From a virus: a stretch of 54,246 bases of DNA. The translations under genes were made by a program, and so were the position numbers. The stretch covers positions 1-54,246 of IMG/VR virus record IMGVR_UViG_3300025137_000048. One strand, written 5' to 3'. Positions within the stretch are counted from its first letter, which is position 1, and every line of letters begins with the position of its first letter. This document shows, in pieces, positions 1 to 54,246 of this stretch. The notes under the pieces were generated by a model, which made no database searches, was not told the origin of the DNA, and saw nothing but the letters and a program-made list of their open reading frames with translations.

Positions 1-1164
1 ACCATATCTAGTTTTGAAACCAATTTTTGGTTGGAATGTGTTCTCACCAACCGCTCTCACCATTTGTAGTGGAACGTATGGGCAATAGAACATACCAGCG
101 TCATAAGGTGATGATCCTTTGTAACCCACAACGTAGTATTGAGCCGCAGTATTGTTTGACGCATAAGGGTCAATATATACTTTGTATCTACCGTTAAGAG
201 TACCAGCAAAAGTATTACCAGTATCGTCAACGTTTAGTGAGTTGTTAAGAGCAGGTGTGTAATCTAATACACCAGCCATTTGTAAAGCAGAAGCAACATC
301 TGAAGAACAGATAATGATATTACCTTTTCCACGTCTTGTTTCTTGTGCGATTACGTTGGCGTCTCTCTCAACTTGGAACATTAAACCTTTGAATTTTTCT
401 ACTGACCATCTTCCGTTGGAATCAGTATCTAAATCAAAAGTACCTGCAGTTGTAGTATTTACACCTGCACCTTTTTTAGCTTTTTCATAAATTGTTCTTA
501 CTACTTCTCTGTTGATTTCCGCAAGGATCTCAGCAGATAAGATGTTAGCCAATTCAGTTTCAGCGTCTAAACCGTGGATTGCTTTTAAGTCTTGAGCAAG
601 TTCCATTGTGTATTCTGCTTTTAACTGTCTAGTTTTAGCAGTAACAGTGGACTTTTCAATACTGAAAGCCATCTCAGCGAATGATGAACTTGCTTCAGCA
701 GTTGCTGTTGCAATACCAGTACCAGCTGTTACACTAGTTGTAGTATCGTTCATTAAACCTGGGTTTAGGGCAGCTGTACTATGAGTACCAGTTCCAGAGA
801 AATCTGAATCTGCTTCATTGAATAGCGCTTCTGTGCCTGAGTTTGAAGTAAATCTGCTCTTCATTGCGAAGATAAGACCAGTTGGACCAGTCATTGGTTG
901 TACACCACAGATGTCGTATGCTATAAGGTTAGGCATAGCTCTTCTCACGAGTGAGATTAGGATTGGATCCCAATTTGCTACAGCGCTGTCACCAGTCACG
1001 TTTGCAATCTCACCCAAGAATGCTTTGTCTTCTCTAGCAGCTTTTTCTTGGTTTTCCAGGATAACAGCTGTTACGGCTTTCTTGTACGGGTTTTCTATTT
1101 TTGGTAAATCACCATGCTCAAGAACCGGAGACCATTTTTCCTGTAAGTTTTGTGAATTAAACAT
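1..1164 (-). CDS. gp23: Major capsid protein gp23 (3' end outside window)
   Basis: My translation from the ATG at 1164 begins MFNSQNLQEKWSPVLEHG and stays open to the window edge, giving 388 codons without a stop. It matches the T4-type major head protein family: an N-terminal region that family members lose during head maturation, then the HK97-fold core with stretches such as ILISLVRRAMPNLIAYDICG, PMTGPTGLIFAMKSR, and near the edge VPLQMVRAVGENTFQPKIGF. It assembles with scaffold gp22 into the prohead and is expected to be trimmed by protease gp21, the two genes just upstream on this strand. A GGAGAG ribosome site lies 8 nt before the start. The final residues are missing only because the window ends. 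Confidence 0.96.
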   Translation of the reverse strand, partial: MFNSQNLQEKWSPVLEHGDLPKIENPYKKAVTAVILENQEKAAREDKAFLGEIANVTGDSAVANWDPILISLVRRAMPNLIAYDICGVQPMTGPTGLIFAMKSRFTSNSGTEALFNEADSDFSGTGTHSTAALNPGLMNDTTTSVTAGTGIATATAEASSSFAEMAFSIEKSTVTAKTRQLKAEYTMELAQDLKAIHGLDAETELANILSAEILAEINREVVRTIYEKAKKGAGVNTTTAGTFDLDTDSNGRWSVEKFKGLMFQVERDANVIAQETRRGKGNIIICSSDVASALQMAGVLDYTPALNNSLNVDDTGNTFAGTLNGRYKVYIDPYASNNTAAQYYVVGYKGSSPYDAGMFYCPYVPLQMVRAVGENTFQPKIGFKTRYG

Positions 1165-1188
1165 TATGTTTATCTCTCCTATTTCTTA

Positions 1189-2445
1189 TTATTTGTTGTA
1201 GATATCTCTACTTTGTCCCCTACTGATTGCAGCCGTATAACGAGACATTGTATCCGTCATGTCCATTACTGTGTTACTATCATTAGAATTTTGTTGAACT
1301 GTATCAACATTTTCAGTTGATTCAGGTGCTTTCGCTTGTCCAAAATAGCTTTCTTTTATAGTAGCTAATTTTTTAGAGTATGCGTCAGCATTTTCGAAAG
1401 TTACGTCTTCTACTAAAGATTTAATCTTTTCTTTTTCTGTATCAGCTAATCCCTCTACAGCACTTTCAAAGATTTCGTCTTTTGTGTATCCTTCGATTGT
1501 CTTTTTGTCATCAATAGACTTCTCTGTCATTTCATTGATTTTAGCTTTCATTTCTTCAAGCTCTTTTTCTTTTGCTTCCAGAACGTCATATTTTTCATCT
1601 GGAACATCAATGTAATGATCTTCGAATAATTGTTTTAGTCCACCAATAAAGTCTTCAGCGATTTCTCCCTTAATACCTTTTTCGATTGCTAATTCATTAT
1701 CTGCCATCCATTGCTCAACAACATAGTTCAGGTAGTTGTCAACTTTAGTAGTTAACTCTTCCTTAGTAGTTGCTTTTGCTTCGTCTAGTTCACTTGCGTA
1801 TTCACCCTCTAATCTTTCGATTTCAGATTTTACTTTAGACTTAACAGCAGCTTCGAAGATTGTAGCAGCCTTTGTTTTAAACTCTTCGGATAAAGAACTA
1901 TCTCCAGAAACCAAAGCGTTAACATCATCGCTTACATCAATAGATTTTACTCTTTGATCTACAGCTTCTTTGTTTACTTTTTTGCTTTCTTCTTTTTCGT
2001 CTTCATCTTCTTTGTCATCGCTGCCATTCATAGCAGCCATCATTTTTTTGTAAGAGGACATAATGTCAGATTTCTTCATCTTGTTCATGCTGTCATACAT
2101 TGCCTGTATCATACCAGACTTTGTTTTTGGCATTTCCATGATTTCGTCTTCGTCTTTATCGTCTTCTTTCTCGTCTTCTTTTTCTGCGTCAGCGTCTTCT
2201 TTGACTTTCGCCATTGGTTCTGCTGCTGCGGCACCTTTAGTAGGAGCAGATGAGTCTTTTTTTACTTTGTCTTTAGCTTTATCTTGTCCAACTTTATCAG
2301 TTGGAGAAGTTACTGCTGGACCAAGATCCTCATAGTCGCCTGCCTTTTGCATTGGGTCTGATTTACCAGCCCCCGCTTTTGGAGCGTCTGCGCCCTTAGG
2401 AGCTTCAGAAACGATTTCTTGTTCGTTTTTGATTTCTGTAGCCAT
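1189..2445 (-). CDS. gp22: Prohead scaffolding core protein gp22
   Basis: This is the internal scaffold that nucleates the prohead and is degraded by gp21 before DNA packaging. The 418-residue product is strongly charged. Residues 1-160 are low complexity with Ala/Lys/Asp/Glu blocks (for example EKEDEKEDDKDEDE). Residues 190-375 are predicted helical or coiled-coil, as expected for a core protein. It is much longer than T4 gp22 (about 269 residues), the extra length being mainly the acidic N-terminal half. Position between genes 21 and 23 fixes the identity. The leader carries AGGAGAG, a 16-bp perfect palindrome and a late-promoter box. Confidence 0.88.
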   Translation of the reverse strand: MATEIKNEQEIVSEAPKGADAPKAGAGKSDPMQKAGDYEDLGPAVTSPTDKVGQDKAKDKVKKDSSAPTKGAAAAEPMAKVKEDADAEKEDEKEDDKDEDEIMEMPKTKSGMIQAMYDSMNKMKKSDIMSSYKKMMAAMNGSDDKEDEDEKEESKKVNKEAVDQRVKSIDVSDDVNALVSGDSSLSEEFKTKAATIFEAAVKSKVKSEIERLEGEYASELDEAKATTKEELTTKVDNYLNYVVEQWMADNELAIEKGIKGEIAEDFIGGLKQLFEDHYIDVPDEKYDVLEAKEKELEEMKAKINEMTEKSIDDKKTIEGYTKDEIFESAVEGLADTEKEKIKSLVEDVTFENADAYSKKLATIKESYFGQAKAPESTENVDTVQQNSNDSNTVMDMTDTMSRYTAAISRGQSRDIYNK

Positions 2446-2461
2446 TTGTATTTACTCTCCT

Positions 2462-2477
2462 AATTTGATATCAAATT
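2462..2477. repeat. 16-bp perfect palindrome in gp22 leader
   Basis: AATTTGATATCAAATT reads identically on both strands and lies between the late box (2490-2496) and the gp22 ribosome site. It could form an 8-bp hairpin in the mRNA or bind a dimeric protein. A comparable 16-bp palindrome sits in the gp18 leader. Confidence 0.6.
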
Positions 2478-2489
2478 TTTGCGTATAAC

Positions 2490-2496
2490 TATTTAT
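2490..2496 (-). promoter_or_regulatory. Putative T4-type late promoter before gp22
   Basis: On the minus strand this reads ATAAATA, seven of eight bases of the T4 late consensus TATAAATA, about 45 nt upstream of the gp22 ATG. It overlaps the gp21 stop codon. Confidence 0.5.
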
Positions 2497-3152
2497 TATT
2501 TTGTGAGTTTCTGTAAGAACCTATCAAAAGCTACTGCTTCTGCCATTGCCTTACGCTCTCTAGTTTCACGCTCAATTTGTTGTTTAATTTCGAAAACATC
2601 TTGTTCCTTAATGATTCCGTTGTCCCAAACCCATTCTTTACCTTCCATTACGCCATTGACGAATGCTTGAGGTGCGGATGGATCTGCAACGATATCGGCT
2701 GCAGTTGCCAAGTAAAAATCACTTTTTACATAGTTAGTACCGCCTTTATTCTCTAGAGAACCCATGCCTCTAGAAGAAACGCCTAGTTGTGCGCCTTCAT
2801 CTATAAGAGATTTCACTATCTTACCATAAGGTGTATCAGTAATTTTTGCTTCGCCGATGTAATTACCTTTATTATCACCCTCTAGTTTAGTTATGATATG
2901 TGATACTCTTTCTAAATTAACAGTTGGTCCGTCAGGATGTCCTAACTCACCAAATGCTCTTTTGCGCTGTACAAATTCTTTATTGTACCTATTAACTTCT
3001 TTCTCTAATACTTCCTGTGGGTAAACACGACCATTTCTGTTCTTAATGTTTGCCTGCATGAAAATACCTTTGATTTTATGAGACCTTTTACCGTTATCAT
3101 CGGCTTCAACGATATATTGTGCCTCGTTTATTTCTTCTCTAATAAGTTTCAT
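2496..3152 (-). CDS. gp21: Prohead core protease gp21
   Basis: This serine protease matures the prohead by cleaving scaffold and capsid proteins at Glu residues in T4-like phages. The 218-residue protein has the family landmarks: an N-terminal IKGIFMQANIKNRNGRVYP block (residues 28-46), GELGHPDG with candidate catalytic His72, ERVSH (81-85), and GVSSRGMGS (124-132) carrying the candidate nucleophile Ser126/127. Length matches T4 gp21 (about 212). It lies directly before scaffold and capsid genes. The start at 3152 has a modest AGGGAA site and a late box about 22 nt upstream. Confidence 0.92.
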   Translation of the reverse strand: MKLIREEINEAQYIVEADDNGKRSHKIKGIFMQANIKNRNGRVYPQEVLEKEVNRYNKEFVQRKRAFGELGHPDGPTVNLERVSHIITKLEGDNKGNYIGEAKITDTPYGKIVKSLIDEGAQLGVSSRGMGSLENKGGTNYVKSDFYLATAADIVADPSAPQAFVNGVMEGKEWVWDNGIIKEQDVFEIKQQIERETRERKAMAEAVAFDRFLQKLTK

Positions 3153-3173
3153 GTTGCGTATTTCCCTTTATTC

Positions 3174-3180
3174 TATTTAT
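3174..3180 (-). promoter_or_regulatory. Putative late promoter before gp21
   Basis: ATAAATA on the minus strand, 22 nt upstream of the gp21 start, sharing bases with the stop codon of the preceding 134-residue gene. Spacing resembles the full TATAAATA box before gp13. Confidence 0.5.
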
Positions 3181-3581
3181 CTAGTTTGACCAGAATTTTC
3201 ATAACCCTTTGTTTTTGCTACTTCTAAGATAAAAGTACCTGTAGCAGCACTTGCGTTAGTGATAACTATATCACCAGTTACACTTGCACTTTCTGGATTT
3301 GTTATCATTGGTTGTTTACCATGAAAACCATACTCACCAGAACCGTGTACTGATATTGCGTGATCATTTGTACCTGCGTCAAATAAAAATGCTACATCAC
3401 TTGTTGCTGCTGTTGTATTCCATTTAATACTTCTAATATCTAATGTTGGGTTAGACGAGTGACCTCTTAATGTTGAAGCGTCTATCACTTGTACTGCGTC
3501 ATTTGTTGCGTTGTTGATTTCAAACATTACGACATGGCGTGTGCCACTATCTACCAATGTTCTTTTGTTTACTACTGCCAT
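3177..3581 (-). CDS. Small virion-type protein inserted in the capsid cluster
   Basis: A 134-residue protein with no Cys, mostly beta-type sequence, and a blocky pattern (RSIKWNTT, VAFLFDAGTNDHAI, GSGEYGFHGKQP, TGTFILEVAKTKGY) that I associate with small structural proteins of marine T4-like phages. T4 has nothing between genes 68 and 21, so this is an addition to the head cluster. Head decoration or a head-vertex role is possible from position, but I do not recognise a named family. It has one of the strongest ribosome sites in the region (AAAGGAGAG, 6 nt before ATG), suggesting high expression. Confidence 0.8.
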   Translation of the reverse strand: MAVVNKRTLVDSGTRHVVMFEINNATNDAVQVIDASTLRGHSSNPTLDIRSIKWNTTAATSDVAFLFDAGTNDHAISVHGSGEYGFHGKQPMITNPESASVTGDIVITNASAATGTFILEVAKTKGYENSGQTR

Positions 3582-3593
3582 TTTTACTCTCCT

Positions 3594-3848
3594 TTATATG
3601 GTTAGACCTGTTTCTTTTTCGAAATAGGTTTCAATATCTTTTGGTTGTATTCTATGTTTCTTTGCTACTTGTTGTAGTATTCTAGGAAACATAGTTAAAA
3701 CCTTTTGTGGTGTCTTCGCCATCATGCCGAAAACATCATCCACTGCCTTTTTGGCCTTAGGCGCCAATTTGCGATAATTAAGAGAACGTTTGTGTTCGTC
3801 CTTTTCTTTAATTGTCAATCTCAACTGGTTCAGCGTCAGCGCCATCAT
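3594..3848 (-). CDS. gp68: Prohead core protein gp68-like
   Basis: An 84-residue basic, helical protein (KAKKAVDDVFGMMAKTP, KVLTMFPRILQQVAKKHRI) at the position of T4 gene 68, a minor prohead core protein. It overlaps the preceding gp67-like gene by 41 nt. Two adjacent ATGs (3848 and 3845) are possible starts, both inside the upstream gene and without a strong ribosome site, so translation is probably coupled. The assignment rests mainly on size, charge and gene order; sequence similarity to T4 gp68 is not obvious by eye. Confidence 0.6.
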   Translation of the reverse strand: MMALTLNQLRLTIKEKDEHKRSLNYRKLAPKAKKAVDDVFGMMAKTPQKVLTMFPRILQQVAKKHRIQPKDIETYFEKETGLTI

Positions 3849-4014
3849 TTGCCTCTGGTTCTTTGTTCATGATAGTGCCCGCCAAGTCTTTTCTCTTTGC
3901 GTCTAACTCACCACCAACTTTGTCTGCTAATGCAGCCTTAATACTTTTTTCTGCTTCAATGTTATCGCCTGTGTCTAAAGCGTTTATCATTGCTTTTGTA
4001 TCATCTATACTCAT
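3808..4014 (-). CDS. gp67: Prohead core protein gp67-like
   Basis: A 68-residue acidic helical protein (DDTKAMINALDTGDNIEAEKS, then Lys/Asp-mixed, ending DGADAEPVEIDN) at the place of T4 gene 67, the small acidic core protein that helps shape the prohead and is processed to internal peptides. The start is a TAATG overlap with the portal gene stop, preceded by AGGAG. Identification is by position, size and composition. Confidence 0.65.
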   Translation of the reverse strand: MSIDDTKAMINALDTGDNIEAEKSIKAALADKVGGELDAKRKDLAGTIMNKEPEANDGADAEPVEIDN

Positions 4015-5537
4015 TATTCTCCTTCTTCACCTGGACCTTGATATAATCCAGCTTCTATTTCACTTGCTATTTTTTCTTGTTGTTCTATAACTTCAGCCTC
4101 TGACATTTTAAGTATTCGTTTCATCATATAATCTCTTGACAATACTGTACCTAACATACCAGATTCTTTAACGTTACGATATGTTTCCATACGATCTTTA
4201 AACATTTCACTTTCTTTAATTTCAGCAAAATATCCATCGTTAACATATTCATATTTAATTGTTTGACTTAATGTTGCGTCCCAATCCTCGATAGTTACTA
4301 CACCTTTGAGAACTAGTTGTGTTTTAAGTAAGTCATGGAATAAAGTGTTAAATCTATTTCTTAATCTACTAATAAACTTTGTAAATTTAATCTCATCTCT
4401 ACTTACCTCTGTTGAACGACCTAATTGTAAACCACCACCAGCTTCGCTGTCTAATCTACTATATGGTACATTCAATGATTGAAACAATTTCTTTTGAAAA
4501 TACTTAATGTCATCTATCTCACCAAGATTTGATCCACCTGGTAAAGTAGTAATCTCTGTACCTCTACCACCTTCTCGTCTTGGTAGCCAGAAATCTTCTA
4601 ACATAGACATATATTGTCTATCGTCTCGTACCTCACCTGTTGCGGCGTCATATACAAGTTTGTTTCTATATCTGTTCATTACATCTTTAAGGTATTGCTC
4701 TGCTTTTACTTTAGGCAAATTACCTACATCAATGTAAAAAATTCTTCTTTCAGGTGCTCTTGATATACGATAGATAACAACACTATCCTCAATCATTCGC
4801 AACTGATTAACTGGTTTAATTGCCTTATGTAAATAAGACAATATTAAATTCTTTTGTTGATCTACTAAACCACTAGGACAATATGCGATAGCGTCTTTAG
4901 TTATCTTTAGTCCTGTTGTTGCACTTGCGCCAGGTTGTACACCTTTTTCATTGTAAATAAAGAACTCATCAAATTCAACGCTTTGAGGTCTCTTTGGATC
5001 TTTTGGTGCAAACTCATTACCTGGTTTGTTTTTAGCTGCTCTTACTTTTTTGATTTTTCTAGGATCAATATATCGTAACTCTGTAAGACCTAACTGTGTG
5101 TTTTTTGGGTCTATTAATTTATGATATACAATACGACCATCAACATACCAACGTCTGAATATGTCATGACCTTTTTGTTCAAATTCTAAAAGACTTACTA
5201 CGTTCTTAAATTCATCTGATATTCTTTTTTTAATAGATGTTGAGAACGGAACCTTATTTAAGTTTAGACGGACAACCTCTTGGTTATCATCTACAACCAC
5301 GGCCTCATTAATAATATCTTCAATCGCCATATCACACTCTGGGTGCATAGCAATTTCTCTATATCGTCTAATTAAGTCCGATTCATTATTTACTTTTCCT
5401 TCGATATCAAGATAGGTTCCAAAGTGACCACCACCCATAATTGTTTGTGTACCGTCATCACTTGATGGTGCGGTAAACTGTTGACTATTGGGTTTAGCCT
5501 CTTTTCGTTTGATTTCGAAACCAAATATTTCTGCCAC
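4014..5537 (-). CDS. gp20: Portal vertex protein gp20
   Basis: The dodecameric portal through which DNA enters and leaves the head. The 507-residue protein shows typical T4-type portal segments: IMGGGHFGTYLDIEG, an RYREIAMHPECDMAIEDIIN block around residues 60-80, SYLHKAIKPVNQLRMIEDSV, and LPRREGGRGTEITTLPGG near residue 320. Length is close to T4 gp20 (524). The in-frame start is GTG at 5537, preceded by AAGGAGA; I see no better ATG upstream. Upstream lies a UUCG hairpin that separates it from gene 19. Confidence 0.95.
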   Translation of the reverse strand: MAEIFGFEIKRKEAKPNSQQFTAPSSDDGTQTIMGGGHFGTYLDIEGKVNNESDLIRRYREIAMHPECDMAIEDIINEAVVVDDNQEVVRLNLNKVPFSTSIKKRISDEFKNVVSLLEFEQKGHDIFRRWYVDGRIVYHKLIDPKNTQLGLTELRYIDPRKIKKVRAAKNKPGNEFAPKDPKRPQSVEFDEFFIYNEKGVQPGASATTGLKITKDAIAYCPSGLVDQQKNLILSYLHKAIKPVNQLRMIEDSVVIYRISRAPERRIFYIDVGNLPKVKAEQYLKDVMNRYRNKLVYDAATGEVRDDRQYMSMLEDFWLPRREGGRGTEITTLPGGSNLGEIDDIKYFQKKLFQSLNVPYSRLDSEAGGGLQLGRSTEVSRDEIKFTKFISRLRNRFNTLFHDLLKTQLVLKGVVTIEDWDATLSQTIKYEYVNDGYFAEIKESEMFKDRMETYRNVKESGMLGTVLSRDYMMKRILKMSEAEVIEQQEKIASEIEAGLYQGPGEEGE

Positions 5538-5565
5538 TACTTTTCTCCTTTATACTATATTATTT

Positions 5566-5587
5566 AGGGCGCCTCGAAAGACGCCCT
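5566..5587 (-). terminator. UUCG-loop hairpin between genes 19 and 20
   Basis: The minus-strand transcript reads AGGGCGUCU-UUCG-AGGCGCCCU: nine pairs (one G-U) closing a UUCG tetraloop, directly after the gp19 stop. This is the style of T4 intrinsic terminators and mRNA-stabilising hairpins, but the following tract (AAAUAAUAU) is A/U-mixed rather than a clean U run, so termination may be partial. Confidence 0.75.
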
Positions 5588-5596
5588 ATTTCAACT

Positions 5597-6124
5597 TTAT
5601 GTTGTAGTGTTTGATTCCCAGTATTGGTATCTCCAAGTACATTCAAATGTTTCAAGTGTTGTTGCCTGTTCCATAGTTAGATCAACTTGACCTATTATAG
5701 TAGGGTACATACCTCTGAAAGTGTAAGACTTGATTGTATTACCGTTTCTATCTAAATGGTCGACAAATGCGTCCACTTGATAATCAGTAGGATTTACAAG
5801 TCCTTCATTATCTGAATGGTTGTTTATACCGTTTGACCATCTTTCAATAGCATTTCTGATTAAAAAATCAGTATCGTTAATGATAGTAGTAGTCCAAGTT
5901 TGGAATGTTCTATCACCTGCCATGTAAATAGGTCTGCCACGGAAGTTTACAGTTAATTCACCAATTTCACTTGATGGTAAGTTAGTAGCAGAGCATAAAA
6001 ATGCCATACTTTCTGTTTCACCACCAACTGCTGCGTAACCAGGGAACGGAAGAGTTACTTTAAACTGATTGTTTCTAGCACCTCCGCCTTTTAATTTAGA
6101 AACAAAATCTGTTATATTAGCCAT
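5597..6124 (-). CDS. gp19: Tail tube protein gp19
   Basis: The repeated subunit of the inner tail tube. The 175-residue length is close to T4 gp19 (163). The sequence carries family features: MANITDFVSKLKGGGARNNQ at the N terminus, AFLCSATNLPSSEIGELTV (residues 41-59), FRGRPIYMAGDRTF, and the ending TLETFECTWRYQYWE. It follows sheath gene 18 by 10 bases and shares its transcript. A hairpin follows its stop, which could protect this abundant message or end most transcripts. Confidence 0.95.
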   Translation of the reverse strand: MANITDFVSKLKGGGARNNQFKVTLPFPGYAAVGGETESMAFLCSATNLPSSEIGELTVNFRGRPIYMAGDRTFQTWTTTIINDTDFLIRNAIERWSNGINNHSDNEGLVNPTDYQVDAFVDHLDRNGNTIKSYTFRGMYPTIIGQVDLTMEQATTLETFECTWRYQYWESNTTT

Positions 6125-6134
6125 TTTTTATCTC

Positions 6135-8138
6135 CTATGCCCCAGCGACTTCACTAAACGATACACCACTTCTAGTAGCAATAAAGTTTAGTTTGATGAA
6201 GTTAATTGAACGATTTGGTTTGACAAAAATGTCAGCCACAAATTCGTTTCTATCAATTACTTCCGCTGTGTTGTTTGTTTCATCACAGACTACTGAGAAG
6301 TCTGTAATACCACGTCTGCCTTGTACGTCTCTAAGGAATGGCTCAATCAAGTTTCTAAATTGTGCTCTAGTGAACTCATCATTGAACTCAAAGAGTTGAA
6401 ATTTAGCTGCTGTTGATACTGCTTTTTCCATAGTTATGAATAAACGTCTTACATTTATTCTATTAAACGCACTTGGTTTAGTTAATGCCGTTTTATCGCC
6501 AAATAACAATGTACCTTGACCAGGGAATGTCACAACAGGATTTACTCTTGCTTTATACAAGTCATCCCTTTGTGTCTGGTTAGGGTTAAATGCTAATTTT
6601 ACAGCACCTCTGATTTGTCCTCTACTGAATCCAGCAGGTGAATACCAAGGGTCTGCAACGATATCTGTTCTTGCAGCTAATCCTGCGATATCACCGTTTA
6701 ATGGTACATATCTGTATATGTCATTGTACTTGTCGTACATATACTTATAACCACTATCAATGACAGCGTAAGAAGAACTAGAAAGCGCATCAGCAAATGC
6801 TTTTACGTTTGCTGTTTGCGATATCGGATCTGATACATTTACTACATCTGCTCTCGCAGGTGAGATAAATGCTACAACATCTTTTCTACTTTCTGCAACA
6901 TCAATTACTTTAGTTGCATGAGTGACGCCAGTTGCGTCTGTAGCAGGTCCATCTGAAGGTCCTGCAATTAAGAAGTTGATATCTACTGTTTCTGAGTCAG
7001 CAAACTTATCGTATGCTAATGCCATTTCGCCTAAAGTTGGAGCGTTGTCGTCTGTTCCACCGGAAAGACTTGCTTTAAACACAGTTAAACCCGCAGTTCC
7101 TTGATTATCAAAAGCTACTGCCGCCTTAGTGGTTGCATTTAACTTAGGTGATCCTGCATTTGCTAAAGTTGATTCATGATCCATCCAGTAAATGAACTCA
7201 CTTGATCTGTAAAGTACATCTACATAATAGTTTGAATTACCTTGAGCGTCTTTTGCGTCAGAAGCTTGTGAAACACCTTCAAATGTTTCTAGAATTGAAC
7301 CAGCAGTACCTGTGATACCGCCATCTTCATCTACAACAGCAATGTGTAATTCGTCATTCGAAGCACCTGCTGCAGTTGCGTCATCAGTAGTTGTTGGTGC
7401 GTTAGAAAAATTGAAATAATATTCCCAATGTCTTCTAACATGTGCGTTGTTTGCTACTGCATGTCTTAATCCGCCCGTTTCTGTTTTACCAGAAGCAGGA
7501 TCAAATCTTGATATTGATAATACATGAGTTGCAATTGCTGTTACTTTGTAGTAACTACCTGATGGAGCAGCAGTGAAATTTCCACTGATATCTCCAAACT
7601 CTATTACGTCACCAACTTGTACACCTGTACCTGCGTCTACTGTTATGGTAGTGTCGCCAATTTCCGCTGTTGCGTCATTGACCAAATTACTACCGCCTAG
7701 TAAACTTTGATACGCTGTTGAGTTAGTACACATAGAGACTTTTAGGTTGTTACCCGCTGTTCCAGCTTCTCTTGCGATCCATGATCCTATGGATCCTGAA
7801 CCGTCTGAATAGTTGTCTAAGTAATCAGTTGTATTTTTAATCTGTAATCCTGAACCGCCTGAGGCAGCATTCAGATTACCAGTTACAGCTCTGACCACTC
7901 GTAAAGCATTTCCGTACTGCAAAAAGTTGGTTGCGCTAAAAAAATATTCGAAAGTGTTAGCATCTGGTTTCCCAAAAACTCTAACATATTCGGATTCACT
8001 TGAAACCGTAGTGATTTCATCCATCGGCCCTTTCTCACTAACCACGCCTATTGCACCTATTGATGTAGATACAGCAGGGATTACGTTAGTAAGGTCCTTT
8101 TCCGTAACAAGAACGCCTGGTGATACTAAAAAAGCCAT
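6135..8138 (-). CDS. gp18: Contractile tail sheath protein gp18
   Basis: Forms the sheath around the tube and contracts at infection. The 667-residue protein begins MAFLVSPGVLVTEKDLTNVI, the usual sheath N terminus, and ends with the conserved C-terminal domain (RNLIEPFLRDVQGRRGITDF near 605-624, then VKPNRSINFIKLNFIATRSG). Length matches T4 gp18 (659). The variable middle (about 100-380) is the exposed part in this family. A full TATAAATA box and a 16-bp palindrome lie in the 72-base leader, fitting a highly expressed late gene. Confidence 0.95.
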   Translation of the reverse strand: MAFLVSPGVLVTEKDLTNVIPAVSTSIGAIGVVSEKGPMDEITTVSSESEYVRVFGKPDANTFEYFFSATNFLQYGNALRVVRAVTGNLNAASGGSGLQIKNTTDYLDNYSDGSGSIGSWIAREAGTAGNNLKVSMCTNSTAYQSLLGGSNLVNDATAEIGDTTITVDAGTGVQVGDVIEFGDISGNFTAAPSGSYYKVTAIATHVLSISRFDPASGKTETGGLRHAVANNAHVRRHWEYYFNFSNAPTTTDDATAAGASNDELHIAVVDEDGGITGTAGSILETFEGVSQASDAKDAQGNSNYYVDVLYRSSEFIYWMDHESTLANAGSPKLNATTKAAVAFDNQGTAGLTVFKASLSGGTDDNAPTLGEMALAYDKFADSETVDINFLIAGPSDGPATDATGVTHATKVIDVAESRKDVVAFISPARADVVNVSDPISQTANVKAFADALSSSSYAVIDSGYKYMYDKYNDIYRYVPLNGDIAGLAARTDIVADPWYSPAGFSRGQIRGAVKLAFNPNQTQRDDLYKARVNPVVTFPGQGTLLFGDKTALTKPSAFNRINVRRLFITMEKAVSTAAKFQLFEFNDEFTRAQFRNLIEPFLRDVQGRRGITDFSVVCDETNNTAEVIDRNEFVADIFVKPNRSINFIKLNFIATRSGVSFSEVAGA

Positions 8139-8163
8139 CTTGTTTTCTCCTTTGAGTGTTTAA

Positions 8164-8179
8164 ATTTTAATATTAAAAT
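8164..8179. repeat. 16-bp A/T palindrome in gp18 leader
   Basis: ATTTTAATATTAAAAT is a perfect palindrome between the late box (8191-8198) and the gp18 ribosome site. It is the same length and relative position as the palindrome in the gp22 leader, although the sequence differs. Confidence 0.5.
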
Positions 8180-8190
8180 CTTACTGAAAC

Positions 8191-8198
8191 TATTTATA
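8191..8198 (-). promoter_or_regulatory. T4-type late promoter before gp18
   Basis: Exact TATAAATA on the minus strand in the gap between gp17 and gp18, 53 nt upstream of the gp18 ATG. Confidence 0.7.
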
Positions 8199-8209
8199 AA
8201 ATACAAGAT

Positions 8210-9841
8210 TTAGTAACCTCGTTTGACTTTTACTGGCGACCAAGTGGTGCCATATGGGTCTTTATATGTTTCGGGTTCATCTAATCCATCATTTATGAAT
8301 CCAAAAGGTGCCATGTCTTGATCTAACATATCTTGTTGTTCATCTACAAGTCTAGCACGAATATCTTGATCTGTTAATTCTTTAAAATATGTCTGATTAG
8401 ATAACCATGCAAACATAACTAAACAAGTGACCAAATCATCGCTAGATCCTTCCTCTGCTTCATACTTATCTTTTCCTTTTAAAATGTAAGTTGATAATTC
8501 TGCAATGATATCAAAATCTTGTACAATCATTTTATCATGTTCAAGTAATGCTTTTAAATTAGAACATCCTATTTTCTTTGTTGCCTTTGTTGTTCGTAAA
8601 CCTAATTGTGATTGTTTACCACTAAAACCTGTTCCTGCAATTTGTCCTGAACGACCTCTTTGATTGACCATAATAAGATTATCATACTCTAAATCGTATT
8701 GCATTGTATCTGCTACTTGACCACCAATATCATTTACTTCAATTAACACCTCTGCTGTATTATAACTTGTTGCAATCTTATGAATAATTTGTGGAAAAAC
8801 TAATGGTTTGATTTCATTGTTTTTATATTTTGCTACAATTTTATATGGTATACTTGTTGCGTCTGTTACAACGAAAGCGCTGTAATCATTTATTGTTCCT
8901 CTTGCAACATCAACTGTCATAACATACCTGTGATCTTTTTTTGGCATTTCATAAACATCTAAACCTGCGTTAGATTGTTGAGGTATAATATGAGACATTG
9001 TTCTTAGTTTTGCACTATTGATAAGTGTGTCAACACTACCTAAAAACTCACATTCAAACTCTGTTCTAAATTGTTGTTCACTTGTATTCTTTATTGTTTC
9101 ATCTTTCCATTTCTCATCACGACCAGGTACCTCTGACCAATGCACCTCAATAGGTTTATAACTATTGCGTTCATGTATTGCGTCATTCCACATTTTATAA
9201 AACATATTCATACCATGTGGTGTAGATACAATCATAACTTTAGATGATGTACCAGAAGATATTGTAGGATATACTGAACTAAAAAATTGTTCTGCAATAT
9301 TGTTTGGTACGTAAGCAAACTCATCCAAAAATATTACATTATAAGAACCACCACGAACAGCACTTGATGATGTTGCAGCTGCAAGTATTCTACTACCGTT
9401 TTCTAATTCTAAACTACCTTTGTTCCAATTTATTATACCTTGTTGTAACCACTTAGGCAAATTTTCATATGCAAGTTGTAGTCGACCTAATAAGTCTCTA
9501 GCAATTGCAGCTTTGTTTGCAAGTATAGCTATGTTTACATTAGGATTAAATATGGCGTAGTGTAATAGGTATGCAATAATTGTTGTTGACTTACCTGTTT
9601 GTCTTGGTAACTTACATATACTAAAACGATTGTTATGAAATGTGTCTACCATTTCTTTTTGAAAGTTATATAACTTAAATGGTTGTAGTCCATGATCAAG
9701 CGTTACTATTTGAATATAGTTAGCAATAAAGTAAATAGGGTTTTCTTGACAACGCAAAAATTCCTCTACTTGCTTTTTGGTAAATCTTACTTTTTGATTT
9801 GCCGCTTTTAAATTGGGGTTACCTAGATATGTCTTTTCCAT
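8210..9841 (-). CDS. gp17: Terminase large subunit gp17
   Basis: The packaging ATPase and headful nuclease. The 543-residue protein has an ATPase domain with Walker A RQTGKST (residues 80-86), Walker B VIFLDEF (169-175) and coupling motif VSTPHG (205-210). A C-terminal RNase H-like nuclease follows with the expected acidic residues: MTVDVARG (Asp311), VLIEVND (Glu368 region) and SSDDLVTCL near 470. It is slightly shorter than T4 gp17 (610). The start at 9841 lies within the end of gp16, overlapping by 23 nt. Confidence 0.97.
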   Translation of the reverse strand: MEKTYLGNPNLKAANQKVRFTKKQVEEFLRCQENPIYFIANYIQIVTLDHGLQPFKLYNFQKEMVDTFHNNRFSICKLPRQTGKSTTIIAYLLHYAIFNPNVNIAILANKAAIARDLLGRLQLAYENLPKWLQQGIINWNKGSLELENGSRILAAATSSSAVRGGSYNVIFLDEFAYVPNNIAEQFFSSVYPTISSGTSSKVMIVSTPHGMNMFYKMWNDAIHERNSYKPIEVHWSEVPGRDEKWKDETIKNTSEQQFRTEFECEFLGSVDTLINSAKLRTMSHIIPQQSNAGLDVYEMPKKDHRYVMTVDVARGTINDYSAFVVTDATSIPYKIVAKYKNNEIKPLVFPQIIHKIATSYNTAEVLIEVNDIGGQVADTMQYDLEYDNLIMVNQRGRSGQIAGTGFSGKQSQLGLRTTKATKKIGCSNLKALLEHDKMIVQDFDIIAELSTYILKGKDKYEAEEGSSDDLVTCLVMFAWLSNQTYFKELTDQDIRARLVDEQQDMLDQDMAPFGFINDGLDEPETYKDPYGTTWSPVKVKRGY

Positions 9842-10235
9842 TTTTCTTTATCAATTTTTGTAATTCTGCCGTTGACCCAACAAATAAATTATTCTCTACT
9901 TTATTAGGTGCCTTTACAACCTCATCATTTACTTTTTTCATTTTCATTTGTAACTCTAAAAGTTTTTCAGTTACTTCACCTACATTCTTAATTAGCGTTC
10001 CTGCTACTTCATATGCTCGTGGGTGGTCTGTGTCTTTTGCCAATTGTACAATACCCTCTATGGCGTCTTGTCCTCTTTCAACAAGACTATAAAGATTTTC
10101 TCGACTATACTTGTAGTCGCTATCTATATCCTCTTTTTCTTTAGGACGTGGTATAACTGGTTTATTCTCAACAGGTACGACATCTTTTTTTGTAATGTCT
10201 AGTATCTCGTTGAGTTTATCCTCAACCCTTTTCAT
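9819..10235 (-). CDS. gp16: Terminase small subunit gp16
   Basis: The regulatory packaging subunit that forms rings and stimulates gp17. The 138-residue, mostly helical protein has a central stretch (YSLVERGQDAIEGIVQLAKD, then ARAYEVAGTLIKN-like sequence and LLELQMKMKKVND) typical of the coiled-coil oligomerisation core of T4 gp16 (164 residues). It starts in a TAATG overlap with the gp15 stop and overlaps gp17 at its end, so the three are translationally coupled. Confidence 0.9.
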   Translation of the reverse strand: MKRVEDKLNEILDITKKDVVPVENKPVIPRPKEKEDIDSDYKYSRENLYSLVERGQDAIEGIVQLAKDTDHPRAYEVAGTLIKNVGEVTEKLLELQMKMKKVNDEVVKAPNKVENNLFVGSTAELQKLIKKNGKDISR

Positions 10236-11053
10236 TAACTATCTACGTCTGTGCCAGTTGCAGGATCGTATTCTTTAGTATCCTGAAAGAAAGAACGTTC
10301 TTCATTAAACCCAAAGTTATCGTCAGCGTCTGCTGATGTTGGATTAGGTTGTACAACATATCTTTGCTCTCTTTTTGCAACAGCAGTATTTGTATCAGAG
10401 TATTGATCAACTTGAACTCTCTTAATAACTTTATTACTTGTTACTGGACCATATAGATACATTTTTGCTGTAAAGCTTAAAGTGTACATAATAACTCGTC
10501 TTTCAGTAAATGTGCCATCATAACTATCTTCATATGATACATCACCTAAAACAATAGGCACGTCTCTTACTACTTCTAATTGGGGCATAACATTTAACGT
10601 TATAGTATAGTCTGGTTGAAACATTGGTAGTATTTGTTCTACTACTTGTAATGCGTCTTCACTATTTTTTGCCATAGCAAATAAATTAAAACCAACATTA
10701 TAAGGAACAGGCATATAAGAATTTTGTAATGACTTACTATCTGCACCTTTTACTTTTTTAAATTTTTGTATTCTATTTAATTTTCTTCCTGGGTCATATG
10801 ATAAGGTTGTCATTTCAAAACCAATACGAGGTAATGTTAATGCTGTTGTTGTTGTAGTTTCTGCTGTTCTAGCAGAATCCTGATCTATACGAGTTAAGAA
10901 TTTTTGTTTTGGTCCATAGGCCAAAGGTACTTTCATTTTTTGTATTGTTTTACCTGAACTGTTTTTACGATAAACGTAAATGTCATTGAATAAAGTACCA
11001 AATGCAACAACGGTCTTTCTAATCAATTCATGGTATTGTGCGTCTTTAAACAT
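10235..11053 (-). CDS. gp15: Tail sheath terminator gp15
   Basis: Caps the tail tube and sheath and joins the tail to the neck. The 272-residue protein has the family opening (MFKDAQYHELIRKTVVAFGT, then NDIYVYR), the segment IGFEMTTLSYDPGRKLN around residue 77, and a C-terminal tail (QRYVVQPNPTSADADDNFGF) I know from cyanophage gp15. Length matches T4 gp15 (272). An AGGAG site lies 6 nt before ATG. It lies between gp14 and gp16 as in T4. Confidence 0.93.
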   Translation of the reverse strand: MFKDAQYHELIRKTVVAFGTLFNDIYVYRKNSSGKTIQKMKVPLAYGPKQKFLTRIDQDSARTAETTTTTALTLPRIGFEMTTLSYDPGRKLNRIQKFKKVKGADSKSLQNSYMPVPYNVGFNLFAMAKNSEDALQVVEQILPMFQPDYTITLNVMPQLEVVRDVPIVLGDVSYEDSYDGTFTERRVIMYTLSFTAKMYLYGPVTSNKVIKRVQVDQYSDTNTAVAKREQRYVVQPNPTSADADDNFGFNEERSFFQDTKEYDPATGTDVDS

Positions 11054-11061
11054 TATATCTC

Positions 11062-11928
11062 CTAATTACTTGGATCGCCAAATGGATTTTTTTCTGTGAA
11101 ATCAAAGATGTCGTTGTCTGGGTCGAAATCATCAAGTCCTGCAGCTGCGTCAAAAGCAGAATTATCTCCACCAATTGGATCCGTTGCCATATTTTCTGTT
11201 GCGGCGTCTTCTAATAATATATATTCGATATAATTTGGATCATCTTCGTATATAATATTATCGCCATCTGTTTCATCTACTAAGTATTCACCTGCTTCAG
11301 TTAATACTGCTTCTACATCACCAGTTATGCTTTCTGAAACTAAAGCACCAGATGAAGTGGTACCTATCTCTAATGATATTTGGTTTTCTAATACATCCAT
11401 TGAGACTGAATCCAAACGACTATCAATATCACCGACACCTGTTTCAACGCTTTCTGAAGCGTATTCCCACATAGAACATTTAAGTTTAAATATAGGAAGA
11501 TCGTTAATTTGATACATTGGATCTTCGTCTTCAACAAAATCAATTTGGAAAAACTTTTTAAATCTTTCCAACCATACAATATCACCTTCTCTTGGTCTAT
11601 TGATTGAAAGAGTGTTTGATGTATTGTCAACCAATACTTCAAATGTACGTCTTGCAACAACCAAAGTTAATTCGTCTCTTACCTCTAAACCAAACTTACC
11701 AACAAGATCACCTTGACCAGCAAAGCCATTTACATCTTCTACATACATTTCAATAGAGTATGCGTCTGTAAATTTATCTGTGGTATTTCCTAATATACTA
11801 TCTTTAGTTATTTCTTCTCTTGGTAAATAATAGGTATCTTGCCCATAGATTTTTAATTGTTCTATGATTAAATCTTCGTAAAGATTTTTTTCTGCGTGAG
11901 TTCCATGGCTGAAATAAGTATTTCTCAT
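11062..11928 (-). CDS. gp14: Neck protein gp14
   Basis: Head-completion or neck protein, acting with gp13 at the portal. The 288-residue product starts MRNTYFSHGTHAEKNLYEDL, followed by a GQDTYYLPRE segment typical of the family. T4 gp14 is 256 residues. The extra length is an acidic C-terminal region (about 195-288) that contains LVDETDGDNIIYED and YILLEDAATEN. Similar acidic LED-type elements occur in the gp7-like baseplate protein of this phage. Ribosome site is weak (GGTAGG), and only a few bases separate it from gp13. Confidence 0.9.
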   Translation of the reverse strand: MRNTYFSHGTHAEKNLYEDLIIEQLKIYGQDTYYLPREEITKDSILGNTTDKFTDAYSIEMYVEDVNGFAGQGDLVGKFGLEVRDELTLVVARRTFEVLVDNTSNTLSINRPREGDIVWLERFKKFFQIDFVEDEDPMYQINDLPIFKLKCSMWEYASESVETGVGDIDSRLDSVSMDVLENQISLEIGTTSSGALVSESITGDVEAVLTEAGEYLVDETDGDNIIYEDDPNYIEYILLEDAATENMATDPIGGDNSAFDAAAGLDDFDPDNDIFDFTEKNPFGDPSN

Positions 11929-11931
11929 GGC

Positions 11932-12759
11932 CTACCCTATCATATAGTGTGGAGGTAATTCGTATGCTAATTGTATCTGTTCTTCAAGTCTATTAATTTC
12001 TTCTTGAGCTTGTGTGTAAATTTGTTCGCCGTTCATTTGAACACCACCTAACATAGCTACACCTTGAAACTTAGAAAGATTTTGACCCCATTGTTTTTTA
12101 ACTAATTGTATAAGATATTTTTTTAAAAAGATATCATCAAATACATCGCTGTAATTTGAACCATCTAATTTACGATAACATTCTATAAGCATAAAGTCAC
12201 CGGCGTCAACATCATTTTTCCAATCCATGTCAACATACAATCTATTAGTGTGTGCATTAAATCTAACAGGTCTTTCACCAGTAAGAATATGATCTAATAA
12301 ATCTAAATGTCTTAGTGTCATATCGTAATGAATAATACTTGTAGATGAAAAATCATATAAATCGTTTAATCTTAATTGATATCGTACATCAAACAAGTTT
12401 AATGCAGCTTTATCTGTGAAAGGAAATACTTGAACTACGGACATAACATTAGAAGGCATGGGTATATAATTTTTACCTTCTTTAAAAATTGCTGTAACTG
12501 AGGAATCTCTTACATCTGTAACAGTAGGTAAAGTTTCATTACTTCTTGCTCTTACAATATCGTCTGCTGTGACTTGATATTTAAGATACATTCTTTCAAC
12601 ACCATCGTAATGATATTGAGCAAAGTATTGTAATGCTTCGTCTATTCTATCCTCTACTTGATCGTCTTCTACATTTATCTCAACAACAGGTTTGCCTAAT
12701 GCTCTTAGACAATATTGTTTGAGTGTTTCTCTTGTAGTTATTGGGTTATTTTGTGCCAT
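11932..12759 (-). CDS. gp13: Neck protein gp13
   Basis: Head-to-tail neck protein. The 275-residue length is near T4 gp13 (309). Recognisable family features are LKQYCLRALGKPVVEINVED at residues 13-32, DRIDEALQYFAQYHYDGVER (residues 38-57), and the ending YELPPHYMIG. It opens the classic 13-to-23 gene series and has its own full late-promoter box 20 nt upstream with an AGGA ribosome site, so it probably starts a transcript independent of the fibre genes. Confidence 0.93.
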   Translation of the reverse strand: MAQNNPITTRETLKQYCLRALGKPVVEINVEDDQVEDRIDEALQYFAQYHYDGVERMYLKYQVTADDIVRARSNETLPTVTDVRDSSVTAIFKEGKNYIPMPSNVMSVVQVFPFTDKAALNLFDVRYQLRLNDLYDFSSTSIIHYDMTLRHLDLLDHILTGERPVRFNAHTNRLYVDMDWKNDVDAGDFMLIECYRKLDGSNYSDVFDDIFLKKYLIQLVKKQWGQNLSKFQGVAMLGGVQMNGEQIYTQAQEEINRLEEQIQLAYELPPHYMIG

Positions 12760-12778
12760 GTTATAGTCCTTATTAGAC

Positions 12779-12786
12779 TATTTATA
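12779..12786 (-). promoter_or_regulatory. T4-type late promoter before gp13
   Basis: Exact TATAAATA on the minus strand in the 27-base gap between the 884-residue fibre gene and gp13, 20 nt before the ATG. The short leader still carries AGGA. Confidence 0.7.
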
Positions 12787-15441
12787 TTAACCTAGCGCTA
12801 TGGCTTGTGCAATAGCAAATGCTGGTGTTGTTTTTGTGTCTAATTGTGTTTGAATATTCTCTGATACACCGTCAAGATGACCTATTTCAGTTGACGTAAC
12901 CACACTTACAGATACATCACCACTACCATCAGATACTAATGCTCTGCCGTTAGTTAAGTTTGCCATCTTACTAAATGCAATTGCAGCACCAGATTTAATG
13001 TCTGCATTTACGATATTTGTAATTGTATTGTTATCGCTATCAATACTTTTATTTGTTAATGTATCAGTTGTTGCTTTACCTACTAAAGTATCAGTTGCGT
13101 TAGGTAGTGATACTGTTCTATCAGCAGTTGGATCAACGGTTGTTAAAGTTGTTTCAAAACTATCGTTTGTTGCACCCTCAAAAATCATTACAGCGTCTTC
13201 GAGTAAAGTTAATGATGTGCCAACAGTTCCTGTATTAATAACAGGACTTGTAAGAGTTTTATTTGTTAATGTGTTAGAACCTGCTAGGGTTGCAAAACTA
13301 TCACTTTGTAATGCACTATTAAATTCTGATACTGAACCTGTTAGTGTATTTGTTTGTAAATCAATACTTTTGTTTGTTAATGTGTCTGTTGTTGCTTTAC
13401 CTACTAGTGTGTCAGTTGCATTTGGTATTGTTACAGTACGATCAGCAGTTGGATCTGTAATTGCAAGAGTTGTTTCAAAACTGTTTGCTGTACTACCTTC
13501 AAATACAATGTTTTGTGAGAAGATACCTGCTGATGTAACCTCTGCTAAGTTACCTGTTGTAATAACTGTACCAGATACGTTAGGTAAAGTAATTGTTCTA
13601 TCTGCCGTTGGGTCTGTTACAGCAATTGTAGTTTCAAAACTATCTGCTGTACTACCTTCAAATACAATAGTTGGACTATTGATTGTGGGTGAATTAATTG
13701 TAGGACTTGTTAAAGTCTTATTTGTTAATGTATCTGTTGTTGCCTTACCTACTAGTGTGTCTGTTGCATTAGGAAACGTAATTGTTCTATCTGCTGTAGG
13801 ATCTGTTACTGCTAATGTTGTTTCAAAACTATCTGCTGTTGAACCTTCAAATATAATAGTAGGAGTTACTAATGTTTTGTTTGTAACAGTTGCTGTTGAA
13901 GTTGTTGATAATAAAACACCATCATCACCAGATGGTAATGTAAGAGTATTATCTGCTGCTTGAGCGTGTGGTGCGCCTATGAGTGTTTGTGCATGTGCAT
14001 TTGAACTCTCACAATAAAATAAAATTTTTGAAGCAGTACCACCATTTTTTAAATCAATAACACCAGTATCAATACTAACGTTACCATCAATTACAACCTT
14101 ACCTGTACCATGTGGCGTTAATGCAATGTTTCTATTTGAAGCAGTAGTAACAATAGCACTTGTCTCTACATCTAAGTTACCACCTAAACTTGGAGAACTA
14201 TCGTCTGCAACATTTGATAAACCTGCACCTGCAGCTGAACTTACTGAGGTAAATGAAAGATTACCTGAACCGTCTGTAATTAAAACTTGATTTGCGTCAC
14301 CGTCAGTATTAGGTAAAACAAAACTTATATTGCCTGCTATTTGAGGCGACACTATTGAAATTGAATGTGAACCATCAGATGGATCGTATAATTTTATACC
14401 TGCACTTGATATTGTTCCTTTTGTAATAGTTAAATTGCCTGAAGATGAACTATTGAATGAACCTGTACCAAACGTAAATTCGTCAGCACTTTCATCAAAG
14501 CCCATAAAGATATTTGCACTACTACCTCTTTCACCCACTATACCTATATCGCCAGAAGGCGTACCACTTGTACCAGTTGCTAATTCAATTATTTTATCTG
14601 TAATAGTTGTATTAGTTGAAGATACGGATGTTGTTGTACCACTAACAGTAAGATTTCCTGATACTGTTAGATTACCAGCAATTGTTGGATTATCTACAAT
14701 ACCTATTGTTACTGTACCTGAACTTTCTGCTACAGTTGTTTCATTTGAAACAGCAGAAAAAGTTACTGTACCACCTAAAGAAACAGCACTTGTATTAGAA
14801 CCATCTGAAACTGTGATTGAAGAATTACTTAATTTTGCATTACCTATGCTACCTGCAAGTTTAGAAGCAGCAATTGAACCTCCTAACATTGTATTTGTAA
14901 CTGAACCTGTATCACCAGTCGTAACAACTGTACCTGTAACATTTGGTACTGTAATTGTTCTATCTGCTGTTGGATCTGTTACTGATATTGTGGTTTCAAA
15001 ACTGTTTGCTGTGCTACCTTCAAATATTAAACTGCCTGACGTAATAGACGGCGTTGTCATTTGAGGTGTCGTGATAGTAGGGTTTGTTAATGTCTTATTT
15101 GTAAGTGTTTTAGATGTAGCAGAAAATAACGTATCTAATTGAGATAATAAAACTCTACCTTCCGTACCATCATCTGACAATAAAAGTTTATCACCTACGG
15201 CTAATGTTGCACTTTCTAAATTCGTTGCACCGTCAATATTAACAATTGCTTCTACACTACCAAACTCTAACGCACTAGCGCCTGAGTTTACTTTTAGTAC
15301 CTGACCTGCACTACCTATTGATAATGCCGCACCAATACCACCATGTGCCAAAGGTATTGTATCACCAGATTGAAATTCTGCAAGACCTGTTGCTACGTTA
15401 CTATCGTTAAAGACGGCTCTTATTGGTTTTTTATCTGCCAT
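12787..15441 (-). CDS. Repeat-rich tail fibre-like protein (884 aa)
   Basis: A long Thr/Ser/Gly/Asn-rich fibre protein without Cys in its visible repeats. Five copies of a unit built on IFEGSTADSFETT and VTDPTADRTIT occur near residue 138 and four times between about 530 and 800, often followed by DTLVGKATTDTLTNK. Such repeats are common in marine phage fibres and usually form extended beta structures. A middle part includes IAGNLTVSGNLTVSG and ANIFMGFDESADEFTFG, as in reporter-like fibre domains. The last residues, AFAIAQAIALG, match the end of the cupredoxin-like protein at 38123-39028. No clear ribosome site, so translation is probably coupled to the upstream gene. Confidence 0.85.
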   Translation of the reverse strand: MADKKPIRAVFNDSNVATGLAEFQSGDTIPLAHGGIGAALSIGSAGQVLKVNSGASALEFGSVEAIVNIDGATNLESATLAVGDKLLLSDDGTEGRVLLSQLDTLFSATSKTLTNKTLTNPTITTPQMTTPSITSGSLIFEGSTANSFETTISVTDPTADRTITVPNVTGTVVTTGDTGSVTNTMLGGSIAASKLAGSIGNAKLSNSSITVSDGSNTSAVSLGGTVTFSAVSNETTVAESSGTVTIGIVDNPTIAGNLTVSGNLTVSGTTTSVSSTNTTITDKIIELATGTSGTPSGDIGIVGERGSSANIFMGFDESADEFTFGTGSFNSSSSGNLTITKGTISSAGIKLYDPSDGSHSISIVSPQIAGNISFVLPNTDGDANQVLITDGSGNLSFTSVSSAAGAGLSNVADDSSPSLGGNLDVETSAIVTTASNRNIALTPHGTGKVVIDGNVSIDTGVIDLKNGGTASKILFYCESSNAHAQTLIGAPHAQAADNTLTLPSGDDGVLLSTTSTATVTNKTLVTPTIIFEGSTADSFETTLAVTDPTADRTITFPNATDTLVGKATTDTLTNKTLTSPTINSPTINSPTIVFEGSTADSFETTIAVTDPTADRTITLPNVSGTVITTGNLAEVTSAGIFSQNIVFEGSTANSFETTLAITDPTADRTVTIPNATDTLVGKATTDTLTNKSIDLQTNTLTGSVSEFNSALQSDSFATLAGSNTLTNKTLTSPVINTGTVGTSLTLLEDAVMIFEGATNDSFETTLTTVDPTADRTVSLPNATDTLVGKATTDTLTNKSIDSDNNTITNIVNADIKSGAAIAFSKMANLTNGRALVSDGSGDVSVSVVTSTEIGHLDGVSENIQTQLDTKTTPAFAIAQAIALG
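13108..15026 (-). repeat. Internal coding repeats of the 884-aa fibre
   Basis: Five related blocks of about 72 bases lie at roughly 13108-13186, 13432-13504, 13591-13664, 13778-13852 and 14956-15026. On the plus strand each contains a version of ttgtttcaaaactatctgct. They encode the FEGSTA..SFETT..VTDPTADRT unit. Identity is high enough that recombination could change the copy number. Confidence 0.75.
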
Positions 15442-15450
15442 ATGCTATAT

Positions 15451-16587
15451 TTAGAATTGAAAAAGCGTAGGGTCAGCGTCTGCCAACGCACTACCATTTG
15501 CCAATGTAAAACTCTTTGTTCCTGTAAAAACAAACTTATCATCAATAACCGCATTGAACTCAAAGTCTGTATTCTTTGTTGATAATCCACCTGACGCACT
15601 AAAGAAAGGTATAACTCTTGATACTTGACCAGCATTACCTGTTGAACCAGTTGATATAACAGCAAGTTGATTGTCTCCAGATTTAGAACCTGCTGGTAAT
15701 TCTACACCTGCTGCTGATACGGCGACTGTGCCAGTACCATCTGAACTAATTGTAGCACCACCAAGGTTAATTGTTTGGCCTGCTAAGAAAATATCTTTAA
15801 ATCTTTTAGAGGCAGTACCTAAACTCCTAGTACCATTGCCATCAGGTATAATATCTTGATCAACGGCTGATAAGTCACTTGCGACTTCACCAAAATCAAA
15901 TTTATTAGTTGATGAATTAAATTTTAATGCAAAACCATTTTGTTTTGAACTAATATCTACATCATCTAAATCTTTTAATGCACCAGCACCACCTCCACTA
16001 CTATGTGATTGTGATACTTTAATTAATTGTTTTGTTAAATTGTCTAATCGTTTTTCTAAACCCTCTACTGATGGTGGCACTCTTTTTGGTTTTTGTGCCT
16101 TTTCTATTTTATCTAATTCTTTTGTAGTTAATTCTATTATGGGCGAAATTGTTTTTGGCGCTTCTGTCGTTTCGGGTTGCCTGTGTTCCACGGTGTCCAC
16201 AGATTTGGATTTTCTTTTTGCTCTTTTCTTTTGGGGCTTTTCTTGACCTGGCGTAATTTCTTTGGTGTGGTCTGTGTAGTCTTTTGTTCCAATGGCATAA
16301 CTTTCTTCCTTTTTTGTTTCGTCAGCAAGTTGTGATAATTGTTGTAGAAGACCTATTTTTTCCTCTGTTGTAACAACCTCTTTTTCAGCCTCAATTACTT
16401 CTTCTTTAATTTTTTGTGTTTCTTTTGCAACCTCTGACAACTCTGCCATCATTGAAGCAAAGGAAACATCTTTATTGAGCTCTTCTACTTTTTTCTGTTT
16501 TTTCTTTTTTTCTTCAGCTTTTGCCTTAGATAGTTCACTTAGTAGTGAACCTAAATCAGATGAAACATCAACATTATTTTTTGCCAT
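15451..16587 (-). CDS. Coiled-coil fibre-like protein (378 aa)
   Basis: The N-terminal 110 residues are Lys/Glu-rich and predicted coiled coil (LLSELSKAKAEEKKKKQKK, EVAKETQKIKEEVIEAEKEV). A basic linker follows (KPQKKRAKRKSKS, about 117-129), then a second coiled coil (VEGLEKRLDNLTKQLIKV near 173-190), and finally a beta-rich fibre domain with LGTASKRFKDIFLAGQTIN, a motif common in marine phage fibres. It is followed after nine bases by the 884-residue fibre, so the two may form one appendage. The exact role is unknown to me. No strong ribosome site is visible. Confidence 0.8.
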   Translation of the reverse strand: MAKNNVDVSSDLGSLLSELSKAKAEEKKKKQKKVEELNKDVSFASMMAELSEVAKETQKIKEEVIEAEKEVVTTEEKIGLLQQLSQLADETKKEESYAIGTKDYTDHTKEITPGQEKPQKKRAKRKSKSVDTVEHRQPETTEAPKTISPIIELTTKELDKIEKAQKPKRVPPSVEGLEKRLDNLTKQLIKVSQSHSSGGGAGALKDLDDVDISSKQNGFALKFNSSTNKFDFGEVASDLSAVDQDIIPDGNGTRSLGTASKRFKDIFLAGQTINLGGATISSDGTGTVAVSAAGVELPAGSKSGDNQLAVISTGSTGNAGQVSRVIPFFSASGGLSTKNTDFEFNAVIDDKFVFTGTKSFTLANGSALADADPTLFQF

Positions 16588-16590
16588 AAA

Positions 16591-16956
16591 TTATCTAGTA
16601 ACGTTTGGTCTTACCGTCACGGTTCCTTGTATTGGTCTAGTTACTGTGCTATCAGAAGCAGTTATTTCAACATCATATACATATCTTCCTTCTTCTAATG
16701 CAGCCGTTTGTGTTGGTGTTAAACTTAAAGTAAGTTTGCCACTAGATGTTGTTGAATTTATTGCTGTAGTAAAAGATGTTGATGATGAAGAAGAATAAGA
16801 TTTGCGAATTTGTGCAGCTACAGAATAACCTGCTAAATCAACAATGCTATCATTTTGATATACTGTTATTTCTGTACTAAAAGACGCCCCTTGATCCATT
16901 GTCAAATTTGCAATGGCAGCAACATTAGGCGCCGTTGTAATCGTTGTTGTTGGCAT
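16591..16956 (-). CDS. Small fibre/baseplate accessory protein with Ig-like fold
   Basis: A 121-residue beta-type protein of a kind widespread in marine T4-like phages: MDQGASFSTEITVYQND, DLAGYSVAAQIRKSY, a Ser-rich loop, LSLTPTQTAALEEGRYVYDV, and a final GTVTVRPNVTR. The pattern resembles BppU-like N-terminal domains that anchor receptor-binding proteins, but this is an eye-level comparison. It has a good AGGAG site and an ATAAATA box upstream, so it begins the small fibre transcript running into the 378- and 884-residue genes. Confidence 0.8.
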   Translation of the reverse strand: MPTTTITTAPNVAAIANLTMDQGASFSTEITVYQNDSIVDLAGYSVAAQIRKSYSSSSSTSFTTAINSTTSSGKLTLSLTPTQTAALEEGRYVYDVEITASDSTVTRPIQGTVTVRPNVTR

Positions 16957-16975
16957 ACTAAATCTCCTGTTGTAC

Positions 16976-16982
16976 TATTTAT
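16976..16982 (-). promoter_or_regulatory. Putative late promoter before the 121-aa gene
   Basis: ATAAATA on the minus strand, 20 nt before the ATG of the gene ending at 16591, overlapping the stop codon of the last oxygenase gene. It would separate the fibre genes from the oxygenase island. Confidence 0.5.
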
Positions 16983-17596
16983 GTAAATTTAATATCAAAA
17001 CTTATCATAACCCTAGGATCCTTAGATTTACTAGGTTCTACAAAATGATCTAGATATGGTGGCCATAACATTAAGTCACTTTCTACTGGTAATCGCCAAT
17101 GCCACTCTCCTTTATGAATTTTAGCAGTAGACCAATAATGATTAATTGCTGCGTGTCTAGGGTCTCTAAATGCAATTCTACCTGAGTTTTCAGGAATTTG
17201 TAAATAGTACGCACCTGATAAATCGTAGTGTGTACCATGACAATGTAACACATTGTAAGAATGTTCAAAATTAATTGCTGCCCACATTTGTGTTATGTTC
17301 ATTCCTGTAATGTCAGGAAATATAGTTTTACATATATTAAATATTTGTTGACCTAACTCATTCATTGCTGGTTCTTTATGTAAATCAGTACGACTTTGCC
17401 AACCTCCTTGACGATTTGATTTTTGAAGACTATCTGGGTTCTTATCATACTCACTTCGAATAAAAGATAACAAGTCTTCGTTAAGAGATACCTTTCTTTC
17501 TTGTTGAGTATTTACACCTATATTTGACATCCACAGAGGGGTAGGATATAAATCTACTCTTTCTATTGTTGTGGAACCTTTTGGATCAAGGGACAT
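16979..17596 (-). CDS. 2OG-Fe(II) oxygenase A, HxH type
   Basis: A 205-residue member of the putative 2OG-Fe(II) oxygenase family I know as TIGR02466/PF13759. The double-stranded beta-helix core is recognisable: MWAAINFEHSYNVLHCHG (candidate ligands His118 and His120), LSGAYYLQIPENSGRIAFRD, then the distal PPYLDHFVEPS (His184) and DPRVMISFDI (Arg195, expected to bind the 2OG carboxylate). The usual HxD pair is HxH here. Substrate is unknown. Its start overlaps the end of the ferredoxin gene by 11 nt, linking the two tightly. It is the last gene of the island. Confidence 0.88.
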   Translation of the reverse strand: MSLDPKGSTTIERVDLYPTPLWMSNIGVNTQQERKVSLNEDLLSFIRSEYDKNPDSLQKSNRQGGWQSRTDLHKEPAMNELGQQIFNICKTIFPDITGMNITQMWAAINFEHSYNVLHCHGTHYDLSGAYYLQIPENSGRIAFRDPRHAAINHYWSTAKIHKGEWHWRLPVESDLMLWPPYLDHFVEPSKSKDPRVMISFDIKFT

Positions 17597-17918
17597 ATAC
17601 TACCAATCCGTTATGTTTGTTTTTTAATTCTATTTGACAAGATAAACGACTTGCTTGTTCATCAAAGTTTTCTTCATACTCTAATAACGAAAGTTCAGGA
17701 GTGTTATCGCTTGCAGGTCCAGTTACTTGACGCCATTCCTTAGGCACATGAACATGACAAGTTGCACACGAACAAGACCCACCACAATCACCTTCAATAC
17801 CACTAACATATTTGTTCTTAGAATAGAAGCGTGTTGCTTCCATAAGAGTGGTATTTTCAGGTACTTGTATTGTTTCTTTTTCTCCTGTATCTTTTTGTAT
17901 TAAAGTTACTTCAATCAA
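17586..17918 (-). CDS. [2Fe-2S] ferredoxin
   Basis: A 110-residue plant/adrenodoxin-type ferredoxin. The cluster ligands are clear: Cys45, Cys51 and Cys54 in GDCGGSCSCATCHV and Cys94 in RLSCQIE, with an extra Cys49. N-terminal beta-grasp strands (MIEVTLIQKDTGEKETIQVP) and the family-like PASDNTPELSLLEY loop support the fold. It carries one electron to a partner enzyme. The start codon is TTG at 17918, preceded by GGAG with a normal gap; no ATG fits. It is sandwiched between two oxygenase genes and overlaps one. Ordinary 2OG oxygenases do not need a ferredoxin, so its partner is an open question. Confidence 0.93.
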   Translation of the reverse strand: MIEVTLIQKDTGEKETIQVPENTTLMEATRFYSKNKYVSGIEGDCGGSCSCATCHVHVPKEWRQVTGPASDNTPELSLLEYEENFDEQASRLSCQIELKNKHNGLVVYVP

Positions 17919-18641
17919 TTATCTTACTCCGTCTTGATTTAATGCCATTTCTAATTCTATTCGGTCATCAAAATTTACACTTACTGATACTCTTTCTGTA
18001 TCTGCTTGAAAAGGATAAACCATGTGAGATAATTGAGCAGGAAAAAAGAATATTTGTTTTTCTTTTGGTGTTCTAATCCAACCACCACTTGAAAACGACA
18101 TACCTGAATTACCAAAACTAAATTCAATACGACCTGCTGATGGTGTATTACTTCTTTTTGTATGATCTGCCTTTTCATTTTCTTCTTCTATTTCTTTAGG
18201 TACTCTTAAATAAGTAACACATGATATTTTACCTGTATGATTGTGTGCAGGATTCCATTCATTTGATTTCATAAAATTAACCCATACTGGTTTTTGCATT
18301 ATTATTTCATTTGGTTGTCTTACAAATCTTTTTTTAATTTTGTTTGCTTGATGAGCAGCATTAGTATAGTGTGCTGCTAAAAAACAAAATTCGTCTTCAA
18401 TCATTTTTGCTTCTTCTTTAGTAAATGCTTTATCATAAGAATATTCTTCACTTAAACAACCTGCTAATCTACCCCTATAATCATTTGTCTCTGTGTTAAT
18501 ATCTGAATTAGGATGTGTGCCGTCTCTTAATTGATCTGCTCTGTTTAATAATGTACTATGCAATTCATCACTTATAGTTGTTTCCATAATTACAGGACCA
18601 AAAGGAACAGTCCAATCTATTTGTCTACCTTCTATACTCAT
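17919..18641 (-). CDS. 2OG-Fe(II) oxygenase B, HxH type
   Basis: A 240-residue protein with the jelly-roll signature VWVNFMKSNEWNPAHNHTGK (His133, His135), the strand CVTYLRVP, an inserted acidic loop (about 150-165), FFFPAQLSHMVYPF (His206) and ERVSVSVNFDD (Arg217). This matches phage 2OG-Fe(II) oxygenases near TIGR02466, again with HxH. I place the start at the ATG at 18641, which forms an ATGA overlap with the stop of oxygenase C; a GTG two codons upstream is the alternative. The substrate is unknown. Confidence 0.82.
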   Translation of the reverse strand: MSIEGRQIDWTVPFGPVIMETTISDELHSTLLNRADQLRDGTHPNSDINTETNDYRGRLAGCLSEEYSYDKAFTKEEAKMIEDEFCFLAAHYTNAAHQANKIKKRFVRQPNEIIMQKPVWVNFMKSNEWNPAHNHTGKISCVTYLRVPKEIEEENEKADHTKRSNTPSAGRIEFSFGNSGMSFSSGGWIRTPKEKQIFFFPAQLSHMVYPFQADTERVSVSVNFDDRIELEMALNQDGVR

Positions 18642-19378
18642 ACCCACTGCTCTTTCTCATCAGCGTGTTTACCACCTTCTTGAAATTCACCATGATGTTT
18701 TGCTTCTGCTATTTTTAATTTATTCATTGCGTCCATGTTTTTTGATGTGTGAGGATAACCAAGACCTGGTCGACAATCAAACTTTGCGTCTTTGAAAGGA
18801 CCATTTCTATCACAATAATGAAAGAACACTTGTGATTGCATAAGACCTTTAAATTCTTCACGCCAATGATCTACTTCACAACCACGATAAATTATTGCGT
18901 CACCTGGTTGCATATCGTAACCTTTATCTTCTTTAGGATTACCACCATATCGTTGACCGTTAGCAGTATTATTAACCCATAGTTGCCAGTTATAATCTGT
19001 TTTCTTAAATGCGTCTAGATTACTATAATCATAACCCAAACATATTGTAGCAGATATTTCACAAGCAGGTCTGTCAGTATGATGTTTTAATATATCACCT
19101 TGTTTATATACTCTATAAAAAGTATATGTAGGCCATAACTCTACACCTGTTAATTCTTCCATCTTTGGCCATGTGTGTTCAAAAATAGATTCCATTAAGT
19201 GATCACCATGTATTGAATGTGTATGTGGTATTTGACCTGTTGCACTTTCTGGTGAATGATTATGTCTTGCCTGATGTAGTGTGTATGTTGTAGCAAGTTT
19301 TGCTAATTCAGGACTAATAAAATTTTTTACTAAAAGATATCTATCCTTTTCAAATTGTTCCATTGTTTCTTTACTCAT
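18638..19378 (-). CDS. 2OG-Fe(II) oxygenase C, HxD type
   Basis: A 246-residue oxygenase. After an N-terminal helix (FEKDRYLLVKNFISPELAKL) comes the core: TYTFYRVYKQGDILKHHTDR with ligands His100 and Asp102, EISATICLGYD, MQPGDAIIYRG, and EVDHWREEF with distal His171. Where many relatives have Arg after the distal His I see QSQVFFHYCD, so the 2OG-binding residue is uncertain. This is a common architecture in marine phages and resembles prolyl-hydroxylase or phytanoyl-type enzymes. A GGAGA site lies 6 nt before the ATG. Its stop forms an ATGA coupling with oxygenase B. Confidence 0.85.
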   Translation of the reverse strand: MSKETMEQFEKDRYLLVKNFISPELAKLATTYTLHQARHNHSPESATGQIPHTHSIHGDHLMESIFEHTWPKMEELTGVELWPTYTFYRVYKQGDILKHHTDRPACEISATICLGYDYSNLDAFKKTDYNWQLWVNNTANGQRYGGNPKEDKGYDMQPGDAIIYRGCEVDHWREEFKGLMQSQVFFHYCDRNGPFKDAKFDCRPGLGYPHTSKNMDAMNKLKIAEAKHHGEFQEGGKHADEKEQWV

Positions 19379-19392
19379 TTTAGTTCTCCTTA

Positions 19393-19983
19393 TTAATAAA
19401 AATTTGGATCATTAGTTTTTGGATCTTCTTTATCATATCCTAACCAACCAGTAATAATTAATTTTTCCTCTGTACTACTTATTAGACCTCTATGTGCGTA
19501 AGGATAATTGACAGGCCATATCAAAGTCAATCCTTTCTTACAAGGTGCTTTCCAATTTAAATATGTAAACTCTGTACCACCATTCTTTGTATCTGTTAAG
19601 TAAGTCATGAACGCCATTATTCTATGACTTTCATTGTATGACATAATTTCGCAATGTTCTTTATGATATCCTCCACCAGGTTTATAGTATTGTATATTAA
19701 CACCATCACATGTACCCCAAGGATGATGTCTAGCCAATATAGGAAACTTGCGAACATAATTATCTATTATATCGTGTAATTCGAGGTGCCATATTTTTAA
19801 GTTTGTTATTTCTTTAACAGGCATTCCTAAGTCTAAAGAATCCTTAACCGTTTTATCAATCTTTCCATAAGGACCCATTCTTCCTTGCGTAATTCTATGT
19901 TGTTCTTTCTTGTACATATTAAGACAATTTTCTACAGCACGATCAGAAACATATTCTGCATGTATACCAAAAGGTGTTTCCAT
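19393..19983 (-). CDS. 2OG-Fe(II) oxygenase D, P4H-like with HxE
   Basis: A 196-residue prolyl-4-hydroxylase-like oxygenase. The core reads DGVNIQYYKPGGGYHKEHCE, then MAFMTYLTDTKNGGTEF, GLTLIWPVNYPYAHRG and EEKLIITGW. The metal pair is His110/Glu112 rather than HxD; distal His164 and Lys174 (the usual 2OG-anchoring Lys of P4H-type enzymes) are present. The Glu substitution could alter activity or support unusual chemistry. It starts by TAATG overlap with oxygenase E. Substrate unknown. Confidence 0.85.
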   Translation of the reverse strand: METPFGIHAEYVSDRAVENCLNMYKKEQHRITQGRMGPYGKIDKTVKDSLDLGMPVKEITNLKIWHLELHDIIDNYVRKFPILARHHPWGTCDGVNIQYYKPGGGYHKEHCEIMSYNESHRIMAFMTYLTDTKNGGTEFTYLNWKAPCKKGLTLIWPVNYPYAHRGLISSTEEKLIITGWLGYDKEDPKTNDPNFY

Positions 19984-20894
19984 TATTTAAAAGGTCTTCC
20001 TAAACTCCATATAACTAAAGAGTATCTTGTGCCAGAGGTTACTGGTGTAACTTGGTGATGAAGAAATGATGGAAAAAGAATCATTGATCCTTGATCTCTT
20101 ATCTCTTTGCATGTTTTAAATCTTCCTCTACCTGCATGAGGACCAAAATCAAATTTAAGATTACCACCTTTGTATTGATCAGGTGTTGTTAAATTTAATG
20201 TCATACTTAATTTTCTTATCTTAGCCCAATAAAATCTATTATCTGTAAAACCAGTTGCCGGCACATCATTATTCCACAAGTCTTTCTTTTTTCTTACAGG
20301 ACAATCTTGATCTGTTATTTCTACTTTAGGAAATGAATTACCAAACTCATCTTTTTCCATAATAAAATCTGTTCCTTTTTCGTTAGGAATTAATTTACAA
20401 ATTTTCCACTTACCATCTTTACCTTTTAATGTTGGTTTATACATACTAGGCCAATCTGAACTACCGTCAGCATGCCAACCATAAAATTGTCCTGGTTCAT
20501 ATTTTGTAAACTGACAAGCCTCACTAAAATTCCACTCATAGTTCCAACCTGCTTTTTGATTTGCCTCATGAATAAAAGGATGTATCATATCATATAACCA
20601 TTTATCACTTAACCAAGCAATTGAACTATCTCTTACATATCCGTCACTTTCTTTGATACCTAACTTTTTTTGTTTTTGTTTTGTCATATTGGCAGTAGCA
20701 ACATTACCTGTTTTTTCACCTGCCATAGTAACTCCACCTTTTTCTTTACCATCAGCAGTTTGTGCCTTGATTGCGTCCTCACCATATGCACTTGATTTTT
20801 TTGTTAATTCAGTCATACCTGCTTCTAAAATTTTAGTACATTGTTTAGGTGTCAACGCACTTTTAAAAAAATAATAATTATTTACTAGTTGCAT
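19983..20894 (-). CDS. 2OG-Fe(II) oxygenase E, PKHD-type hydroxylase
   Basis: A 303-residue protein of the PiuC/YbiX-like PKHD-type hydroxylase group. Metal ligands are His141 and Asp143 in FYGWHADGSSDW and His280 in MILFPSFLHHQVTPV, with Arg290 in SGTRYSLVIWSLGRP for 2OG. An insertion of about 80 residues lies between the first pair and the second half (roughly 150-230), larger than usual for the family. I chose the ATG at 20894 (MQLVNNYYFFKSALT), which has AAGGAGAG upstream, over an upstream in-frame ATG at 20948 that lacks a clear site. The short start still overlaps the previous gene by 17 nt. Confidence 0.88.
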   Translation of the reverse strand: MQLVNNYYFFKSALTPKQCTKILEAGMTELTKKSSAYGEDAIKAQTADGKEKGGVTMAGEKTGNVATANMTKQKQKKLGIKESDGYVRDSSIAWLSDKWLYDMIHPFIHEANQKAGWNYEWNFSEACQFTKYEPGQFYGWHADGSSDWPSMYKPTLKGKDGKWKICKLIPNEKGTDFIMEKDEFGNSFPKVEITDQDCPVRKKKDLWNNDVPATGFTDNRFYWAKIRKLSMTLNLTTPDQYKGGNLKFDFGPHAGRGRFKTCKEIRDQGSMILFPSFLHHQVTPVTSGTRYSLVIWSLGRPFK

Positions 20895-21654
20895 GATGTG
20901 GACACTCTCCTTTCTTAATCTCGTCTTTTCTATGTTTAGCGTAACCATTACCCCACTTTGTTCTTACATGGTAGTAACTTGTATTTCTTGCTTGTCTTAA
21001 TTCTGTTGTTTCATTTGTTACATTTAAATCAAAACTTTCTCTACGAATAGGAATGTATTGTGCTAGAGGAGTACCTCTTTGTAATTCAAAAACACCTTTT
21101 TTATGAAACATCATTTGTTGATTTATTTCATGGTGTATATCTGTCCATATAACAGCACTCGCTACTGTAAACACAGGATTAAAATGCCACATCATAGGTA
21201 ATTGTAATAAAGAAACACCCTTAGGTGTTCTTACACGCCAAGGACAATTAGGTTTCATTACTACTGTTGGTTTGGCATGTTTAGGAAGAAAATCTGCTAA
21301 TTGTGTTGGTCCATGATTATCAAAACTAAATTCTGCAGCAGGTGAGTTCCATTTCCATGAACCATCATCAAATATTTCTACTTTTAAATCACACCATAAA
21401 GGTACAACAAAACCCATACTCATAAACTCTGGTATTGCAGGACATCTTTTTACAGTACCTTTGTTATGAAGATTATTAATTTTATTATCTTTTAATACTG
21501 TTTCGTTTTGCCATTGAGGTGTATTAGTCCACCATTTAGGCATAAAATTGTGAGATTCCTTTACAGGTTCAACACCAGGTATACCTTCTATATCAGACCA
21601 AATATCAATTACGTCTTCTTTTTTAGGACCAAACTTAAATAGTTTCTTTAACAT
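20878..21654 (-). CDS. Unknown protein embedded in the oxygenase island
   Basis: A 258-residue protein without an HxD/HxH...H arrangement that I can read as an oxygenase. Visible segments are a basic start (MLKKLFKFGPKKED), ESHNFMPKWWTNTPQW, TVKRCPAIPEFMSMGFVVPLW around residue 68, and LLQLPMMWHFNPVFTVASAV. This resembles a hypothetical family I have seen in cyanophage genomes, with no function known to me. It overlaps oxygenase G by 20 nt upstream and oxygenase E by 17 nt downstream, so it is produced with them. A role as partner or substrate-handling protein is possible but unproven. Confidence 0.75.
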   Translation of the reverse strand: MLKKLFKFGPKKEDVIDIWSDIEGIPGVEPVKESHNFMPKWWTNTPQWQNETVLKDNKINNLHNKGTVKRCPAIPEFMSMGFVVPLWCDLKVEIFDDGSWKWNSPAAEFSFDNHGPTQLADFLPKHAKPTVVMKPNCPWRVRTPKGVSLLQLPMMWHFNPVFTVASAVIWTDIHHEINQQMMFHKKGVFELQRGTPLAQYIPIRRESFDLNVTNETTELRQARNTSYYHVRTKWGNGYAKHRKDEIKKGECPHHATSK

Positions 21655-22165
21655 TAAACGATACCGCTATTCTTTCATCATCTGAAAAACTTTCACCAAC
21701 GCCATGTCTAGTTGCGCCATCAAAGATAACTAACATTCCATCTGTGGGTGTAATTTTTTGTTTTAGTTGTGGAAAAAGTAAATCGCCACTATTTTTAGGT
21801 GCTTTAATATAATACACACCTGACCATAATGCTGGCCAATGATCATGTGTTATTGCATAATTGCCTTTATTGTAAATCATACCCCACATATCTGATATTC
21901 TAGGTTGTATTTCTCTACGATAATATTTTTTACTTAGAAATCTAGTTGCTGCAATTACATGTTCTTCAAACTTATCAAAACCAGGTTTGCCTGACATATT
22001 CCAATCAGTCATGTATGCTTTAACATTAGTTTTATGATCTTGTTTATCACCACTTTTTTTAATTTCTTCTACTAATTTATCCACCATATCAGGATCTACA
22101 ATTGTTGTTGTAAAAACACTAGTAGGTTTTATTGTTTCAAAATTATGTTGTAATATTTCACTCAT
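21635..22165 (-). CDS. 2OG-Fe(II) oxygenase G, HxH type
   Basis: A compact 176-residue oxygenase of the TIGR02466/PF13759 type. The motif block is SDMWGMIYNKGNYAITHDHW (His107, His109), LWSGVYYIKAPKNSGDLLF, GMLVIFDGATRHGVGES (His154) and DERIAVSFNV (Arg165). The usual final C-terminal extension is short. It overlaps the preceding oxygenase H by 8 nt and the following unknown gene by 20 nt. Which substrate it acts on cannot be read from the sequence. Confidence 0.87.
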   Translation of the reverse strand: MSEILQHNFETIKPTSVFTTTIVDPDMVDKLVEEIKKSGDKQDHKTNVKAYMTDWNMSGKPGFDKFEEHVIAATRFLSKKYYRREIQPRISDMWGMIYNKGNYAITHDHWPALWSGVYYIKAPKNSGDLLFPQLKQKITPTDGMLVIFDGATRHGVGESFSDDERIAVSFNVKETI

Positions 22166-22907
22166 CTTTTAACTCCAAATCTTGTATTGTAACTGATCCT
22201 CCACTATTGTGACCTTTTCCTAATTTTTTAGGTTCTACACCAATTTTTCTTCCTTGCATAAAATTAAATGATATTGAATATCTCCATCCTTTACTATTAG
22301 TTTCTTCAAACTCTTTATTTAAATTAGGTTCTACTTCGTGCATTAACCAAGCAGGAAATATTATTAATCTACCTGGCACTGGTTCATAATAAACTTCTCT
22401 CCAAGTAAAATTTTCTCTAGTTTTAAAACGAGGTAAAATCATATGTGCTTCACCTCTAGGATCTGTAAACCAAATACGACCACTATCTTTAGGTGCTTGT
22501 ATATAATAAACACCAGACCATAAACCACCTGGGTGTATATGATTTCTGTTATGTGAATATCTTTTGTTTATGTTTGCCCACATATTATCAGCATAAGGTT
22601 CAAAGTCAGGATCATATCCTTGATCATCAAACACTTTTTGCACTTTTTCAAATATCCATTTAGTAATATGGTTGTATTCATTTCTGTGGTGCATATCAAC
22701 AGCACTATGCCAACCTAATGAGTTAGAACGAACAATACCTTCTTCATCTCTTTTTTCCCATTGATCTACATTTTTTTTAATTCTGTTATTTGTTTCTAGT
22801 GCCGTAGGATGATCAAAGAAATAGATCATTGTTGGATAAAAACTTTCTCTTATTAAAGTATCCTTTGGGGGAGTGCCTTGATTTTTTTTAGATGTATGTT
22901 GGTCCAT
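22158..22907 (-). CDS. 2OG-Fe(II) oxygenase H, HxH type
   Basis: A 249-residue oxygenase and the best textbook match here to the TIGR02466 family: NMWANINKRYSHNRNHIHPG (His123, His125), LWSGVYYIQAPKDSGRIWFT, DPRGEAHM, PGRLIIFPAWLMHEVEPN (His190) and WRYSISFNFM (Arg209). An N-terminal part (FYPTMIYFFDHP) is also typical. The last 30 residues form a Gly/Lys-rich tail. The start at 22907 lies inside the end of oxygenase I, with a weak AGGATGG site, so translation is probably coupled. Confidence 0.9.
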   Translation of the reverse strand: MDQHTSKKNQGTPPKDTLIRESFYPTMIYFFDHPTALETNNRIKKNVDQWEKRDEEGIVRSNSLGWHSAVDMHHRNEYNHITKWIFEKVQKVFDDQGYDPDFEPYADNMWANINKRYSHNRNHIHPGGLWSGVYYIQAPKDSGRIWFTDPRGEAHMILPRFKTRENFTWREVYYEPVPGRLIIFPAWLMHEVEPNLNKEFEETNSKGWRYSISFNFMQGRKIGVEPKKLGKGHNSGGSVTIQDLELKDE

Positions 22908-23541
22908 GAATCCATCCTACTATAGCATGTCGTGTGCCAGTTTTAATTTTACTTACTCTGTGTGCTAAAAATGAAGGGAACATAATACAAGTGCCTTGTT
23001 GTCTAAACGCTTCTGTATTTGTTTTCGTTCCTAAAAATTCTAAATCACCACCTTCATAATCTTCAGGTTTAGATAGTTGAATTGTAAAACTTAATTTACG
23101 ATTAGGTACATTTTTACCTACATCTATATGCCAATCATAATGACAACCTTTACCATATTCCATGATCATAGGTGCGTCATAATTCATAAAACCAGATACA
23201 TCAAATTTATATCTTGCTTCATTTGCTTGTTGCATTAATTCAAGTATTCTTGTATGAGGCCAACCTTCTTCATTCATCATTAAACCTTGTTGTTTAACAT
23301 TACGAAGTTTCTTATCTATCTCGCCCTCATTTACTTCACCTTGTATCCACAAGGGACTTTCGCAAGCTTCTATAACTGCTGTACATTGTTCAGGACTAAA
23401 AAAACTTGTGTGAACAATTGACGTAAATAAATCGTTTGTTTGTACGGATTCTTGTGTGACAGCCGCTGGTGGTTCATTTACTTTTTTGAACCCGGTGTCT
23501 TTTGATAGTTGCTCATCAGCAACTTTTATATTTTCTTCCAT
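22888..23541 (-). CDS. 2OG-Fe(II) oxygenase I, PKHD-type hydroxylase
   Basis: A 217-residue PKHD-type hydroxylase: His138 and Asp140 in CHYDWHIDVG, KLSFTIQLSKPEDYEGGDLEF, CIMFPSFLAHRVSKI (His194) and GTRHAIVGWIHGP (Arg204). Family members such as YbiX share this layout. I place the start at the ATG at 23541 (MEENIKVADE) because AAGGAG stands 5 nt before it. An upstream in-frame ATG at 23577 would begin inside the conserved leader hairpin at 23560-23578 and has no ribosome site. The first 35 residues are polar and probably disordered. Confidence 0.9.
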   Translation of the reverse strand: MEENIKVADEQLSKDTGFKKVNEPPAAVTQESVQTNDLFTSIVHTSFFSPEQCTAVIEACESPLWIQGEVNEGEIDKKLRNVKQQGLMMNEEGWPHTRILELMQQANEARYKFDVSGFMNYDAPMIMEYGKGCHYDWHIDVGKNVPNRKLSFTIQLSKPEDYEGGDLEFLGTKTNTEAFRQQGTCIMFPSFLAHRVSKIKTGTRHAIVGWIHGPTYI

Positions 23542-23600
23542 TATATCTCCTTCTACTGTTATACTCTCAACGAGCACATTTACATAGTGTTACTATATAT
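23542..23600 (-). promoter_or_regulatory. Conserved leader element, copy 1
   Basis: A 59-base element filling the gap before oxygenase I. It matches copy 2 (25038-25095) with 5 substitutions and one 1-base gap in my alignment. It contains a potential 7-bp hairpin at 23560-23578 (arms UGUGCUC/GAGUAUA, loop GUUGA), a second dyad ATAGT-N3-ACTAT at 23584-23596, an A/T-rich TATATA tract and the ribosome site AAGGAG. Changes between copies in the stem keep pairing through G-U or A-U alternatives. Probably a promoter or leader control unit; function unknown. Confidence 0.65.
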
Positions 23601-23601
23601 G

Positions 23602-24357
23602 TTATTTTTTCTTCGTGGTTTTTTTCTTTATTGAAGAAACTTTATTTCTTCCTCCATAAACTCTTGGATCACTAAAAGTTATTCTATTGTATTTAATTCC
23701 GCCTCCAGTACCAGGAGGTGTTCTATCTAATGTTTGAAAACCTTTACCAAAGTTATTTGTTTCAGACATAATTAATTCCCACTTTTGTTTTGCTCTTTCT
23801 TTTTTTGCTTCTTCAGATTTTAATATCATATCCTCAGTAGGTTTATTTAATTTAAGAACATCAGGATTAAAATTTTTCTTACCTTTAAATGCTTGACCAT
23901 GATTTGCAGCGTCTATCCATTGTCTTAATCTCATTGACTTATCTGGTTTATGTTCTTGGTGCCATTGACCTGTTATAGGACTTTGGTGCATAGCACCTTT
24001 ACCCACAGGCTTCTTTGGTTTACGCCACCACCATTTTGAAATTAATAAACCACGACCTTTATCTAACATACGACCTAACCAATCTTTACCATGTGATTTA
24101 AAGTTTTGATAATCAGAAGCAATAGTTTTATTTAATTCCATATTTTGATGATGTTGTTTCCATCTAAACTCTCTCTGTTCTTGACTTTCTCTATATTTCA
24201 TTTCAAACTCTAGTAACTTATCATAAGATATATCACCTTTAGCAAAAGCTTCTTTTTTATCTTTATATGCATTTAAATTGTGAACTTCCCATTCCCAATC
24301 TGTAGGCATTTTTGTTTTCCAATTTAGTGGAATATATTTTTTGAAATCAAATCCCAT
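23602..24357 (-). CDS. Lys-rich unknown protein in the oxygenase island
   Basis: A 251-residue very basic protein, Trp- and Lys-rich, predicted helical in the first 100 residues (FAKGDISYDKLLEFEMKYRE, REFRWKQHHQNMELNKT). KWWWRKPKKPVGKGAMHQSP follows near residue 108, and the end is VSSIKKKTTKKK. I recognise no enzyme domain. Its Lys-rich terminus resembles the 49-residue protein at 53791-53940. It lies between oxygenases I and J, and the two-gene unit with J is flanked by the two leader copies. It could be a structural, nucleic-acid-binding or substrate protein. Good AAGGAAAG ribosome site. Confidence 0.72.
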   Translation of the reverse strand: MGFDFKKYIPLNWKTKMPTDWEWEVHNLNAYKDKKEAFAKGDISYDKLLEFEMKYRESQEQREFRWKQHHQNMELNKTIASDYQNFKSHGKDWLGRMLDKGRGLLISKWWWRKPKKPVGKGAMHQSPITGQWHQEHKPDKSMRLRQWIDAANHGQAFKGKKNFNPDVLKLNKPTEDMILKSEEAKKERAKQKWELIMSETNNFGKGFQTLDRTPPGTGGGIKYNRITFSDPRVYGGRNKVSSIKKKTTKKK

Positions 24358-24359
24358 TT

Positions 24360-25037
24360 TTACTTTCCTTTATCTTCCGTTACGTTTTGAACAATTTTTG
24401 GATCCATTACCGCTGCCATATTAAAATGTACAAATCTAAATTTTTCGTTATTCAGACCAGCAAAATGTGAATATGCATGTGGCATATAAGAATTAAAAAA
24501 TATAAAATCTCCTGGTCTAACAGGATAATGTATTTGAGTAGAGGCATGAGTAATTTTTTTTGGATCTTTAGAATCCAAATCTGTCATTATCTTACCTGGT
24601 CGTGGATCATGAAATGAAGGTTTAGATGTTTTTTCACTACATTGTAAAAAGTAAAAACCACTCATGTGATTATTACCGTGAATGTGTATATCATGAAAAC
24701 CACCTTCTTCAGGAAATTCTTGTACCCAACACTCTTGTAATAAAGGCATTTTACCTTCTAATTTATATCCTTGCCACGATAAAACATTCCACATTTGTTG
24801 CATAACAAATTCAACAAAAGGTTTAAAAGGTTTTTCTTTCCAAAGATTATGACTATGATATGAATTAGGTAACTGATCTATCGTACCATCTTTAAGTTTT
24901 TTTTGATTTTCTTTTTTTAATCTATCTATAATAGGATCAACATGTTTATCTAAAGACAACCATTGTGTGTCGTTTCCTCTGTATATAGAACACGGAAATA
25001 AATCGTGTCTGTTTAATTCTAAAGGTACTGTATTCAT
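24360..25037 (-). CDS. 2OG-Fe(II) oxygenase J, HxH type
   Basis: A 225-residue oxygenase and the first gene of the island in transcription order. The core reads LLQECWVQEFPEEGGFHDIH with His118/His120 in HDIHIHGNN, MSGFYFLQCSEKTSKPSFHD, then RPGDFIFFNSYMPHAYSHF (His187) and NEKFRFVHFNMAA (Arg201). This fits the TIGR02466-like phage oxygenases. A strong AGAAGGAG site is 5 nt before the ATG, at the end of leader copy 2. Substrate unknown. Immediately upstream is the first glycine-rich adhesin gene. Confidence 0.87.
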   Translation of the reverse strand: MNTVPLELNRHDLFPCSIYRGNDTQWLSLDKHVDPIIDRLKKENQKKLKDGTIDQLPNSYHSHNLWKEKPFKPFVEFVMQQMWNVLSWQGYKLEGKMPLLQECWVQEFPEEGGFHDIHIHGNNHMSGFYFLQCSEKTSKPSFHDPRPGKIMTDLDSKDPKKITHASTQIHYPVRPGDFIFFNSYMPHAYSHFAGLNNEKFRFVHFNMAAVMDPKIVQNVTEDKGK

Positions 25038-25095
25038 TATAACTCCTTCTACTGTTACACTCTCAATGAGTATATTTACATAGTGTACTATATAT
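25038..25095 (-). promoter_or_regulatory. Conserved leader element, copy 2
   Basis: A 58-base partner of copy 1, filling most of the gap between the adhesin stop (25104) and oxygenase J. Hairpin 25056-25074 has arms UAUACUC/GAGUGUA and loop AUUGA. The dyad ATAGT-N2-ACTAT (25080-25091) has the same arms as copy 1 but a spacer one base shorter. Not seen elsewhere in the window. Confidence 0.65.
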
Positions 25096-25103
25096 AAAAC
25101 TTT

Positions 25104-26873
25104 TTAAGCCCAACTTAATGAGACGCCATGTATTTTACTTTGATTGTTTGCTAATGCCAGTTTCCATCTCATTGATGTACCACTAGGTTGACCTGAAATA
25201 GTTGCAACACCTGATAATATTCTTTGTCCACTAGAACCTGTAACATAACCTTCGTCTGTTAAAGTAATATTTGTGAAGTTTGATCCACCATTTCTAGATA
25301 CACTGGCTATGATATCTGTATTTAACGTTACACTATTTTCCTGAAATACAACTATTCTAGATGTACTAGGAGCAGAACTTGCTGTAAATGCGTTAGATAC
25401 AATTGTTGTTGAAGACGTATTTTGAGTTGTTGCTGTACCTGTAATCAATACAAATCCATCTTCGGCTGGTACGGCAGGACCATTAGGTGAACTTGCTGTT
25501 TCATTTGTGCCTGCAACATAACCGGGTTGTGTTGTACCGCCACCTGCTACATTTGCTCCTGCTTCTGTTGAACCTGAAGTAATTTGTGGATGTGCATGAT
25601 AAGATGAACCTCCGCCACCACCTGCGTCAACAATAGTAACTGGTGAACCTGTGCCACCAAATCCGCCACCGCCTCCACCGTAGTAACCTCCGCCACCACC
25701 ACCTGAATGACTGTGTCCTTCTCCTCCAAAAAATAAACCACCTGATCTATTTGCATAAGGCGATCCTGTATTTGATGGTGCATTATGACCTCTGGCGTCT
25801 GCTTGAGGTGCATTACTAATATTTGGATTATTTAAATCACCACCTATACCGCCAGCAGTTTGTGAACCTCCACCACCTGCATAAACATTTTCACTATTTT
25901 GAGTACCAGCACCTGCACCGGCTTGTCCTATTAATCCGCCTCCTGCACCTGCTGTACTTCCAATGGCAGGTAAAGGGGATTGTGCTCCACCTCCGTAACC
26001 ACCACCGCCACCGGCACCTGCGACTATATAAGCTTCTGGTGCTGTATCTAATGCGTCATCTGTTACACTTAATACTCCGGCAAGACCACCGCCTCCGGCA
26101 CCTGTACCACCACCTCCTTCTCCGCCTCCGAAGAAAGAAATGAAACCACCATTGTTTGATCCTATACCATCAGGACCAGGAGATGGACTAGCATATCCAG
26201 AATAACCACCTTCACCTGCGCTTACTTGTAATGTTTGAGTTGCTGTAACAGCAAGAGCACCTTCGGAGTAACCGCCTCCGCCTCCTGAACTACATGGTCT
26301 GTGTGTTGAACCTCCGCCAGCACCCCATACTTGAATGTTTGCACTTGTCATACCTGTTGGTACAGTAAATACACCAAAAGTTGCAGCACTACCTTTTCTC
26401 TTAGTAGCACATGTTGCTTGTACTGATGGAATAGGTCCTGTTCTATAATAACCATTACCATATGGATTTGTACCTGCTGTTGATGTGTCTGGTTCTGTAA
26501 TTGATGTTGTTCCAAATCCTGCTGAAATTGAAACTGTAGCAGGTGTTGTATTGATGTAGTTATCATTTGTACCACAATAGGTATCATTTGATCCTTCACC
26601 TTCGTCTGTTCCATCTTCACTATGAAACTCATCTACCACACCATCAACTAAATTGAATACTGTTAAACTTTCTTGTACTGCCATCTTGAAACCAAGTAAA
26701 GCAATATTTTGTTCTATTGTTGTTTTTTGTGTTGAAGACATTAGATTTGTTTTAGAAACATCTATTGCAGCCGAGTTATTCATATCATTATTTGTAACAT
26801 CACTAGCAATTTTTGCACTTGTAATTGCGCCGTCTTCTGCTGCTCTTCCTAAATTTATTTTACTTAATGCCAT
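25104..26873 (-). CDS. Glycine-rich adhesin-like paralog 1 (589 aa)
   Basis: The first of six paralogs counted from the oxygenase side. The N-terminal module has SAKIASDVTN repeats, then the shared block NIALLGFKMAVQESLTVFNL and DEGEGSNDTYCGTNDNYIN (about 55-108). FGVFTVPTGMTSANIQVWGA leads into a long Gly-rich region (about 185-460) with GGGGGYSEG, GGGGGSSYHAHPQITSGS and two extra Cys regions (ATCATKRKG, HRPCSSGG). The shared C-terminal domain runs from SNAFTASSAPSTSRIVVFQE to HGVSLSWA. This layout suggests a trimeric fibre-tip adhesin resembling the polyglycine adhesins of T-even phages (T2/S16 gp38) by composition, not by proven homology. Confidence 0.8.
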   Translation of the reverse strand: MALSKINLGRAAEDGAITSAKIASDVTNNDMNNSAAIDVSKTNLMSSTQKTTIEQNIALLGFKMAVQESLTVFNLVDGVVDEFHSEDGTDEGEGSNDTYCGTNDNYINTTPATVSISAGFGTTSITEPDTSTAGTNPYGNGYYRTGPIPSVQATCATKRKGSAATFGVFTVPTGMTSANIQVWGAGGGSTHRPCSSGGGGGYSEGALAVTATQTLQVSAGEGGYSGYASPSPGPDGIGSNNGGFISFFGGGEGGGGTGAGGGGLAGVLSVTDDALDTAPEAYIVAGAGGGGGYGGGAQSPLPAIGSTAGAGGGLIGQAGAGAGTQNSENVYAGGGGSQTAGGIGGDLNNPNISNAPQADARGHNAPSNTGSPYANRSGGLFFGGEGHSHSGGGGGGYYGGGGGGFGGTGSPVTIVDAGGGGGSSYHAHPQITSGSTEAGANVAGGGTTQPGYVAGTNETASSPNGPAVPAEDGFVLITGTATTQNTSSTTIVSNAFTASSAPSTSRIVVFQENSVTLNTDIIASVSRNGGSNFTNITLTDEGYVTGSSGQRILSGVATISGQPSGTSMRWKLALANNQSKIHGVSLSWA

Positions 26874-26874
26874 A

Positions 26875-28539
26875 TTATCCCCAGCTTAATGCTACTCCAT
26901 GAATTTTACTTTGATTGTTTGCTAGTGCTAATTTCCATCTCATACTTGTCCCACTTGGTTGACCTGATATATCTACTAATCCTGCTAATACTCTTTGACC
27001 ACTTGATCCTGTAACATATCCTTCATCAACAAGAGTAACATTTGAAAAATTAGAACCACCGTTTCTTGAAACGCTTGCTATGATATCTGTATTTAGTGTT
27101 GCACTATCAACGTCTTCTTTAAATACAACTATTCTACTTGTTGTAGGAGCACTACCTGCTGTAAATGCATTTGAAATTATTGTTGTAGATTGTGCTACTG
27201 TTTTTGTTCCTGTAATGAATACATATCCATCTTCACTTGCTTCACCTTCACCAGAACCTTGAGCAGCACCTTCACCTGTTCCAGCTACATATAAAGGATT
27301 ACCTGTTCCGCCACTTTCATCAGCAGTACCTTCTTCCGTAGAACCTGATGTTATTTGTGGGTGTGCATAATAAGATGAACCACCTCCACCAGCACCATAA
27401 GGTCCTGTTCCTGGTCCATTACCTGAACCACCGCCTCCGCCATAAAAACCTGCACCGCCTCCGCCTGGAGCAGCGCCGCCTACAGCACCAAATCCACCAG
27501 CGAATAAACTTCCAGTTTGCCCAGCAGGAGTAGGAGGAGCAACTCCGCCTTGACCACCTTGTTCTTGATCGCCACCGCCGCCACCTGCTTCTTGTCCAGG
27601 TGAACCTCCGCCAGGAGAATTGTTTGTTTGTTCAGTTGTAGTACCACCAGCGTCACCTGTTGTACCGCCACCAGCACCTCCGTCACCACCATTTGAATAT
27701 CCACCTGCGCCACCTGAACCTGCAATCACATATGCTTGTGGAGCAGAATACTGAGGAGCAGATAAAGGAACTAAATCAGTTGCAAATACACCAGCAAGAC
27801 CACCACCTGATCCATAAAGACCTTGTAAAGGTGAGGTACTACCTCCTGATTTACCACCGTTTAAAAAAGCACGTCCGTTTATTTGTGATTCCTTATGACC
27901 ACCTTCGCCTGCGACAACTTTAAGTGTTTGAGTTGCTGTAACGGCAAGAGTACCTTCAGCAAAACCACCACCTCCAGCACCACCATAGTCTGTACCGGCC
28001 GCACCCCATACTGATATATTAGCAGCAGTCATACCACCAGGAACTGTAAATGTTCCCATTGCTCCACTACCATAACTAGGATTTGTACCTGTTGTTGAAG
28101 TGTCTCCTTCTGTTACTGCTGTTGTGCTAAATCCAGCAGATATAGCAGCAGGTGTTGCATTTACATAGTTATCATTTGTACCACAATAGGTATCATTTGA
28201 TCCTTCACCTTCGTCTGTGCCACTTTCGTCTTGAAATTCATCTACTACACCATCAACTAAATTAAAGATTGTTAAATTTTCTTGAACGGCCATCTTGAAA
28301 CCAAGAAGAGCAACGTTGTAATTTATTGTATTGAATGAAGAATTAGCGAGTGTAACTGTTTTACTTGATAAGTCTAATGTAGAAGCAAGATCATCAGCCG
28401 TTACAACACCATTAGAAATCTTACCTGTAGATACAGAGTTAGTAGCAAGTTTGGCTGTTGTGACATTAGCGTTATTAATGTCTGCTGATTTTACTTCTCC
28501 GTCTTCAAAAGAATCTGTTGTTAACTTTGTTTTTTCCAT
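26875..28539 (-). CDS. Glycine-rich adhesin-like paralog 2 (554 aa)
   Basis: Same plan as its neighbours. The N-terminal part is longer and fibre-like (VKSADINNANVTTAKLATNS, GVVTADDLASTLDLSSKTVT). Then come VALLGFKMAVQENLTIFNLV, DEGEGSNDTYCGTNDNYVN, GTFTVPGGMTAANISVWGAA, a Gly-rich core with GGGGDQEQGGQGG and GGGGSSYYAHPQITSGS, and the common C-terminal domain ending IHGVALSWG. It lacks the additional Cys residues found in the variable cores of paralogs 1 and 3 to 6. One base separates its stop region from paralog 1, so the array is translated from a polycistronic message. Confidence 0.8.
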   Translation of the reverse strand: MEKTKLTTDSFEDGEVKSADINNANVTTAKLATNSVSTGKISNGVVTADDLASTLDLSSKTVTLANSSFNTINYNVALLGFKMAVQENLTIFNLVDGVVDEFQDESGTDEGEGSNDTYCGTNDNYVNATPAAISAGFSTTAVTEGDTSTTGTNPSYGSGAMGTFTVPGGMTAANISVWGAAGTDYGGAGGGGFAEGTLAVTATQTLKVVAGEGGHKESQINGRAFLNGGKSGGSTSPLQGLYGSGGGLAGVFATDLVPLSAPQYSAPQAYVIAGSGGAGGYSNGGDGGAGGGTTGDAGGTTTEQTNNSPGGGSPGQEAGGGGGDQEQGGQGGVAPPTPAGQTGSLFAGGFGAVGGAAPGGGGAGFYGGGGGSGNGPGTGPYGAGGGGSSYYAHPQITSGSTEEGTADESGGTGNPLYVAGTGEGAAQGSGEGEASEDGYVFITGTKTVAQSTTIISNAFTAGSAPTTSRIVVFKEDVDSATLNTDIIASVSRNGGSNFSNVTLVDEGYVTGSSGQRVLAGLVDISGQPSGTSMRWKLALANNQSKIHGVALSWG

Positions 28540-28542
28540 GTG

Positions 28543-30342
28543 TTATTTCCATTGTAAGGAAACACCATGAATTTTGACAGCATTATTTGCTAATGCTAAT
28601 TTCCATCTCATACTTGTTCCACTTGGTTGTCCACTAATTGTTGCTGTACCTGTTAAAATTCTTTGACCACTCGTACCTGTCACATAACCACTATCTGATA
28701 ATGTGATATTGGTAAAATTGGAACCTCCATTTCTTGAAACGCTTGCTATGATATCTGTATTTAATGTTGGTGACGCTACGTTTTCTTGGAATACGACTAT
28801 TCTACTAGTTGTAGGCGCTGTACCTGCTGCAAAAGCATTTGAAACTATTGTTGTACTTGTTGTACTAGCAGGATTATTAATTGTTAATAACATATAACCA
28901 TCATAACCTGAATGTGAACCTGCACATGTACCATATTGTGGTATACCTGCAACAACCTTAGCACTTCCAACATTTGAAACATAACCTGGTTGTGTTGCAC
29001 CACCACTTGTACCTACAGCACATATTGGTGTACACCCTTGAAATGCTGCTTCTGTTGAACCTGATGTAATTTGTGGATGTCCATAATAAGATGAACCACC
29101 GCCACCAGCACCGGAATCACCTGCTGGTAAATCATTATATGCAGGAGCACAAGCAGAACCTCCGCCACCGCCGTAGAATCCACCAGCACCTGAACCTGAA
29201 TATGCAGGAGTGTCATCACTTGCTGGTGTTGTTCCACCCGCTCTGTGAGCAGCACCACCATATAAGAATCCGCCTGTTTCTCCAGCTTGTGGATGATTTG
29301 TTCCACCTTGACCACCTTGTTCTTGATCGCCACCACCACCATGTCCGTGATTGGCTTGTCCGCCACCTGGTCCTTCGTTGTTTGTTTGTGCTACAACGCC
29401 TCCACCAACTGAACCTACAAGACCGCCACCGCCTCCGCCGTGACCACCTTCGCATGTATTTCTTCTATAACTGTTTCCTGAACCTCCACCTCCACCAGCA
29501 ACTACTGTTACTCCTGAACTTGGATATGTTCCTTTTTCTGGTTGACAACTTGCCATTTTAGGTTGTGACATTTCTGCTGTTGCAACGTTGAATAAACCTG
29601 ATAGACCTCCACCACCACCGTGATGTCCGTCTGGTTCTGGTGCGTTAGTACCAAATGTATTTCCGCCACCACCTAAACTTGCAGCTTTGGAAGATGTATC
29701 GTGGAATCTTTGACCAAATCCACCTTCACCTACAACGACATCAAATACTTGACTACCTGTAACAGCAAGAGTACCTTCAGCGTAACCGCCACCTCCGCCG
29801 TCAAAAGCAGTTCCTTGTGGGTGCATTGATGAACCACCAGCTGCGCCCCATGCTTGAATTGCCACAGAACTTGCACCACTTGGTACTGTAAATGTACCAA
29901 AACCACCTGCACCATAAGCTGGATTTGTTCCTGCTGTTGATGTATCACCTTCTGTTACTGCTGTTGTTGTAAATCCTGCTGAAGCAGTAATTGAGGCACC
30001 TGTTGGTGTTGTTGAATTTATGTAATAATCATTTGAAGCACAATATAGATCGTTAGATCCTTCGCCTTCGTCAGCACCACTTTCATCATGAAACTCGTCA
30101 ACTACTCCATCAACTAAATTGAAAACTGTAAGACCGTCATTTACGGCCATCTTGAAACCTAATAAAGCAATGTTTTGTTCCATTGCACCTGCTTCTGTTG
30201 TTGTAACGGCACCAGAAATTTTAGTAGAAGCAATACCAGCATTCGAAGCAACGTCTGCATTTACAATTGTGCCATCTGTAATTTTTGCACTTGTAACAGA
30301 ACTATCTGTTATTCCGCCTGTTTTTATCTTCGAAAGTGCCAT
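28543..30342 (-). CDS. Glycine-rich adhesin-like paralog 3 (599 aa)
   Basis: The longest of the six. N terminus with SVTSAKITDGTIVNADVASN, shared block (IALLGFKMAVNDGLTVFNLV, DEGEGSNDLYCASNDYYIN), TFTVPSGASSVAIQAWGAAG, then a Gly-rich core. The core is rich in His and Cys: MASCQPEKG, RRNTCEGGHGGGG, GGSACAPAYND, FQGCTPICAVG, YGTCAGSHSG. GDQEQGGQGG and GGSSYYGHPQITSGSTEA are shared with other copies. The C-terminal domain ends IHGVSLQWK. The Cys/His enrichment suggests disulfides or metal binding in this variant. A GGAT ribosome site precedes the ATG. Confidence 0.8.
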   Translation of the reverse strand: MALSKIKTGGITDSSVTSAKITDGTIVNADVASNAGIASTKISGAVTTTEAGAMEQNIALLGFKMAVNDGLTVFNLVDGVVDEFHDESGADEGEGSNDLYCASNDYYINSTTPTGASITASAGFTTTAVTEGDTSTAGTNPAYGAGGFGTFTVPSGASSVAIQAWGAAGGSSMHPQGTAFDGGGGGYAEGTLAVTGSQVFDVVVGEGGFGQRFHDTSSKAASLGGGGNTFGTNAPEPDGHHGGGGGLSGLFNVATAEMSQPKMASCQPEKGTYPSSGVTVVAGGGGGSGNSYRRNTCEGGHGGGGGGLVGSVGGGVVAQTNNEGPGGGQANHGHGGGGDQEQGGQGGTNHPQAGETGGFLYGGAAHRAGGTTPASDDTPAYSGSGAGGFYGGGGGSACAPAYNDLPAGDSGAGGGGSSYYGHPQITSGSTEAAFQGCTPICAVGTSGGATQPGYVSNVGSAKVVAGIPQYGTCAGSHSGYDGYMLLTINNPASTTSTTIVSNAFAAGTAPTTSRIVVFQENVASPTLNTDIIASVSRNGGSNFTNITLSDSGYVTGTSGQRILTGTATISGQPSGTSMRWKLALANNAVKIHGVSLQWK

Positions 30343-30346
30343 TATA

Positions 30347-30553
30347 TTATCCTTCGCTTACTTTTGTTCCAAAGTAACCTGTTGCTGCATTAACTTTTTG
30401 TGTTGCAGCATTACTTTCACTAGTAACGTCATATGCTGAAGAGGTTAAATCTGTAAATGTTGAACCATCTACATTTTTAATCTTAGCATTTGCTTGAGGT
30501 TTTGCGTTTGGTCTTTTGTCTATGATTTCTGTTTTTAAACTCTTTACTGGCAT
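30347..30553 (-). CDS. Small protein within the adhesin array (68 aa)
   Basis: A 68-residue polar protein: MPVKSLKTEIIDKRPNAKPQ, then FTDLTSSAYDVTSES and a final AATGYFGTKVSEG. I recognise no domain. It has a strong AGGAGAG site and a full late-promoter box upstream, so it starts a new transcript that then includes adhesin paralogs 3, 2 and 1. It could be a fibre connector or chaperone, by position only. Confidence 0.7.
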   Translation of the reverse strand: MPVKSLKTEIIDKRPNAKPQANAKIKNVDGSTFTDLTSSAYDVTSESNAATQKVNAATGYFGTKVSEG

Positions 30554-30574
30554 TATAATCTCTCCTTGTAATAC

Positions 30575-30582
30575 TATTTATA
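30575..30582 (-). promoter_or_regulatory. T4-type late promoter inside the adhesin array
   Basis: Exact TATAAATA on the minus strand in the 30-base gap between paralog 4 and the 68-residue gene, 22 nt before that ATG. It divides the array into two transcription units. Confidence 0.7.
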
Positions 30583-30583
30583 T

Positions 30584-32305
30584 TTATGCCCAACTAAGCG
30601 ACACACCATGAATTTTACTTTGATTGTTTGCTAATGCCAGTTTCCATCTCATTGATGTACCTGATGGTTGACCTGCAATTGATACTGTTCCAGTCAAAAT
30701 TCTTTGACCACTAGATCCTGTAATATATCCTTCGTCTGATAATGTAACATTTGTAAAATTAGATCCACCGTTTCTAGAAACACTTGCTATAATATCAGTA
30801 TTTAATGTAGGTGTATCTACGTTCTCTTGAAATACTACAATACGACTTGTACTTGGCGCTGAACCTGCTGTAAAGGCATTTGAAACTATTGTTGTAGATG
30901 TTGCTTGTGCAGCTGCTGTTCCTGTAATAAGAACGAAACCATCTTCTCCTCTACCTGAATTTGGAGTAGGAGCACCACCGGCACCTGAACCTGGAGGAGC
31001 AGAATATTCTGGATTAACTCCACCACCTTCTCCTGTTTGAGGTGAATAACCTGTTTTAGAAACACCGGCACTTTCACCACTACTTTCAGCGTCACCAGCA
31101 GCACATGTTGCACCTGATGTAATTTGAGGATGACCGTAGTATGAACTACCTCCACCTCCACCACCTGCGTGACCTGTTTCTCCGCCTTCTCTAAATCCTG
31201 ATGAACCACCGCCACCACCATACCAACCTCCGCCGCCTCCGCCGCCTTTATTGGTATATGGTTCTGGAGCACATCCTGTTGCTGCGTTACCGCCTTGAAA
31301 TTGAGCACCGGTTTGACCTGAACCACCTTTATTATTTGGGTGTGTTCCTTGAGGGGCACCTTGACCGCCTGATGTTTGACCACCACCGCCACCGTGACCT
31401 GCTAGTACACCACCGGCACCTGATTGACTTGCAATATGTCTTACTGTTCCTGCTGGTGAAGCACTTTCTGGATCATGAATAAATCCTATGAGACCACCGC
31501 CTCCGCCTCCACCACTACATCCTATTTTACCTACGTTGAAACAACCAATAGGATTACCTTTGTTATAGAAACCACCTGATTGAGGTAAGTCTGCTGCTCC
31601 TCCACCTGAACCTGCAATTACATATGCTTCAGGACCAGAATCCATTTGAGGAAATGCTTCAACACCAGTTGCAAAGACACCGGCAACACCGCCACCTCCA
31701 CCACCAGCACCGCCGGGATCTGGTCCACCTGGACCTCCATCACCGCCTCCGCCACCACCGGATTCTCCTGTGACACCGCCACCTTCTCCTGCAATTACTT
31801 TTAATGTTTGACTTGCTGTAACTGCCAAAGTACCTTCAGCGTAACCGCCACCTCCACCATTACGATAATCTCTACCTAGTGGACCTTGTCCTTGTCCGTT
31901 ACCACCTGCACCCCATACTGATATACTAGCAGAGGTCATACCTGTTGGTACTGTAAATGTTCCTAATTCTATACTTGGTGTTGTTCCGTGTTGTGGGTTT
32001 GCACCTGCTGTTGATGTATCTGCTTCTGATACTGTGGTCATTGTAAACCCAGCAGAATATGGTACGGCTGAACCGTCTGGTGTTGTCGAGTTTAAATAGA
32101 TATCACTAGCGGCAACATAATTGTCGTTAGTTCCTTCTCCTTCGTCAGTACCGGATTCGTCATGAAACTCATCTACTACACCATCTACTAAATTAAAAAC
32201 TGTTAAGGAATCGTTAACGGCCATCTTGAAACCAAGAAGACCTACGTTGATTTGTTTACCTACTTCTCCAGCGCTAAAATTATCTAAATCTATTTTTTGT
32301 GTCAT
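30584..32305 (-). CDS. Glycine-rich adhesin-like paralog 4 (573 aa)
   Basis: A short N-terminal arm (MTQKIDLDNFSAGEVGKQIN) replaces the SAKI-type repeats of copies 1 to 3. The shared block follows (VGLLGFKMAVNDSLTVFNLV, DEGEGTNDNYVAASDIYLN), and here the Cys of the YC motif is absent. The Gly-rich core is very long, with GGGGDGGPGGPDPGGAGGGG, IGCFNVGKIGCSGG, ATGCAPEPYTNKGG, GGGGSSYYGHPQITSGATCA. The C-terminal domain is standard (ending HGVSLSWA). The different arm implies attachment to a different partner, or a different position in the appendage. Confidence 0.8.
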   Translation of the reverse strand: MTQKIDLDNFSAGEVGKQINVGLLGFKMAVNDSLTVFNLVDGVVDEFHDESGTDEGEGTNDNYVAASDIYLNSTTPDGSAVPYSAGFTMTTVSEADTSTAGANPQHGTTPSIELGTFTVPTGMTSASISVWGAGGNGQGQGPLGRDYRNGGGGGYAEGTLAVTASQTLKVIAGEGGGVTGESGGGGGGDGGPGGPDPGGAGGGGGGVAGVFATGVEAFPQMDSGPEAYVIAGSGGGAADLPQSGGFYNKGNPIGCFNVGKIGCSGGGGGGGLIGFIHDPESASPAGTVRHIASQSGAGGVLAGHGGGGGQTSGGQGAPQGTHPNNKGGSGQTGAQFQGGNAATGCAPEPYTNKGGGGGGGWYGGGGGSSGFREGGETGHAGGGGGGSSYYGHPQITSGATCAAGDAESSGESAGVSKTGYSPQTGEGGGVNPEYSAPPGSGAGGAPTPNSGRGEDGFVLITGTAAAQATSTTIVSNAFTAGSAPSTSRIVVFQENVDTPTLNTDIIASVSRNGGSNFTNVTLSDEGYITGSSGQRILTGTVSIAGQPSGTSMRWKLALANNQSKIHGVSLSWA

Positions 32306-32308
32306 AAT

Positions 32309-33856
32309 CTATTTCCATTGTAGTGACACGCCATGAATTTTACTAACATTATTAGCAAGCGCCAGTTTCCATCTCATTGCTGTACCACTTGGTTGACCTG
32401 ATATATCAACAGATCCAGTTAATATTCTTTGTCCGCTTGCACCTGTGACATAACCACTATCTGATAACGTAACGTTAGTAAAGTTAGATCCACCGTTTCT
32501 AGATATACTAGCAACAATGTCTGTGTTTAATGTTACACTATTCTCTTGAAATACGACTATTCTACTTGTTGTAGGAGCACTACCTGCTGTAAAAGCATTT
32601 GAAACTATTGTTGTTGAAGCTGTTGATCCTGGTCCTGTTGCTGTAATTAAAGCATATCCTTCTTCACCATTTGCTCGAGCAGTTGCACCACCTTCATTTG
32701 TACTTGCAACATAACCGCCATCAGCGACACCACCACCTTCACATAAAGCACCTGCTTCTGTTGAACCTGATGTTACTTGTGGGTGTCCATAATAAGATGA
32801 ACCTCCGCCACCTCCACCATAAACTCCACCTGAACCATTACCTGCACCGCCGCCGTAGTAACCTCCACCACCAGCACCGGATTCTGAACTTGATTGACCG
32901 CCATTTAATATTGCGCCATTGTATGTACTATCTACACCTTGACCACCTTGTTCTTGATCGCCACCGCCAGCACCGTATCCTTCATTACCTGGACCTACTG
33001 GACCACCATTTGTAGTGACTGAACCATTAACTCCTGATTGTCCTACTAGTCCACCACCGGCACCACCTTGGATACCTGGTCCTGAACCACCATTTGGACT
33101 TTCGTTAGAGTGACCACCACCACCTCCGCCTGCAGCGAGAACTGCTATGTGAGGTGCTGTATTTGATTTTTCTTGTGGAGAACCTGAACTATATGTATAT
33201 TTACTTGAACTAATTTGTATCTGAGGTGCTGTAATACCTGCTTGTAATACGGCAGTAAATCCACCACCTTGTGCGCCGTGATCACCACCTTCTCTACAAC
33301 CACCACCATTTCCTAATGGTACACCTGGATGTGATCCTGGATCACCACCTGCACCAAACTCTCCTATACCTACTAGTAATGCTGAATCCGCGGAAACTGC
33401 TAAAGTACCTTCAGCAAATCCACCACCACCACCTTTACCAAAGTAAGAGTAACCTGGATTACCATTAGCACCACCACCTGCACCCCAAAGTTTAATATCA
33501 ATTGATGATACGGCTTCTGGTACAGTAAATGTACCAAATGCACCTTGGTTTGTTGATGGGTTAGAGTGTGTTGTTGATGTGTCTGCTTCTGTTCTTGAAC
33601 CAATAGCAAAACCTGCTGAGAATGCTACTGGGCTTGTTTGATTTAAATAGTTATCACTTGAAGCACAATATAGATCGTTAGATCCTTCGCCTTCATCTGT
33701 ACCTGATTCATCATGAAATTCATCTACGATACCATCAACTAAATTAAATACAGTCAAACCTTCGTTGACTGCCATTTTGAAACCTAATAATGATACGTCT
33801 TGCGAATTTGCAATTTGAGTATTATCTGTGTTATCTGTTGTTAAAAATTGTGTCAT
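32309..33856 (-). CDS. Glycine-rich adhesin-like paralog 5 (515 aa)
   Basis: The shortest copy. The N-terminal arm is MTQFLTTDNTDNTQIANSQD, similar in length to that of paralog 4. It is followed by VSLLGFKMAVNEGLTVFNLV, DEGEGSNDLYCASSDNYLN, GTFTVPEAVSSIDIKLWGAG and a Gly-rich core (GGGCREGGDHGAQGGG, GGGDQEQGGQGVDS, GGSSYYGHPQVTSGSTEAGA). The C-terminal domain ends IHGVSLQWK. It starts at a TAATG overlap with the 204-residue fibre protein, indicating coupled synthesis. Confidence 0.8.
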   Translation of the reverse strand: MTQFLTTDNTDNTQIANSQDVSLLGFKMAVNEGLTVFNLVDGIVDEFHDESGTDEGEGSNDLYCASSDNYLNQTSPVAFSAGFAIGSRTEADTSTTHSNPSTNQGAFGTFTVPEAVSSIDIKLWGAGGGANGNPGYSYFGKGGGGGFAEGTLAVSADSALLVGIGEFGAGGDPGSHPGVPLGNGGGCREGGDHGAQGGGFTAVLQAGITAPQIQISSSKYTYSSGSPQEKSNTAPHIAVLAAGGGGGGHSNESPNGGSGPGIQGGAGGGLVGQSGVNGSVTTNGGPVGPGNEGYGAGGGDQEQGGQGVDSTYNGAILNGGQSSSESGAGGGGYYGGGAGNGSGGVYGGGGGGSSYYGHPQVTSGSTEAGALCEGGGVADGGYVASTNEGGATARANGEEGYALITATGPGSTASTTIVSNAFTAGSAPTTSRIVVFQENSVTLNTDIVASISRNGGSNFTNVTLSDSGYVTGASGQRILTGSVDISGQPSGTAMRWKLALANNVSKIHGVSLQWK

Positions 33857-34470
33857 TAAATTAATAATTCTTTAGCTCTAACAGCAACGCCACTTGCTGG
33901 CGCTGTCCCGAAAGTTAATGTTGTACCTGAAACTGTATAATCTGTTGTAGGACGTTGAACAACTCCGTTCTCTGTTACAATTAATGAATTAACATTATGA
34001 CCTGTTGTAATTGTTAATGTTGTAGTAGAGCCGTCACCTGTCATTGATCTTGTTACATATTTAGAAGCAGCAACTTTGTTTGAAAGTAAGTTAGGTACTG
34101 TAATTTCTTTTAATGATGAAGCACTACTATCAAATATTAAAACTGTATCAGCGTCATCCGCTGCGGAACTTAAATCAGTTTGACCTGTAATTGCACCTGA
34201 TCCAATTGTACCAACATCTTGAGCAACACCTAAGAATATAATAAATGTAGTTTCACCTGAAGCAGGAGCACTTGCAAAAACTATTTGTGTACCGCCATTC
34301 GTGATAGTATAACCACTTCCAGGTTGTTGAACAACTGCTGCTTGTGATACTAATACTGAGGCAGTTGAGCCTATAGTATATGTTAAATTAAATGTCGTTG
34401 TTGATCCATCACCTGTAATGTCTTGTCTTTCATGACTTCCGTATGATGGTTGTCTTCCTATATATGCCAT
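33856..34470 (-). CDS. Fibre/appendage protein with GDGST repeats (204 aa)
   Basis: A 204-residue beta-rich protein typical of marine phage fibres: MAYIGRQPSYGSHERQDITG, then two similar units, GDGSTTTFNLTYTIGSTASV with VVQQPGSGYTITNGGTQIVF, and TGDGSTTTLTITTGHNVNSL with VVQRPTTDYTVSGTTLTFGT, each ending in APASG. The same unit occurs in the 235-residue protein at 36996. These domains probably form trimeric shaft segments or connectors. It lies between adhesin copies 6 and 5. An ATAAATA box is only 5 nt before its ATG and there is no good ribosome site. Confidence 0.8.
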   Translation of the reverse strand: MAYIGRQPSYGSHERQDITGDGSTTTFNLTYTIGSTASVLVSQAAVVQQPGSGYTITNGGTQIVFASAPASGETTFIIFLGVAQDVGTIGSGAITGQTDLSSAADDADTVLIFDSSASSLKEITVPNLLSNKVAASKYVTRSMTGDGSTTTLTITTGHNVNSLIVTENGVVQRPTTDYTVSGTTLTFGTAPASGVAVRAKELLI

Positions 34471-34475
34471 ACTAC

Positions 34476-34482
34476 TATTTAT
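34476..34482 (-). promoter_or_regulatory. Late-promoter-like box very close to a start codon
   Basis: ATAAATA on the minus strand, but only 5 nt separate it from the ATG at 34470. If it is a working promoter, the transcript would be essentially leaderless; it may instead be a chance match or serve nothing. Confidence 0.3.
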
Positions 34483-36207
34483 CTACTTCCATTGTAAAGA
34501 TACACCGTGTATTTTCATTTGATTGTTTGCCAATGCTAGTTTCCATCTCATTGATGTACCACTAGGTTGACCTGATATTGTTGCTGTACCTGTTAAAATT
34601 CTTTGTCCTGATGACCCAGTCACATAACCACTATCTGCTAATGTAACATTTGTAAAATTAGAACCATCTCTTGATATACTTGCAATGATATCTGTATTAA
34701 GTGTTACACTTGCTACATTTTCTTGAAATACTACAATACGACTTGAAGCAGGTTCACTTGACGCCGTAAAGGCATTTGAAACTATTGTTGTTGATGTTGT
34801 TACGGGAGCCGCTGTTGCTGTAAGTAATACAAAACCATCTTCACCACCATTACCTCCTGATGGATCATGTCCACCTTCACCAATAACATTACTTGCTGCA
34901 TATTCTGGTGTTCCGCCTGTAATAGGATTTGCTGCATATGATATAGCGTTTGTATCGTTTGTTGCGCCTGCACTTTCTGTCATGAGTGGCATTGCATTAC
35001 CTGGTCCTTGACCTGCTGTACCGTTTCTTGCACCTGCATATGTAGCACCTGAAGTAACTTGTGGATGACCATAGAATGATGAACCACCACCTCCAGCGTC
35101 ATTATCGTTTCCACCACCACCGCCGTAGTAACCTGCGCCACCACCACCTGAATGGTTTCCTATACTACTACCACCATTAAATAAACTTCCACAACCATTG
35201 ACATTTTCACCACCGCCACCTGTTTCACCACCTGTTGTTTGTTCACCAGCGCCAGCAGTTTGTGAAGAACCCTCTTGTGTAAATGCAGCTGTTTGACCAC
35301 CTGAAAATCCTACAAGACCTCCACCTGCACCACCTTTTGATTTACAACCTCCTCCGCCTGGAGCATTAGAAAATCCACCACCACCGGAACCTGCGACTAC
35401 ATAAGCGTCTGGTGCGGCTAATGTTGTTTCTGTACTTTCTGCAAGAACGGCTGCTAATCCGCCACCTGAAGCGCCACCACCTGTACCAACTCCTCCACCA
35501 AAGAATGATTCCGTTCCTGGAGCACATGGAGCACCTGGTGAATATCCTCCACCATTTCCGGCAGAAATATGTAAAGTTTGTGAAGCAGTAACAGCAAGAG
35601 TTCCCTCTGCGTATCCACCACCTCCTCCTCCACTACATGTAGCTGGCCTTCCACCACCACCACCTGCACCCCATGCTCTTATATTAACTGAGGTTACATT
35701 TGCTGGAACTGTAAATGTTCCTGAAGTACCTGCCGCAGGGGAAGGTGTTGTTGCTGCTGCTGAAGTTTGTGGTTCTGATATAAGTGTTGTTGAAAAACCT
35801 GCTGCAAAAGAAGCACCGTCTGTACCATTGATGTAGTTGTCATTTGATGAACAGTAAGTATCGTTAGATCCTTCACCTTCATCAGCACCACTTTCATCAT
35901 GGAACTCATCTACTACACCGTCAACTAAATTAAATACTGTGAGACCATCATTAACTGCCATCTTGAAACCAAGTAAAGCAATATTCTGATCTACTACTGA
36001 AAAAGCACTTTGAGGTAATGTAACTGTTTTACCAGTTAAATTTAATGAACTTGCTAAATCATCAGCAGTTACTTGACCGTCAGTAATTTTAGCACTTGTA
36101 ACAGCATTACCTGCTATTTTTGCTTCTATAACAGCACATGAGGCAATCTTTGCTGTTGTGATTGCACTATCTGTTATTCCTTCTGATGGTACTTGTGTTT
36201 TTGGCAT
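34483..36207 (-). CDS. Glycine-rich adhesin-like paralog 6 (574 aa)
   Basis: The first copy in transcription order. The N-terminal arm has three SAKI-like units (ITDSAITTAKIASCAVIEAK, AVTSAKITDGQVTADDLASS), like copies 2 and 3. The shared block follows (IALLGFKMAVNDGLTVFNLV, DEGEGSNDTYCSSNDNYIN), then GTFTVPANVTSVNIRAWGAG and a Gly-rich core with Cys at RPATCSGGGG, SPGAPCAPG, GGGGCKSKGG and VNGCGSLFNGG. GGSSFYGHPQVTSGATYAGA and the C-terminal domain (ending IHGVSLQWK) match the family. A GGAT site precedes the ATG. Confidence 0.8.
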   Translation of the reverse strand: MPKTQVPSEGITDSAITTAKIASCAVIEAKIAGNAVTSAKITDGQVTADDLASSLNLTGKTVTLPQSAFSVVDQNIALLGFKMAVNDGLTVFNLVDGVVDEFHDESGADEGEGSNDTYCSSNDNYINGTDGASFAAGFSTTLISEPQTSAAATTPSPAAGTSGTFTVPANVTSVNIRAWGAGGGGGRPATCSGGGGGGYAEGTLAVTASQTLHISAGNGGGYSPGAPCAPGTESFFGGGVGTGGGASGGGLAAVLAESTETTLAAPDAYVVAGSGGGGFSNAPGGGGCKSKGGAGGGLVGFSGGQTAAFTQEGSSQTAGAGEQTTGGETGGGGENVNGCGSLFNGGSSIGNHSGGGGAGYYGGGGGNDNDAGGGGSSFYGHPQVTSGATYAGARNGTAGQGPGNAMPLMTESAGATNDTNAISYAANPITGGTPEYAASNVIGEGGHDPSGGNGGEDGFVLLTATAAPVTTSTTIVSNAFTASSEPASSRIVVFQENVASVTLNTDIIASISRDGSNFTNVTLADSGYVTGSSGQRILTGTATISGQPSGTSMRWKLALANNQMKIHGVSLQWK

Positions 36208-36212
36208 TTATA

Positions 36213-36446
36213 TTATCCGTTTGCAGCGTCCCACGCTGATTGTAATTGTGTTAATTTTGTATTTACTGCTGTTTCAGTTGGTAATTCTGTTACTGTATTA
36301 TCTACAATACTTCCATCAACTCCTATTTTATCTGAAAGTCGTAAGTTAGCATAAATTTTATTTTTACTATCTGTCCATGTAAACCATTGGTTAGAATGTA
36401 ATTTTACTAATGCGTCCTCAATGTGTGAAGGTCTAGGTACTGGCAT
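36213..36446 (-). CDS. Small fibre-region protein (77 aa)
   Basis: A 77-residue protein starting MPVPRPSHIEDALVKLHSNQ, with WFTWTDSKNKIYANLRLSD and a helical C terminus (ETAVNTKLTQLQSAWDAANG). This type of small protein occurs near tail fibres in marine myophages, but I know no function. It has a GGAGAC site and sits between the C1q-like protein and adhesin copy 6 with a few bases on either side. Confidence 0.7.
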   Translation of the reverse strand: MPVPRPSHIEDALVKLHSNQWFTWTDSKNKIYANLRLSDKIGVDGSIVDNTVTELPTETAVNTKLTQLQSAWDAANG

Positions 36447-36447
36447 T

Positions 36448-36987
36448 CTATGTGTCTCCTAATCTTATAAATGTGGCATGTGTTTCATTTTGTGAACTAT
36501 GTCCGTGAGTTGTCGTATCTGAACTTGTGCTTGCAACAACAAATCTACATTTGTGTGTAGTAACATTTGTAACATCAAAAATAAAAGATGTACTATAAGT
36601 GTTACTGTCACTTGCTCTTGATATTCCTGCTACTTGCTCAGACGCACCTCCATAAGAACTATTATTAACTGTTGTTTCAACTTGAATTTGAAGTTGACCG
36701 TCTATGTTATCAGCAGTATTTGATACTGTAAATTCTATAAAATAAATACCTGTTGAAGGAAAAGTAAATACACCAGAGGATTGTGTCATGTTACTTCCTA
36801 AACTTCCGTATCCATCTGTATCTGCTAATTCCCAATTTGAAGCTATTGGATTACCTGCACCAGTAAAATCTGCTGTTATTCTCCATTGATTAGCCATGGT
36901 GTTTCCAACACCACCTGATACTCCTGTTTGCAATATCTTACCTGCTGTTGTTACGTTGTTTGCGAATCCTCTTGTTATTGCACCCAT
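36448..36987 (-). CDS. C1q/TNF-like virion protein (179 aa)
   Basis: A 179-residue beta-sandwich protein. After a 35-residue N-terminal arm the pattern follows C1q/TNF-like trimeric jelly rolls: SSGVFTFPSTGIYFIEFTVS, LQIQVETTVNNSSY, STSFIFDVTNVTTHKCRFVV, and a last strand ETHATFIRLGDT. Such domains cap or connect trimeric fibres and can bind receptors. The assignment is from strand pattern, especially FxFPxTGIYxxxF. It is in the accessory fibre operon between the 235- and 77-residue genes. Ribosome site AGGAT. Confidence 0.75.
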   Translation of the reverse strand: MGAITRGFANNVTTAGKILQTGVSGGVGNTMANQWRITADFTGAGNPIASNWELADTDGYGSLGSNMTQSSGVFTFPSTGIYFIEFTVSNTADNIDGQLQIQVETTVNNSSYGGASEQVAGISRASDSNTYSTSFIFDVTNVTTHKCRFVVASTSSDTTTHGHSSQNETHATFIRLGDT

Positions 36988-36995
36988 TTTCTATC

Positions 36996-37703
36996 CTATT
37001 GTATTGGTAAAAACCTAAAAGTTATTTCTGCACTACTTGCCGGAGCAGTTGCAAAAGTTAAATTTGTTCCTGATATAGTATAGTCATCCGTTGGAACTAA
37101 ACAAACACCGTTTACAAAAACTAAAACATCATTTATTGCTCGACTACTTACACCTAGTGCGAACACGGTAGTTGAACCGTCACCTGCATGTGATTTGTTT
37201 GTAGTGTATTGTGATGATAGAGGATTAAATCCTGTAGCAACACCTTGATTAACAATTTCACTACCTGATAATACTGTAAAAGTATTAGGAGTAAATCTGA
37301 AATCATCAGCACCATTAATTTTAATATCGATTTGATCGTCTGTGTCTGCTGTAAAACTTGTATCGCCATCAGCGTCAAGTAGTAATTCATTACCATTAAA
37401 ATCTGTGTTGACAAATGCTTCATTATTAAAAGTAGTAATACAATATATTGCTGCTGAACTATCTGGAGCACCAGTGAATGTTATTCTTTTTAAATCACCT
37501 GATCCATCTGCACCTAAAGTGAATGCTTTTCCTGACCCGGGTTCTTGTCTTACGTTATCAACAAATACTTGTAATGCAAATTCGCCCCCAGCAGGACATG
37601 CATTTGCTAAATCAAAAGCAACTGTTGAACCATCACCTGTAAAAGTATCTTTAGTAGGTGATACCCTAAACAATTCATTTGGTTGTGCGCCTAAATATGC
37701 CAT
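36996..37703 (-). CDS. Fibre/appendage protein with GDGST repeats (235 aa)
   Basis: A 235-residue relative of the 204-residue protein at 33856. It begins MAYLGAQPNELFRVSPTKDT and has FTGDGSTVAFDLANACPAGG, a RQEPGSGKAFTLGADGSG loop, a central DIKINGADDFRFTPNTFTVL, and a second unit AGDGSTTVFALGVSSRAIND with YTISGTNLTFATAPAS. It resembles the shaft/connector domains in cyanophage fibres. The ribosome-site region carries a 13-bp tandem duplication. Role inferred from family type and neighbours. Confidence 0.8.
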   Translation of the reverse strand: MAYLGAQPNELFRVSPTKDTFTGDGSTVAFDLANACPAGGEFALQVFVDNVRQEPGSGKAFTLGADGSGDLKRITFTGAPDSSAAIYCITTFNNEAFVNTDFNGNELLLDADGDTSFTADTDDQIDIKINGADDFRFTPNTFTVLSGSEIVNQGVATGFNPLSSQYTTNKSHAGDGSTTVFALGVSSRAINDVLVFVNGVCLVPTDDYTISGTNLTFATAPASSAEITFRFLPIQ

Positions 37704-37727
37704 TTACTTATCCTATTTACTTATCCT
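37702..37727 (-). repeat. 13-bp tandem duplication at a ribosome site
   Basis: ATTTACTTATCCT is present twice in a row on the plus strand. On the minus strand this doubles the AGGATAAGTAAAT segment that includes the ribosome site and the start region of the 235-residue gene. Confidence 0.8.
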
Positions 37728-38094
37728 ATACGTCTTCTAATACTGAAACTAATGCGTCAGCACTATTAGAAGCGCTTGCTGAAACTCTTAATACATCTGC
37801 TGCGGAACCTGTGTTTTGCAAAACAAGTTTGTTTCCTGACATTACCTCTAATGAGGAACCTGCTGGAATACTTGCATTTTTAACAATATGCACATCATTT
37901 GAACCTGCGCTATTATCTAAAAACACATTAGCAGTTATACCTGCATTTGATGTATTTGCAATTGTGATCCCGATAACTATTGCTTCTAATGCTGAAGAAC
38001 CAGCACCTGCAGGTACAGAATAAACCGCACTAGCAGAAGCACCTGAAGAAGTATTTACATTTGTTACTGCAAATCTTTTAAAATCGTTAGCCAT
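37726..38094 (-). CDS. Small virion-associated protein (122 aa)
   Basis: A 122-residue beta-rich protein of a type common in marine T4-like phages: MANDFKRFAVTNVNTSSGAS, AVYSVPAGAGSSALEAIVIG, an Ala/Asn-rich strand set, IVKNASIPAGSSLEVMSGNK and an acidic end VSVLEDV. It likely forms part of a fibre or baseplate appendage, but no specific role is known to me. It has an AGGAT site and a full late-promoter box 20 nt upstream, so it starts the transcript for the C1q-like and shaft genes. Confidence 0.75.
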   Translation of the reverse strand: MANDFKRFAVTNVNTSSGASASAVYSVPAGAGSSALEAIVIGITIANTSNAGITANVFLDNSAGSNDVHIVKNASIPAGSSLEVMSGNKLVLQNTGSAADVLRVSASASNSADALVSVLEDV

Positions 38095-38113
38095 CTTTTA
38101 TATCCTTTTTTAC

Positions 38114-38121
38114 TATTTATA
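38114..38121 (-). promoter_or_regulatory. T4-type late promoter before the 122-aa gene
   Basis: Exact TATAAATA on the minus strand between the stop of the cupredoxin-like gene and the 122-residue gene, 20 nt before its ATG. Confidence 0.7.
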
Positions 38122-38122
38122 C

Positions 38123-39028
38123 TTATCCTAACGCAACCGCTTGAGCAATTGCGAAGGCATTTGTCGCTAATCCAACACCACCTTGCGTGATGGTACCTGC
38201 TTCAATAGTACCAGTTGTTGTTAGATTTTCATTACTAAAATTAATTGTTCCTGAACTGTCTGTAATTGATCCACCTGTTATAGTTAATATTGCAGAACCT
38301 GTTGTATCAGCAAAACTTGTTGATGATGTTCTTGCAAGATTACCCATGTGGGCATGTGAAGAACATTGATAATATAATCTTTGAGGTGTTGCTGTTGATA
38401 CAACAATCTGTGTGTATGCACCTGAACTACCTGGTGTACCATTTGTTGTAACACCTGTTGAGTATATTGTATTTTTTGCAGCGTCTAAATAAAATCTTAT
38501 TGGGTGACCACTATTAGAACCATCTGCTTGATTAAATCTGTATGTATTACCAGGTTCAAATTGTATAAATGGTGCCTCGATACCATCTATTTTATATCCA
38601 TTACTTGATCCTGTACCTTGGTATATGTGATTAGTTGTTTTGCTTGCAACAGTTGTAACTAATTCTGTGTATGCATTTGAACCATCAGCGTTATGTTGAG
38701 CACCTAGTACATCAGCATATACGTTTGTTGATATGTCACTTGCAAGTGTTAATGTTAATGTATCTGTTGCACTAACAGCAGCACTAACACCAGTAGAACC
38801 TGTAACTGTTAAAGTATTACCTGTTACAATTGTCTGAGAAGTAGAACCATCTGATAAAGTAAAACCAGTACCAGTAACACTTGTATTGATCTCATTGATC
38901 GCAAGTATGATAGAACCCTTTGCTGTTGTAGATAAAGATGATAGATCACCTACGTCTGTACCTAACGAGTTAAAGGTCGTTCTAAAAGTTTCTAAACTTT
39001 CTGTACTTGCTACGTTTCTAACTGCCAT
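38123..39028 (-). CDS. Fibre-like protein with cupredoxin-like domain (301 aa)
   Basis: The N terminus (MAVRNVASTESLETFRTTFN) and LSDGSTSQTIVTGNTLTVTG look like fibre anchor and shaft sequence. Residues 153-230 look like a cupredoxin: FIQFEPGNTYRFNQADGSNS, GHPIRFYLDAAK, and LYYQCSSHAHMGN. The order His175, Cys222, His225 or His227, Met228 matches type 1 copper ligands, although the Cys-to-Met loop is short. Similar modules are common in marine phage structural proteins. The end AFAIAQAVALG matches the 884-residue fibre. Copper binding is inferred. The start at 39028 overlaps the coiled-coil gene by 11 nt. Confidence 0.78.
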   Translation of the reverse strand: MAVRNVASTESLETFRTTFNSLGTDVGDLSSLSTTAKGSIILAINEINTSVTGTGFTLSDGSTSQTIVTGNTLTVTGSTGVSAAVSATDTLTLTLASDISTNVYADVLGAQHNADGSNAYTELVTTVASKTTNHIYQGTGSSNGYKIDGIEAPFIQFEPGNTYRFNQADGSNSGHPIRFYLDAAKNTIYSTGVTTNGTPGSSGAYTQIVVSTATPQRLYYQCSSHAHMGNLARTSSTSFADTTGSAILTITGGSITDSSGTINFSNENLTTTGTIEAGTITQGGVGLATNAFAIAQAVALG

Positions 39029-39239
39029 TTGTTACCTTAAGTATTAATTCTTTTATTTCTTTTAATTCTGTTTTTAATATATTTATTTCTCTTACAGCAG
39101 ATTTTAAATTATCTTCACTTTGTCTTGCTGATTTAACTCTTGACATATAAAGAAGATAAGCGCTTCTGTCTGAATTAACCACAGCATGTGTTCTTGTATC
39201 TTTAACATAACTTCTATTTTGTTCTACTGTTCTTTTCAT
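39018..39239 (-). CDS. Small coiled-coil protein (73 aa)
   Basis: A 73-residue protein whose second half is an obvious coiled coil (SEDNLKSAVREINILKTELK, EIKELILKV), preceded by VVNSDRSAYLLYMSRVKSAR. Similar short coiled-coil proteins occur next to large DUF4815-type virion proteins in cyanophages. It probably bundles a fibre or baseplate junction. It starts by TAATG overlap with the 528-residue gene and overlaps the cupredoxin-like gene. Confidence 0.75.
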   Translation of the reverse strand: MKRTVEQNRSYVKDTRTHAVVNSDRSAYLLYMSRVKSARQSEDNLKSAVREINILKTELKEIKELILKVTNGS

Positions 39240-40825
39240 TATGTTGCCAATGCGATTGCTCGTAAGTCTGTTATTCTTGGTGGGTATGCTGGATTTGAAC
39301 CAGTCATTACAATCTTAATTGCAAAAGATGTAAACTCACCTAAATCACTTGCTGTAAATTTTTGTTCGCTATAACTTACAGTATAATCTGGACTGTAAGG
39401 TGTTTGTGAACGACTTTCTGAAAATAAGACACCATCGTCTGCTAAACCAGTTGTATTGAAAAATTCATAAGGTATTTCATCAAAAGGTCTACTGTCATCA
39501 ACAAGTCTAATTTTATGAAGAACTTTAATAGCAGAGGTAGGAAAATTATTTGCACTAATTCTTACATCTAATGCTGTTGCTGGATTGTCTAGTAAAATTT
39601 CTTTTGTTAGATATTTTGAATTTGAACTACCACCTGTTGGTTCTGTTTCTGCTTGAAATCCTGTAGTGTTTGAAGAACTTGGATTATCAAGTCTATTTGT
39701 AATAGCAATTAAATTTGTTCTTGCAGTATCAACAACAGGTGATGTATTTTGATTTCCTGTTGACATTTCAATTTTATAAGTTAATGTTTTATTACCAGCA
39801 AAATTTGTTGTTTCATTAATAGGTGAAGCAACTTGTTGTTGTGTTGTGAAATAAAAATTATCATTTGGTGTAATTTCTTTTTCTGTTTGAGCAGTATATG
39901 AAGTTTCTGCACCATGAATAGAACGTTTAGATGTTGTTGTAATTTTGTGTATTACTGTAGCGTCTTCTGGGTGCATATATCCAATCTGAGGTTGTAATAC
40001 TTCAAATGCGACATTTTGCGTAGCAGTTACAGCACTACCACCAATACTACCTGTTGATGTTGCGGTGTCACTCGCTAGAGTAATTGTATAACTATCTAAA
40101 GTAACATTACCAATATCGTGTGTACCATTAATATTACTTCCAGTAATACCATTATATTCTGTTCCATCTACCAATCCTGCAATAGTAACTTTATCTGGTT
40201 TATCACCAGACATACCATGATTATCATGATTAACTTTTATAATTTTTGGATTGTCTCCAAATACTGTACCAGAACCTGCAGTTGCATTTACCTCAATAGG
40301 ATTATTATCTAAAGTATCAGCAGATACAGCACTATTATTAAAAGTAACTGTTCCTGAAGTAAATTTTGTAAACTTTGCTTTTTTTAATGAAAATTTTAAA
40401 TCTTGTAAAGGGGATTCTTGTTGACCTCCAATGTTTTGTGATTTAAATAAAGCACCTACAGCAGGTTGTTCTGAAACTCGTCTTGTTGTGCCTATAATAT
40501 TTTGTCCTAATTCAGAAATATATGTGACATATTTTGTGCTGTTTGAAAAAAGAGTTAATGCATATGTTTGACCACCTTTAAGAAATACAGGTGAATCAAA
40601 TGTAAAAGTAGTTGCTGATGAAGCGTCAGTTGATGTATTAACATCAGCAGCAGCTTTAGTAACTACACTAAATGGTATTATTTTAGAACCAGGTCTACTT
40701 CTAAATGTTTCTAATACTCCAATAGTAATAGGTTGTATTGAATCTTTAGCACTAAAGTACAAATCCAGTGATGTGACAAAACACCCTTCAGCAGTATTAT
40801 TTACAAATGTTTGTGCAATAGCCAT
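39239..40825 (-). CDS. C-terminal part of the DUF4815-type virion protein (528 aa)
   Basis: A 528-residue beta-rich structural protein beginning MAIAQTFVNNTAEGCFVTSL, DLYFSAKDSIQPITIGVLET. In cyanophage homologues I remember, this AQTF..G.F.T..DLFF..KD block lies in the middle of one long protein whose first part resembles the 1737-residue gene product. So here it looks like the separated second half of that protein. It ends with a galactose-binding-like domain (SDLGEFTSFAIKIVMTGSNP). It has a good AAGGAAA site and probably assembles next to the 1737-residue protein in the baseplate or fibre base. Confidence 0.8.
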   Translation of the reverse strand: MAIAQTFVNNTAEGCFVTSLDLYFSAKDSIQPITIGVLETFRSRPGSKIIPFSVVTKAAADVNTSTDASSATTFTFDSPVFLKGGQTYALTLFSNSTKYVTYISELGQNIIGTTRRVSEQPAVGALFKSQNIGGQQESPLQDLKFSLKKAKFTKFTSGTVTFNNSAVSADTLDNNPIEVNATAGSGTVFGDNPKIIKVNHDNHGMSGDKPDKVTIAGLVDGTEYNGITGSNINGTHDIGNVTLDSYTITLASDTATSTGSIGGSAVTATQNVAFEVLQPQIGYMHPEDATVIHKITTTSKRSIHGAETSYTAQTEKEITPNDNFYFTTQQQVASPINETTNFAGNKTLTYKIEMSTGNQNTSPVVDTARTNLIAITNRLDNPSSSNTTGFQAETEPTGGSSNSKYLTKEILLDNPATALDVRISANNFPTSAIKVLHKIRLVDDSRPFDEIPYEFFNTTGLADDGVLFSESRSQTPYSPDYTVSYSEQKFTASDLGEFTSFAIKIVMTGSNPAYPPRITDLRAIALAT

Positions 40826-40826
40826 C

Positions 40827-41303
40827 TTAGTTTCCTTTATTTACTCCGTGTTGTAAATCCCATTGTTCATCATCTTGAAAACACTCTAGGTCTTTTACAT
40901 TATTGTTTAAGTCATTAATAAATGTAGTAACATTACTTTCTGTTTTTTTAAAGCCATGATATTTTTCATATCTTTTATGTAAAGCCTCTTTAGCAGTAAC
41001 GGTATACATTAATTTTTTTCCTTTTTCTTTTGCCATTTCAATTACACTATCAATACATAATTGTAAAGCTTTGTGTGATTTAATGTGACTTATATTTTTA
41101 TCAATCACAGTCCACTCCATAATACAAAATTTTGTTGTGGGGTCTGAGTACAATCCTGTAAAACATATTGGTTTATTATCATTTTCTACTATAATTCCAT
41201 CTTTAGGTAAACAATCTTTTGGCACAATACCAAACTCCCAATCGTTCCACCATTTAACCAATGTTTCATAATCATTATCTCTGTCCCATAGTCTTGCTTT
41301 CAT
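40827..41303 (-). CDS. GNAT-like N-acetyltransferase (158 aa)
   Basis: A 158-residue protein that looks like a small GNAT acyltransferase: MKARLWDRDNDYETLVKWWN (first strand and helix), KPICFTGLYSDPTTKFCIME, a central helix (SHKALQLCIDSVIEMAKEKG), strand KLMYTVTAKEALHKRYEKYHGF and KKTESNVTTFI. The acetyl-CoA loop is not a clean Q/RxxGxG/A, so activity is uncertain. It lies precisely between the Hint-ended 1737-residue gene (29-nt overlap) and its apparent C-terminal part (528 aa). Confidence 0.7.
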   Translation of the reverse strand: MKARLWDRDNDYETLVKWWNDWEFGIVPKDCLPKDGIIVENDNKPICFTGLYSDPTTKFCIMEWTVIDKNISHIKSHKALQLCIDSVIEMAKEKGKKLMYTVTAKEALHKRYEKYHGFKKTESNVTTFINDLNNNVKDLECFQDDEQWDLQHGVNKGN

Positions 41304-44300
41304 TATTTAAATACTCCTCAGTTCCTTCAATGTGTACATTTTTTTCCCAATTATCAAAATATTTATCTCCCATTGTTTCTAACATTTTTTGTCCATCTAC
41401 TTCAAAATAATCTGTGAACAATGTATCACCAATTTTTATTCTTCTATTTTGACTACCAAATACATAAACTACATGGTCATCATCACCTAGTGATTTACCA
41501 TGTTTAGAATTTTCTACTCTTACCCAATTATCATCTTCGTTAACCATGTGTGACCCTGCAACCTTAATACCTTTATAATCATAAAGATTATCTATTAAGA
41601 ATTTACCTGTTGCAAATACAAATCCACCAACAGCAACATTATCTTGTAAATCAATTTGTTCTATTGGTTTTGTTGAACCATCCGCCATAGTTACTAAAGT
41701 ACCTGGTAAGAAACAACCACTATTTTTATTATGAGCACCAGTATTTGGTGATGTATCATAACTTACCCACGGTGGAACTTTAGCAGCTTCTTCTCTATTT
41801 TTCAATTGTGCCATATTTCTTACTCTGCTATCATCAGGATCTGGATCAGCATAATCTGGTATACCGTCTCTATCTCTATCTGACGGTTCATCATTATTTC
41901 CACCACGATTGTGATTAGAACTAGAACCAGAACCACTATAATATGTAACTGAATCTGTAACTTCTCTTAAAGAAGTTTCGTCAAGTAATTTTGTTTCTAC
42001 AACATCTGGTACTCTTGTCGCATAAACTGTTTCTTGTTCAGTTACTAATAAACCTTGTGCTCTGTATTTTGCTGAAGCAAATGATTCATTATATTCACCT
42101 GTTCTAAAGTTTGATTGTGAATCTGTAATTTTAAATACTCTTTCACCACATCTCCATTTAGGATTACCGCTTACTGATGGTTTAGGTATTGCAAAAGTTC
42201 CTGATAAAGAACCATTAGCATCTGCTACTAGTTGACCACCAAGTGAACCACCTGTTGGTGTGACATATGCATTAACATCTTGTTCTTCAAAATATGCAAA
42301 ATGATTAGATAATGGTTTTAAACCTGTAACTGTAAATGTAATTGTTTTGGCACGAATAAATGGAACGTATGATAAATCAACAAGCCTTTCACCAAAAGAT
42401 TGATTAACTACTTGTGAAGTTAATTCTCTTTTTAAACCTGTTCTTGTACCAGTTCCTGTTCTACCACTTGTAGTTGTTTTTTGATTACCACTTGATGTTG
42501 ATTCTACAAATGTACCTGTCCAGTTATTTTGCCACTCATTCCAAGTTGATCCTATTCTATGTGAAGGATTAGGAATGTCTTTAATATTATTGTATAATAA
42601 ATCATTATTAACAACTAAGTCTGGTGAAGTTTTTGTATCTTTCCATTCATCAACCTCTGGTGTTAATTTCATGTTACCATAATATTTAAATACAGCAAAC
42701 GGATTAATATTCGTTGTTGTTGTTGCACCTAAATTAGATATGTGTTCAACCTCTGTGTAAGGTAATGTAATTAAATCTCCAGTTTTTTGATAACCTGCTG
42801 ATGTTCTTACAGTATCAGTTGTTGCAAGCTCTGTTAAACCTAATTGATCTGTGTGACATCTTGGTCTTACTACACCATCTTTTAAATCAATAGCACATTG
42901 ATAATCAGCACTTGTTGTATCACCAACATTATGACCCTTGAATGTATCTACTAAGAAACCATTTTTAAATCTATTGAATCCATTAGCGTCAACTATTTCT
43001 AAATTTAATGTTTCTTGTTCTAACAATGATAAACTTGTATAGTATTCTAAATTTTTAATACGACTTTCTAACTTACCAATATCTCTCATAGTATATCGTC
43101 TATTATCAATAGGTGTGATTGTTACATCACTAGTATTAAATGTATAAGCAGGTAATCGTAAATATGCAAGTAACATTGCAGTATCAATTATATCAGGTCG
43201 TTGAGGATCAACAGCAGGTGAACCTTTTGCCTGTTTAAATTGTCCCATTGTTGTTATATAAATTGCGTCTATTCTTGATAAGAAAAATTCAAAGTCTGCT
43301 CTAAAGTTTGTTCCTGGTTTTGGAATATCTACTGATACAGAACCTGTGTTGACAAAGTTTTTAGAACCAATAGTATCTTTTAAATTAAATCCTACAACAT
43401 CACTATCGTCAGCAACTCTAGGTCTAAAATCAATAGCGTCTCTTAATTGTATTGTTTTTTCTTTAACTGGTGAAAAGAATGATGGTATATCTTCGTAATC
43501 AATACCAGAATAACTATCTACTGAAAAATAATCACCAGTACCATGTGAGAAGAAATCAAAATTAATAAGTAATCGACCAGTTGGCGCTTGAGCACCTGGT
43601 TTTATTTTGATTGAACCTATATCATAAAAGTTATCTCTTTGTCCAGTATCTAAATTAAATCTATCTGTAATATCCACATGACTTGTTGTTGCAGCTGTAC
43701 TAAAATCTGGTGCCATAAAGACACTATTCAATGCAGATACATCAGCTTTACCTAAAGAGATAGAACTTGATTGTGCTAATGCTGCTGTTGCTACTGTTGT
43801 AGTAGAACTTGAATTTAATGTTTTTGCTTTTTCGCCAGCAACTGATCTTGTTATTGTTGCTATTAACTTAACTTGTGAACCACCATAGTTAGAACCTAAA
43901 TCAATTGTTAACTGTGTATTTGTTGAACCTCTTGTAAATATTGTTGCACCCTCATGACTGTTTCCAGATAATGTAGTTGTTTCACCAACAGCACCTGCTG
44001 ATGAACCTGCGGTTATATGCATTAATGCATAATCACCTGACGCCAAAGTATCAAAAGATTCGTTTGCACCAGTATTAAATATACCAATACCATCACCAGT
44101 AAGTGTTGCCACAAACTGTCTTCTTATAGTAAACGTAGTATCTGTTAATGCGTCATTATCAGCAGTCTTTAAAGTTTTGACTGTGCTTTCTGGCATATCA
44201 AAAACTAAAGTATTTTCATCTATGTTTTGTAATTTTGTTCTTCGTCTTTCTATTGGTGATGATGTTGTTACATCTAAAGAAAGAGTTGCTGTTGCTAGTG

Positions 44301-46488
44301 TTAAACTTGTATTACTAATAATTGCAGCAACAACACCTGTTAGTGTTTCACCTGTGTTATCTGTAAATACAATTGTATCACCAACAATAAGTTCCGTTGT
44401 AAATTTTGTTCCTAAACCAACAACAGCTGTATCAGTTTCAGCGATAGACATTGTACCAGATAATAATTTTTGTGATTCATCAAAGCCATCTACTGTATTA
44501 GATGTTAATACAGTATCAGCAGTAAATGTTGGTGTGCCTGCTTGATAAACTTGTTTGGTGTTTTTAAAATCGTAAGCTTGAACACTTTTGAACTGATTTG
44601 TGTCAGCAGAAATAACAGCAGTATTAGTTGATGTTCCTCCTGTAATAGTTTCTCCTGCAGCAAAAGTACCTTTTGTATTTGAAACAACAGCGATACCAGT
44701 TGATACTGTACCACCTGAAGTAAATGAACTAAATGATGAAGAATTTACAGCGATTGTAAATTGTGTTGTACTTGCTATAGTTGCTACTGTGAAAGTAGTA
44801 TCATTAATATTAGTCATACCACCAACACCAGTAAAGGTTACTCTTTGTCCTACTGATAATCCGTGAGTTGCACTTGTTGTTACTGTTAATGCACTAGAAC
44901 TTTTTGCTGCCGCAGAAAGTGTTTTTGATACAGAGGTACTTACACTTTCAACGATACCTGTTGCACCTGATGTGCCACCAGTTACTATCTCTCCTGTTGT
45001 AAGTGAGTGTGAGCTATTTGTTCTTAAATGTGTAAATGTGCTTATATTAAATAAACCTAATTTGTAAACTGAACTTGTATTAGAAGCAGAAGCACCAACT
45101 GTTCCAGATTTATATTCAAAAAATCTTGGAAGCGCTATACCAATATCATGTATGTCTGTACCTGCACCAGCATTTTGTGTACCTCTTGTTGCTGTTGCTT
45201 CTTTATATAATCTTACTTCTTTGTATGCTTCAGTTGAACCAGAAATTGTATCAACATCAGGTTGACCATAAATTTTTGTGACATCAACAAAGTTACCTAT
45301 TTGCATACCCACAGTAGTATTGTTTACTGTTTCAAAATCTCTAGCTTTATCTACTGTAACATATTTTGTAGCGATTGTTTCTAATTCATATCCTCCAACG
45401 TATGCCTTACCTACACCCATACCTACAGCCAATCTTGCTTTAGATTGAGCTTCTGTGTAATTAATTTCATATAACGGATTTGCTACTGTTCCGTATTTTA
45501 TTGAATCACCACGATATATACCACGACCAAATTTAGCTACCTCAGAAGCCTCTGAACTAAAATAGTGTTCTCTTATATCAATGTCAAAATTCTGTACAAC
45601 ATAGTTTCCTGATTCGTCAAAAGTTCTACGAGCAAGTGTATCTGCCAATAAATTATAATCTGTTTTAATAACTTTTTCTAAAACGTTACCATTATCAATT
45701 TTCATTAACTCTACAAAATTATCATCATCTGTGGCGTCTAATTCTTTTTTGGTAAGTGTTAATACAATTTTATGTCTGTGAGCACCAGGTGCATTTATAT
45801 TTGTTGATCCAGTTGCATTATCAGTTAATGTTGTATCAGCTTCTGGTGTGACAAAAGTTTCTGTTACTGTCCAACCAACCCTAAAGCTTGGATTAACAAA
45901 ATAAGGTTCGAGTATTAATGTTTGTGCTGAATTTTTTACGAAGAAACCATCTATGTAATATATACCTGCTTCAACATTAATAGCAGAACCAGTACCTATT
46001 GCTGTTGAATCAATAGGTAAAGTAACATTATCAGTTCCCACAGTTGCAGTTTCGCCACTATCACCTGTTAAGGATTCTCCAGCAACGAATCTGTTTATTG
46101 TACCTGTTGTTGCTGTTTTAGTATATTTAAGATATATTGTTGCAGCTTGTGTAGTAGAAGCTTCAGTTGCATTAAGAACTTCCGCTTGAACATTATTTGT
46201 GCCACCAGTAAATACTGTACCAATTAAAGCAGCTGCAGTTGATGTTGATAACGCTGAAAGTTTTGCAAAGTGATATCTATTAGTATAAGATAGTTCACCA
46301 GGAATAACTTGAGCGCCATCTTTAAACATATGGTCACCAAATCGTTTAACTTGGTTTTGTAATATGGATTGAAGTTGTGTTAACTCTCTTGCCTGTACAG
46401 CAAAAGCAGGTCTGAATAAAACTTTATGAAAATTCTTATCTTCAGAAAAATCATCAAAGTAAGGTGAGACGTTAAAATTTGTTGCCAT
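41275..46488 (-). CDS. Giant DUF4815-type virion protein with C-terminal Hint domain
   Basis: A 1737-residue protein. The N terminus (ATNFNVSPYFDDFSEDKNFH, LFRPAFAVQARELTQLQSIL) is the DUF4815 signature of large baseplate/fibre-base proteins in marine T4-like phages. A long beta-rich middle follows, with GGTSGATGIV-type repeats around 500-720. Near 1480-1510 is the usual YRAQGLLVTEQETVYATRVP segment. Then come a Ser/Asn linker, a thrombospondin-type-3-like Asp motif (DRDRDGIPDYADPDPDD, about 1537-1553) and a Hint domain from Cys1592 (GCFLPGTLVTMADGS; His1647 in VAGSHMV) to the end. No C-terminal His-Asn splice site is seen, so cleavage rather than splicing is expected. Strong GGAGAG site. Confidence 0.85.
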   Translation of the reverse strand: MATNFNVSPYFDDFSEDKNFHKVLFRPAFAVQARELTQLQSILQNQVKRFGDHMFKDGAQVIPGELSYTNRYHFAKLSALSTSTAAALIGTVFTGGTNNVQAEVLNATEASTTQAATIYLKYTKTATTGTINRFVAGESLTGDSGETATVGTDNVTLPIDSTAIGTGSAINVEAGIYYIDGFFVKNSAQTLILEPYFVNPSFRVGWTVTETFVTPEADTTLTDNATGSTNINAPGAHRHKIVLTLTKKELDATDDDNFVELMKIDNGNVLEKVIKTDYNLLADTLARRTFDESGNYVVQNFDIDIREHYFSSEASEVAKFGRGIYRGDSIKYGTVANPLYEINYTEAQSKARLAVGMGVGKAYVGGYELETIATKYVTVDKARDFETVNNTTVGMQIGNFVDVTKIYGQPDVDTISGSTEAYKEVRLYKEATATRGTQNAGAGTDIHDIGIALPRFFEYKSGTVGASASNTSSVYKLGLFNISTFTHLRTNSSHSLTTGEIVTGGTSGATGIVESVSTSVSKTLSAAAKSSSALTVTTSATHGLSVGQRVTFTGVGGMTNINDTTFTVATIASTTQFTIAVNSSSFSSFTSGGTVSTGIAVVSNTKGTFAAGETITGGTSTNTAVISADTNQFKSVQAYDFKNTKQVYQAGTPTFTADTVLTSNTVDGFDESQKLLSGTMSIAETDTAVVGLGTKFTTELIVGDTIVFTDNTGETLTGVVAAIISNTSLTLATATLSLDVTTSSPIERRRTKLQNIDENTLVFDMPESTVKTLKTADNDALTDTTFTIRRQFVATLTGDGIGIFNTGANESFDTLASGDYALMHITAGSSAGAVGETTTLSGNSHEGATIFTRGSTNTQLTIDLGSNYGGSQVKLIATITRSVAGEKAKTLNSSSTTTVATAALAQSSSISLGKADVSALNSVFMAPDFSTAATTSHVDITDRFNLDTGQRDNFYDIGSIKIKPGAQAPTGRLLINFDFFSHGTGDYFSVDSYSGIDYEDIPSFFSPVKEKTIQLRDAIDFRPRVADDSDVVGFNLKDTIGSKNFVNTGSVSVDIPKPGTNFRADFEFFLSRIDAIYITTMGQFKQAKGSPAVDPQRPDIIDTAMLLAYLRLPAYTFNTSDVTITPIDNRRYTMRDIGKLESRIKNLEYYTSLSLLEQETLNLEIVDANGFNRFKNGFLVDTFKGHNVGDTTSADYQCAIDLKDGVVRPRCHTDQLGLTELATTDTVRTSAGYQKTGDLITLPYTEVEHISNLGATTTTNINPFAVFKYYGNMKLTPEVDEWKDTKTSPDLVVNNDLLYNNIKDIPNPSHRIGSTWNEWQNNWTGTFVESTSSGNQKTTTSGRTGTGTRTGLKRELTSQVVNQSFGERLVDLSYVPFIRAKTITFTVTGLKPLSNHFAYFEEQDVNAYVTPTGGSLGGQLVADANGSLSGTFAIPKPSVSGNPKWRCGERVFKITDSQSNFRTGEYNESFASAKYRAQGLLVTEQETVYATRVPDVVETKLLDETSLREVTDSVTYYSGSGSSSNHNRGGNNDEPSDRDRDGIPDYADPDPDDSRVRNMAQLKNREEAAKVPPWVSYDTSPNTGAHNKNSGCFLPGTLVTMADGSTKPIEQIDLQDNVAVGGFVFATGKFLIDNLYDYKGIKVAGSHMVNEDDNWVRVENSKHGKSLGDDDHVVYVFGSQNRRIKIGDTLFTDYFEVDGQKMLETMGDKYFDNWEKNVHIEGTEEYLNNESKTMGQR

Positions 46489-46497
46489 CTATCTCTC

Positions 46498-47889
46498 CTA
46501 AAACTCTACGATTAACTTTATATTCTCCGTTTGATCTGTCGCTCTTGTAATTGGTTTTCTATTTTCAATATACAATATATCACCAGTATCGTGTGTTAAC
46601 TCTGGTGTAACGTCATGAGATGAAGGAGTACCTGTTGCACTTGAAGTAGCGCCTGAAACTGTATGTGTGCTTGTAAATGCTGTTGCATTACCATTAGCGT
46701 CAACACCTTGATCAGCAAATTGTGGTTGTATGTATCTTAATACTTTAGTAGTAGAATTAAAATCTACAACGAAACCTACAGCACCAGATGTTGCTTGTGT
46801 AATTTTTTCGTCTGCTTGAAATGCCCCTGGTGTGCCACTAAATGTTATTGACTTAGTTGCGTCTAAGGTTGAAGCAGTTGCTGCTGAACCTGTTGTACTG
46901 TCTGTTGGATTTCTTAACAATGCAATTCTTCTAAAATCGTTAGCAGTATTAAAGTCACCAGAACCTTCTGCTTGAGTTAAGTTTACATTTAACATTACAA
47001 AGAAACCACCTAACTCTGCGATTATATCTTTTGCGTGTCCACCCGGAGGTGAGATTATGAAATCAATATCAGAACCTGATACGTTTCCAAAGTCACTTGC
47101 CTTAATACTTGCAAAAGTATATCCTGAACCAGCAGTTGTAATTGTTACAGCTGTTACAGCGTTTGATGATACGACTACTGTTGCTTTACCACTTGAGCCA
47201 TCACCACGAATATCAACACCAGTGTATGTTCCGTTTGAACCACTTGTGCCACCAGCAGTTATCTTAACATGTTCTATTGCACCACCAGTTGTTGAGAAGT
47301 CTGAACTCTCTGTGGATAAATGCATAAAATCAGTTGATAAAAAGTTTGCTTGTTCTGAAGCAGTTAATGAATACATGTATTTCCATTTGTAACTATCACC
47401 TGTACTGAATACACTTGTTGATTTGTTACCTGATGGTTCTACTGTTGAGTTTGCTCCACCATTATTATCAATACATTTATATACATCAAAGGTACTATTC
47501 ATTACATAAAAAGTTGCGTCATATAAAGACGTTGCACCACTATCAGCAGATATTGTTGCGCCAGCACTATTGATATCTCCGTAGTCGTGTCTATAATAAT
47601 CGTAAACTGTACCAGTTGCCCAGTTTCTTCTAGGAATTGCTAGTGATACATCTGAATCAGCAATCTTTTTTGCTGACAAGAAATCATCATATGCATAGTA
47701 TTCAACTTGCCCCACATCATCTACTGGTGTAGGTGGTGAAGCGTCTGTTCCATCATTAAATGCTTGATCGTTTGCGAATGCTTGAGGTCTACCTATTGCA
47801 AGGTAATACTTATCAGCAGTCTCGCCAAAACTTTCTTCAAACTGTCTGGCGTTATGTACTCTAAAATCTTTTGTTATTATCGCTGGCAT
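46498..47889 (-). CDS. gp8: Baseplate wedge protein, gp8-like
   Basis: A 463-residue protein that matches the protein annotated as gp8 in cyanophages: MPAIITKDFRVHNARQFEES, WATGTVYDYYRHDYGD, LYDATFYVMNSTFDVYKCID, SYKWKYMYSLTASEQANFLS and DTGDILYIENRKPITRATDQ. T4 gp8 is 334 residues, and direct similarity to T4 is weak. Order after gp6 and gp7-like genes supports the role in the baseplate wedge. It has its own full late box and an AGGAG site. Confidence 0.78.
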   Translation of the reverse strand: MPAIITKDFRVHNARQFEESFGETADKYYLAIGRPQAFANDQAFNDGTDASPPTPVDDVGQVEYYAYDDFLSAKKIADSDVSLAIPRRNWATGTVYDYYRHDYGDINSAGATISADSGATSLYDATFYVMNSTFDVYKCIDNNGGANSTVEPSGNKSTSVFSTGDSYKWKYMYSLTASEQANFLSTDFMHLSTESSDFSTTGGAIEHVKITAGGTSGSNGTYTGVDIRGDGSSGKATVVVSSNAVTAVTITTAGSGYTFASIKASDFGNVSGSDIDFIISPPGGHAKDIIAELGGFFVMLNVNLTQAEGSGDFNTANDFRRIALLRNPTDSTTGSAATASTLDATKSITFSGTPGAFQADEKITQATSGAVGFVVDFNSTTKVLRYIQPQFADQGVDANGNATAFTSTHTVSGATSSATGTPSSHDVTPELTHDTGDILYIENRKPITRATDQTENIKLIVEF

Positions 47890-47904
47890 GTTATCTCCTG
47901 AAAC

Positions 47905-47912
47905 TATTTATA
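47905..47912 (-). promoter_or_regulatory. T4-type late promoter before gp8-like gene
   Basis: Exact TATAAATA on the minus strand in the 34-base gap upstream of the gp8-like gene, 16 nt before its ATG. Confidence 0.7.
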
Positions 47913-47923
47913 CGTTCTACCTA

Positions 47924-50900
47924 TCATCTTGTAGTATTAATTTGAGCAGGTATAGCATATCTTGTACCTAGTCTCGTATTAAAGTCTCCTATTTGATTTA
48001 ACTCTCCGTCAAGTGAAGTATCACCTGTACCGGTTAATCTTATACTATTTATCCGTGGAATAGTAGCGGCATTTGAATCCATAGTAAGTTGTCCATCTCT
48101 ATTATCAGGTTCTCGTTTTATTTGTCCATTAAATAATACATCTTCTAATACTAGATCATCGCCTGCGTTTGTAGATGAACCATCTGTTCCATCTAATAGA
48201 AATCTATCTGGTACATGACTAAATGCACCAAAGATAAACTTACCTATACTGTCCATTCTTGCACCTGCATAGACAAACCCTTGATTTATATTGGTTGTTC
48301 TAAAACTTGTTTCTCTATCGTCACCTGTTTGTATAGTAATATCTTGATTTAAAGTAACGTCTCTAGTGTTAGTAGTAAACGAAACGTCTCTTTCAATACC
48401 TAAAGCAGGACTTGCTCTTAATGATGTACCATCAGTTGTTGTACCTAATCGTCTACCTACCTTCTCACCAAAGATAATTCTAAATGCTTCTATAATCTCA
48501 TCTTGTTCAATACCCGCTGTAATTGTTCTACCTGATTTTAATTTATTATCAAGTCTTGAAGCAATACTAACTTCACCTGCAACATAAAAACCTGCAGGAT
48601 GAACAGAAGCCTTAAGATACTCTCTCCAGTCTGTAATGGATTCACCTACTTTTACAACATATGAATAATCTTGATAGTATAAACTATCTTGTATTTTTTT
48701 AGTTGTTTCAGAAACTTGACCTCTAACTCCAGTGTATGCACCGTCAGTTTCAATAACAGTTCCTGCAGTAGTTGACATACTTGCTTGATCAGCATTTCTT
48801 ACTCTTGCTGTTTCAGTTGAACTTGCACCAGTAATTGTAACCTTATCATCAAAGGTACCTGTTGATCCTGTAACTGATAAAATATTTGTATCACCATCGA
48901 AACTTTCAATAGTTGCTGATACAGTATTAGTTGTTTCATCTTGTAATCTACTTTCAGTAGAACCATTGTGTGTAACAATAAGATAATCTACCTCATCTGA
49001 ATTAATTAATTCTGTACCAACAAAACGTTCATTTGATTCAGACCTAATAAAACTAATTTGATTTCCTCTACGAACAGCAGGTTCTGCTTCATTTTCAAAT
49101 TCTATTATACCTCTAGTATCATCTTCTAATTCTATTCCACCATCATTATCTTCTAATCTAAAAACAGAACTTCTAAAATCTTCTAACAATAAAGGAAAAT
49201 CATTTTCAACAAAACTTTCTAATTGAATGTTGTCTTCATTTGTTGCAGACACAGTTTCACCTATAGTAAATGTTCCTGATAGTGTATCAACCTGCATGTG
49301 TAATTTAGGATTCAATGTTGGTCCTTGTTCATATCTAAAACCATGATCAAGAACTCTTACATCTAATACATTACCAACATTACTTGATACAGGAAATACA
49401 GTAGCACTTGAACCAGAACTTGAAGTTACACCAACAGTTGGTAGTGAAAGATAACCTCCACCTTTATTTGTAATTTTAATTTTTGTTATATCATTTGAAC
49501 TTGAATTGGTTGCAGCTTCCATAACTAATTGTTCACTAATATTTTCTTCTAATGCAATAACACCATTTTCTAAACTATCTTGTTCTAAAGTAAATCCACC
49601 ATTGACAACAGCAACCTCACCTGCAAGACCTGTACCATGAGTAGGGTTTGTAACAGTTAATGCGTCACCTACTGCATAACCTGACCCACCACTTTCAACA
49701 ATAATACTTTCTATATCACCATATGATATATCTTCTATCTGTGGTGTTAAACCAACACCACCACTTTGATTATCAACAGGAACAGTTTCACCAACTGAAT
49801 AATATCTTCCTCTATCTGTGGTATCTACAATAACATCATCAGCAACACTTTCAATATTACATGTAATCGTTACATCTTCATCATCATTGGCAGTACCAGT
49901 AAGTGTAGAAAAAGTTTGTTGTAAAATTTTATTACCATCTTCATCTATAATATCATCACCATCTGTTTCATCTATGATAGAATGACCTAAACTATTTTGA
50001 AAAGTTCCAGTAATAGAATTTTTATTTAATACTAATGTTGCAACATCTTTCTGTACAAGACCTAAAGTTGTTTTTGCTACAGTTGCAGATTCCACAACAG
50101 CACTCGCAAGATTAACAACGGTATTACCAGCAATATTTGCTTGTGTAATTTCTTGTCCAGTAAGTTTAGACATATCACCATTTGAGGGTGATACTAAAGT
50201 TACTTTTAAAATTTTTTGTGTTTCAAAATTACCATCTGAAATACGAAGCATATCCACAGTAGGATAATAAATGTCAGGTGTCTCATTAAACAATGCACGG
50301 AAAAATATCTCATGACCTTTCTTCGTACCTTTACGTTTATATAATGATAAAATATTTTTTGTAAGTTGTCTTTTATTTAAACCACTTGTTAAATCATTAG
50401 GTATGGTTTGTAAAAAACTATTTCTAAATTGTATAAAGAAATCATCTAAGGTATCATTCACATCAGCATACTCAAGGAGTTGTGATATAGTTTCGTTAGG
50501 GTTTGCCCTATACTTTGATATCACACCTTGAGCACCTGACGTGCCACCTGTAACTGTCTCTCCTGTTACAAACTTTGAATTTGCAGATATATATAATTTT
50601 AAATTGTCCGTATCTTCAGCAAGTATTGTTGCTGTTTCACCAGAGGTCTGTCCAGTAATAATTTCGTTTTTACTAAACTCACCTATTGAACCTTCTTCAT
50701 CCAAAATATAATCATCAGCATTATTACCACTATCGTCTGTGGCATTTAATGAAAGAAAATTTATATTACTAGCAGTTGATGTTTCTAAAATTATTTGATC
50801 ACTTGCTGTTACACTAGATAGTGTAATCTGAGCTGAATCTAAAAAACGATAATACTGTTTAACGAACTCAACCAGTAATGGATTGTTCGCTTGTATATGT

Positions 50901-50953
50901 TGCGGAAACTGCCTGCCTACTAGAGGACTTAATTTTTTTGTAAACTTTGCCAT
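47924..50953 (-). CDS. gp7: Baseplate wedge protein, gp7-like (1009 aa)
   Basis: A 1009-residue protein, close in length to T4 gp7 (1032), in the gp7 position between gp6 and gp8. It opens MAKFTKKLSPLVGRQFPQHI, NNPLLVEFVKQYYRFLDSAQ, and has an early helical part RQLTKNILSLYKRKGTKKGH (195-214) seen in marine T4-like homologues. The middle contains acidic repeat-like elements: DETDGDDIIDEDGNKIL (328-344), LEENISEQLVMEAAT, and PLLLEDFRSSVFRLEDNDGG. Parts of this LED pattern also occur in gp14. Identity as gp7 is by order and size; sequence match to T4 is not evident. Confidence 0.65.
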   Translation of the reverse strand: MAKFTKKLSPLVGRQFPQHIQANNPLLVEFVKQYYRFLDSAQITLSSVTASDQIILETSTASNINFLSLNATDDSGNNADDYILDEEGSIGEFSKNEIITGQTSGETATILAEDTDNLKLYISANSKFVTGETVTGGTSGAQGVISKYRANPNETISQLLEYADVNDTLDDFFIQFRNSFLQTIPNDLTSGLNKRQLTKNILSLYKRKGTKKGHEIFFRALFNETPDIYYPTVDMLRISDGNFETQKILKVTLVSPSNGDMSKLTGQEITQANIAGNTVVNLASAVVESATVAKTTLGLVQKDVATLVLNKNSITGTFQNSLGHSIIDETDGDDIIDEDGNKILQQTFSTLTGTANDDEDVTITCNIESVADDVIVDTTDRGRYYSVGETVPVDNQSGGVGLTPQIEDISYGDIESIIVESGGSGYAVGDALTVTNPTHGTGLAGEVAVVNGGFTLEQDSLENGVIALEENISEQLVMEAATNSSSNDITKIKITNKGGGYLSLPTVGVTSSSGSSATVFPVSSNVGNVLDVRVLDHGFRYEQGPTLNPKLHMQVDTLSGTFTIGETVSATNEDNIQLESFVENDFPLLLEDFRSSVFRLEDNDGGIELEDDTRGIIEFENEAEPAVRRGNQISFIRSESNERFVGTELINSDEVDYLIVTHNGSTESRLQDETTNTVSATIESFDGDTNILSVTGSTGTFDDKVTITGASSTETARVRNADQASMSTTAGTVIETDGAYTGVRGQVSETTKKIQDSLYYQDYSYVVKVGESITDWREYLKASVHPAGFYVAGEVSIASRLDNKLKSGRTITAGIEQDEIIEAFRIIFGEKVGRRLGTTTDGTSLRASPALGIERDVSFTTNTRDVTLNQDITIQTGDDRETSFRTTNINQGFVYAGARMDSIGKFIFGAFSHVPDRFLLDGTDGSSTNAGDDLVLEDVLFNGQIKREPDNRDGQLTMDSNAATIPRINSIRLTGTGDTSLDGELNQIGDFNTRLGTRYAIPAQINTTR

Positions 50954-50956
50954 AGA

Positions 50957-52807
50957 TTACGAAGCATAACTTGTTGCTGATGTATAACCAATACCTGATG
51001 TTGTTTCATATGTATCAGCAGATACAGTAACAGTTGTATTGGCTTCATCAATTTCTAAAACTTGATTTCTTACAGGTATAACATCCACTGAACTAGGTAT
51101 AACAGTTAACCTAACAGCAGTTGATGTAGCACCATCTACGTTTGAAATGCTTGTGATGTTTAAAGAATTTATTGTAATCACACCAGTTGAATAATTGATT
51201 GTACCTTGAGAACTGTTTGAGTATGTTCTTGTGGTACCAACAAGATAATACAATCTTACATTACCTGCACCATCTTCATCTAAAAAATATTCGTTGGTAG
51301 CGTCACCACTAATTTTAAATCCTGATGATGTTAATACACCACCACCACTTGCATTATGTCCTGAATGTGGATTATATAAAGCATTATTGAAACCTATTGT
51401 ATAAGTTGTAGAACCTGTTGTTACAGCTGTAAATGATTTGTGTAATTTAACAGTAGTAATATTTGATAGTATGGAATCATCAACTTTGTTTATTGTTTCA
51501 ATAAATTTAGAATGTCTGAATATACTATCAAACTCTTGTAAATTGTTTACGTTAAAACTTGTTATTGCTGATGTAATTAATGCCTTAATGCTGTCAGTTG
51601 TTTTTGTAGTTGACTTTGCGTCATATTTAACATTTACATTTAATTGTGCTGATGTTGTTTCTGGATCTTCTATGATTGGAGTAATACTTGCTACATTAAA
51701 TTCTTTTAATTGATTTATGATATCTGTTTTTTTTGCTTCAGTTAATGTTGCACCGGCAACAGGTTTAATTGAAATATAAACTCTACCATAAAAAGGTGTA
51801 GCATTATCTTCTCCTCCCCAAACGGAAACAGATTTTGCATTTGCATAAATTGATTTTACTCTACTCTTATAGTCGTTTGGTGTTACTGCTCTATTTTGTG
51901 CAGCATATTGTCTTGGTGCATTGAAACGAATACTATCTGGTGTTTCTGGTTGAGCACCGTTGGCAGAATTGGTAGCAGTAGATAAAGAAATATTAGTAAA
52001 GCCTCCAATGTTTCCTGACAAGCTAAATAAACTTGCACCATTACTTTCTTCAGCATTTGTAACAACATATGATAATGTCACAATGTTACCAGTTGATAAC
52101 GCAGCACCAAGTATACCATCTCCAAACTTAATTTCATATTGTTGATCTTCAGCACCTTCAAGATAATAAACTTTAGATGTTGATGTAATATCTGCTAAGT
52201 CTGTTGATAATGTATATGTACTTGATGTAGTATCACTTGAACTATTTTGTACTGTAACTTTTAACGTGGTTGTATCTGCTAAATTATTTTTAATTAAAAA
52301 TCTTTGATCAGCATTTGCTGTATCTGCGGTATAGGTATTGTTAACCAATGTTCCTTCGTAGATAGGTAAATTAGAAAAAGTATAAACACCGTCTGTTGGT
52401 GTAATTGTTGTAGCGTCTTTAACAATATAATTGTAAGTAACATTATCAACGGATGTTGTAAAAGTTGTTCCTCGAGCAGCAGTTAGTGTTGAACCTGTTG
52501 CATTATTAACTGTAATGTTTAAATATGCTACAGGTGCTGTTGCACTTCTTGGTGTGTATCCAACATGTTTGGCATGAGAGACAATACTGTTTCGTAAATC
52601 AGCACTATCTAAAAACATTTCATTAGCAAGAACGTTTGCATACACAGCATTGTAATGTGTATTGTATGCTAGAACATCTAACAAGGTTGCCATAGTTGAA
52701 CCATCAAAATCGTAGTCTGTTAATTGATCTTGCTGTCGTAAAAAATTTTTTAAATTGCCTTTGATAGTATCAAAGTCTAAATCTGTGACTGATAATTTTT
52801 TTGCCAT
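50957..52807 (-). CDS. gp6: Baseplate wedge protein gp6
   Basis: The ring-forming wedge protein that links wedges around the baseplate. The 616-residue product matches T4 gp6 in size (660) and has the cyanophage-type opening DLDFDTIKGNLKNFLRQQDQ, LLDVLAYNTHYNAVYANVLA (residues 43-62) and LRNSIVSHAKHVGYTPRSAT. The gpJ/gp47-like core region includes YYLEGAEDQQYEIKFGDGIL and NRAVTPNDYKSRVKSIYANA. It starts in a TAATG overlap with gp25, its structural partner. Confidence 0.93.
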   Translation of the reverse strand: MAKKLSVTDLDFDTIKGNLKNFLRQQDQLTDYDFDGSTMATLLDVLAYNTHYNAVYANVLANEMFLDSADLRNSIVSHAKHVGYTPRSATAPVAYLNITVNNATGSTLTAARGTTFTTSVDNVTYNYIVKDATTITPTDGVYTFSNLPIYEGTLVNNTYTADTANADQRFLIKNNLADTTTLKVTVQNSSSDTTSSTYTLSTDLADITSTSKVYYLEGAEDQQYEIKFGDGILGAALSTGNIVTLSYVVTNAEESNGASLFSLSGNIGGFTNISLSTATNSANGAQPETPDSIRFNAPRQYAAQNRAVTPNDYKSRVKSIYANAKSVSVWGGEDNATPFYGRVYISIKPVAGATLTEAKKTDIINQLKEFNVASITPIIEDPETTSAQLNVNVKYDAKSTTKTTDSIKALITSAITSFNVNNLQEFDSIFRHSKFIETINKVDDSILSNITTVKLHKSFTAVTTGSTTYTIGFNNALYNPHSGHNASGGGVLTSSGFKISGDATNEYFLDEDGAGNVRLYYLVGTTRTYSNSSQGTINYSTGVITINSLNITSISNVDGATSTAVRLTVIPSSVDVIPVRNQVLEIDEANTTVTVSADTYETTSGIGYTSATSYAS

Positions 52808-53250
52808 TATCTACTTCTTTCTAACATTGTGGTTATAGTAACTAATTCGCCGGGAACATTAACAACGTAAAAAGCAATTGTAACTTCATAGGCATTTTGA
52901 TCTAACATTGCTTTTGCATTAACAGATACAAGTCTAGCACGAGGTTCAAAATTTTCTATACATTCTGCGATTGTTCTTTGTAATACATTAGCGATAATAG
53001 GATTCATAGGTTCAAACAACATTGCCGTCACACTAGAACCTATTTCAGGATGAAAAGGTCTCTCATAATGATTTGTCAATATGAGATTTTTTACAGATTG
53101 TTTTACTGCGTCAACATCTTTTTTGATGATTACATCTTTAGTTGCTGCATTCCTTTCAAAAGATAATGCGATATCTTTATATAAACGTACTGATCTATTA
53201 CTTGCGTTAGTACGAGAAGCGTCTGAGTATCCTGATTGAATTATTGCCAT
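52807..53250 (-). CDS. gp25: Baseplate wedge protein gp25
   Basis: Lysozyme-like-fold wedge protein that nucleates sheath assembly; contractile systems all carry one. The 147-residue length is near T4 gp25 (132). The conserved core is visible: VDAVKQSVKNLILTNHYERP, FHPEIGSSVTAMLFEPMNPI, and IENFEPRARLVSVNAKAM. It is coupled to gp6 by TAATG. There is no clear ribosome site, and an ATAAATA box ends 6 nt before the ATG. Confidence 0.95.
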   Translation of the reverse strand: MAIIQSGYSDASRTNASNRSVRLYKDIALSFERNAATKDVIIKKDVDAVKQSVKNLILTNHYERPFHPEIGSSVTAMLFEPMNPIIANVLQRTIAECIENFEPRARLVSVNAKAMLDQNAYEVTIAFYVVNVPGELVTITTMLERSR

Positions 53251-53256
53251 GTTAAC

Positions 53257-53263
53257 TATTTAT
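53257..53263 (-). promoter_or_regulatory. Late-promoter-like box immediately before gp25
   Basis: ATAAATA on the minus strand with only 6 nt to the gp25 ATG and no ribosome site between. A working promoter here would give an almost leaderless mRNA. Confidence 0.35.
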
Positions 53264-53267
53264 CAAG

Positions 53268-53561
53268 TTACCCTGCAAAAACATTAGAAGAACCTGAGGC
53301 TGATGAATTAGGTACCCAAGACCCATGACCACCAGTTCCGTCACCTTTTCTATGTACACCTATACCATTTACAAATACAGTAGATGAACCACCTGTTGCA
53401 GGATCACCACATGATGTAGTGTCACCTATACGAACAGTTTTAGCACCATTTGTAAAAACGTCTGGTGAACCAGTAGCATATGCTGTTTGATGAAAAGGAT
53501 TAGGAGTAGGACTTGCATGACCTACATGACTATCTAATCCAACTCTAGTAACAGCAGGCAT
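53268..53561 (-). CDS. PAAR-type spike tip protein
   Basis: A 97-residue PAAR protein that sharpens the membrane-piercing spike, as T4 gp5.4 does. PAAR-like repeats are visible: GSPDVFTNGAKTVRIGD, SSTVFVNGIGVHRKGD and SGSSNVFAG. Candidate metal ligands for the tip are His24, Cys51, His70 and His79. It begins in a TAATG overlap with a 44-residue basic gene and lies just before gp25, an order seen in marine T4-like phages. Confidence 0.93.
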   Translation of the reverse strand: MPAVTRVGLDSHVGHASPTPNPFHQTAYATGSPDVFTNGAKTVRIGDTTSCGDPATGGSSTVFVNGIGVHRKGDGTGGHGSWVPNSSASGSSNVFAG

Positions 53562-53695
53562 TACCCTTGTCCTACACTTCTTTTGTGTTGTCTTCTCTTA
53601 TGTTTATTCTTAGGTCTTGATCTAGAACTATCTCCAATAGACGTTCTTTTCTTTGGACCTCTAGCATATGATACTATATTAATACCCTTAGCCAT
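53561..53695 (-). CDS. Tiny basic protein (44 aa)
   Basis: A 44-residue gene between two overlapping neighbours: MAKGINIVSYARGPKKRTSI, then RSRPKNKHKRRQHKRS and a final VGQG. It is very basic. Both ends are TAATG overlaps (with the Cys-rich gene before and the PAAR gene after), which argues strongly that it is translated. It looks like a nucleic-acid- or protein-binding peptide; function unknown. Confidence 0.72.
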   Translation of the reverse strand: MAKGINIVSYARGPKKRTSIGDSSRSRPKNKHKRRQHKRSVGQG

Positions 53696-53790
53696 TATAC
53701 ATCATGCTCACAATTTGCACATTCACATGATTGACAAGAACCACCACTTGAACAATGACAGCCGTGTCCACAATTTTTACATGTTCCCAT
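53695..53790 (-). CDS. Tiny Cys-rich metal-binding-like protein (31 aa)
   Basis: A 31-residue peptide starting MGTCKNCGHGCHCSSGG. It has eight Cys (4, 7, 11, 13, 19, 22, 24, 27) and three His (9, 12, 29), arranged as CxxC, CxC and CxxCxC groups, like a metallothionein or a tiny two-metal knuckle. It has almost no hydrophobic core without metal. The start follows the Lys-rich gene stop directly, with AAGGAAAAG upstream, and its stop overlaps the next ATG (TAATG). This coupling supports it as a real gene. Zn or Cu binding is inferred. Confidence 0.72.
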   Translation of the reverse strand: MGTCKNCGHGCHCSSGGSCQSCECANCEHDV

Positions 53791-53940
53791 TTACTTTTCC
53801 TTTTTTTTAGTAGTCTTCTTTTTTTTCTTGACTACTTTTTTCTTAGTTGTTTTCTTTTTTATTGTCTTATTGGGTCCAGCAGGATAATGTGTGTTTAACC
53901 CTTTACCCCAATTCTCCCATAATTTACTTAAAAATCCCAT
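53791..53940 (-). CDS. Small Lys-rich protein (49 aa)
   Basis: A 49-residue protein with a short structured start (MGFLSKLWENWGKGLNTHYP) and a tail made almost only of Lys and Thr (KKKTTKKKVVKKKKKTTKKK). It is the first gene of the leftward operon. GGAG precedes the ATG with a normal gap. The tail resembles histone H1-like or DNA-condensing tails, and echoes the end of the 251-residue protein at 23602-24357. Function unknown. Confidence 0.72.
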   Translation of the reverse strand: MGFLSKLWENWGKGLNTHYPAGPNKTIKKKTTKKKVVKKKKKTTKKKEK

Positions 53941-54055
53941 AAAATCTCCATCTCATATGCGAACAAACCCAGAACATAGTTGGTCAAGATTGTCGCACCC
54001 TTGTTAAACCATTGAAAAATAACACTTTTAATTTTCAATTAATACCAAATAAACC

Positions 54056-54084
54056 TTGACTTTCAAGAGTTATCCGTGTATTAT
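54056..54084 (+). promoter_or_regulatory. Sigma70-type early promoter
   Basis: TTGACT (54056-54061), a 17-base spacer and TATTAT (54079-54084): near-consensus -35 and -10 elements at ideal spacing, about 29 nt before the plus-strand ATG. This is what a host-RNA-polymerase-driven early phage gene would have. Confidence 0.8.
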
Positions 54085-54085
54085 A

Positions 54086-54093
54086 TATTTATA
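54086..54093 (-). promoter_or_regulatory. T4-type late box facing the virion operon
   Basis: Exact TATAAATA on the minus strand, within 2 bases of the rightward -10 element. It could start the leftward late operon with a leader of about 140 bases before the 49-residue gene, but A/T richness makes chance matches easier here. Confidence 0.4.
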
Positions 54094-54112
54094 TTAACAA
54101 AAAGGAAACATT

Positions 54113-54246
54113 ATGAATATAACTAAACTTGAAAATAACATGACTAAACAAAACCTTTATGAGACTTATAAGTCTCTTAATTCTACTAACGAAAGATTAG
54201 AGTTTATCTCTATCATGAAAAACTGTTACTCTAAAGTCTTTGACAT
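54113..54246 (+). CDS. Plus-strand gene, N-terminal part only
   Basis: The only plus-strand gene. From the ATG at 54113 the reading frame is open to the window end (44 codons): MNITKLENNMTKQNLYETYK, then SLNSTNERLEFISIMKNCYS. It is helical and polar; too little is visible for an assignment. AAGGAAA stands 4 nt before the ATG and a strong early-type promoter lies upstream, so it is probably an early gene. Confidence 0.72.
   Translation, partial: MNITKLENNMTKQNLYETYKSLNSTNERLEFISIMKNCYSKVFD

Follow-up and report, generated by a model that had tools for sequence, protein, structure and literature searches.

Why should a phage keep a block of nine oxygenases among its fibre genes? The question is raised by a viral DNA of 54,246 nt (IMG/VR record IMGVR_UViG_3300025137_000048; the window, hereafter), which comes from a T4-like marine myovirus, probably a Pelagibacter phage related to HTVC008M. 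On its minus strand, 12 ORFs fill positions 16979-25037 with intergenic gaps of -71 to +24 bp (Table 1); they encode nine different Fe(II)/2OG-superfamily proteins and three others, a [2Fe-2S] ferredoxin, X2 and the DUF6065-related X6. The reading favored here, at a probability of about 0.4, is that the island enzymes are expressed late and hydroxylate side chains of new virion proteins, fibres above all.

Table 1. The oxygenase island and its flanks, in the order of transcription (positions in the window).
Feature	Positions	Strand	Metal motif	Basis or remark
T4-type late promoter TATAAATA	30575..30588	-		presumed start for the three fibre genes and the island
Three paralogous glycine-rich fibre-like proteins	25104-26873, 26875-28539, 28543-30342	-		upstream, same unit as the island
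O1, 2OG-Fe(II) oxygenase	24360..25037	-	HxH	PF13759, 52.7 bits; first island gene transcribed
X2, 251-aa charged, Trp-rich protein	23602..24357	-		no Pfam or PHROG match
O3, PiuC/YbiX-like PKHD-type 2OG oxygenase	22888..23577	-	HxD	PF13640, 59.1 bits
O4, TIGR02466/PF13759 oxygenase	22158..22907	-	HxH	TIGR02466, 126.8 bits; PF13759, 86.2 bits
O5, PF13759 oxygenase	21635..22165	-	HxH	57.8 bits
X6, DUF6065-related	20878..21654	-		phrog_7084, 158 bits
O7, PiuC-like 2OG oxygenase with insertion	19983..20948	-	HxD	PF13640, 47.3 bits; alignments
O8, PF13640 oxygenase	19393..19983	-	HxE	32.3 bits; HCE motif
O9, 2OG-Fe(II) oxygenase, 'ferrochelatase' (phrog_2954) of databases	18638..19378	-	HxD	motif and fold
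O10, PF13759 oxygenase	17919..18647	-	HxH	55.8 bits
FD11, [2Fe-2S] ferredoxin	17586..17918	-		PF00111, 33.2 bits, 5e-8
O12, TIGR02466/PF13759 oxygenase	16979..17596	-	HxH	TIGR02466, 82.5 bits; PF13759, 57.9 bits; final island gene
Late promoter CATAAATA	16976..16983	-		next unit, from the tail-fibre assembly-like gene onward
Tail-fibre and L-shaped-fibre-assembly-like genes	12787..16956	-		downstream of the island
Neck gp13	11932-12759	-		beyond the downstream fibre/assembly-like genes

Searches with PF13759, PF13640 and TIGR02466 place most of these proteins in the 2OG superfamily. Eight score above Pfam cut-offs, five against PF13759 (cut-off 27 bits) and three against PF13640; with TIGR02466, O4 and O12 exceed the cut-off of 62.5 bits, and O1 (49 bits), O5 and O10 stay below it. 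The initial annotation had counted nine distinct oxygenases of three subtypes, HxH, HxD and HxE, and both counts stand, at five, three and one proteins, respectively, because the ninth, O9, has an HxD...H site and a 2OG-oxygenase fold. Membership of the superfamily rests on profiles for eight proteins and on the fold for O9; oxidation with 2OG and O2, with release of CO2 and succinate, would be the activity expected of such enzymes. O3, O7, O8 and O9 have the 2-His-1-carboxylate site, HxD/E...H. HxH (HIH at residue 118 of O1) is also found in bacterial PF13759 relatives of solved structure, and O4 has structural-genomics relatives in 3BVC and 2RG4; since five of the nine carry HxH and not HxD/E, their use of 2OG is putative. 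O3, which probably starts at an internal ATG near 23541, has phmmer matches to the PiuC and Sbal_3634 structures, and O7 probably starts at residue 19, near 20894. PiuC and YbiX (PDB 9QN1, 3DKQ) are PKHD-type hydroxylases of the same family as O3 and O7, but the best scores of O3 (82 bits) and O7 (53 bits) fall far under the NCBIfam equivalog cut-offs of 143-399 bits, so their function should differ from that of PiuC and YbiX.

O9 is the member most open to misreading. Its match in PHROGs, phrog_2954, is labelled 'ferrochelatase', yet a Pfam search yields no family at E up to 1, hence no PF00762. HxD...H is invariant across 17 relatives, and Fe/2OG oxygenases make up all 50 top PDB matches of the AlphaFold2 model (pLDDT 85), with no chelatase fold among them; one of the closest is a prolyl hydroxylase whose structure was determined with EF-Tu. 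A ferrochelatase assignment is rejected, and the model makes the pelagiphage 'ferrochelatase' a 2OG oxygenase. Pelagiphages with multiple 2OG genes have been described (PMC9599517, mSystems 2022; PMC11561400, ISME J 2024) in which several non-orthologous 2OG genes adjoin the 'ferrochelatase' gene, as in the island; there the partner was taken as a haem enzyme, whereas fold and motif indicate a further 2OG oxygenase, and with this the published idea of a haem partner falls. Whatever the answer to the fibre question, the re-reading of phrog_2954 mends the database label that underlies claims of haem partnership in pelagiphages.

FD11 has adrenodoxin/ISC-type CX5CX2C spacing, as read off the sequence; to the initial annotation, a run of nine oxygenases with a ferredoxin looked like a dedicated system. 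Ferredoxin relatives at 75-81% identity (L033-L036, L038-L040) occur without island genes nearby, those in L034 and L035 adjoining gp43/44/62 genes, and a role as the general partner of the oxygenases is rejected. X2 is known solely from the window and a second viral contig, L005 (69% identity); it matches no phage record, a single-protein scan was fruitless, and an alignment scan recovered only L005. In the family of X6, phrog_7084, seven of 10 aligned members match DUF6065, and X6 homologues in cyanophages come after a pair of halogenases; a single-protein scan of X6 gave nothing useful, and its AlphaFold2 model has a pLDDT of 50.

Promoters tie the island to the fibres. A scan for T4-type late promoters finds none inside the island, and the sites flank the block. 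All six TATAAATA sites are on the sense strand and intergenic, though intergenic DNA makes up only 3% of the coding span. The layout is the same in L005, where the CATAAATA site is kept at 9036-9058. Thus, the island and the three glycine-rich fibre genes presumably form one late transcription unit, in keeping with the initial annotation of packed, overlapping genes beside fibres in late orientation. A scan for sigma-70 promoters and terminators found 58 promoters against 62 expected and is uninformative as to promoters. Further glycine-rich proteins related to the fibre-like trio, encoded at 32309-33856 and 34483-36207, match PF12810.

In L005, the full set of 12 genes recurs in unchanged order, at 55-86% identity (O1 64%, O3 73%, O5 62%) and with the same fibre and neck flanks, as expected of a block conserved next to fibre genes; iron-binding motifs are retained in the aligned or listed orthologues. 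This contig, together with the profile scores, excludes chance. Within the island, paralogues share at most about 35% identity and most pairs are undetectable by BLASTP, compared to 55-86% for the one-to-one orthologues in L005; a single recent tandem duplication, which the initial annotation had also discounted, is rejected. If a fibre-linked island is defined by a run of at least three 2OG genes directly beside fibre or neck genes, the window block belongs to a widespread kind. Islands of three to nine genes lie between fibre and neck genes in HTVC008M, Mosig and cyanophages: HTVC008M, Mosig and S-RIM44 have fibres on one side of the island and gp13 on the other, and in S-ShM2, P-TIM40, Syn9 and Syn10 the island comes right after the fibres. 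A podovirus-type contig also has a 2OG run adjoining fibre-like genes, and of 70 genes that immediately follow 2OG runs in the fetched loci, 31 match one virion structural family. A run of nine was thought exceptional, but about nine are also present in Syn9/Syn10, L188 and L149, in a sample of phages biased by retrieval with O9, X6, O7 and ferredoxin queries.

Conserved gene order, flanking late promoters and a recurrent site beside fibres support action on virion proteins. One late message would yield three glycine-rich fibre proteins along with nine Fe(II)/2OG-type enzymes, each small and of a single domain; the enzymes would then hydroxylate side chains on newly made virion proteins, chiefly the fibres, perhaps with one site per enzyme, and hydroxylation would alter how stable the fibres are or how they bind receptors. 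Flavin halogenases, which are part of the same island in cyanophages, may share this substrate class. Stepwise action of the set on one substrate, an option raised by the initial annotation, gains no support from the analysis. Protein substrates are established for the JmjC_2 (YcfD-like) and 'Asp_Arg_Hydrox' families; a member of the former is found in the Syn9 island and one of the latter by the Mosig fibres. A literature search for hydroxylated phage fibres found no case.

Alternatively, the gap between fibre and neck genes of marine T4-like phages may be an insertion hot spot for auxiliary metabolic genes, with oxygenases that act on several unrelated metabolites or proteins of the host, making adjacency to fibres uninformative about substrate. 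Genes of metabolism (haem oxygenase, PcyA, plastocyanin, gnd) occupy the same places, gene content varies widely from island to island, and related 2OG genes are spread through HTVC008M, where the majority of about 17 are found elsewhere than in the island and several of them among genes for replication. In P-SSM7, relatives of O9 are located between gp44, dam and gp62, and the S-ShM2 homologue is distant from fibres. These positions count against fibres as the substrate, and the expected linkage of relatives to fibres holds by half: relatives are dispersed within the same genomes, but the fibre linkage is conserved. Loose cargo would not, however, explain a set of 12 genes whose order is conserved at 55-86% identity; the HTVC008M run of five is improbable if about 17 of 198 genes were placed at random (P = 0.00025), and of 54 distinct viral loci with O9, 45 have a PiuC-like gene no more than 2.2 kb upstream. 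A hot spot is a somewhat less likely explanation than fibre modification.

Other substrates fit less well. The island may make or tailor a small molecule for release or use in the course of infection, e.g., an amino acid or peptide bearing halogen or hydroxyl groups. A cellular O9 relative in Brasilonema, flanked by NRPS and PKS genes, points to small-molecule tailoring, cyanophage islands include flavin halogenases such as VirX1, and MysH, OkaE and free-proline hydroxylases are among the top fold matches of O9; yet no scaffold-making enzyme (NRPS, PKS, RiPP precursor or maturase) was identified in the window block or in annotated phage islands, and the predicted late co-expression with fibres also makes this role unlikely. 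Late alteration of the host surface (lipid A, polysaccharide, porins), e.g., against re-adsorption, would be in line with the 'Asp_Arg_Hydrox', carbamoyltransferase, sulfo- and glycosyltransferase genes that adjoin some runs, the Pfam domain of the first also covering LpxO-type lipid A hydroxylases; it is quite unlikely given nine proteins without membrane-associated features or lipid A families and a block without any sugar or lipid enzyme. Finally, a role in DNA repair or modification, or a drain on 2OG that steers host nitrogen control, has been suggested for cyanophages (PMC3037559), and some relatives adjoin replication genes. This is very unlikely here: profile searches give no match to AlkB, TET or JBP families, the island belongs to a late unit, and a 2OG drain does not need a set of nine divergent enzymes.

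Modification of virion proteins would have consequences beyond this phage. 2OG genes are among the commonest reported 'auxiliary metabolic genes' of marine phages; if fibre-linked islands modify virions, many of them have no metabolic role, and the chemistry of host range becomes testable in cultured phages. A broader and more tentative proposal is that the island of marine T4-like phages, with up to nine or more oxygenases and, in cyanophages, VirX1-type halogenases, is dedicated to oxidative tailoring and hydroxylates and halogenates the phage's own tail fibres after translation. If so, fibre tailoring would be a chemical way to vary receptor binding, and VirX1 would gain a natural substrate. 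VirX1, a crystallised flavin halogenase (PDB 6QGM), is encoded within the homologous Syn10 island beside an X6 homologue, and this position suggests where to seek its substrate.

The closest functional analogue of the proposed mechanism is mimivirus L230, a collagen lysyl hydroxylase that acts on the virus's own collagen-like protein (PMC9546862). There, the own-protein substrate of a virus-encoded Fe/2OG enzyme is demonstrated; mimivirus is a eukaryotic virus, no sequence relation is claimed, and fibres are the proposed substrate here. Large sets of 2OG paralogues that share little identity and fall into the island's Pfam families are known in S-SCSM1 (24 genes; PMC9602691) and S-CREM1 (ten; PMC9964418), whose counts are given per genome, not for a single fibre-linked unit, in the available parts of the two reports. 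The nearest relatives in layout are the divergent PF13759/PF13640 runs beside tail-fibre genes in HTVC008M (KC465899), Mosig (MT647606), S-RIM44, Syn9, Syn10, P-TIM40 and S-ShM2. Most of these runs include an O9-like 'ferrochelatase', and neck gp13 often marks their end. They differ among themselves: in HTVC008M the island has the opposite orientation to the fibre genes, so co-transcription with fibres is not universal, and S-ShM2 has an island of only three, with the O9 homologue at another place. Compared to these cultured myoviruses, the window block has nine oxygenases by stricter profiles, a ferredoxin and X2, and lacks halogenases; the Syn9 and Syn10 islands are probably its equals in size, and we judge it to be an unusually large example of an island kind already known.

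The window carries T4-like myovirus late genes (prohead scaffold, protease, portal, tail tube, sheath, terminase, neck proteins, fibres and baseplate) in a 54-kb virus record. Because the neck protein gp13 of the window shares 87% identity with its counterpart in Pelagibacter phage HTVC008M, a SAR11-type host is likely. The island genes, O for 2OG-superfamily proteins and X for proteins lacking an assigned function, are transcribed in the order O1, X2, O3, O4, O5, X6, O7, O8, O9, O10, ferredoxin, O12. The nine oxygenases and three motif subtypes proposed by the initial annotation are borne out: eight of the nine exceed the PF13759 or PF13640 Pfam cut-off, O9 is placed by motif and fold, and the motifs are HxH (five), HxD (three) and HxE (one). 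Bacterial relatives with solved structures (3BVC and 2RG4) also have the HxH type, and a literature search found no functional reports for them; 2OG use by O1, O4, O5, O10 and O12, the HxH proteins, is putative. Many haloarchaeal tailed viruses carry X6 homologues; the one in HSTV-2 (L059) has thymidylate synthase and DNA polymerase genes close by and no annotated oxygenase in the vicinity.

Coordinates of features in the window and in comparison loci
Feature	Position	Strand	Remark
Island	16979-25037	-	twelve genes, tightly packed
O9	18638-19378	-	PHROG match to 'ferrochelatase' families only (phrog_2954)
X2	23602-24357		Trp-rich, charged; no family match; only in window and L005 (69% identity)
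Glycine-rich fibre-like paralogues	25104-36207		at least five, long, ends conserved; two match PF12810 (ALK/LTK glycine-rich domain)
TATAAATA late promoters	8191, 12779, 30575, 38114, 47905, 54086	sense	exact matches
Brasilonema O9 relative	L158 5986-6642		flanked by NRPS and PKS genes
Syn9 gp51, gp53	L071 11680-12198, 12803-13387		annotated 'DNA endonuclease V'; weak 2OG oxygenase scores
VirX1 gene, Syn10	L073 7260-8852		directly before X6 homologue and 2OG run

Conservation as a block beside fibre genes, which would support a dedicated system, is seen in L005, a second viral contig: all twelve genes, X2 and X6 included, keep their order and orientation at 55-86% amino-acid identity, with gp13 and fibre genes of matching kinds on either side. 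A third contig, L037, holds the island 3' end (89-92%). Although 97% of the coding span is taken up by genes, all six exact T4 late promoters, TATAAATA, are intergenic and on the sense strand; they mark out the predicted late transcription units of the virus. None lies within the island, and L005 has the same layout; late co-expression of the island with the fibres is thus well supported as a prediction for this virus. Starting at ~30.58 kb, the predicted late unit takes in three fibre genes rich in glycine and then the island, and CATAAATA marks a predicted transcription restart ahead of the next fibre-assembly-like gene.

O9 has no Pfam match. Its 17 aligned relatives share an invariant H-x-D followed ~70 residues on by an invariant His, and all 50 top PDB matches of its AlphaFold2 model (pLDDT 85, pTM 0.84) are 2OG-Fe(II) oxygenases, among them a prolyl 4-hydroxylase solved with EF-Tu. 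Motif and modelled fold identify O9 as a 2OG-fold enzyme and rule out the ferrochelatase label of phrog_2954; the 2OG-ferrochelatase partnership claimed for pelagiphages (PMC9599517, PMC11561400) depends on this label, which family members in phage records also carry. Among 54 distinct viral O9 loci with sufficient flank, 53 have a second 2OG gene on the same strand within 2.2 kb and 45 a PiuC-like gene upstream, a recurrent core; O9 also adjoins an O7- or O8-like gene in some bacterial chromosomes. The relative in the cyanobacterium Brasilonema is possibly a natural-product tailoring enzyme. 'DNA endonuclease V' (phrog_274) genes occur inside islands of Syn9, L069, L070 and L002; phrog_274 also matches O4 and O5, and its label is probably a second misannotation.

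The ferredoxin is of the [2Fe-2S] type, its cysteines spaced CX5CX2C. Its presence in the island looks like a relocation common to the window, L005 and L037, since relatives at 75-81% in other contigs have no island genes alongside; in the two examined, the gene sits among gp43, gp44 and gp62 genes. Because 2OG oxygenases do not require a ferredoxin, a role in re-reducing their iron is a guess.

The best single reading, at a probability of roughly 0.4, is that the oxygenases, made late with the fibres, would tailor virion proteins, mainly fibres. It is favoured by the predicted co-expression, by recurrence of the fibre-side location in myovirus and podovirus-type genomes and by the membership of some island proteins in protein-hydroxylase families; mimivirus offers a functional analogue in L230, an enzyme that hydroxylates collagen made by the virus itself. 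Against it, most of the ~17 such genes of HTVC008M lie outside its island, several among replication genes, and the O9 relatives of P-SSM7 and S-ShM2 are away from fibres; taken overall, the family is not specific to fibres. The clustering is not chance (P = 0.00025 for the HTVC008M run of five under random gene placement), but a cargo hot spot beside the fibres would also yield clustered 2OG genes. The initial observation is confirmed, its interpretation supported in part.

In P-TIM40, S-RIM44, Syn9 and Syn10, two flavin halogenases followed directly by an X6 homologue open the island; in Syn10, VirX1 itself is the second of the pair (PDB 6QGM, 1271 bits, full length), and a review gives no natural pathway for it and emphasises its open active site. 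Position and the common X6 gene suggest that halogenases and oxygenases may act on a common substrate class, tentatively so because the window has no halogenase.

A run of nine is less unusual than initially implied. In HTVC008M the interval from gp13 to the fibres holds five 2OG genes, opposite in orientation to gp13 and the fibre genes, and Mosig has several at the same place; the island lies between fibres and gp13 in S-RIM44 and directly after fibre genes in Syn9, Syn10, P-TIM40 and S-ShM2. Syn9 gp45-gp54 may include up to nine oxygenases, since four exceed cut-offs in oxygenase families (one JmjC_2), gp47, gp51, gp52 and gp53 give weak scores and gp54 resembles O9. Contig L149 has eight consecutive ones and L188 packs eight or nine into 7 kb, both comparable to the window's island, and the fetched, non-random locus set holds 95 runs of at least three, mostly of 3-5 genes. 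Published counts of 2OG genes per genome are already high, at 24 for S-SCSM1 (PMC9602691) and ten for S-CREM1 (PMC9964418), and eight non-orthologous 2OG types are reported for HTVC023P-like phages. The island belongs to a type of phage gene island that is known but functionally unexplained, and is unusually large for that type.
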